Assembly (NCBI GenBank): GCA_946183545.1 | Contig: CAMHCD010000004.1 | Span: 1-35,420 of the forward strand | Length of the DNA: 35,420 nt | Direction of reading: 5' to 3' | From: an uncultured Clostridia bacterium | GTDB taxonomy: Bacteria > Bacillota > Clostridia > Oscillospirales > Acutalibacteraceae | In this document: positions 1 through 35,420 of the stretch, piece by piece | Layout of the letters: every line of letters begins with the position of its first letter | Position numbering within the stretch: position 1 is the first letter of the stretch | Notes under the pieces: model-generated | Databases searched by the model: none | What the model was told of the DNA's origin: nothing | What the model saw: the letters and a program-made list of their open reading frames with translations, nothing else | Translations under genes and position numbers: made by a program

Positions 1-85
1 GGCGCCTTGCAAGGACGACAACGCAGTATTGTGGAAAATAGACCGCAAAGATTGTCTACTTTTTATTAGGTATTAGTATAAAACA

Positions 86-2923
86 TTACTTCTTTTGTTT
101 TTTCTTTTTCTTTTGGGGAACGGGAGGCTCATCATATGCATCAGCGTTGACGGTTTCCTCATCAAATTCCTCAGAGTTTTCCGGGAAGCTCAGTTCGTTG
201 TAGGCTTCCTCCCAGGGCATTTTCTTTTTCAGCTTGTAAACCACAAAGCACGCCGCAAGCAGCAACAGCAGACAGGTGACCGACACAAGCAGTCCCGGCC
301 AGAAGCCCTTGGGATAATAGGTCAGCACGATTTCGTGCTCGCCTCTTTCCAGATCAAAGGCAACCAAAGAACCGCCGACGGGGTCTATCTCTACCTTGTT
401 GCCGTCCACGGTAGCGGTCCAGCCTTCTTCGTAGGGAATAGATGTGTAGAACAGACCGCTGTCGGTAACATTTACCGTACCCTTGACGCTGTTTGAGGTG
501 GTTTCTTCGGTCTTCATGACCTGCTTGTTAAGCAGATGATAACCCTCTTCAAACACGTTTGCGTTGAGCACATCCACATACACCTTTGCGTTGCCGCTGG
601 TGCCCGCCTTGGGATTGGACGATACCGATATAACATCGCCCTTGCTGTAGTAGCCGATGCAGGCAATGTATGAGCGACCCATTCCGAACTTTGCGCCCTG
701 ATCGACGCCGTTTTTGGCAACGGAGATATCATCGCCTTCGGTCACGTCCGCGTACATCAGGTACAAGCCGTCCTTGGGCGCGGTGTAATTCCACTGCAGG
801 GTGATAGTCGCGTTTTTATCGATCGCGGTAAAGCTGTAGTTACCGTAAGAGGTTTCGTTAACGTTAACGATGTTTTCCGCGCTGTGCGCCTGTCCAGTGG
901 GTTCGAGTCTGGTGTATACGGGAGCGTTTATGCCCGTGGCAAGACGGAAGAACTCGTTTTGAGTTTCAAAGGGATTAAACTGATCCTCATTCTCATTTTC
1001 CACCCAGTTTTTCAGGTTCTTGTTGACCATGAAGCCCATGGGGATGTAATGATTGTTGGCATACAGTTTTTCGTTTGCTATCGAACGAACCTCGGTCATG
1101 TCATATGTGTTATGAAGGATACCGTCACGCAGTATCAGGTACTTGAGGTTCATGAACATATTGGTCACCGGAGATCCCTCCGCGTATGTATAGCGGTTAC
1201 CGGACTTCCAGCCCATCATGCCGAAGTTCTCAAAGAACTGGGTCATGCTTTCATTGGTCATGGAGTTGAACATCGACAGGCCGTGATAGCTATTGAGCGC
1301 GCCGTCGTTCAGCGTCTGGGTGGTTGTCACCTCCGCGCGCCACAGCTCGGGAGTGTTCTCCTCCATGGCGTTCATCTCTTCAATAAGCTCCTCGGTAACA
1401 TCCTCGCCGCGGGGATAGCCGATTGTAGTGGTGACAGAAGTGCGGAACACTCCGCAGTATGCGGTAAAGCCGCTCTGCGCAATAGTGATGATAAGCAGGG
1501 ACGCGATCAGCGCGTTTTTGGGGATTACACGCTTTGTATAAAGCAGCACGATGACCGTGATAAACGCAAACAGGATAGCGGAAGCCGCTATCGTGGGCTC
1601 TACCCAGTCCATATGATCCTTGAACATTATATCTGTACCGGGATCGTCCAGTGCCATCAACAGCACAAAGAAGCTCAGCGCCGAAGCGATCAGCGAACCG
1701 ATAACATTCATCGTTTCCAGATTCATAAACGCCCTGAAAGCCATGACGATGATCACGAAGCTTATCAAATAGCTGAAGCGGTAGGGGATCATGTTTGTAA
1801 AGTGGAAGCCGTGCCAGATGTAGTCAAGCTGACGGATAACGCAGCTGAGGAACATAAACAGCACAAGCGCCATATGCACAAACTTTTCCTTGAAGCTGAT
1901 GTTCTTTGATGTGAGCGACAAAAACGCAAAGAACACCGAAACCGCGCCGCATGCGATATTGGGTATTGCGTCGGCTTCCTTGTTGGCAGCGCAGGTAAAG
2001 TTGATAAGGTTACCGGTTATGCTCTTTAACGCCTTGAGCACACCCATCAAATCGTTTGTTCCGCCGATATTGATGGCAAACATCGTCGGGAAGGTGCTGC
2101 CGGTGGCATGCGTGTTTTGCAGCGCAAAGTATGCCGGCAGCAGGAAGAACGCCGTGATGCCTATTGCGATAACGGAGAACAATCCGGTTTTTACAAGATT
2201 TATCAGGAATACCTTTACGCCCTTCCAGCGCATCAAATGATATGCCGCAAAAACAAGCAAAACAAAGATGCAGGTAAAGAATCCGATATAGTAGTTGGTC
2301 AGCAAGGAAAGCGCGAGCACGACCGTGTACAAACGGAAGCGGTTCTCGGTGAGCAGCTTGACAATGCCGAGCGCCACCAAGGGAGTGATACACACGGTAT
2401 CGAGCCAGATGGTGTTCCAGTAGTAGCCCATAAAGAACGCGCAAAACGAAAAGCTGCAGCCGAAAATAAGCAGCGTAGCGTCGTGACGCTTGTAAACGCT
2501 CTTCAGGAAATACGCCATAAACGAACCCGCAAGCGCGATTTTGATACATACAGAGAACATCAAAAACTCGCGCAGGTAATCTCCGGGGATAAATACCGTC
2601 AGGAAGTTAAGCGGACTTGCCAGATAGTAGGACATCAGCGAGAAGTAGTTGACGCCGCCGCCTACAGACCAAGTCCAGAACAGTGACTCACCGTTTTGAA
2701 GCTTGTTTTGAAAATCCACCAAAAACGGGAAGTACTGATGCCACAAGTCGGTAACAAGGATTTGTTTATCGCCGAACGGAGAAACCTCCATAATACCGAA
2801 TGCCGTTACCATCAGCACAAACGGGATCAAAAATGCGAGCCACACATAATAATTGCGCGACATAAACGCCTGAAACCGACCCTTTAAATCAGTCGGCTTG
2901 CGTAAGGCTTTTGTGTTGGACAT
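86..2923 (-). CDS. YfhO-family multi-pass membrane protein
   Basis: 945 aa ORF with many hydrophobic segments; N-terminal LVTDLWHQYFPFLVDFQNKLQNGESLFWTWSVGGG and C-terminal IPYEEGWTATVDGNKVEIDPVGGSLVAFDLERGEHEIVLTYYPKGF are typical of YfhO. Confidence 0.9.
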   Translation of the reverse strand: MSNTKALRKPTDLKGRFQAFMSRNYYVWLAFLIPFVLMVTAFGIMEVSPFGDKQILVTDLWHQYFPFLVDFQNKLQNGESLFWTWSVGGGVNYFSLMSYYLASPLNFLTVFIPGDYLREFLMFSVCIKIALAGSFMAYFLKSVYKRHDATLLIFGCSFSFCAFFMGYYWNTIWLDTVCITPLVALGIVKLLTENRFRLYTVVLALSLLTNYYIGFFTCIFVLLVFAAYHLMRWKGVKVFLINLVKTGLFSVIAIGITAFFLLPAYFALQNTHATGSTFPTMFAINIGGTNDLMGVLKALKSITGNLINFTCAANKEADAIPNIACGAVSVFFAFLSLTSKNISFKEKFVHMALVLFMFLSCVIRQLDYIWHGFHFTNMIPYRFSYLISFVIIVMAFRAFMNLETMNVIGSLIASALSFFVLLMALDDPGTDIMFKDHMDWVEPTIAASAILFAFITVIVLLYTKRVIPKNALIASLLIITIAQSGFTAYCGVFRTSVTTTIGYPRGEDVTEELIEEMNAMEENTPELWRAEVTTTQTLNDGALNSYHGLSMFNSMTNESMTQFFENFGMMGWKSGNRYTYAEGSPVTNMFMNLKYLILRDGILHNTYDMTEVRSIANEKLYANNHYIPMGFMVNKNLKNWVENENEDQFNPFETQNEFFRLATGINAPVYTRLEPTGQAHSAENIVNVNETSYGNYSFTAIDKNATITLQWNYTAPKDGLYLMYADVTEGDDISVAKNGVDQGAKFGMGRSYIACIGYYSKGDVISVSSNPKAGTSGNAKVYVDVLNANVFEEGYHLLNKQVMKTEETTSNSVKGTVNVTDSGLFYTSIPYEEGWTATVDGNKVEIDPVGGSLVAFDLERGEHEIVLTYYPKGFWPGLLVSVTCLLLLLAACFVVYKLKKKMPWEEAYNELSFPENSEEFDEETVNADAYDEPPVPQKKKKKQKK

Positions 2924-3036
2924 AAATCAACCTCCGTGATTTTTATTATAGACATAATTTCACATATACTATTCTATCACGTTTTATTATTTTGTAAATA
3001 AAAAAATGAAAAAAGTCAATAAAATTTTCAAAATGG

Positions 3037-3066
3037 TTGGACTTTTTGACATTACTTTGATATAAT
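3037..3066 (+). promoter_or_regulatory. putative sigma-A type promoter with extended -10 (TTGGAC-N18-TATAAT, TGA before the -10)
   Basis: TTGGAC at 3037-3042, TATAAT at 3061-3066, TG at 3058-3059, ~38 bp upstream of the GT2 ATG. Confidence 0.55.
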
Positions 3067-3104
3067 GAAATGTGTTATAAAAGATTGATTAGGAGCACAA
3101 AAGA

Positions 3105-4064
3105 ATGAAAACTGTTGATTTGGTAGTTCCCTGCTACAACGAGGAGGAGGGACTGGAGCACTTTGTGCTGGAAACAAACAAGGTGATCGAAACGCTCCCG
3201 GACTATTCATTTCGCTATATTTTAGTAAACGACGGCAGCAAGGACAAAACCTTTTTGGTTATCAAGCAGCTTGCCGCTCGGTTTGACAACGTTAAATATA
3301 TATCATTTTCGCGCAATTTCGGCAAAGAGGCGGCAATGTACGCCGGCTTGCAGCACACCTCCGCGGACTATGTGGTGGTGATGGACGCGGATCTGCAGCA
3401 TCCGCCGCATGTCTTTCCGCAAATGCTTGAGGCGATGCAGGAGGGCTACGACTGCTGCGCCACAAAGCGCGACGAGCGCGAGGGAGAAAGCTTCTTTCGC
3501 GACCTGTTCTCCAAGCTGTTTTTCAAGCTGTCCAACAAACTGACCGACGTAAAGAACCCTTACGGAGCAATGGATTACCGCATGATGACGCGCCAGATGG
3601 TAGACGCCGTGCTGGAGCTCAGCGAGGTGCAGCGCTTTTCAAAGGGCATTTTCTCGTGGGTCGGCTTCAACACAAAATGGATCTCGTTCAAGACCGTTGA
3701 CCGCGAGCTTGGCACGACCAAGTGGAAATTTTCGTCGCTGTTTAAGTATGCGATCGACGGCATAACCTGTTTTTCTGTCGCGCCTCTGCGTTTTACGGCT
3801 GTTATGGGCGGAATAATCTTCTTTATTTCGCTGATCTATATACTGATAACGCTTATTCAAACGCTGTTTTTCGGCATCACCACGCCGGGATATGTAACAA
3901 CGCTTTGCGCGGTGCTGTTCTTAGGCGGACTCACCGAGATGTCTATAGGAATTTTGGGCGAGTATATCGGCAAGATCTATATGGAAACCAAAGAAAGACC
4001 GATATACATCGCAAAGCATTCAAATATTGATATATCAAACGAAAAGGAGAATGACCATGAGTAA
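3105..4064 (+). CDS. GT2-family glycosyltransferase (GtrB/DPM1-like) with two C-terminal TM segments
   Basis: VDLVVPCYNEEEGLEHF, VNDGSKDKT, FSRNFGKEAAMYAGL, VMDADLQHPP motifs. Confidence 0.93.
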   Translation: MKTVDLVVPCYNEEEGLEHFVLETNKVIETLPDYSFRYILVNDGSKDKTFLVIKQLAARFDNVKYISFSRNFGKEAAMYAGLQHTSADYVVVMDADLQHPPHVFPQMLEAMQEGYDCCATKRDEREGESFFRDLFSKLFFKLSNKLTDVKNPYGAMDYRMMTRQMVDAVLELSEVQRFSKGIFSWVGFNTKWISFKTVDRELGTTKWKFSSLFKYAIDGITCFSVAPLRFTAVMGGIIFFISLIYILITLIQTLFFGITTPGYVTTLCAVLFLGGLTEMSIGILGEYIGKIYMETKERPIYIAKHSNIDISNEKENDHE

Positions 4065-4926
4065 ATCAAACAATTGCGTAAGTAAAGGCTTTGCCGTTAT
4101 CGTTTCCGCTGTTTTGCTGGTTGCGTCCTGTGCGTTCAGCGCGTGGATCGTTTCCGGTCCCGACCCGACGCAAACCGCGGCGGATAACGCAAAACAAGCG
4201 ATCACCAAATACGCTGACAGCACGGTACGCCTTAACGCGGACTACACCGACAACATCTTCAAAAAAGCTCAGAGCGCTTCCATGATGTTCACAGGCAAAA
4301 ACGACGATGGTCAGCTCGAGCAGATCGCTTCCGCTGTCGGCGCGGAGACGGTATATGTCACTAACGAAAAAGGCAAGATCATTGAAGTCTATCCGTCCGA
4401 CAGCAAGGAAAAAGGTAAGACGATAAAGGGAGACAAGGAGCTCGGACAGTTCAACCGCCTGCTCAGAGGCATTTCCGTAAAGAGCATATCCGATCCCGTA
4501 AAGAACGAGGACGACACATACTCGGTCAAGGCAGGCGTTATGCGCTCCGACGCGGAGGGTGTTGTTATCGTAGGTATCACTGACGAAAGCTACGCCGAGG
4601 CTGCGGGCGTCAACACAGCAGACCTCTGCGGCGCAAATACGGCAGTAGAAAAAGACGGCGCGATCATCAGCACCAATATTTCCGGCGCGTCTGAAAAATC
4701 CTCAATCAAGGATTTGACCGGCAGCGATTCCGACAGCGGCAAAATGACTGCAGACGGCAAGGACTACAATTACCGCGTTGTAAAAGCCGAGGATTATACT
4801 GTTTTGGCGGCTACACCTTCACAGGGCTTCATTATGGACAACAAGCTGGTTTCCGTTATAGTAGTTAACGTAGTATTGATTCTGATCGGCGCATGCCTGT
4901 TTGTGGTGGGGTCAAAGAAGAAATGA
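4051..4926 (+). CDS. membrane-anchored protein with Cache/PDC-like extracytoplasmic domain
   Basis: N-terminal TM (GFAVIVSAVLLVASCAFSAWIV), extracytoplasmic region with VGAETVYVTNEKGKIIEVYP, C-terminal TM (LVSVIVVNVVLILIGACLFVV). RBS AAAAGGAGA before ATG 4051/4057; overlaps the end of the GT2 gene. Confidence 0.6.
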   Translation: MTMSKSNNCVSKGFAVIVSAVLLVASCAFSAWIVSGPDPTQTAADNAKQAITKYADSTVRLNADYTDNIFKKAQSASMMFTGKNDDGQLEQIASAVGAETVYVTNEKGKIIEVYPSDSKEKGKTIKGDKELGQFNRLLRGISVKSISDPVKNEDDTYSVKAGVMRSDAEGVVIVGITDESYAEAAGVNTADLCGANTAVEKDGAIISTNISGASEKSSIKDLTGSDSDSGKMTADGKDYNYRVVKAEDYTVLAATPSQGFIMDNKLVSVIVVNVVLILIGACLFVVGSKKK

Positions 4927-5417
4927 TAAATTTTTTAAAAAAGTTTTTTGACATCAAGTTTTGGAAGTTTATTCTGGTCGGCATTATCAACACTCTGGTC
5001 GGAAACGGACTGCAGTTTTTACTTTACAACCTGACTCCTCTAAATACACTTGGGGATTCAGGCGTGTTTATCGCCAGCGCTATCGGTTATGTGATCGGAA
5101 GCATCGTCAGCTACTTGCTCAATAAGCACTTTACGTTTAAAAACACCGAAAAGGGCTGGAAGCCTATTTTCCGCTTTGCGCTTAATATAGCCGTATGCTG
5201 GCTGATCGCCTATGTGATCGCGGTTCCGCTTACAGGCATTATATGCAACGCGTCGGGCTTCTCGCTGTTTGGATGGGGCGTTACAACGACTGCTGCCAAC
5301 CTTTCGATGATCGTCGGAAGCTGTCTGTTTGTTGCCTGCAACTACATCGGTCAGCGCTTCTTCGCGTTTAAAGAAAAAGACGTGGAAACAGAAGAAACAG
5401 AAGAAAGCAAAAAATAA
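4923..5417 (+). CDS. GtrA-like multi-pass membrane protein
   Basis: MINFLKKFFDIKFWKFILVGIINTLVGNGLQFLLY...IGSIVSYLLNKHFTFKNT; ATG overlaps the upstream stop (ATGA). Confidence 0.88.
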   Translation: MINFLKKFFDIKFWKFILVGIINTLVGNGLQFLLYNLTPLNTLGDSGVFIASAIGYVIGSIVSYLLNKHFTFKNTEKGWKPIFRFALNIAVCWLIAYVIAVPLTGIICNASGFSLFGWGVTTTAANLSMIVGSCLFVACNYIGQRFFAFKEKDVETEETEESKK

Positions 5418-5435
5418 TAAGTTTTCCCATAAGGG

Positions 5436-5466
5436 CGGTTCGGCAATAGCTGAGCCGTTCTTTTTT
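5436..5466 (+). terminator. Rho-independent terminator after the gtrA-like gene
   Basis: CGGTTCGGC-AATA-GCTGAGCCG stem (two G-T pairs) followed by TTCTTTTTT. Confidence 0.75.
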
Positions 5467-5537
5467 GCGCAGTATTTTGCTTTTTGTCGAAAAACGTCAA
5501 ATACGCTCATTTATCGTTACAAATTATCAAAAAACTA

Positions 5538-5566
5538 TTGCACTTATAGCTATAAAATGATAGAAT
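5538..5566 (+). promoter_or_regulatory. putative sigma-A type promoter of the vWA/PP2C/kinase block (TTGCAC-N17-TAGAAT with extended -10)
   Basis: TTGCAC at 5538-5543, TAGAAT at 5561-5566, 17 bp spacer, TGA immediately before the -10. Confidence 0.6.
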
Positions 5567-5631
5567 ATTCATAAATAGACTTTGAGGCACGTCAATCCGA
5601 AAGCCAATAATACAGGAAAGGATATAAGCGT

Positions 5632-6426
5632 ATGTATGATACAAAGCCGAACAGATTATTTACCAATACCGGCAAGCGATTGCTGATCACATTTTGTCTT
5701 GATGTTTCGCCCTCCATGGGAAAGGAGATCGCCCAAAAGCGGTCGGCTATCGCCATACTTAACGAAACCGTAGACGGTATTGTAACCGAGCTTGCAAAAG
5801 ACAAAAAACTGCAAAGCATGGTAGAGCTGATGTTCGTCACTTTTTCCTCGGACATACTCTCGATCAACCGCGCCTCGCTGAACAGATACACTCACCAGAC
5901 ATTTTGCGAGGAGCCCGTAGGAGGCTCCAACATACCGCAGGCTGTGCTCGGTACCTTTCAAAAAATCGACGAGCGCGTCAAAGATTACCAAAGGGCAGGT
6001 ATGCGGTATCACAGCCCGATATTCGTTTTGATAAGCGACGGCAACCCCGACTATGAGGAAAGCGACGAGCTTGAGCGCAGAGCGATGGATTTAGTAACGA
6101 CGCGCTGTCAAAGAAACGTTTCGGGCTCCGTGTGTCCGTTCATCATAGGCATCGGCGACGAGCTAAACGAAAGCACCCAGTCCACCATGGCAGGCTACGC
6201 AAAAGGCTTTATGGACGGCTATTTTCATGTAATGGGCGACGAAGCGCTGCAGTCGCGGATCGCCAAAATGATCGTTAAGCTGTTCACCTGCAGCATCAAA
6301 TACGTTGCGCAGAACAGCGATTACTCCATCAAAGCGCTTGACGCTACCGCCAGCGAGATGAACCGTGTGCAGACTGAGATCTCTCAGGAAATACAGATGT
6401 ACAGGCGAACGGGAGAGGCTCGGTGA
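5632..6426 (+). CDS. vWA-domain protein 1 (TerY-like)
   Basis: MIDAS motif LLITFCLDVSPSMGKE, GGSNIPQAVLG, VLISDGNPDYEE; RBS AGGAAAGG. Confidence 0.88.
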   Translation: MYDTKPNRLFTNTGKRLLITFCLDVSPSMGKEIAQKRSAIAILNETVDGIVTELAKDKKLQSMVELMFVTFSSDILSINRASLNRYTHQTFCEEPVGGSNIPQAVLGTFQKIDERVKDYQRAGMRYHSPIFVLISDGNPDYEESDELERRAMDLVTTRCQRNVSGSVCPFIIGIGDELNESTQSTMAGYAKGFMDGYFHVMGDEALQSRIAKMIVKLFTCSIKYVAQNSDYSIKALDATASEMNRVQTEISQEIQMYRRTGEAR

Positions 6427-7712
6427 CTATGGATAACTGGAAATACGGTCAATACATACGAAACGGACTCCGTCACCAAAAGCAGCACAGGCTTTGTCAG
6501 GACAGCGTTTTCTTTGCGGAGGATGACAACTGCGTCGTTGCTGCGCTGTGCGACGGCATCGGCTCGCTGCCCGAATCCGGCTTGGCTGCAAAAATCGCCG
6601 CGATAGCCACATGTATGATACTTCAAAAATGCGCCGGCATCGATTTTCGGGTACACGCCTCCAATCCAAACGGCATGCTAAAGGACCTGCTCGAGCAGGT
6701 AGACAGCTATGTGGCGGCAAAATTCAGGGAACGCGGGATAGACCGTGAGTCCGGCGACAGCACGCTCGCCTTTGTATATATCTCCAAAAAATTCGGCTAC
6801 GGCTTTGCCGCCTCGCTCGGCGACAGCGCGGTTTGCCTCATTCAAAAAAACGGCAACATGTGCCTAACCGAAAGCAACGCTCACTCCGAAAGCACGGCTA
6901 CCATAAACATGCGCACCCCTTGGGAATATACCAAAAGCGATGTTTTTGAATTGAACGACGACAATTTTCTCGGCGCTGTTTTAAGCTCCGACGGAATGGA
7001 CGGCGTATTATTTGCCAAAAACTCAATACAGGTCTATAAAAATACTGAGTTTTACTTTAATGCTGTTCAAACCGATGATTTTGAAAAAACGATAGCCTCT
7101 AAGCTCGACCCGATGATCGAGCAATACAGTGATTTTCTCGACGACGACATAAGCATAGCTGTGCTCAGCCGCGCAACGGAGGACATTGAGTTTCCCGAAG
7201 ACCCTACTTGGCTGTGCAGCTGCGGCGCGCGCAACACGCTTGATGATACCTACTGCTCGGTATGCGGCAGCGACTTTATGGATGTTTACCGGAACGTTCC
7301 TTTTGAGCGTTTCGGAGGAAAGACACAGTTCTTTATGTATGCCAACAGCCGCCCCGAGTATGAGCGTAACGTCATAAAACCACAGCCGGCAGCAAAACCT
7401 GCCGAACAGCCCCGGGCAAATCCGGCGGAAAAGCCAGCCGACCGCCCTTTTGCAAAGCCGCGAGCCGTGAGCTCGGAACCAATGTCGGACAAGCAGTGGA
7501 AAAACATCCTGACCAGCGCCGCCCAAGCTGACGGCAAGGTCAAGCAGGGAACTCGGGTAATTAAAGGCGTAAAGGGAAAACCCGACGAAAAGGTTCGGTG
7601 GTGGCAAAAGCGCTCGCTGCTCGTAGCCGGCGCCACAACACTCGCCGTCAGCGTAACGGTAGTTGCGCTTCATAAACGAAATGGCAAATTACCCGATACA
7701 AATCACAAATAA
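6423..7712 (+). CDS. PP2C-family phosphatase 1 with zinc ribbon and C-terminal TM anchor
   Basis: QDSVFFAEDDNCVVAALCDGIGS, FAASLGDSAVCLI, LSSDGMDGV, DDDISIAVL; CSCGARNTLDDTYCSVCG ribbon; TM LLVAGATTLAVSVTVVAL. Start GTG 6423 or ATG 6429. Confidence 0.88.
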   Translation: MTMDNWKYGQYIRNGLRHQKQHRLCQDSVFFAEDDNCVVAALCDGIGSLPESGLAAKIAAIATCMILQKCAGIDFRVHASNPNGMLKDLLEQVDSYVAAKFRERGIDRESGDSTLAFVYISKKFGYGFAASLGDSAVCLIQKNGNMCLTESNAHSESTATINMRTPWEYTKSDVFELNDDNFLGAVLSSDGMDGVLFAKNSIQVYKNTEFYFNAVQTDDFEKTIASKLDPMIEQYSDFLDDDISIAVLSRATEDIEFPEDPTWLCSCGARNTLDDTYCSVCGSDFMDVYRNVPFERFGGKTQFFMYANSRPEYERNVIKPQPAAKPAEQPRANPAEKPADRPFAKPRAVSSEPMSDKQWKNILTSAAQADGKVKQGTRVIKGVKGKPDEKVRWWQKRSLLVAGATTLAVSVTVVALHKRNGKLPDTNHK

Positions 7713-7736
7713 ACCATCCAATAATAAGGAGACCCC

Positions 7737-9461
7737 ATGGCCGGACGATTTGATGAATACAATGTCGCCGTTATAGACGCTTCATTATTCACGCACAGAC
7801 TGTCTCAAGAGTTTCTAAACGGACTTAAAACAATTAAATATATATATGTGGCAGGCACCTTTAACTCCGAGATCCATGAGTTGATCGAAATGCTGCCTGC
7901 GTCGGAGCGAGTAAACTGTGAAAACAACCTTCAGCTTCTAAACGAAGTGATAAGACCCAAACAGATGAACCTCAGTCAATATCCCAACTACAATTGGGAT
8001 GTGTGGGATTTTTTGCGGCTGATCGCGACCCGTCCCAACGCAGACAAGCTGTTGCTGGTCACAGCAAATCTCAGCTTGATCCAGCGCGTTGTATGCTCTC
8101 ATCTGCCGATGGACATATACAACCTGAGCGGTTCCTATATCATAAGCCATCTTTCCTATTCTGTCATCGACAAAAAGTACGCTGTCGACAATAACGACGA
8201 GCCCTACTGCGCCGAGGTAGCTCGCAATATCGGCGAAGGTTCGACGCTTTATGTTGAGCGCAGTCACAGCACACGAAACGAAACCGTCGTTCTCGGCAAA
8301 ATGCTCGGCGAAGGCGCCGGCGGTGAGGGCAACGTATATCATCTTAAGGACAGCCAACCCCACGAGGTCGGAAAGATTTTTAAAACAGGACAGTTCCCCT
8401 CAAACAAATACGCCGCCGTCAAGCATATGATGGACAACCGGCTCTTTGGCATGATCCGCTGGACGGAATTTCCTACGGGCATACTATACGCCGACCCCGC
8501 TTATAAACAGCCTGTCGGCATTATTGAACACTATACAAAAACCCAAAGCACGCTGTACGACGACGAGCTGTTCTACGGAGACACAGGCAACTGGTCAAGC
8601 TCACTGCTCGACGTGCGCGTGTCGGACCTGCTCTATCTTTGCAAATGCATCACCCGTCAGGTATGCTACCTAAGCATGCTGGGCGTATCAGTCGCCGACT
8701 ATAACATCAAAAACTTTGACTATCCGCTGCGTTCTCTTTCGGTTACGGGCAACGGAGATGCCGCTGCTTGCACCTACATTCAAATGTGGGACTCCGACAG
8801 CTTCGGCTACCGCAATTATTTCAGCGGCTTTATGGCGGACAGCGGCAAGGCACACGAATACGATATCACCAAGCGAACGGACATTTGCAATTTATGTAAC
8901 GACGAGCTGTACAACTTTTTGTTCCAGATACTGACGCTCGGCGATACTCCGTACAATCCCGTAACAGGACTTTTCAACTATCAAAGCCCGGATTATATCA
9001 ATTACGCGCGCAAGCAGTTTGTTCCGCCCTCCATATGGACGGCTTTTGAAAAGTTCTTTACGGGTCAAACCATCTCTTCGCCGCAGATGATGCTTCATTT
9101 GCTGAGCGAGGAACTGAAAAAGCGCAAGTCCGCGCCGCTGTACGACTCCACATACAAGGATATTGTAAATCAAATCGACGATGGATATCTAAAAGAAAAC
9201 GACAAACTGCTTCCCCCCGTCTTATCTCCTGCACGCAACCTGTTCCCGGGCGGTATCCGGCTGACAGACAACAACCCGGAGGTACCGGCTCCGCCTTTGG
9301 ATCCTACTCCCATCATTATAAACGATCCGCCGGAACCGGATGATACCGACGATCCCGGAGGGGATACAATAGGGAAAAAAACGGCGGGCTGCTTTGCGTC
9401 CTGTATCCCGTTTATTCTTTTTATTCTGCTTTTGTTATATTTGTTAAGCGGTCATTTCTAA
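7737..9461 (+). CDS. divergent protein kinase-like protein with PIN-like N-terminal domain and C-terminal tail anchor
   Basis: Gly-loop LGEGAGGEGNVYHL, lysine in HEVGKIFK, catalytic loop DYNIKN (DxxxxN), WDSDSFGY in the DFG position (cf. DTDSF of TerY-associated kinases); C-terminal TM IPFILFILLLLYLL; RBS AAGGAG. Confidence 0.72.
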   Translation: MAGRFDEYNVAVIDASLFTHRLSQEFLNGLKTIKYIYVAGTFNSEIHELIEMLPASERVNCENNLQLLNEVIRPKQMNLSQYPNYNWDVWDFLRLIATRPNADKLLLVTANLSLIQRVVCSHLPMDIYNLSGSYIISHLSYSVIDKKYAVDNNDEPYCAEVARNIGEGSTLYVERSHSTRNETVVLGKMLGEGAGGEGNVYHLKDSQPHEVGKIFKTGQFPSNKYAAVKHMMDNRLFGMIRWTEFPTGILYADPAYKQPVGIIEHYTKTQSTLYDDELFYGDTGNWSSSLLDVRVSDLLYLCKCITRQVCYLSMLGVSVADYNIKNFDYPLRSLSVTGNGDAAACTYIQMWDSDSFGYRNYFSGFMADSGKAHEYDITKRTDICNLCNDELYNFLFQILTLGDTPYNPVTGLFNYQSPDYINYARKQFVPPSIWTAFEKFFTGQTISSPQMMLHLLSEELKKRKSAPLYDSTYKDIVNQIDDGYLKENDKLLPPVLSPARNLFPGGIRLTDNNPEVPAPPLDPTPIIINDPPEPDDTDDPGGDTIGKKTAGCFASCIPFILFILLLLYLLSGHF

Positions 9462-9491
9462 AACGTATTATTGCACAAGGAGGAAAACCTC

Positions 9492-10259
9492 ATGAATGAA
9501 ACAAGAAAATTCGGAAGCACCATCAAACGTCTACCCATAGTATTTTGTCTGGATGTATCGCCTTCGATGAACTGGGATATAGACAACAGAGACATCAGCC
9601 CGATGGAGCTTCTTAACCAATCGGTCAATACATTTATATCCGAAATAAATACCGACGGCAGAACGCGTTCCGCCGCAGAGGTGGCGTATGTCAGCTTCTC
9701 CACAAATATCGAGGTTGACTCGCCGTTTATGCCCGCCCGAAACTTAGATGACATTCACCTTAAAACCGTTGCAAAGGGCGGCACCAACATGGCTCAGGCG
9801 GTTTTGCGTTCCTATGAAAAGCTGGATCAGCGTATCAAGGAATACGCACAGAACGGTATCCGTCACAACGCGCCGTTCTTTGTACTGGTAACCGACGGAA
9901 ACCCCGATGACAACGATGACAACATTTTGCAGGACAGGGCTATAGCTACCGTCAACGAGCACTGCAATTCACATCAGGGCGCAGACGGAATAGTTATCCC
10001 CTTTATCGTAGGAGTCGGCAGACGAGTTGACAAAAAAACCTTGCTGCGCTATTCCGAAGGATTTACCAACGGCTTTTTCCACATCAGAGGTAACTCTCAG
10101 CAGGTTCAAACCTGTTTTTCCGATGTTTTCCGCGTTATAAGCAACAGCACAAAGGCGAGTGTACACCTGAATTTGTCGGCAAACGAGGTCATAGAATCCA
10201 TCAGAGCCACCATGAACAACGGCGTTTCCGATCTCGACCGCGAGCTGGCAGGTATTTAA
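9492..10259 (+). CDS. vWA-domain protein 2 (TerY-like), paralog of the first
   Basis: LPIVFCLDVSPSMNWD, GGTNMAQAVL, VLVTDGNPDDN; RBS AAGGAGG before ATG 9492 (track start at 9471 is an upstream TTG). Confidence 0.9.
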   Translation: MNETRKFGSTIKRLPIVFCLDVSPSMNWDIDNRDISPMELLNQSVNTFISEINTDGRTRSAAEVAYVSFSTNIEVDSPFMPARNLDDIHLKTVAKGGTNMAQAVLRSYEKLDQRIKEYAQNGIRHNAPFFVLVTDGNPDDNDDNILQDRAIATVNEHCNSHQGADGIVIPFIVGVGRRVDKKTLLRYSEGFTNGFFHIRGNSQQVQTCFSDVFRVISNSTKASVHLNLSANEVIESIRATMNNGVSDLDRELAGI

Positions 10260-10284
10260 GCTATAGATATCAAAGGGAGTTTAT

Positions 10285-11832
10285 ATGAAAAACTGGAAAC
10301 ATTCATTTTATCTGCAAACCGGCTTGCTGCACAGCACTTGTCAGGATTTTGTAGACATATACGAGGATGACCGCTGTATCGTCAGCTGTCTGTGCGACGG
10401 ACTCGGCTCGCTGAATAATTCCGAAATCGCAGCGCAGACCACGGTAAAATCCGTGATCGAGCTACTTAAAAGCGTTGAGCCCGCTCTCAACAAATCTGTC
10501 AGCAGCGCGCAAATGAAACAGTTTAAGGAAAAACTGATAGCGGAGATCCAGGATCGCCTTAACCGCGCCGCAACCGAAAACGAGATCTCCCTCAATTCGA
10601 TGGACTCTACTCTTCTGTTTGTACTGGTCTCAAAGGAACAGGGGTATGCGCTTATAGGCAACTTGGGCGACAGCGCCATTTGCGTCATCCGTTCAGAACA
10701 GTCGCAGCTGTACTGCGACAGCGCTTTTATCGGCACCAGAGCCGTGCTTGACGAGGACGCTGCCGAGCATCTTCACTGCGATCTGATACCGCTTGACGAC
10801 AGTGTTTTGGGATTTGTGCTTACCTCCGACGGTCTTGAAAACGAGATCTACTTCAAAGGGCTTTCCTTTGTAGGTAAAAATACCGAGCTTTATATCAACG
10901 CTCTGCTTACAGAAGATCCCAAGGCGAAGCTGGAACAGCTTGTTAAAACGCTTACCACAGAGCCCGACACCATATTTGACGACGATATAAGCGTTGCGGT
11001 CATCAGCTGCACCGACAAACCCGTAAAGCTTGAAGATGAACCCACATGGCCCTGTGTTTGCGGAACAGACAACCCTATGTGCGAAACCTTTTGCACCGCT
11101 TGCTCCAGAGATTTTCTCGACCTGTACTCGCACATCGACTTTAAGGGCGACAAAACCTCGTTCTTCCGTAATTTGCAGCACAACCCTTCCGCAAAAGAGT
11201 CGCTCGTGCAGTCGCTTAAACAAGCTGACAAATCGGCAAACGCGAATCCGTTTGCAAATCAGGCTCAGCAGTCAAACGCATTTCCTCCCGCAAATAAAAC
11301 TGTAAACGCAAATCCGGCTCAGCGTCCGCCTGCAAACTATCCCCCCAACGCATACCGGACTCAGCCCCCTCAGCGTCCGCCTCAGAATCAACCTGTATAC
11401 GGCGCACATCAGCAACAGCGCCCGGCTGCGCAGCAGATACCCCGCAACCAAGGAGCTCGTCCTGCACAGCAGCGCTCCGCAGGCAACGATAAAAACAATT
11501 TAATGCTGTTGATTCTCGTCGTGGGATTAGTTATCGGCATCGCCTTCGGCGGAATGGTCATGCTATTGCTGTTCAAGAGCTGCGGATCCGAGGAACCCGA
11601 ACCCGCCGCGCCTGAGGTCGCCACCTACGCTACGGCTCCGGTTCCTGCCGAACCGGTACCCACTCAGCCTTCAACCGCAGTCAGCGCGGAAGCTTCCACG
11701 GCACAGCCTACACAGGGAACCACCGTCGCCGAAGAACAACAGGACGATCAGCAGGATGAGGACAACGAAGGAAACGGGGATAACGCTGAAAACGAGAACA
11801 ATGAAAACGACTCACCAATATATTACAGTTAA
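10285..11832 (+). CDS. PP2C-family phosphatase 2 with zinc ribbon, Pro/Gln-rich linker, TM and acidic tail
   Basis: QDFVDIYEDDRCIVSCLCDGLGS, IGNLGDSAICVI, LTSDGLENE, DDDISVAVI; CVCGTDNPMCETFCTAC ribbon; TM LMLLILVVGLVIGIAFGGMVMLLLF. Confidence 0.88.
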   Translation: MKNWKHSFYLQTGLLHSTCQDFVDIYEDDRCIVSCLCDGLGSLNNSEIAAQTTVKSVIELLKSVEPALNKSVSSAQMKQFKEKLIAEIQDRLNRAATENEISLNSMDSTLLFVLVSKEQGYALIGNLGDSAICVIRSEQSQLYCDSAFIGTRAVLDEDAAEHLHCDLIPLDDSVLGFVLTSDGLENEIYFKGLSFVGKNTELYINALLTEDPKAKLEQLVKTLTTEPDTIFDDDISVAVISCTDKPVKLEDEPTWPCVCGTDNPMCETFCTACSRDFLDLYSHIDFKGDKTSFFRNLQHNPSAKESLVQSLKQADKSANANPFANQAQQSNAFPPANKTVNANPAQRPPANYPPNAYRTQPPQRPPQNQPVYGAHQQQRPAAQQIPRNQGARPAQQRSAGNDKNNLMLLILVVGLVIGIAFGGMVMLLLFKSCGSEEPEPAAPEVATYATAPVPAEPVPTQPSTAVSAEASTAQPTQGTTVAEEQQDDQQDEDNEGNGDNAENENNENDSPIYYS

Positions 11833-11944
11833 TACGCATAATATAAATCCTCAAATTTATATCTGATAAAAGAATACAAAACCGTGACATTACGCCGAAT
11901 CTGTATAAATATATAAAAATATGTATTTTTTACCGCAATAACTG

Positions 11945-11973
11945 TGGACTTTATCTGCGATTTGTGGTAAAAT
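11945..11973 (+). promoter_or_regulatory. putative internal promoter (TGGACT-N17-TAAAAT)
   Basis: TGGACT at 11945-11950 and TAAAAT at 11968-11973 with 17 bp spacer, in the largest gap (~204 bp) of the block. Confidence 0.35.
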
Positions 11974-12036
11974 ATAGATTCAGGGACTTTGAAGCGTTTT
12001 GAAATAAAGCGCATGATATACCTTAAGGAAGATCAT

Positions 12037-13254
12037 ATGAAATCCGAAAAGATACTAATCAGCTATTTTCAGTTAAGTGAAAAGGAACGTAAAGAACGGT
12101 ATCTGCCCAAAACCTCAGTAGATTGCCTTAAAAAAGGACAAATCGCCGTAGGCAGCGCGCACATAGCTCTGCTAAACGAGGACGGGTCTGTTTCTGCGCG
12201 CGGTAACAACGACTTCGGTCAGTGCAACGTCAACCAATGGAAGGATATCGTCAAGATAGCGGCAGGGGATTTTCACACCGTCGCGCTTAAAAAGGACGGA
12301 ACCGTACTGGCTGCCGGTGACAACGCCTACGGTCAGTGCAATGTAAGCCGCTGGAAGGGCGTTACCGACCTTTTCGCCGAAAAAAACATCACCATCGCCG
12401 TTCACAAAAGCGGCGGTATCCTCATGGCGGTCAAAGCACCAAACGCGGCAACACAAGCCGCGGAGGAAGCCAAAAAGCAAAAACGGCAGGCAGACGCTAT
12501 AGCGGCAGCGGTTGCGGAGGCTGTGGAGCAAAAGCTGCAGCAGACCGTTGTAAAAGCTGTCGTTACGCCACCGGATCAGCCGAAAAAACCTATTGATACG
12601 CCCAAACCGACTCCGACCCCCACTCCGCAGGAAGAAAAAACACCCGTTAAAAAACAAACGGAGAAAAAAAGGGAAACTATTTTCAATAACATCGCAAATT
12701 CCACACCTGCCGGCGAATTCAACTACACCATCATAAACGGTTGCGTAACCATCCAGGGCTACAAGGGAGGACGCAAGGAGATAGTCATCCCCGAAACCAT
12801 CCACGGCAAACCCGTAACCGTAATTGACTCGCACGCGTTTGAGGGCAACGACCAAATCAAACAGCTTACCCTTCCGCGCAATTTGATCCACATCAGCCGC
12901 TTTGCTTTTCGCAGCTGCTCCAATCTAATGTTCTTGGAGTTTCCCGAGGAGTCAAAGCTTGAACGCATAGGAGAATGCGCGTTTGAAAAATGCACCGCTT
13001 TAAAGGGAATGGTTCGCGCCGACATCAGCGACCGCATTGTCCTGCCCAACGGCGTCCAAACCATCGAGCGCTGGGCGTTTTCTCAGTGCTCGGAGCTCAA
13101 AAACGTTGTGATCCCCGATTCTGTTTTGTCCATCGGTTTCAGCGCGTTCGGCGAATGTCCTGCGCTGAAAAGTATACACATCACACAAAACACACAGGAA
13201 CGTCTTGGCAGACTCGATTTGATTACCGACAACATAAACGTCATCAACAAATAG
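12037..13254 (+). CDS. RCC1-repeat plus BspA-type leucine-rich-repeat (LRR_5) protein
   Basis: RCC1: IAAGDFHTVALKKDGTVLAAGDNAYGQCNVSRWKGV and related unit; LRR_5: VTVIDSHAFEGNDQIKQLTLPRNLIHISRFAFRSCSNLMFLEFP, VQTIERWAFSQCSELKNVVIPDSVLSIGFSAFGECPALKSIHI; RBS AAGGAAG before ATG 12037. Confidence 0.82.
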   Translation: MKSEKILISYFQLSEKERKERYLPKTSVDCLKKGQIAVGSAHIALLNEDGSVSARGNNDFGQCNVNQWKDIVKIAAGDFHTVALKKDGTVLAAGDNAYGQCNVSRWKGVTDLFAEKNITIAVHKSGGILMAVKAPNAATQAAEEAKKQKRQADAIAAAVAEAVEQKLQQTVVKAVVTPPDQPKKPIDTPKPTPTPTPQEEKTPVKKQTEKKRETIFNNIANSTPAGEFNYTIINGCVTIQGYKGGRKEIVIPETIHGKPVTVIDSHAFEGNDQIKQLTLPRNLIHISRFAFRSCSNLMFLEFPEESKLERIGECAFEKCTALKGMVRADISDRIVLPNGVQTIERWAFSQCSELKNVVIPDSVLSIGFSAFGECPALKSIHITQNTQERLGRLDLITDNINVINK

Positions 13255-13283
13255 CGTAACGGCACAAACGTGAGGAGAACATC

Positions 13284-14885
13284 ATGTTTAACGGAACCGG
13301 CAGAGGTTTTTTTCACCTTGTCTTTGCAAATACGGACGACTGTTTTTTTACCGAGTCCTACATAAAAATGAATTTTGAGTCCACCGTCAGAATGCATCTG
13401 ATGGAGGCTGACTTTAGGCAGATTTGTTTTTTCGATAAAACCGACATTCATAACAATTACAGCTATAAATTGGATTTCCGCGGTTCACGCTGCCCTGATT
13501 TTCTGTCGTTTCTAAAGAAAAAGAAGAAGTTTTTCCTGAATAAAAATCCGCAGAACGTCGATATCAAGGAGTATAACGGCTCTGACGGACTTAAACGGAT
13601 AGCCGCCGAATTCAATTATTCCGCGCTCAGGGATTGTATGCTGTATCTGCTGGAGCTTATGACACGCTCGTGGGATATAGCCATCGTGTGTCCTATCGAG
13701 GTGTTTGCCGAATGCTGCGACGCGGAGGTGGTCATAAAACGTCTTGCCGCCGCGCAGGCAGGCAGCGAACATAACATCATGGTGCTGACCGGGTCCGTCA
13801 ATGCGGCGGATAACGATCCCTACTTCCGCAATCCCGAGCTGGAATTCAACTCCAAAAACGAACAGCTTGCGTCAAACATCTTTTTTAACGAAAAGCTGTT
13901 TCCGGATATGATAGAAAAATTCAATAACAGCAGCGCAAGCACTCCAAAGCTTGTGCTCACATACGACGCGCTTGCGGAAACCTTTGCCGACCGAATGACG
14001 GTGCTCAACGACCTGAGCTTTGACAAGCTGCGTATCGCTGTGCGTTATGTGCTTATGCGAAATCCCGAGACGCGGTTCGTTTATTCTCCCGACGCTTACG
14101 CCGCCGTTGTTTGGGCATGGTACGAAAATCCCGGTTTTCGTGAGCTTTACCATCATCTTCAGCTGCCGGAAAACCCATTCCTTTCGATGCGGATCGTCAC
14201 CGAGTTCCTTGAACAGGGCGGATTTTTCCGCAGCGCAAACGACGTGATACACCGCGAGTCTGTGTGGGAATACCGCGAATTTTTGAGCCGCTGGAAATGC
14301 GAAGCCTCCGGCGTTTCGATCGTATATAACAAAACCTCACTGCGCGCCGGCCGCTGCTATCCTATAATTTCATTTCTTTCCACCTTTAAGAAGCTTATCA
14401 GCAGTCGCGGCGAGCGTATTTTAGGCACGGAAGGCCTGTCTCAAATCACGCTCATGACGCGGTATTTCAGCAAGCCCTCCTATACCTCGCACCACAACAA
14501 GGTCATGCTGCCTCACGAAAGATTTGCCGACAGCAATACCAAAGCTACCGTCACCACTATGTACAATTACCTAATGCGCAAAAAGGACTGGAACACATGG
14601 GACGACGGAGCTGTGTTACTGTTATTTACAATGTTTGACCAATGCTACAGGTTATCCAAGGCAATGAGCAGCATCGATTTTTACAACGAGCTCGGCAAAT
14701 CGCTGTTTGACAAGGGTCTGCAGGTTTTACAGTACTGCATGGACAAGTCCGAAGAATACAGCGAAAGCGTTATTGATTCCGATATCGTAAGCAGATTTGC
14801 CTCGTCGTTTATCTCGGAAGCACAGCAGGCTTTGAGCAGCGGCAATAATAAAAAGATAAAAGACTTTATAGTAATAGAACATTAA
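13284..14885 (+). CDS. uncharacterised protein, 533 aa
   Basis: Long ORF with RBS GAGGAG, in series with neighbours; no family recognised. Possible strand SWDIAIVCPIEVFAEC resembles a degraded Walker B region. Confidence 0.8.
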   Translation: MFNGTGRGFFHLVFANTDDCFFTESYIKMNFESTVRMHLMEADFRQICFFDKTDIHNNYSYKLDFRGSRCPDFLSFLKKKKKFFLNKNPQNVDIKEYNGSDGLKRIAAEFNYSALRDCMLYLLELMTRSWDIAIVCPIEVFAECCDAEVVIKRLAAAQAGSEHNIMVLTGSVNAADNDPYFRNPELEFNSKNEQLASNIFFNEKLFPDMIEKFNNSSASTPKLVLTYDALAETFADRMTVLNDLSFDKLRIAVRYVLMRNPETRFVYSPDAYAAVVWAWYENPGFRELYHHLQLPENPFLSMRIVTEFLEQGGFFRSANDVIHRESVWEYREFLSRWKCEASGVSIVYNKTSLRAGRCYPIISFLSTFKKLISSRGERILGTEGLSQITLMTRYFSKPSYTSHHNKVMLPHERFADSNTKATVTTMYNYLMRKKDWNTWDDGAVLLLFTMFDQCYRLSKAMSSIDFYNELGKSLFDKGLQVLQYCMDKSEEYSESVIDSDIVSRFASSFISEAQQALSSGNNKKIKDFIVIEH

Positions 14886-14904
14886 AAAGGGGAACACGGT
14901 CAAT

Positions 14905-16557
14905 ATGGTTAATCTCGGCGTGGATTTCGGAAGCACCTACACTATGGTTTCCATCTATGAAAACGGCGAACCAAAAACGGTGCAGCCGAGTCATCTCACC
15001 TTTAATTATCCGTCCATCGTCTGCTACGACAGCGACAAGGACAAATACTTTTTCGGCTCTTCCGCAAGGGAAAAGCTCGGCAAAAAAGGCATCACGGGTT
15101 ATCGCGGCTTTAAAATGCTGCTTAACCACCACATGAGCCTTGAAATGCTTAAAGAAAGAAATTACGATGAAAAAAACACTCCCGAATATATAACCGAACT
15201 GTTTTTACGTCACGTAATAGAAAACACTCTGAAAAAACTAAACGAGGACAAGGTCGATCTGTTAGTTATCGGCGCGCCCGAATGTTGGTTCCAAAGCTTT
15301 CAGACCATCGACGCGCGCGGCACCCTGCGCGACATCTGTCAGCAGTTCAAGGATATCGTCAACCGCGTAGAGCTGCGCAGCGAACCGACAAACGCGGCGG
15401 CGTTCTGCGTTTGGAATTTTGAGAAAAAAAGAAAAGAACCCTTTGACGGAAACATTTTGGTAGTCGACTACGGCGGAGGCACTTTGGATACCGCGCTGGT
15501 CAGCGTTGACCACGCCGGCGAAAAGGTGCAGATCAAGCCCGAAATGCTCAGCGGTATCGGCGAAAACAAGGACAAGGAGATAGGAAAAGCAGGCATCGCT
15601 TATCAGGAAGCGGTAGTACGCAAGGCGATCAGTGAAGCGCTGAAGATCCCCGAAGCCGAGTTGGAAACCAACTCGTCATTCGACAGAGCCGTCAAGGAAT
15701 TTGAGGATGCGCTGGTTGCGGACTGCGACTTTGTTGACGAAACCTTTGAGGATTTTGCCGCGGTTCCCGATCAGCTTGCAGACGAAAACTTTACAAGCAT
15801 TGAATTCAACGGAGACACCGTCGATATCGACTTTGCGCAGATGAAACGCGCGTATAATGAAACGATTTATGAACCGCTGCAGCGTGTGCTTGACGAATCG
15901 TCAGCAGAGCTCAGCGCCGACGCAAAGCCGTATTTGGCGCTGGTAGGAGGCTTCTGTAACTTTTACCTTGTCAGAGAACAAATACAAAACTACTTTAACA
16001 TGGGCGGCGTCAACTCCAAGGTAAAGACCCTTTTCCACAAGGAGGAGGACCGCGAAAAGGCTATAGCGTACGGCGCGTGTCTGCTTGCAAACAGGGTCAT
16101 GGACGTATGCAATGTAGCTAACTTCGGCATTGGAATGTACATCAAGTACAGCGACCGCGACCAGGTGTTTATGCGCTACGCGATCAATTTCGGTCAGGAA
16201 TACATCCCCGAAAAAATATACTTTGCCAGAGACAAATCTCAGGCTATCGCGCCCATGATGCTCACCGAAGCGGACACCTTCCTGCTTAATTTTCATAAAA
16301 AACCGGAGTACGGCTTTCCTGCGCGTCCCAAGGCGAAATTTGCCGACGCGCTGAACAAGGCAAAGCATAAATCGATCGTTGTCGTCGGTTTTTCCATCGA
16401 CGGTGCGGAGCGAATAAAGGTACATATCTTCAACTACGATTTTGAGGCGAGCGACGACCGATACGGAACCGATATCCCGCCTGCCGCCACCATTGCGCTT
16501 TCAACCTTTAAGGGCAGCTTTGATAACCTCAAGGTTCCCAACGCCAAACAATTATAG
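14905..16557 (+). CDS. Hsp70/DnaK-like ATPase with atypical short C-terminus
   Basis: LGVDFGSTYTMVSI (phosphate 1), SEPTNAAAF, ILVVDYGGGTLDTAL (phosphate 2), LALVGGFCNFYLVREQI (adenosine motif). Confidence 0.87.
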   Translation: MVNLGVDFGSTYTMVSIYENGEPKTVQPSHLTFNYPSIVCYDSDKDKYFFGSSAREKLGKKGITGYRGFKMLLNHHMSLEMLKERNYDEKNTPEYITELFLRHVIENTLKKLNEDKVDLLVIGAPECWFQSFQTIDARGTLRDICQQFKDIVNRVELRSEPTNAAAFCVWNFEKKRKEPFDGNILVVDYGGGTLDTALVSVDHAGEKVQIKPEMLSGIGENKDKEIGKAGIAYQEAVVRKAISEALKIPEAELETNSSFDRAVKEFEDALVADCDFVDETFEDFAAVPDQLADENFTSIEFNGDTVDIDFAQMKRAYNETIYEPLQRVLDESSAELSADAKPYLALVGGFCNFYLVREQIQNYFNMGGVNSKVKTLFHKEEDREKAIAYGACLLANRVMDVCNVANFGIGMYIKYSDRDQVFMRYAINFGQEYIPEKIYFARDKSQAIAPMMLTEADTFLLNFHKKPEYGFPARPKAKFADALNKAKHKSIVVVGFSIDGAERIKVHIFNYDFEASDDRYGTDIPPAATIALSTFKGSFDNLKVPNAKQL

Positions 16558-16590
16558 TTTATACTTTTTAGTATAAAGGAGTGATGATCC

Positions 16591-18552
16591 ATGCGTTTTG
16601 AAAAAACTGTCGGCGACTTAAATATCGTCAGCGGAGTATCTCCCCGTGATATCGGTCTTTACGAATTACTCGATGTCATGCTTGATTTGTTTATGGACGT
16701 CCGTACCGAAACAGGCAAAGAGCTTTCCGAGCTTGAGGTAGGCGACGAAGCCGCCGCAAAATGGATCGCCGTTGCAAAAGCCCTGCTCAGTATTCCTATA
16801 GACACCTCGACGCTGAACATGACAAAGCGGCGCGCGGAACGACTGAACGACCTGCGCGATGATTTGCGAAGCAAAGAAAAGGACGTTAAAAAAGCGGAGA
16901 AGCAGACCGCCGGTCTGCTTCAGGAGGAAAAGCAGCTCAGGGAGCGGCTGGACGCATGCAACACAACCTACGAAAAGCTCAAAGAAGCGCAGCAGACCGT
17001 TCAGCGCTATCAGGATGAGATAGAACAGTTGGAAGCCGACATCGCCATGATGAACAAGATAGATCACACGGCGGTTACGGAACGCAGGAACCAGCTGCTA
17101 AAAGCAAAGGAAGATCAAACAAAACGCCTTGAGGTATATAATGATTACGCGCGAAAGCTCGACACCGTGCTCGGCGAGCTGGAGCAAACAAATAAATCTA
17201 TAGCCGAGCTTAACAGCAAGCTGGCTCAGGCAAAAGAACAACAGCAAAAAAACGAGCAGACGCTGCGTGAAAAAAACGAGGAGCTGCAGCAGCAACAGGC
17301 GAAAAACGCCGAAAAGCTCGCTCAGCTCAACGCCGAAGCCACACAACAAAACGAACAGCTTGTACAGCAGCAGGAGCTGCTTGCTTCAAAAAGCGAGGAG
17401 TTAAGGCGATCCGGCGATTTGCTTGAAAATCTGGTAAAGAAAAACGCCGCTCTAAAGGCGGAGGCTGTACGGATCCAAGCAGAAACCGAAGAGCAGCAGA
17501 GGCTTGACGCCGAAGCAGAGGAAAAGATCACCGGACTTAAAAACGCTCTGGTAAAGGAAAAAGAGCACTTGAACCAAACCGAACAAATGCTGCAAACCTT
17601 AAACAGCGAGCACAAGCACCTGAAATGGGAGATCGAAGCGCTTAAGGAGCGCAAGGCAGCCTTTGAAAAGGAGTACACGGAACAGCAGGAAACCAAGCAG
17701 TCGCTTGAATACACCATAGCCAAAAAACAAGAAGACATCAACGGGTGCAACAGCGCGCTGGCACAAATGCGGCTTCGCGCGGAGCAAAAAGCCAAGGAGC
17801 TTGCAGAGCTTAACGAGGAACGCGCCATTGCAGAACAGGCGTACAACGAAGCGCAGACTGAGGAAGCCGAGCTGCAAGCCAACATTGAATCGCTTCGTAC
17901 AGAGCTTGCAGGCGTCAACAGCCGTATAGCTTCGGCAAGCGCCGACGAATCCGAGATCAATGCCAAGCTTGCCGTTCAGCAGGAGGAGCTTCAGGAAAAA
18001 ATCGACGCCCAAAACGAAAGCATAAAATTGATACAAGCAGAAATAGACAAGCTGACCACACGGCTAAACGGCGTAGATGAAGTGTGCGCCACCCTGAGCA
18101 GTGAAAAAGAAGCGGTAGAAGCACGCTGCAACGAAAAGCAGGATGAGATCACCTCACTGCACCAAGAGATCAGCCGTCTGCGCAAGGAAGAAGAACTGCT
18201 AAAACAAGAAGGCGAGACCTGCGAAATCGAAATAAAACGCGGGGAAGATAAGCTATCCGAGCTGCACGAGGCGATCGAAGCCTACAAGGTATTTTTCAAC
18301 TCGGATGAATGTAAAAGAACACAGCAGGAGATCAACCGTCTGGAGCGCATCTCCAACCTGTATCAGGAAGGCATAAAGAGCATGTTCGGCGGCATGTCTC
18401 CGCCTGTGGAGCACCTCGGTAACTTCCGCGCGGACTTTGACAACCGCAAAAAACAGCTCAAAAACGAGATCGCGCAGGTGCGTGCCTCTTTGAACGGGCT
18501 CAGCAAGGATTACCTTGACGTTGTTGCCCGTATAGAAAGAGAGGTGAGCTGA
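16591..18552 (+). CDS. long coiled-coil protein
   Basis: ~400+ aa of heptad-like Glu/Lys/Gln/Leu-rich sequence; no Walker A found, so not an SMC ATPase; RBS AAAGGAG. Confidence 0.82.
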   Translation: MRFEKTVGDLNIVSGVSPRDIGLYELLDVMLDLFMDVRTETGKELSELEVGDEAAAKWIAVAKALLSIPIDTSTLNMTKRRAERLNDLRDDLRSKEKDVKKAEKQTAGLLQEEKQLRERLDACNTTYEKLKEAQQTVQRYQDEIEQLEADIAMMNKIDHTAVTERRNQLLKAKEDQTKRLEVYNDYARKLDTVLGELEQTNKSIAELNSKLAQAKEQQQKNEQTLREKNEELQQQQAKNAEKLAQLNAEATQQNEQLVQQQELLASKSEELRRSGDLLENLVKKNAALKAEAVRIQAETEEQQRLDAEAEEKITGLKNALVKEKEHLNQTEQMLQTLNSEHKHLKWEIEALKERKAAFEKEYTEQQETKQSLEYTIAKKQEDINGCNSALAQMRLRAEQKAKELAELNEERAIAEQAYNEAQTEEAELQANIESLRTELAGVNSRIASASADESEINAKLAVQQEELQEKIDAQNESIKLIQAEIDKLTTRLNGVDEVCATLSSEKEAVEARCNEKQDEITSLHQEISRLRKEEELLKQEGETCEIEIKRGEDKLSELHEAIEAYKVFFNSDECKRTQQEINRLERISNLYQEGIKSMFGGMSPPVEHLGNFRADFDNRKKQLKNEIAQVRASLNGLSKDYLDVVARIEREVS

Positions 18553-19040
18553 TGGAATGTAAATGCTGCGGAGAATCCGTAGAAAACGACCTGGCAAAAT
18601 GTTCCGTCTGCGGATTTCCGCTGCTGGGTGACCTCGGAGACAAGCTTCCGCAGATATTATCTGACTATCGCAACACCCTGCTTCATGACGTATCGCTCGC
18701 CGTCAAGCTGTATTATTACGGCTACGACGAGGACGGAGAAATGGGCGAACTAAAGAGCGAGTATGTAAAGGTGGCAGACGCGCCGGCGCTGACGCACGAC
18801 AACATTTTTTGGCTGGACACCGTCTTTGAGCCGTCCGGTATCAAACGAACTGTCACTCTGGATGTACGCGTTCAAAATGACAAGACATCACGGGATTCCG
18901 CTTTGAGCGCCGACCTCGGCAAGGTTCCCGAAGGGGGACGGCTCGGGATTTGCCTTTGCAAGGGATACCGTGTGAGGTTTGCCTTGGGCAACAAAAAACA
19001 AAGTATATTAACAGACAGCATTTCTTTACTGATAAAATAG
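18552..19040 (+). CDS. zinc-ribbon protein with beta-rich C-terminal domain
   Basis: MECKCCGESVENDLAKCSVCGFPLLGD (CxxC...CxxC); ATG overlaps the upstream stop (TGATG). Confidence 0.75.
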   Translation: MECKCCGESVENDLAKCSVCGFPLLGDLGDKLPQILSDYRNTLLHDVSLAVKLYYYGYDEDGEMGELKSEYVKVADAPALTHDNIFWLDTVFEPSGIKRTVTLDVRVQNDKTSRDSALSADLGKVPEGGRLGICLCKGYRVRFALGNKKQSILTDSISLLIK

Positions 19041-19055
19041 GAGGTTCAGATTACT

Positions 19056-20507
19056 ATGTCAATCGTATCAAAGCTGTTCGGAGGAGAGAAAGCATCGGTG
19101 ATCGGCAACGCCGTCAACAGCTCTCAAAGCGCAGCACAACAAACAATGGAAACACAGAAAAAGCTTGATGAGGATCGCGCCATCCATATGCGCATCGACG
19201 ATGGATTCTTTCAGTTGATGACCGATCCCGAGATAGCGCAAAAAAGCCGCGCTGCTGCCGCCGCAAACGAGGCAAAGCTCGACAAGATGAAGGCTTCCGT
19301 TGACGCCATGAACGAAGCGGGCGGCGAAAAGGTCAGCAAGCTTTGGGAAATGGAAAAGGACTTGTATATAGTTCCGGGCGGCTATTCCGAAATGCCGAGC
19401 GAGACCAACGATATTCCAAAAACAAATTTGGATGTATATAACCGCGCTGTTGAAGCGCTTGCGCGCGGATTCAAACAAAAAACCTCCGCAGACGCCGTTG
19501 AATCCGGCGCAGACCGTTTGGAGGGCTTTGTTGTTGACTTTATCGGCAACCTTCGCAACGCTTTGGAAACCGGCCGCGCAATGAAGGCAAACGCCTGCAT
19601 CGATATGATCAAGTATGTGCTGGTTGTCGGTTACCGTTACGAGGACGCGTCCGATCCCGAAAAATTTGAAGAACGCGTTTCAAGAAAGGTCGATTTCATC
19701 AGCTCCACCGGTAAACATCTTATCGATTCTATCGACAACTATTACAACCTGCTGGTCAACTACGAGCTGGACGAGGAAGCCTACGCACAGGCGCTGCGCG
19801 AGTTTGATAAAGCCATTGAGCCCTACAACCGCGACTGTCCGCCCGAGGTCAAGGAAAAGCTCGACCGTTTGGGCTTTAAGCGCGCAATGCGCGAGCTGCC
19901 TGCAGGAGACGACGCCAGAAAGTACATGGGCGTTCTTATAGCGTCCGAATCCTATTTGACCAGAGCGCTGATGGGCAGTCTCAGACTGGAAGCTTTTTCG
20001 ATGGAGATCCTGACCGAACGCGGAAATATTCAGGAGCTTATAAACGAGTGCAAAAAAGCCTTTGCAGCGTCGGGCGATAACTTTGACTTTCACGCTCATG
20101 TCAGAATGCTCGAGCAGATCCGCCAGAAGAATATCAACGAGATCAACAAGCTCAACGATATGGTTGCCGAGCGCGAGGATCTTGACAGAAGGACTCAGGC
20201 ACTGCTTGAAGAAGCAGCTGAAAACGAAAAACTCGCCGACGCGGTAGCAAATGCCGCCATGGCGATCGATAAATATGAGCACATCCAAAAGCGCAACCAG
20301 AAGTTAGCTCAGCGCGAAAAAGAAACTCGCAACGCGTATGCCGTAAAGCAAAAGCAGCTTATGGAAGAAGAGCTGGAAAGACAAAGACTGGAGCAGGAAG
20401 AATTCGAGCGTATCCAGCAAGAGCTTGAAGAAATGGAACAGATGCAGCAGGAAGAAGCGCCGATTGAGAACATTCAGGAAGAACAGGAAATTTTGGTCAC
20501 CGAATAG
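19056..20507 (+). CDS. uncharacterised alpha-helical/coiled-coil protein
   Basis: RBS AGGAGG; Ala/Glu/Lys-rich helical composition; acidic C-terminus. Confidence 0.78.
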   Translation: MSIVSKLFGGEKASVIGNAVNSSQSAAQQTMETQKKLDEDRAIHMRIDDGFFQLMTDPEIAQKSRAAAAANEAKLDKMKASVDAMNEAGGEKVSKLWEMEKDLYIVPGGYSEMPSETNDIPKTNLDVYNRAVEALARGFKQKTSADAVESGADRLEGFVVDFIGNLRNALETGRAMKANACIDMIKYVLVVGYRYEDASDPEKFEERVSRKVDFISSTGKHLIDSIDNYYNLLVNYELDEEAYAQALREFDKAIEPYNRDCPPEVKEKLDRLGFKRAMRELPAGDDARKYMGVLIASESYLTRALMGSLRLEAFSMEILTERGNIQELINECKKAFAASGDNFDFHAHVRMLEQIRQKNINEINKLNDMVAEREDLDRRTQALLEEAAENEKLADAVANAAMAIDKYEHIQKRNQKLAQREKETRNAYAVKQKQLMEEELERQRLEQEEFERIQQELEEMEQMQQEEAPIENIQEEQEILVTE

Positions 20508-20522
20508 GGAGGTTAACTGATT

Positions 20523-21401
20523 ATGGCTTTTGACAATTGGAAACTTGACAGAAAAGTCAACAAGGCGGAAAAGAAAATCGCGAAAAAAGAAAAGTACGCC
20601 GATAAAATGGTAAAATCCGACGACAAGCTCACCAAGCTGACGCATCGCGTTGAAGACGCGCAGGAAAAAATCGTTTCCGAGGAATGGTACGCCAAGCATC
20701 TGGATCACACCCGCGTTGATCTGGAAATCCGCGAAGCAAGACAAAATCTGTTTGAGCAAAGACAGCGTCTGCTCAGAAGATTGATCATATTCAATAAGGA
20801 ATACAAGTATATTCTTACAAAGCCCGACACATCCGTAAAAATGCGCGAGCTGCAGCGCTGCTCCACCGGAGCCAAAAACGCCGCTTACGCTCTGGCTGTC
20901 GTTGACGACGCCATCGACCGTTTAGACAGCATCCGCTCCGAGCTGGAGTGGAGAGAGATCATGCGCGACCTTACCAAGGGCTATAAGCTTATGAACGCTA
21001 TTTCCGTCGGCTCCGACCTTATGACCCGTCTTGCGTTTTTGCTGCAAAAGGCAAAACACGACATCAAAGGCGATATCTCTGTTGAGGCAATGGAGTATTA
21101 CTACGGCAAGCCCATTGACACCCTTCTTGAGGAACAGACCGGCGAGGCAAATGCCGCCGATATGCTCGTACAAAACTCCGTACTTGATTTAAACGACGAG
21201 GACGCGGTTTGTGAGGCTATACGTTGGGGCAGTATTTTTACCGTTCGTCCCAGCGTTGCCGCCGATGTTGCGGAGCAGCAGAGCGAGAAGGCAAAAAAAA
21301 CCGGTTCCACTCCGATCTACAACAAACCCGAAGAAACCTTTAACGAAGTTAAGGATTTTTCCGCTACCATGGACGCGTCAGATTTGCCTGACATGCTGTA
21401 A
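20523..21401 (+). CDS. uncharacterised alpha-helical protein with basic N-terminus and acidic C-terminus
   Basis: RBS GGGAGG; MAFDNWKLDRKVNKAEKKIAKKEKYADKMVK...; C-terminus ATMDASDLPDML. Confidence 0.78.
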   Translation: MAFDNWKLDRKVNKAEKKIAKKEKYADKMVKSDDKLTKLTHRVEDAQEKIVSEEWYAKHLDHTRVDLEIREARQNLFEQRQRLLRRLIIFNKEYKYILTKPDTSVKMRELQRCSTGAKNAAYALAVVDDAIDRLDSIRSELEWREIMRDLTKGYKLMNAISVGSDLMTRLAFLLQKAKHDIKGDISVEAMEYYYGKPIDTLLEEQTGEANAADMLVQNSVLDLNDEDAVCEAIRWGSIFTVRPSVAADVAEQQSEKAKKTGSTPIYNKPEETFNEVKDFSATMDASDLPDML

Positions 21402-21416
21402 TGGGAGGAACACATT

Positions 21417-23087
21417 ATGGACAACACATTGCTTCGCAATTTAAAGAATAAAGAAAACCAGTGCCGCAACCTGCAAAAGCAGGCGGATCAGGTTTACATC
21501 AACAACGGCAGGAACTACAGCGAGGATCAGTGTATCCTGCTGCAGCGCGCCGCAGACCTTGAATCCGAGATGGCAGGCATGACCATCGGCGCCGAGAGCG
21601 ACCATCATGTTAGAGAAAAGAACCGTCTTGACTATGACATAATGCGCATCCGCAGCAAACTGGAAAGCGTCGGTTCCTCTTCCGCGCAGCCGGCAAAAAA
21701 GCCCGATAAGTCAGGCAATCCCGCCAAGGAAATGAAGGAAACCGAAAAAACCAAGGACGAGCAGGAGCTTGACCGCGCCGCACGCACCTGGTACAAGGAA
21801 AGTCCGCGCCATTCGTTTGACGACGTGGCCGGCATGGAGCAGCTTAAGAAAAAACTCAAAAGCTGCCTTTCCGACGCTCAGGCAGGCGACCTCAGAGAAT
21901 ACCTCAAGATCCCGCGTTTGAACTCCTATTTCTTTGTAGGACCTCCCGGATGCGGTAAAACCTTCATCATCGAAGCATTCGCGCATGAGCTGATGGATCA
22001 GGATTACAAGTTCATATCCATCCTCGGCTCCGACATCATCAGCAAATATGTCGGAGCGGCAGAAAAGAGCGTTACTCGACTGTTTGAGGAAGCCGTCAAC
22101 AGCGCACCCTGCATAGTGTTTGTCGACGAGATCGACAGCCTGTGCAAAAACCGCTCGCTCCCCAACCTTCCCGAATACGCGGCAAATATCACAACCTCGT
22201 TTTTGACCGGCTACAACCGTATCCACAGCGAGGATTCCAATGTAATATTCATCGCCGCCACCAACTATCCCAACCGCGTTGACGCCGCAATGCTCGACCG
22301 TGCCGAGATAATCCGCCTTCCTTTGCCCGACAAGGAAGCAAGAAAGGCTGCTTTTATACGCTGCTTTGAGGACATCATCTCGCTGAAAAAGGATTTGAGC
22401 TTTGATATAATGGCTGAAAAGACATGGCGCTTCAACTACCGCGATATCGAACGCCTTACCGCTGCTCTAAAACAAACCCTCTTCCGCGATCTGCTCGATT
22501 TGTTCGGAGATCAGGATATCGCCATCGACGCGCTTAAGACCGGCAAATACAAGCTCTCGCTTGATAAGTTTGAAGCAGTCTTGGCGGACTTTAAGCCCTC
22601 TCCAAAAGAAATGATCATCAACGATCTGGTCGAGTGGGAAAAATCCGTACAGTCCGTTGTTGACATCGCCGAAACCGATCCCGCGGCGCTGTATGACTGC
22701 GAGCCCTTTGAAGAAGCTTCTAAGACATCGGAATCCGAAGAACAGACGGAAGAGCCGGAAGAAGCTACGCAGGAAGAACCGGCGCAGGAGTCTGCCTGTA
22801 CCGACCCCGTATATCCGCTCAGCGACAGCTTCACCGTGGATCCTTTAAAGGGTGTGGCGGAAATCAGCTTTTCTATCGGCGCGCGCCCGGCAACAGACGT
22901 AAAGCTCGTTGTAAACAGCGAGCTGGTTATTCCCGAATCAGACGGCAGCAAGTACACCTTTATTTATGAGCCGGAGGATGACGAAACCGAGGTCGAGGTC
23001 TTTGTAAGAGACAGCGCCGGTTATATCGGCTCATTTACCGCCGTTATCAACAGAGCTATTACCGACAATAAGGATTTTGATATTTAA
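21417..23087 (+). CDS. classical AAA+ ATPase (Cdc48/Vps4-like) with helical N-terminus and beta-sandwich-like C-terminal domain
   Basis: SFDDVAGMEQLKKKL, Walker A GPPGCGKT, SDIISKYVGAAEKSVTRLFEEA, Walker B CIVFVDEIDSL, ATNYPNRVDAAMLDR; RBS GGGAGG. Confidence 0.9.
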   Translation: MDNTLLRNLKNKENQCRNLQKQADQVYINNGRNYSEDQCILLQRAADLESEMAGMTIGAESDHHVREKNRLDYDIMRIRSKLESVGSSSAQPAKKPDKSGNPAKEMKETEKTKDEQELDRAARTWYKESPRHSFDDVAGMEQLKKKLKSCLSDAQAGDLREYLKIPRLNSYFFVGPPGCGKTFIIEAFAHELMDQDYKFISILGSDIISKYVGAAEKSVTRLFEEAVNSAPCIVFVDEIDSLCKNRSLPNLPEYAANITTSFLTGYNRIHSEDSNVIFIAATNYPNRVDAAMLDRAEIIRLPLPDKEARKAAFIRCFEDIISLKKDLSFDIMAEKTWRFNYRDIERLTAALKQTLFRDLLDLFGDQDIAIDALKTGKYKLSLDKFEAVLADFKPSPKEMIINDLVEWEKSVQSVVDIAETDPAALYDCEPFEEASKTSESEEQTEEPEEATQEEPAQESACTDPVYPLSDSFTVDPLKGVAEISFSIGARPATDVKLVVNSELVIPESDGSKYTFIYEPEDDETEVEVFVRDSAGYIGSFTAVINRAITDNKDFDI

Positions 23088-23098
23088 GGGAAACCACT

Positions 23099-24592
23099 AT
23101 GTCTACCGAATCGACAAACATTGATTATATGAGCTTTGACGAGCGGTTCCGCACCTGCTTTGGAGAAATGCTCGTCTATAAGTCCTCAGAAAACACCAAG
23201 TTTTTTGCGGATCAAAGTATGCCGTCGTTTATCCGTGACTGGCTTATGATGCGATTTTCCGATGAAAACGGCGTAATAGACGAGGCGAAAATCTCCGCGT
23301 ACATCAAAAAGAATATTCCTCAAAAGGAACAGTGGCAGTACATGTTAGTTGACATGCTGCATTACAATAAACCGGCAAGGTTTCTTGCAAAAATCAAAAT
23401 CGACTTTGATATGCGTAAAAAGAAGGCGCTGTTTTCGCTCCCTGCTTTTCAGGTGCCTGCCCATAAAGGCGAGGCGGTCGTTGACTGGGATGTTATCGAG
23501 CGCCACCGCGACGAGCTTCTTTCCTCCACGGACGTGTGGGGTATCGTCACGATCCGCTGCGAACAGGACGACGAAAAGAAAAACAATATTTTTAAGCTTG
23601 TAGATTTTACGCCGTTTTGTCCCTATCATATCGATCTTAAATACTATATAAACGCGCGTAAGTTTTTTACCGTTGAGGAATGGATCGACATAGTTTTGGG
23701 CGCTATAGACTATAACGCCTCCGGCTACAGCAGTCAAAGCGAAAAGCTGGTGATTCTCAAACGTCTGTTGCCTTTTGTCGAAAAGCGCGTCAACCTTGTT
23801 GAGCTGGCTCCAAAGGAAACCGGCAAATCTTATCTGTTCTCTCGCTTAAGCCAATACGGTTGGCTTGTAAGCGGCGGAAGTATTTCGCGCGCCAAAATGT
23901 TTTACGACATCTCCAAGCGTACAAACGGACTTGTTTCAAAGTACGATTTTGTAGCATTAGATGAGATTTCCAGCATAAAATTCACCGACCGCATGGAAAT
24001 GCAGGGCGCTCTTAAAGGATATTTAGAGAGCGGCGACTATCACGTCGGAGATTACCACGGCGTGGGTGAGTCCGGCTTGATATTACTCGGTAATATCAAT
24101 GCCGCATCCATGGATATCAACACCAACATGTTTGAGCATCTTCCGGAATTCTTCTGTGATTCCGCCCTGCTTGACCGCTTTCATGGTTTTATAAAGGGTT
24201 GGGATATTCCGAAAATGCGTGAAAGCCTCAAGGCGAACGGCTGGGCGCTCAATACAGAGTATTTTGTGGAGATTTTGCACGCTCTTCGCAGCGAATCGGT
24301 GTACCGTTCCGTTGTGGATAAGCTTGTGTGCATCCCTCCCAACGCCGCAACGCGCGACACAGAGGCGATCAAACGTCTGTCAACCGCGTTTTTGAAGCTG
24401 CTGTTTCCGCACGCGACCGACGTCAGCGAAATAGACCCGGCAGAATTTGAAACCTACTGTCTTACACCGGCAATGGAAATGCGCGGTATAATCAAAACAC
24501 AGCTCGGTATTCTTGACCCGGGCGAATTTCAGGGAAAGCAAATACCGTCCGTTACACTGAACGACGAATATCTTCCCTCAGGAGTAAATTAA
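23099..24592 (+). CDS. BrxL-like (Lon-related) AAA+ ATPase lacking a Lon protease domain
   Basis: NARKFFTVEEWIDIVLGAIDY...LKRLLPFVEKRVNLVELAPKETGKSYLFSRLSQYGWLVSGGSISRAKMFYDISKRTNGLVSKYDFVALDEISSIKF...LILLGNIN; ends soon after the AAA region, no visible Lon Ser/Lys dyad segment. Confidence 0.82.
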   Translation: MSTESTNIDYMSFDERFRTCFGEMLVYKSSENTKFFADQSMPSFIRDWLMMRFSDENGVIDEAKISAYIKKNIPQKEQWQYMLVDMLHYNKPARFLAKIKIDFDMRKKKALFSLPAFQVPAHKGEAVVDWDVIERHRDELLSSTDVWGIVTIRCEQDDEKKNNIFKLVDFTPFCPYHIDLKYYINARKFFTVEEWIDIVLGAIDYNASGYSSQSEKLVILKRLLPFVEKRVNLVELAPKETGKSYLFSRLSQYGWLVSGGSISRAKMFYDISKRTNGLVSKYDFVALDEISSIKFTDRMEMQGALKGYLESGDYHVGDYHGVGESGLILLGNINAASMDINTNMFEHLPEFFCDSALLDRFHGFIKGWDIPKMRESLKANGWALNTEYFVEILHALRSESVYRSVVDKLVCIPPNAATRDTEAIKRLSTAFLKLLFPHATDVSEIDPAEFETYCLTPAMEMRGIIKTQLGILDPGEFQGKQIPSVTLNDEYLPSGVN

Positions 24593-24593
24593 A

Positions 24594-26252
24594 ATGACAG
24601 AACCCGAACTTATACGCCTCTCGCAATTCAAGGTCAAATGCGACAGCGTTAAACATTCTCAAATACGCGTTAATGAATCTCTGAGCAACAGCCCCAACCG
24701 GCTTATCGGCTATTCGGAGTACATTGATGTATTCCGAAGTCTGATTCCCATAGTAGCTTACTCCGACGACGGCTCAGTTAGCGAATGGAATGATTTTTCC
24801 GAGATTTTTCCCGACGTTTTTCCTACGGAACACGGCACCGGCTCGGCTGTCCTGCTGACCGGCGATACGGGCTGCGGCAGACATACCGCAGACAAGACCC
24901 TGATGAGCGTGGCTCTTGAGGTCGTACGAAATCAGGCTGAGAAGGATTCCGACGATGATGATCTGTACGGAATGGCTGAGGAGCCTAATTTGGAGGATCA
25001 TCTGCGCTATTTTGTAATGGACTTGCGCTGTTTGAGCGGCAGCGCCGAACGGACTGTCATGCGCGAGCTCGACTCGCTTTTTCAGCAAATGGTTGACTCC
25101 GCAGTAAAAGAGCCGTCTGTGTTGTTTTATTATTCCTTGGGCGACGTTACCGAGATATTAAACAGCCAACGCGTTTCACAGCGGTTTTTATATCAGCTTG
25201 AAAATCTGATCCGTGATCCGCGCTCAAACTGTATCGTCACCTGCATCTACAACGGCAAAGCGTCTACTCTTTCCGAACTTCAAAAAGCGCCGTTTTATGT
25301 GCTGGACTTCACGCTGCCATCCGAGGCGGCAAGAAAAGAATACTTCCGCTTTTTGTCGGAGCGTTACTTGAATATCACCTTTGACTACAGCGCCGACGAG
25401 CTTGCTTCAATGACCGAAGGATTTACATTTGCTCAAATAAAAAAACTGGCGGCACATATTATGATGACCGTAAAATCGGAAATCATAAAGAAAAATCTGA
25501 ACCCCGAAAACTATGTGCGCCACGCTACTATCAATCAGTTTGAAGTGATCTTGGTCGATAAAGCATGTGTAAACCGTCTGGTAAAGCAGATCAAAAACAC
25601 GCGTTATGTTGAGCCAAAGCCAAACGTACCTGCTGTGATGTATGCCGCATCCGCTGCAGAACAGGCTACAAACCCGACAGCTGAGTCAAATCAAAATCAA
25701 ACTACCGAGGTGCAGGTCAGGGAGCGTGTCGTAATTTCGGCAAAAGACGGAGAAAACATAGATGACGTAGTAAGCAATACGCTTGATCAAATAGACACTC
25801 CGCAACAAATAGCCGACATCCGCAAATCAATGATCATACCCACCGGTTATTCGCCTGTTCTTCTTATGGAGAGCGGCAGGATAAACCGTCAGGTTTTGCA
25901 GAAAGAGGGCATTTCGTTAAAACGTTTCCTGTCGGCATGTTGGGAACGCGGCTTTACCGATCTGTCAAACGTTCAGTCTGCCTTTGTTGACTCAAGCGCC
26001 GACTTTGGTATCGGCTTCCGCGCTGTTGATTCTTCGTTGTTAACAGAACCGGGCAGCGTTAAACTGAAGCAGGAAGGCGAAAGCCTGTTTGGTGAAGTGA
26101 TAGTGGAGGGCGAGCTCCGCGAGGACGCGCTCCACAACAGCGGCCACAGCACAGATTGGTTGATACAACAGCTTGTTCGTCAAGGCTGCAGCCATCCTAA
26201 ATCGATTTTCCTCGCCGTCATCAATAAGGACGACAGATTGATCATCTATTAA
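24594..26252 (+). CDS. degenerate AAA+-like protein with two YetF/DUF421-like C-terminal repeats
   Basis: Walker A-like LLTGDTGCGRHT (Lys replaced by Arg), non-canonical Walker B region SVLFYYSLGD; C-terminal VLLMESGRINRQVLQKEGISLKRFLSACWERGFTDLSNVQSAFVD and VIVEGELREDALHNSGHSTDWLIQQLVRQGCSHPKSIFLAVIN. Confidence 0.68.
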   Translation: MTEPELIRLSQFKVKCDSVKHSQIRVNESLSNSPNRLIGYSEYIDVFRSLIPIVAYSDDGSVSEWNDFSEIFPDVFPTEHGTGSAVLLTGDTGCGRHTADKTLMSVALEVVRNQAEKDSDDDDLYGMAEEPNLEDHLRYFVMDLRCLSGSAERTVMRELDSLFQQMVDSAVKEPSVLFYYSLGDVTEILNSQRVSQRFLYQLENLIRDPRSNCIVTCIYNGKASTLSELQKAPFYVLDFTLPSEAARKEYFRFLSERYLNITFDYSADELASMTEGFTFAQIKKLAAHIMMTVKSEIIKKNLNPENYVRHATINQFEVILVDKACVNRLVKQIKNTRYVEPKPNVPAVMYAASAAEQATNPTAESNQNQTTEVQVRERVVISAKDGENIDDVVSNTLDQIDTPQQIADIRKSMIIPTGYSPVLLMESGRINRQVLQKEGISLKRFLSACWERGFTDLSNVQSAFVDSSADFGIGFRAVDSSLLTEPGSVKLKQEGESLFGEVIVEGELREDALHNSGHSTDWLIQQLVRQGCSHPKSIFLAVINKDDRLIIY

Positions 26253-26254
26253 AA

Positions 26255-26302
26255 ATACAAAAACGGTGTGATTTTTCCTGAGAAAAGTCACACCGTCTTT
26301 TT
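26255..26302. terminator. bidirectional terminator between convergent genes
   Basis: ACGGTGTGA (26263-26271) / TCACACCGT (26288-26296), A-tract on the left and T-tract on the right. Confidence 0.85.
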
Positions 26303-26314
26303 GATTAATATTTA

Positions 26315-28018
26315 TTAATATGCCACTCTTACGTTGCCGTGCTGCCGCATTATTTCTTCGGAGTTTGCGCGTTCCATCGCCTTTGGCATGATACGGAGGA
26401 ATTCATCTACCTCTTCTTCGGTATTATAAATACCAAAGCTGATGCGTACCATACCGGGCGTATTGATATCGGCACAATTGCTGAACTGGTCAAGATCATC
26501 GTCGGAAATGCCCATCAAACGCCATACATACGGATGCGCGCAAAATGCGCCGCGTCTGGTGGCTATGCCGCCGAGCTCAGACAACTGCTCCGCCAGCAGA
26601 TAGGAATTGATGTTAGAGAAGTTAAATGTCACCACGCCGACCTTATCGCTGATGTTTTCAGTGTCACCGTAGATAATGATGTTATCAAACTTTTTCAAAC
26701 CGTTGATCAGCTTTTTATTCAACACCTGCTCGTGTTCGGAAATATCATCAAAACCTACCTCGGTCAGTACGTCGATCGCCTTGCCTAAACCGACAACGCC
26801 GGGATAGTTCGGCGAACCGGCTTCATAAGCCGCAGGCGCGTCCTTATAGGTAACGCTGTAGTCACCTACGATCTTGACCGTGCCGCCGCCGTAGAAGGTG
26901 GGCATGTGCTTATTAAGTATATCGGTTCTGCCAACGACAGCGCCGCCGCCGTAGGGAGAATACATCTTGTGTGCGGAGAAAACAAAGAAGTCGATATCAT
27001 CATAAGAGCTGTTGCCGGTCATCGAAAATTCACGGTGAGCCACTATCTGTGCGCCGTCCACAACTACTTTGGCGTTGTAACGATGTGCCAGCCTTGCAAC
27101 ACGGTGAACATCGGTTACATATCCGGTCACGTTTGAAGCGGCGGTTACGGATACATATTTTACCTTGTTTTCTTTGAGCATACGCTCCATATCGTCGTAG
27201 TCGATACGACCTTTTTCATCGACCTCGGAGTAAATCACATGACAGCGCTCGCGCCATGACAAATCGTTGGCATGATGCTCCATGCGTGTGGTAAGAACAA
27301 TGTCGCTCTCCTTTTCAATAAGCGCGGAAGCCAGCTTGTTCAAACCGTCGGTGGTGTTGTTTACATAGAAGCAGGTGTAATCGCTTTCATCCGCATTAAC
27401 AAAACTGAGCACCTTTTTTCTTACGCTGTTATACACGTCGGTAGAGTGGTTGGATTTTTGTGAAAAGCCGCGTCCGATGGAGCCGTACATCAACAGTTCG
27501 TTGTTGACCTCGTCCATTACGGGTTTGAAGGCGGGTGTCGTGGCGGCATTATCAAAGTTGATCAACGCCCTTTGTGTTCCGTCCGCAAGAGTTACAGGCT
27601 GGTCAACGCCTACAATATAGTTGCGGATATTGTTGATCGTATATGTTTTCTGAGTCGTTGTTTCTTCCTCTTCGGGCTCTTCCGGCTCATCTGCCTCGTC
27701 GATAGTAGCAAGACCTGCTACGACCTTCTGGATCAAGGTCACATCGTTGATATCGATCTGCCCATCGGAGTTTGCGTCTGCGCCGTACTTGCTGTACTGT
27801 TCGGATTCAAAGCCTTCAACAATCTCCTTGTGTCCGGCTAAATAACGCTGAACGAGGGTGGCGTCGTTGATATTGACAACGCAGTCGTAATTTACATCAC
27901 CTAACCTTGAATCCGGTTCGACTTCGTTGTTTTCTGCCGCAAAAGCGGTTACTGACGCTGCTGAAATCATTGTGAGAATGGACATGAGCAAGCATAATAG
28001 TTTTTTTCCTTGTTGCAT
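26315..28018 (-). CDS. secreted dockerin-containing class V aminotransferase (cysteine desulfurase/SufS-like)
   Basis: Signal peptide MQQGKKLLCLLMSILTMISAASVTAFAAEN; dockerin repeats GDVNYDCVVNINDATLVQRYLAG and ADANSDGQIDINDVTLIQKVVAG; PLP lysine region FVFSAHKMYSPYGGG; GAFCAHPY cysteine loop. RBS AGGAGG before ATG 28018 (track start at 28048 is upstream). Confidence 0.88.
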   Translation of the reverse strand: MQQGKKLLCLLMSILTMISAASVTAFAAENNEVEPDSRLGDVNYDCVVNINDATLVQRYLAGHKEIVEGFESEQYSKYGADANSDGQIDINDVTLIQKVVAGLATIDEADEPEEPEEEETTTQKTYTINNIRNYIVGVDQPVTLADGTQRALINFDNAATTPAFKPVMDEVNNELLMYGSIGRGFSQKSNHSTDVYNSVRKKVLSFVNADESDYTCFYVNNTTDGLNKLASALIEKESDIVLTTRMEHHANDLSWRERCHVIYSEVDEKGRIDYDDMERMLKENKVKYVSVTAASNVTGYVTDVHRVARLAHRYNAKVVVDGAQIVAHREFSMTGNSSYDDIDFFVFSAHKMYSPYGGGAVVGRTDILNKHMPTFYGGGTVKIVGDYSVTYKDAPAAYEAGSPNYPGVVGLGKAIDVLTEVGFDDISEHEQVLNKKLINGLKKFDNIIIYGDTENISDKVGVVTFNFSNINSYLLAEQLSELGGIATRRGAFCAHPYVWRLMGISDDDLDQFSNCADINTPGMVRISFGIYNTEEEVDEFLRIMPKAMERANSEEIMRQHGNVRVAY

Positions 28019-28083
28019 GGATATCCTCCTTAAAATTTTAGTGAGCAAAGTATATCACACAGAGTATAACAAAACCCTTACAA

Positions 28084-29364
28084 TTATTTGATGATCTCTT
28101 TTCCGCCCATGTAAGGTCTGAGAGCCACAGGGATATTGATGCTGCCGTCAGCGTTAAGGTTGTTTTCAAGGAATGCGATCAGCATTCTGGGAGGAGCAAC
28201 TACAGTGTTGTTCAAAGTATGGGCAAAGTATTTTTTGTTGCCCTCGCCGCTGACGCGGATTTTCAGACGGCGTGCCTGTGCGTCGCCGAGGTTGGAACAA
28301 GAGCCGACCTCAAAATACTTCTTCTGTCTGGGTGACCATGCCTCAACATCCAGTGAACGAACTTTCAAGTCTGCCAAGTCGCCGGAGCAGCATTCGAGAG
28401 TACGAACGGGGATATCGAGTGAGCGGAACAGATCGACTGTGTTCTGCCAAAGCTTATCGAACCACATCTTACTGTCCTCGGGCTTACATACAACTATCAT
28501 TTCCTGCTTTTCAAACTGGTGGATACGGTACACTCCGCGCTCTTCAATGCCGTGAGCACCTTTTTCCTTACGGAAGCAGGGAGAGTAACTGGTGAGTGTA
28601 TAGGGAAGGTTTTCTTCTTTATTGATGGTGTCAATGAATTTACCGATCATGGAGTGCTCGCTTGTACCGATCAAATACAGATCCTCGCCCTCAATCTTAT
28701 ACATCATGGAATCCATCTCGGCAAAGCTCATTACGCCTGTTACCACATTGCTGCGGATCATAAACGGCGGCACACAGTAGGTGAAGCCTCTGTCGATCAT
28801 AAAATCACGCGCATAAGAGATAACAGCGCTGTGAAGTCTGGCAATATCGCCCATCAGATAATAGAAGCCGTTACCTGCAACCTTACGAGCCGAATCCAAA
28901 TCGATTCCGCAGTGCTTCTCCATTATATCGGTGTGATACGGGATCTCAAAATCAGGCACAACAGGCTCACCAAAACGCTCGATCTCTACGTTTTGAGTAT
29001 CATCCTTTCCGATAGGTACTTCGGGGTCGATGATCTGGGGTATCTGCATCATGATCTCTGTAACCTGTGCGCTGAGCTCGGTTTCCTGTGCTTCAAGTTC
29101 TTCAAGCTGCTTAGCCTGCTTTGTTACTTCTTCCTTAAGAGCCATACCTTCTTCTTTTTTGCCCTGTGCCATCAATGCACCGATCTGCTTTGAAACCTTA
29201 TTACGGTTTGCGCGCAGATCGTCCGCCTGCTGTTTTACCGCACGGCTTTTGGCGTCAAGTTCAATAACCTTGTCTACCAGCTCTATTTTATTATCCTGAA
29301 ACTTCTTTTTGATATTCTCCTTTACAGCGTCGGGGTTCTCTCTTAAAAACTTAATGTCGATCAT
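28084..29364 (-). CDS. serS: seryl-tRNA synthetase
   Basis: MIDIKFLRENPDAVKENIKKKF; class II motifs; TSEHSMIGKF, SPCFRKEKGAHGIEERGVYRIHQFEKQEM, HTLNNTVVAPPRMLIAFLENN. Confidence 0.97.
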   Translation of the reverse strand: MIDIKFLRENPDAVKENIKKKFQDNKIELVDKVIELDAKSRAVKQQADDLRANRNKVSKQIGALMAQGKKEEGMALKEEVTKQAKQLEELEAQETELSAQVTEIMMQIPQIIDPEVPIGKDDTQNVEIERFGEPVVPDFEIPYHTDIMEKHCGIDLDSARKVAGNGFYYLMGDIARLHSAVISYARDFMIDRGFTYCVPPFMIRSNVVTGVMSFAEMDSMMYKIEGEDLYLIGTSEHSMIGKFIDTINKEENLPYTLTSYSPCFRKEKGAHGIEERGVYRIHQFEKQEMIVVCKPEDSKMWFDKLWQNTVDLFRSLDIPVRTLECCSGDLADLKVRSLDVEAWSPRQKKYFEVGSCSNLGDAQARRLKIRVSGEGNKKYFAHTLNNTVVAPPRMLIAFLENNLNADGSINIPVALRPYMGGKEIIK

Positions 29365-29379
29365 TTTATTTTCCTTTCT

Positions 29380-29395
29380 TGTTTCACGTGAAACA
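29380..29395. promoter_or_regulatory. parS site TGTTTCACGTGAAACA
   Basis: Perfect 16-bp ParB-binding palindrome just downstream of the parB stop. Confidence 0.95.
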
Positions 29396-29397
29396 AC

Positions 29398-30246
29398 TTA
29401 TTTTAGTTTATTGGATAACTCCGTCAATTCCTCGTCGGAGTAAAATTCGATTTGAAGTACGCCGCCTTCTTTTCCCTTGTTTTTGGAAATGCTTATTTTT
29501 CTGCCCAAGGCTTCATTAAGCGCAAGCTCAACCATACTGTAGAAGGACGGCTTTTTTTCGGTTGACTCGGTTTTTGGTTTCTTTGCGGATTTTTTACACA
29601 GGGTCTCCGTTTGTCTTACTGACAGATCTTTGCTGACTATCAGCTCAGCCATTTGAATCATATCATCTTCACTGTCCAGCGACAACAGAGCTCTTGCGTG
29701 ACCGGCGCTGATTTGATCGCTGTTCAACAGTTCTTTTATACTGTCGGGCAATTTGATCAATCGTAGAGCGTTTGCAACCGCGGGTCGGGATTTTCCGACC
29801 GACTGTGCGACCTCCTCCTGAGTAAAACCGTGCTCGGTCATCAGCACCTGATATCCTTCGGCTTCTTCTAAGGGAGTCAGATCCTCACGCTGCAGGTTTT
29901 CGATCAAAGCCAACTCCATTGTTTCCGCTTCACCCAGTTCACGGATGATAACGGGAACCTCGGTCAATCCTGCCATACGACAGGCACGATAACGGCGTTC
30001 ACCTGCTACGATCTCATATCCGCCCAAAGCGAGCGGTCTGACAAGCAGAGGCTGCAGCAGACCATGCTTTGAAATACTGTCGGCGAGCTCCGACAGTGCT
30101 TTTTCATCAAACTCCTTACGCGGCTGTGAACGGTTCGGCTCAATGTCTGCTATTTTCAGCATTACGCCGCCGTTGCTGTCCTCGCTGTCGTTTTCCATAA
30201 ATATAGCGTTCAGACCCTTGCCCAAACCGCCGAATTTCTTTGCCAT
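29398..30246 (-). CDS. parB: ParB/Spo0J chromosome partitioning protein
   Basis: LGKGLNAIF, EPNRSQPRKEFDEKALSELADSI, GERRYRACRMAG, ENLQREDLTPLEEAEGY. Confidence 0.96.
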   Translation of the reverse strand: MAKKFGGLGKGLNAIFMENDSEDSNGGVMLKIADIEPNRSQPRKEFDEKALSELADSISKHGLLQPLLVRPLALGGYEIVAGERRYRACRMAGLTEVPVIIRELGEAETMELALIENLQREDLTPLEEAEGYQVLMTEHGFTQEEVAQSVGKSRPAVANALRLIKLPDSIKELLNSDQISAGHARALLSLDSEDDMIQMAELIVSKDLSVRQTETLCKKSAKKPKTESTEKKPSFYSMVELALNEALGRKISISKNKGKEGGVLQIEFYSDEELTELSNKLK

Positions 30247-31022
30247 CAGCGTTTCTCCTTTGCAATGATTTCGTTTGCCAGTTCCGTATACGCGTGGCTT
30301 CCCTTACAATTCTTATCATAGTAAATAACCGGCATTCCAAAGCTGGGCGCCTCGGACAAACGCACGCCTCGGGTGATAACCGTACCGAACACCTTGCCGG
30401 GGAAGAATTTTTTTACTTCCTCCACCACCTGCTGAGTCAGGTTAAGTCTGCCGTCATACATAGTCAGCAATACACCCTCAAGCTCAATCGAATAGTTATA
30501 CTTACGTTTTATGCGGCGCACAGTACTCATAAGCTGTGATAATCCCTCCAGCGCATAATACTCACACTGAATAGGCACGATAAACGAATCCGCAAGCGTA
30601 AGCGCATTGGCAGTTATAAGTCCGAGCGACGGCGGACAGTCGATTATAATATAATCATAGTACTGCTTGATGGGTAAGATCGAGTTTTTAAGCAGTGCCT
30701 CCCTGTGAGGTTTTTCGGCTATTTCCAATTCTGCCGCGGCAAGATTTATGCTTGACGGAAGCAAATGCAGGTTTTGGTATGGGGTAGTTATCACACATTC
30801 CTCTGCCTTTGCGCCTTCCACAAGGATATCATAGGTGGACAGTCCCACCTTGCTCTTATCTATGGCAACTCCGCTTGTAGCGTTACCCTGCGGATCGGCG
30901 TCTACCAACAAGACCTTTTTTCCCAACGCTCCCATGCAAGCGGCAAGATTAACAGCCGTTGTGGTTTTTCCCACGCCGCCCTTTTGATTTGAAATTGCAA
31001 TAATTTTTGCCACTTTCTTCAA
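30246..31022 (-). CDS. parA: ParA/Soj ATPase
   Basis: [20 protein letters not shown] deviant Walker [17 protein letters not shown]; overlaps parB start by 1 nt. Confidence 0.97.
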
Positions 31023-31112
31023 TTCCTTACTTTCAAAAATTTCACTGCCATATAGTATATCACATCTGAGCTTCTTTTTGAAGTGATTTAGACCAGATTT
31101 TTTAATTTTTTA

Positions 31113-31128
31113 TGTTTCACGTGAAACT
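31113..31128. promoter_or_regulatory. parS-like site TGTTTCACGTGAAACT
   Basis: 15/16 match to the perfect site, upstream of parA. Confidence 0.88.
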
Positions 31129-31139
31129 TTTACGGCAAC

Positions 31140-31173
31140 GCAAAAAACCGTGTATTTCTACACGGCTTTTTGC
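31140..31173. terminator. putative bidirectional terminator hairpin
   Basis: GCAAAAAACCGTGTA-TTTC-TACACGGCTTTTTGC. Confidence 0.65.
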
Positions 31174-31207
31174 AAGGGGTTAGATAAGGAAATGGGTATG
31201 AGTGGAA

Positions 31208-31226
31208 TTGGATGCATTGCATCCAA
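31208..31226. repeat. 19-bp near-perfect palindrome TTGGATGCA-T-TGCATCCAA
   Basis: 9-bp inverted arms around a single central base, in the parA/parB2 intergenic region. Confidence 0.9.
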
Positions 31227-31278
31227 GTGGAAAGTAAATTAGGAAATCAATTGTTTCACGTTTGTGACTTTAGCGTCA

Positions 31279-32109
31279 CTAAGCACTTTTATGAGACTTC
31301 AATACCTGAGCTTTCGGGATCCTGATTGTGTATTCGATAAAATTGTCATTGTCTGCTTGGTTTGTTTGAGCGTTGATTCCGGCAAGTCTCATGGCGTCAA
31401 CAGCCTTATAAATAGTGTTTTCAAAAATTCTAAAGTCTTTTATCACCGCTTTGCTGTTGCTCCGTTTATGTTGTTTTGGAGCATTATTCAATAAAATGCT
31501 CACCAGCGTTTCGGTCTGCTTGACATTAAGATTATCCGAAATAACCTTTGACAGTGCCTCGCGGCGAATACTCTCGTCATCCAGCCGAAGCAGAGAACGG
31601 GCGTGACGTTCGCTTAGTCCCGCGTTTTCGATCCATTCCTGTTCCTCTGCGGACAGCCTAAGCAGCCTGAGCTTGTTGGCAACAGCCGACTGGGTTTTAC
31701 CGATCTTCCTTGCCGCCTGTTCCTGAGTCAAACCGTAACGGCGTATCAGTCTTGAAATCCCGCGAGCCTCCTCAAATATACCGAGGTCGGCTCGCTGCAG
31801 ATTTTCAAGAAGAGCGTATACGGCAGACTCTTTATCAGAGCATTTTACAACAATACAGGGAACCTTTCTGAGTCCTGCCATAACAGAAGCGCGCAGTCTT
31901 CTTTCGCCGGCAATCAGCTCGTATTCCGACGCGCTGACCTTTCTCACGGTAAGCGGCTGCAAGATACCGTTTTCCGCAATTGACTGTGACAAGGATTGCA
32001 AGTCGGATTCGGCAAACTGTTTGCGAGGCTGGGATTTATTCGGTCTTATTTTGATGATTGGAATATCAAGTATCGTATTCTCACTTTTAACCATAAAATT
32101 CAACCGCAT
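31279..32109 (-). CDS. noc: second ParB-family protein (Noc-like position)
   Basis: IRPNKSQPRKQFAESDLQSLSQSI, GERRLRASVMAGLRKVP, ENLQRADLGIFEEARG; lies between rsmG and parA as noc does in Bacillus. Start ambiguous (32112/32109/32094). Confidence 0.85.
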   Translation of the reverse strand: MRLNFMVKSENTILDIPIIKIRPNKSQPRKQFAESDLQSLSQSIAENGILQPLTVRKVSASEYELIAGERRLRASVMAGLRKVPCIVVKCSDKESAVYALLENLQRADLGIFEEARGISRLIRRYGLTQEQAARKIGKTQSAVANKLRLLRLSAEEQEWIENAGLSERHARSLLRLDDESIRREALSKVISDNLNVKQTETLVSILLNNAPKQHKRSNSKAVIKDFRIFENTIYKAVDAMRLAGINAQTNQADNDNFIEYTIRIPKAQVLKSHKSA

Positions 32110-32239
32110 CACCCAATGTATTACCTCAGGGCTTGTCCCTGTGCAATTATAATATCACATTGGCGACGCGGTTTTTGTCAAACGTTGAGCAAATATTTTA
32201 TTTTGTTTTGTCTGTTATTAAACTATAATGTCGAATAGA

Positions 32240-32956
32240 TCATAACGGTTTTGATTTGATACGTCCGTTGTTGCGCGGATATTTGTCCGGGGTAGGTCGG
32301 ATCTTTTCAATTGCGACCAAGCTGCGGCTGCCGCCCTCCATCGGTAGTTCAAACGAATGGACCGCCTGCAATTTGCCGCCTAAGGTGTCGATGGCGCGTT
32401 TTGCGTTCTGTACCTCTTCTTCACAGCTGCCGCCCTTAAACGCAACAAAGGTTCCCGACAGTCTTGCAAACGGCAGACAATACTCGCTGAGTACATTAAG
32501 CTGAGCCACGGCACGGGAAACAACAAAGTCATAACCTTCGCGGTGATCTAAATCCTGACCATACTCCTCTGCCCTGCCCTGCAAAAATTCGGCTTCAAGT
32601 CCAAGTTGACTGATAAGCTCTTTTAAAAACAAAAAGCGTTTGTTAAGGCTGTCAAGTAAAGTCAGCTTTATATCGGGACGAACGATTTTAAGCACGACTC
32701 CCGGAAATCCTGCTCCGGTGCCTATATCTATCACACGCGCGCCCTCTTTGTTCAAATTAAAATAATTATAAAATGCCATGCTGTCCGCAAAATGCTTGAC
32801 CGCCACTCCCTGAGGGTCGGTTATTGCGGTAAGATTGATTTTTTCGTTCCACTCACACAGCAGCTTATAATACAATTCAAAACGCGAATATGTCTGCGGA
32901 GTCAACAATAATGAATAATCTTTAATTGCCTTTTCAAGTAACTTATTAAATCTCAT
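32240..32956 (-). CDS. rsmG: 16S rRNA (guanine527-N7)-methyltransferase
   Basis: KINLTAITDPQGVAVKHFADSMAF, VIDIGTGAGFPGVVLKI, SRAVAQLNVLSEYCLP; RBS AGGAA before ATG 32956. Confidence 0.96.
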   Translation of the reverse strand: MRFNKLLEKAIKDYSLLLTPQTYSRFELYYKLLCEWNEKINLTAITDPQGVAVKHFADSMAFYNYFNLNKEGARVIDIGTGAGFPGVVLKIVRPDIKLTLLDSLNKRFLFLKELISQLGLEAEFLQGRAEEYGQDLDHREGYDFVVSRAVAQLNVLSEYCLPFARLSGTFVAFKGGSCEEEVQNAKRAIDTLGGKLQAVHSFELPMEGGSRSLVAIEKIRPTPDKYPRNNGRIKSKPL

Positions 32957-32964
32957 AACAATTC

Positions 32965-34830
32965 CTACTTCTTTGCAGCCATCCAAATCAACAGAACACT
33001 GATGTCGGCAGGCGATACTCCGGAAATACGGCTTGCCTGACCTATATTGAGCGGCTTGATTTTGTTGAGCTTTTCCTGCGCTTCCAAACGCAGACCCTTT
33101 ATCTCACAATAATCAAAACCAAGCGGCAATTGCTTTTCTTCAAGCTTTTTGACCTGCTCTACCTGCTTTAGCTGTTTTTGGATATAGCCTTCATATTTTA
33201 TTTCTACTTCTATCTGTTCTGTAATATTTGCATCCAGCTGAGGTGCGTCAGGGTCGAACCGCGCGATCAACGCGTAATCTACTTGCGGACGCTTTAACAA
33301 TGTATACTCGCGAATACCGGTAGTAAGCGGAGTTGTTTCACGTGAAACAAGTATATCGTTCAATTTGGGATTCGGAGCAATAGAAGTATTTTTTAGTCTG
33401 TTTATTTCCTTATATTTTATTTCTTGCTTCTGTAAAAATCTTTGATAGCGTTCCTCGCTTATCAATCCTAACTTATGACCTGTCGGGGTTAATCTTTCGT
33501 CGGCGTTATCCTGACGCAGTACCAATCTGTACTCGCTTCTTGAGGTCATCATGCGGTAAGGTTCATTTGCTCCCTTTGTCACCAAGTCGTCGATCAGCGT
33601 ACCGATATACGAATTGGCTCTTGTCAAAATAAGCGGCTCCTTGCCCTGCACCTTTAGCGCGGCGTTTATTCCTGCCACCAAGCCTTGAGCGGCTGCCTCC
33701 TCATATCCGGAGCTGCCGTTGAACTGTCCGGCACCGTAAAGACCCGGAAGATTTTTAAACTCTAATGTGGCGTTCATGGCAGTGGGATCAACACAGTCAT
33801 ATTCAATAGCATACGCGGGACGCATCATTACACAGTTTTCCAAGCCCTTAATAGTACGGTAAAATTGCAGCTGTACTTCTTCGGGCAGCGAGCTGCTCAT
33901 TCCCTGCAAATACATTTCCTCAGTGCTTTCGCCGCAGGGTTCAATAAACAGCTGATGTCGCGGCTTATCCTTAAAGCGCATTATCTTGTCTTCAAAGCTC
34001 GGACAATAGCGCGGGCCGACGCCTTCGATTTTACCTGCGTATAAAGGTGAACGGTGTATGTTTTTTAATATGACTTGTTTTGTGTCGTCGTTTGTCCAGC
34101 TGATGTGACAATCCACTTTGTTTGGACCGAGCTCTTTCGTTTCGTATGAAAACGGCTGCGGCGGTTCATCGCCTTTTTGAACCTCTAAGTTGGAAAAATC
34201 AATTGACCTTCTCAGTATTCGTGCAGGTGTACCTGTTTTAAAGCGGCGAAGTGGCAAACCTATTTCTTTTAAACTCTCCGCAAGCTTTGTTGCGGGAAAC
34301 ATACCGTCAGGACCGCTGTCATAACTGACCTCGCCGACATAAATTCGCCCGCCCAAAAAAGTTCCGGTTGCGATAATTACGGCTTTACACTCGTACTCCG
34401 CCTGCATTTGTGTAGTTAGCAAATAGCCGTTTTCTGATTTTTTTATAGATATGATCTCAGCTTGACGAAGCTCACAGTTTTCCTGTAGCTCTAACTTATG
34501 CTTCATTGTATCCGAGTATTTGCGACGGTCTATCTGAGCACGAAGAGAGTGGACAGCAGGACCTTTGCCTCTGTTGAGCATGCGCGACTGTAAAAAACAT
34601 TCGTCTGCTGTTTTGCCCATTTCTCCTCCGAGAGCATCGATCTCGCGCACTAAATGTCCCTTTGCCGTGCCTCCAATCGACGGATTACACGGACAGTTTC
34701 CCACCGCGTCCAAATTGATAGTAAAAACAGCAGTTTTACATCCGAGTCTTGCTGCAGCAAGCGCGGCTTCAATACCGGCATGTCCGGCGCCGATCACCGC
34801 TACATCATATTCACCAGCATAATAAGTCAT
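32965..34830 (-). CDS. mnmG: tRNA uridine-5-carboxymethylaminomethyl modification enzyme MnmG (GidA)
   Basis: YDVAVIGAGHAGIEAALAAARLG, CNPSIGGTAKGHLVREIDALGG, GRIYVGEVSYDSGPDG. Confidence 0.98.
   Translation of the reverse strand: MTYYAGEYDVAVIGAGHAGIEAALAAARLGCKTAVFTINLDAVGNCPCNPSIGGTAKGHLVREIDALGGEMGKTADECFLQSRMLNRGKGPAVHSLRAQIDRRKYSDTMKHKLELQENCELRQAEIISIKKSENGYLLTTQMQAEYECKAVIIATGTFLGGRIYVGEVSYDSGPDGMFPATKLAESLKEIGLPLRRFKTGTPARILRRSIDFSNLEVQKGDEPPQPFSYETKELGPNKVDCHISWTNDDTKQVILKNIHRSPLYAGKIEGVGPRYCPSFEDKIMRFKDKPRHQLFIEPCGESTEEMYLQGMSSSLPEEVQLQFYRTIKGLENCVMMRPAYAIEYDCVDPTAMNATLEFKNLPGLYGAGQFNGSSGYEEAAAQGLVAGINAALKVQGKEPLILTRANSYIGTLIDDLVTKGANEPYRMMTSRSEYRLVLRQDNADERLTPTGHKLGLISEERYQRFLQKQEIKYKEINRLKNTSIAPNPKLNDILVSRETTPLTTGIREYTLLKRPQVDYALIARFDPDAPQLDANITEQIEVEIKYEGYIQKQLKQVEQVKKLEEKQLPLGFDYCEIKGLRLEAQEKLNKIKPLNIGQASRISGVSPADISVLLIWMAAKK
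33334..33349. promoter_or_regulatory. parS site TGTTTCACGTGAAACA within mnmG
   Basis: Perfect 16-bp palindrome identical to the site at 29380. Confidence 0.93.
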
Positions 34831-34842
34831 AATTTTTCCTCT

Positions 34843-35420
34843 TTACTTTCCAACACAGAAGTTATGGAAAACTCTGTCAATTACTTCGTCGCTTGTTTTT
34901 TCTCCTGTCATTTCCAATAATTCAGAGATAGCATCTTCCAAAGATACCGTTATGGCGTCATAAGTCATACCCGACTGCAACGCCTGTTTAGCCTCCGAAA
35001 CAGATTGAAGCGCGCGATATACATTAGCTCTCTGACGCTCGTTGCATAATATACCCTCACTGGGGTTTAAGTTTTGTGTACCGGCGATCTTTTCTATAGC
35101 CTGTGTCAGTTCATCTTTTCCTTCACCGGTTTTTGCAGAAATATATATTATATTGCTAAAGTATAAAGAAATCTTGCTTATATCTAATTGAGAAACTAAA
35201 TCTGTTTTATTTATTATAGCAATTGAGGGAATATCCTTTGCCGCTTCCGTCAAGCTTATATCATCCTGAGTAAGCGGCTGACTGTTATCAAAAACTGCAA
35301 GTAACAGTCCGCATTGCTCCATGCGCTTTTTTGCACGGTCAACGCCGATTTGTTCAACTCTGTCGTCTGTTGTACGCAAGCCGGCAGTATCGCTTAAACG
35401 CAGCATCACATTGCCGACCA
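34843..35420 (-). CDS. mnmE: tRNA modification GTPase MnmE, C-terminal part (truncated by window edge)
   Basis: VMLRLSDTAGLRTTDDRVEQIGVDRAKKRM (G3), INKTD (G4), C-terminal FHNFCVGK; frame open to the window end. Confidence 0.95.
   Translation of the reverse strand, partial: VGNVMLRLSDTAGLRTTDDRVEQIGVDRAKKRMEQCGLLLAVFDNSQPLTQDDISLTEAAKDIPSIAIINKTDLVSQLDISKISLYFSNIIYISAKTGEGKDELTQAIEKIAGTQNLNPSEGILCNERQRANVYRALQSVSEAKQALQSGMTYDAITVSLEDAISELLEMTGEKTSDEVIDRVFHNFCVGK

Follow-up and report, generated by a model that had tools for sequence, protein, structure and literature searches.

BrxL has been stated to be specific to BREX types 1 and 4 (PMC12839542). The stretch of DNA analysed here (the window, 35,420 nucleotides from an uncultured Clostridia bacterium) nevertheless carries a gene for a BrxL-like ATPase and, as an initial annotation had pointed out, no BREX genes. 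The same annotation regarded the P-loop of the protein and its missing protease-like tail as further oddities. The locus therefore raises the question of what kind of BrxL is encoded here and what it may do in such surroundings.

The BrxL protein of the window

The open reading frame is real and contains all the motifs quoted for it, and its product (W18) is a BrxL according to Pfam, NCBIfam and PADLOC. Pfam domain BrxL_N (PF20442) covers residues 20-153 (E 2e-20) and BrxL_ATPase (PF13337) covers residues 165-481 (E 2e-113). With TIGR02688 it scores 426 bits (cut-off 329), which places W18 in the BrxL family, and the PADLOC BrxL model PDLC02505 (482 aa) matches it with an E value of 1e-202. 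The gene and its parts are as follows:

23099-24592, + strand: brxL (W18), a BREX-4-type BrxL of 497 aa without a Lon-like tail
23156-23557, + strand: BrxL_N domain (PF20442), the DNA-contacting N-terminal region in solved BrxL
23591-24541, + strand: BrxL AAA+ ATPase domain (PF13337)
23807-23830, + strand: Walker A motif APKETGKS (residues 237-244)

The P-loop does read APKETGKS, but this is an ordinary sequence for a BrxL of BREX type 4. Among 73 BREX-4 BrxLs, A237 is universal (73/73) and E240 is common (15/73), and the same P-loop is present in BrxLs of genuine BREX-4 operons. In two of these loci (L009 and L028), the BrxL is 67% identical to W18 and is encoded together with BrxP, BrxC and PglZ (PADLOC names). 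A degenerate P-loop can thus be ruled out. Walker A, Walker B and sensor residues of W18 are intact, with the catalytic GKS and DE retained; residues K243, S244, D288, E289, N332 and R360 are shared by the nine BrxLs of the island described below, by all 73 BREX-4 BrxLs and by the long-form BrxLs compared.

The tail is indeed absent. W18 aligns to residues 92-464 of the 679 residues of a solved BREX type 1 BrxL (8emc) and only 19 C-terminal residues remain beyond the match, which leaves no room for the Lon-like domain of ca. 180 aa that characterizes the long form of type 1. This, too, is the rule rather than a peculiarity, and no protease need have been lost: BREX type 4 BrxLs normally have no C-terminal extension (PMC12839542), and all 80 relatives fetched in a GTDB-wide scan are of the short form, one of them being a partial gene. 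The C-terminal domain of long-form BrxL has itself been reported to lack a Ser-Lys dyad (PMC12839542). W18 thus shares the N-terminal and AAA+ domains and the catalytic motifs with type 1 BrxL (8emc/8emh), but not the Lon-like domain through which two rings of the solved protein are paired, while its length, domains and P-loop are those of BREX type 4 BrxL. We conclude that W18 is a BREX type 4 BrxL, predicted from its motifs to be ATPase-competent.

A conserved operon without BREX-4 BrxP and BrxC

The brxL gene of the window is the fourteenth in an operon of 15 genes, W05-W19, which had been overlooked in the initial annotation. The other members, and a candidate terminator, are:

5632-6426, + strand: W05, VWA-domain protein 1, TerY-like (PF00092, weak match, E 9e-4; conserved)
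6423-7712, + strand: W06, PP2C-type phosphatase with a zinc ribbon (PF13672)
7737-9461, + strand: W07, kinase-like protein with a C-terminal hydrophobic segment (motifs read by eye)
9471-10259, + strand: W08, VWA-domain protein 2 (PF00092, E 5e-9)
10285-11832, + strand: W09, PP2C-type phosphatase 2 (PF13672)
11989-13254, + strand: W10, RCC1 repeats and BspA-type LRR (PF13540, PF13306)
13284-14885, + strand: W11, conserved protein, possibly with a degenerate AAA-like fold (conservation, AF2 model)
14905-16557, + strand: W12, Hsp70/actin-fold ATPase (PF00012, profile positions 2-373 of 599)
16591-18552, + strand: W13, long coiled-coil protein (coiled-coil/SMC-type matches only)
18552-19040, + strand: W14, small zinc-ribbon protein (CxxC..CxxC by eye; conserved)
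19056-20507, + strand: W15, all-helical protein of no known family
20523-21401, + strand: W16, helical protein of no known family
21417-23087, + strand: W17, Cdc48/Vps4-like AAA ATPase (PF00004, E 5e-31), ending 11 bases before brxL
24594-26252, + strand: W19, degenerate AAA-like ATPase with a YetF-type C-terminal domain (PF04239; matches to YetF structure 3c6f and to AAA proteins), starting 1 base after brxL
26263-26296, + strand: candidate intrinsic terminator closing the operon (15-pair stem and T-run)

Several of these assignments require comment. W07 has no Pfam kinase match; it contains a Gly-rich loop, a conserved lysine, DYNIKN and DSDSFG, the residues of which are invariant in four relatives. 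The PF00012 match of W12 covers positions 2-373 of 599, and no substrate-binding domain was recognised in this protein. The AF2 model of W11 (pLDDT 72) hints at an AAA-like fold, its AAA matches being weak (E above 0.005), and neither this model nor that of W15 has a significant match in the PDB. A "TelA" label for W15 was dropped, there being no supporting Pfam match in seven members. The terminator scan of the last stretch returned one candidate, against 1.2 in shuffled sequences.

The neighbourhoods of the 80 BrxL relatives were compared. In 71 of them brxL lies beside BREX-4 genes, in one the contig is too short, and in the remaining eight (L024, L025, L026, L027, L039, L040, L050 and L052) it lies beside homologues of its neighbours in the window; we refer to this arrangement as the island. 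The initial claim that W18 lies outside BREX is thus strengthened, since the non-BREX setting is conserved in eight other genomes. The nine-gene core W11-W19 is complete in the window and in L025, L026, L027, L039 and L050. In L024 and L052, it begins part-way at a contig edge; in L040, brxL and W19 are preceded by the end of a tail-bearing gene. BrxL, the Hsp70-like protein and the AAA protein are the best-conserved island products (W17 is 59-76% identical in six relatives).

The set W05-W10 (VWA, PP2C, kinase-like, VWA, PP2C and RCC1/LRR proteins) accompanies the core in the window, G301 and G306, and is found partly on separate contigs in G300 and G307. It is absent before the core in G302, G303 and G304, the G303 contig having only ca. 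1.2 kb before the core. Five genomes thus have the set and three lack it in front of the core, so the signalling part is not obligatory. Downstream of W19, L026 carries three tandem genes of the W10 (RCC1/LRR) type (13374-17512).

We searched the nine island genomes for BREX partners. BrxP and BrxC of BREX type 4 were found in none of them (0/9, most being incomplete MAGs), while both were detected in a control genome with a genuine BREX-4 operon. The genome of the window is 91.6% complete, and each of the nine genomes has a single PF13337 match. The PglZ model PF08665 finds nothing in the window's own genome and in seven of the eight others, but it misses the divergent PglZ of the related BREX-4 clade and is inadequate as the sole test, for which reason the BrxP and BrxC searches were added and are the stronger negatives. 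The one weak PF08665 match, in G307, is a lone 437-aa ORF. In the island loci no PglZ adjoins brxL, an apparent one in L026 having turned out to be the C-terminal tail of W17. The island thus contains a BrxL of the BREX-4 clade and lacks BrxP and BrxC.

One could suppose that brxL is left over from a BREX-4 locus that has decayed, a relic or hitchhiker that plays no role in the operon, the more so because its nearest kin outside the island are BREX-4 BrxLs, one of them from the same bacterial family. This is scarcely credible and has been largely refuted by the data at hand. Counting that of the window, eight genomes keep the gene between W17 and W19, and L040 retains the brxL-W19 pair; the reading frames are full-length with intact motifs; and in L050/L052, the sole pair unsaturated at silent sites, dN/dS for BrxL is 0.105. 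It follows that brxL is under purifying selection. A gene that does look decayed was seen elsewhere among the relatives: the brxL of L012/L015 (G128 C62, 26513-27398) is broken, its two pieces lying in different frames, with a TAG. A further locus, L131 (6304-17835 of MT835511.1, labelled Bacteriophage sp.), encodes BREX-4 BrxP, BrxC, PglZ, BrxL and a cysteine desulfurase and is either real phage cargo or a mislabelled contig.

Descent of island BrxL and the C-terminus shared by W17 and PglZ

In a maximum-likelihood tree of BrxL (55 rows, rooted on long BrxLs), the nine island proteins form one clade with a support of 91/97, slightly under a strict threshold, with two long branches (L039 and L040); 92% of bootstrap trees require a single change. 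This clade lies inside a 100/100 clade with 13 BREX-4 BrxLs, and a long branch separates type 1 BrxLs from the island. The tree of W17 agrees with that of BrxL in its branching order, with low inner supports, and the W12 tree is less clear. Phylogeny had been proposed as a check on whether W18 is simply a BREX BrxL with its partners elsewhere in the genome: the island clade is indeed nested among BREX-4 BrxLs, but the BrxP and BrxC searches revealed no such partners.

A link to BREX was found instead in the gene preceding brxL, where two features can be distinguished:

22788-23084, + strand: W17 C-terminal domain (residues 458-556), a homologue of the BREX-4 PglZ C-terminus and candidate module for docking BrxL
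23055-23084, + strand: C-terminal tail of W17, AITDNKDFDI, matching the tail motif

The last 100 residues of W17 from L026 match the last 98 residues of BREX-4 PglZ. An hhalign comparison of W17 with the PglZ C-terminus gave a probability of 97.9% (E 3.8e-13, 88 columns) and a score of 72.5, compared with a maximum of 18.8 in 50 column shuffles. When 2756 ORFs and proteins were searched with a profile of the W17 domain, hmmsearch retrieved only island W17 proteins (plus a truncated frame, L136) and BREX-4 PglZ. The motif [IL]..[NS]..F[DN][IL] at the very C-terminus, chosen after the sequences had been seen, occurs in 21 of 2712 ORFs (a few of the 21 being one gene present in two loci), all directly upstream of brxL: pglZ in BREX-4 and W17 in the island. 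BREX-4 and the island thus have in common a C-terminal domain and tail encoded just upstream of brxL. This shared C-terminus, like the conserved synteny, had escaped the initial annotation.

Could a short BrxL-binding tail have evolved twice, the two C-termini being convergent? The PglZs of Selenomonadaceae BREX-4 loci (L034-L038) lack the beta-rich C-terminal domain and keep a GIxKNxxF[DN]I tail, which speaks for convergence: their retention of the tail alone points to the tail as the minimal unit. We nevertheless consider convergence quite improbable, given that the similarity extends over 88 columns, well beyond the tail, and is strongest with the PglZ of the BREX-4 sister clade.

A version of the operon without brxL was also recovered. 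When 396 genomes of the order were searched with a W16 profile, one distant match emerged, in G973 (contig L138). The gene order of this contig is a kinase-RCC1 fusion, W11-like, Hsp70-like, coiled coil, membrane protein, W15/W16-like, W17 AAA and W19-like AAA. The last two follow each other directly, and there is no BrxL on the contig (16 kb). The L138 W17 has 414 aa; it aligns to residues 1-412 of the W17 of the window and then ends, the PglZ-like C-terminal domain being absent. This layout, seen on one contig, suggests an insertion of brxL between W17 and W19. The kinase-RCC1 fusion (10795-14481, - strand), with a kinase-like domain and at least 17 RCC1 repeats, recalls the kinase-like and RCC1 proteins, which are encoded by separate genes in the window.

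Taken with the shared C-terminus, L138 makes a joint capture of the 3' end of pglZ and brxL the simplest account. An ancestral operon with the Hsp70-like ATPase, coiled coils, the Cdc48-like AAA, the degenerate AAA and kinase/RCC1 parts would have captured, in a single event, a BREX-4 fragment consisting of the 3' end of pglZ and the adjacent brxL, and the AAA gene would thereby have gained the PglZ C-terminal domain and its FDI tail. We lean towards this reading as a whole: through such a capture, a BREX-4 BrxL would have become part of another operon, one conserved in gut and rumen clostridia, where it would dock on the AAA protein.

Possible function and known systems

The PglZ C-terminus would dock BrxL in BREX-4, and W17 would replace PglZ as the dock in the island by means of its tail; docking of BrxL through this element is probable. 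A common domain and FDI tail on the otherwise unrelated PglZ and AAA proteins offer a concrete candidate site for the coupling of BrxL to its BREX partners, one that is open to testing with a peptide.

Acinetobacter BrxL forms rings which encircle DNA, and restriction requires its ATPase activity; ATP-dependent assembly on DNA has been shown for this BrxL only (PMC10164562). In the island, the kinase-like, PP2C and VWA proteins, where present, might set the trigger through phospho-control, and a complex of the chaperone and AAA proteins might control the loading of BrxL rings onto DNA and their translocation. This would most likely serve to defend the cell against foreign DNA or as a stress response to it. 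Among the products of the operon no nuclease was recognised, which leaves a DNA-directed effector unexplained and makes a block or stripping of DNA-bound processes as likely as cleavage.

The chaperone-like and AAA-like neighbours and the lack of a recognised nuclease would also fit a BrxL that has lost its role on DNA and instead remodels proteins, as the AAA ring of a chaperone assembly with the Hsp70-like and Cdc48-like proteins. We hold this to be improbable: the DNA-contacting BrxL_N domain is retained, and the pore-facing basic position corresponding to R104 (mapped via 8emc) is K or R in all nine island BrxLs.

Kinase-PP2C-VWA modules recur in defence loci (PMC11090510). The TerY-P triad consists of a TerY-like VWA protein, a PP2C phosphatase and a zinc-ribbon kinase, and the island likewise has VWA, PP2C and kinase-like genes side by side. 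Unlike TerY-P, it has no recognisable Ser/Thr kinase with a C-terminal zinc ribbon: the zinc ribbon is on the phosphatase, and the kinase-like W07, which Pfam does not recognise, ends in a hydrophobic segment. PADLOC matched none of the island VWA and PP2C proteins except for one weak, unrelated hit. Extensions of Type III-A CoCoNuT systems have two VWA genes around a SpoVK/Cdc48-like ATPase; a duplicated VWA gene, a Cdc48-like AAA and an Hsp70-like protein are also found in the island, but Pfam scans of its proteins with general models recognised no McrB-type GTPase (CnuB), CnuH/CnuE, helicase-HEPN or McrC-type protein. As compared with BREX type 4 (BrxP, BrxC, PglZ, BrxL and a cysteine desulfurase), the nine island genomes have no BrxP, BrxC or convincing PglZ, and BrxL is accompanied by AAA, Hsp70-like, VWA and PP2C proteins.

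TerY-type triads have been linked both to tellurite and metal response and to DNA-processing systems (PMC11090510), and no other defence genes were recognised in the window. The operon might accordingly have a function other than defence, in the envelope or in the response to metals or stress, with BrxL acting on DNA of the host itself, which we consider possible but rather unlikely. Characterised BrxLs serve phage restriction, and the island is patchily distributed: marker W15 was found in 1 of 300 genomes of the family, three genus-mates included. No clean empty site was seen among the genus-mates, the region next to serS being variable, and searches of a plasmid collection (with W16) and a phage collection (with W12) gave no match to the island. 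By analogy, we rate a defence role of the operon at about even chances. Similarly balanced is our judgement of a broader proposal: the island would be a machine for immunity or stress response, not described before and independent of BREX, whose Cdc48-like AAA ATPase has taken over from PglZ the C-terminus on which BrxL docks, and BrxL would be a portable DNA motor with an equally portable tag for docking.

Judging by the island, BrxL is not confined to BREX in its action, at odds with what PMC12839542 states, and the island offers a natural setting in which BrxL may be studied without methylation or phosphorothioation machinery. Among the openly readable papers listed, none pairs TerY-P with BrxL, though the operon may have been described before; on an orphan, BrxL-like or BREX-4 protein the same literature yielded one paper, on BrxA.

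The genes adjoining the island were also inspected. On one side (86-5417) lie PgfM/PgfS-like glycosyltransferase genes and a gene for a GtrA-like protein. On the other, a parB-parA-noc-like-rsmG-mnmG-mnmE block (29398-35409, - strand) includes a second ParB paralogue, the noc-like W24. A gene at 26315-28048 (- strand) encodes a PLP enzyme resembling SufS and cysteine desulfurases, which carries a dockerin domain at its N-terminus and begins like a signal peptide; the fusion is unusual and apparently exported.
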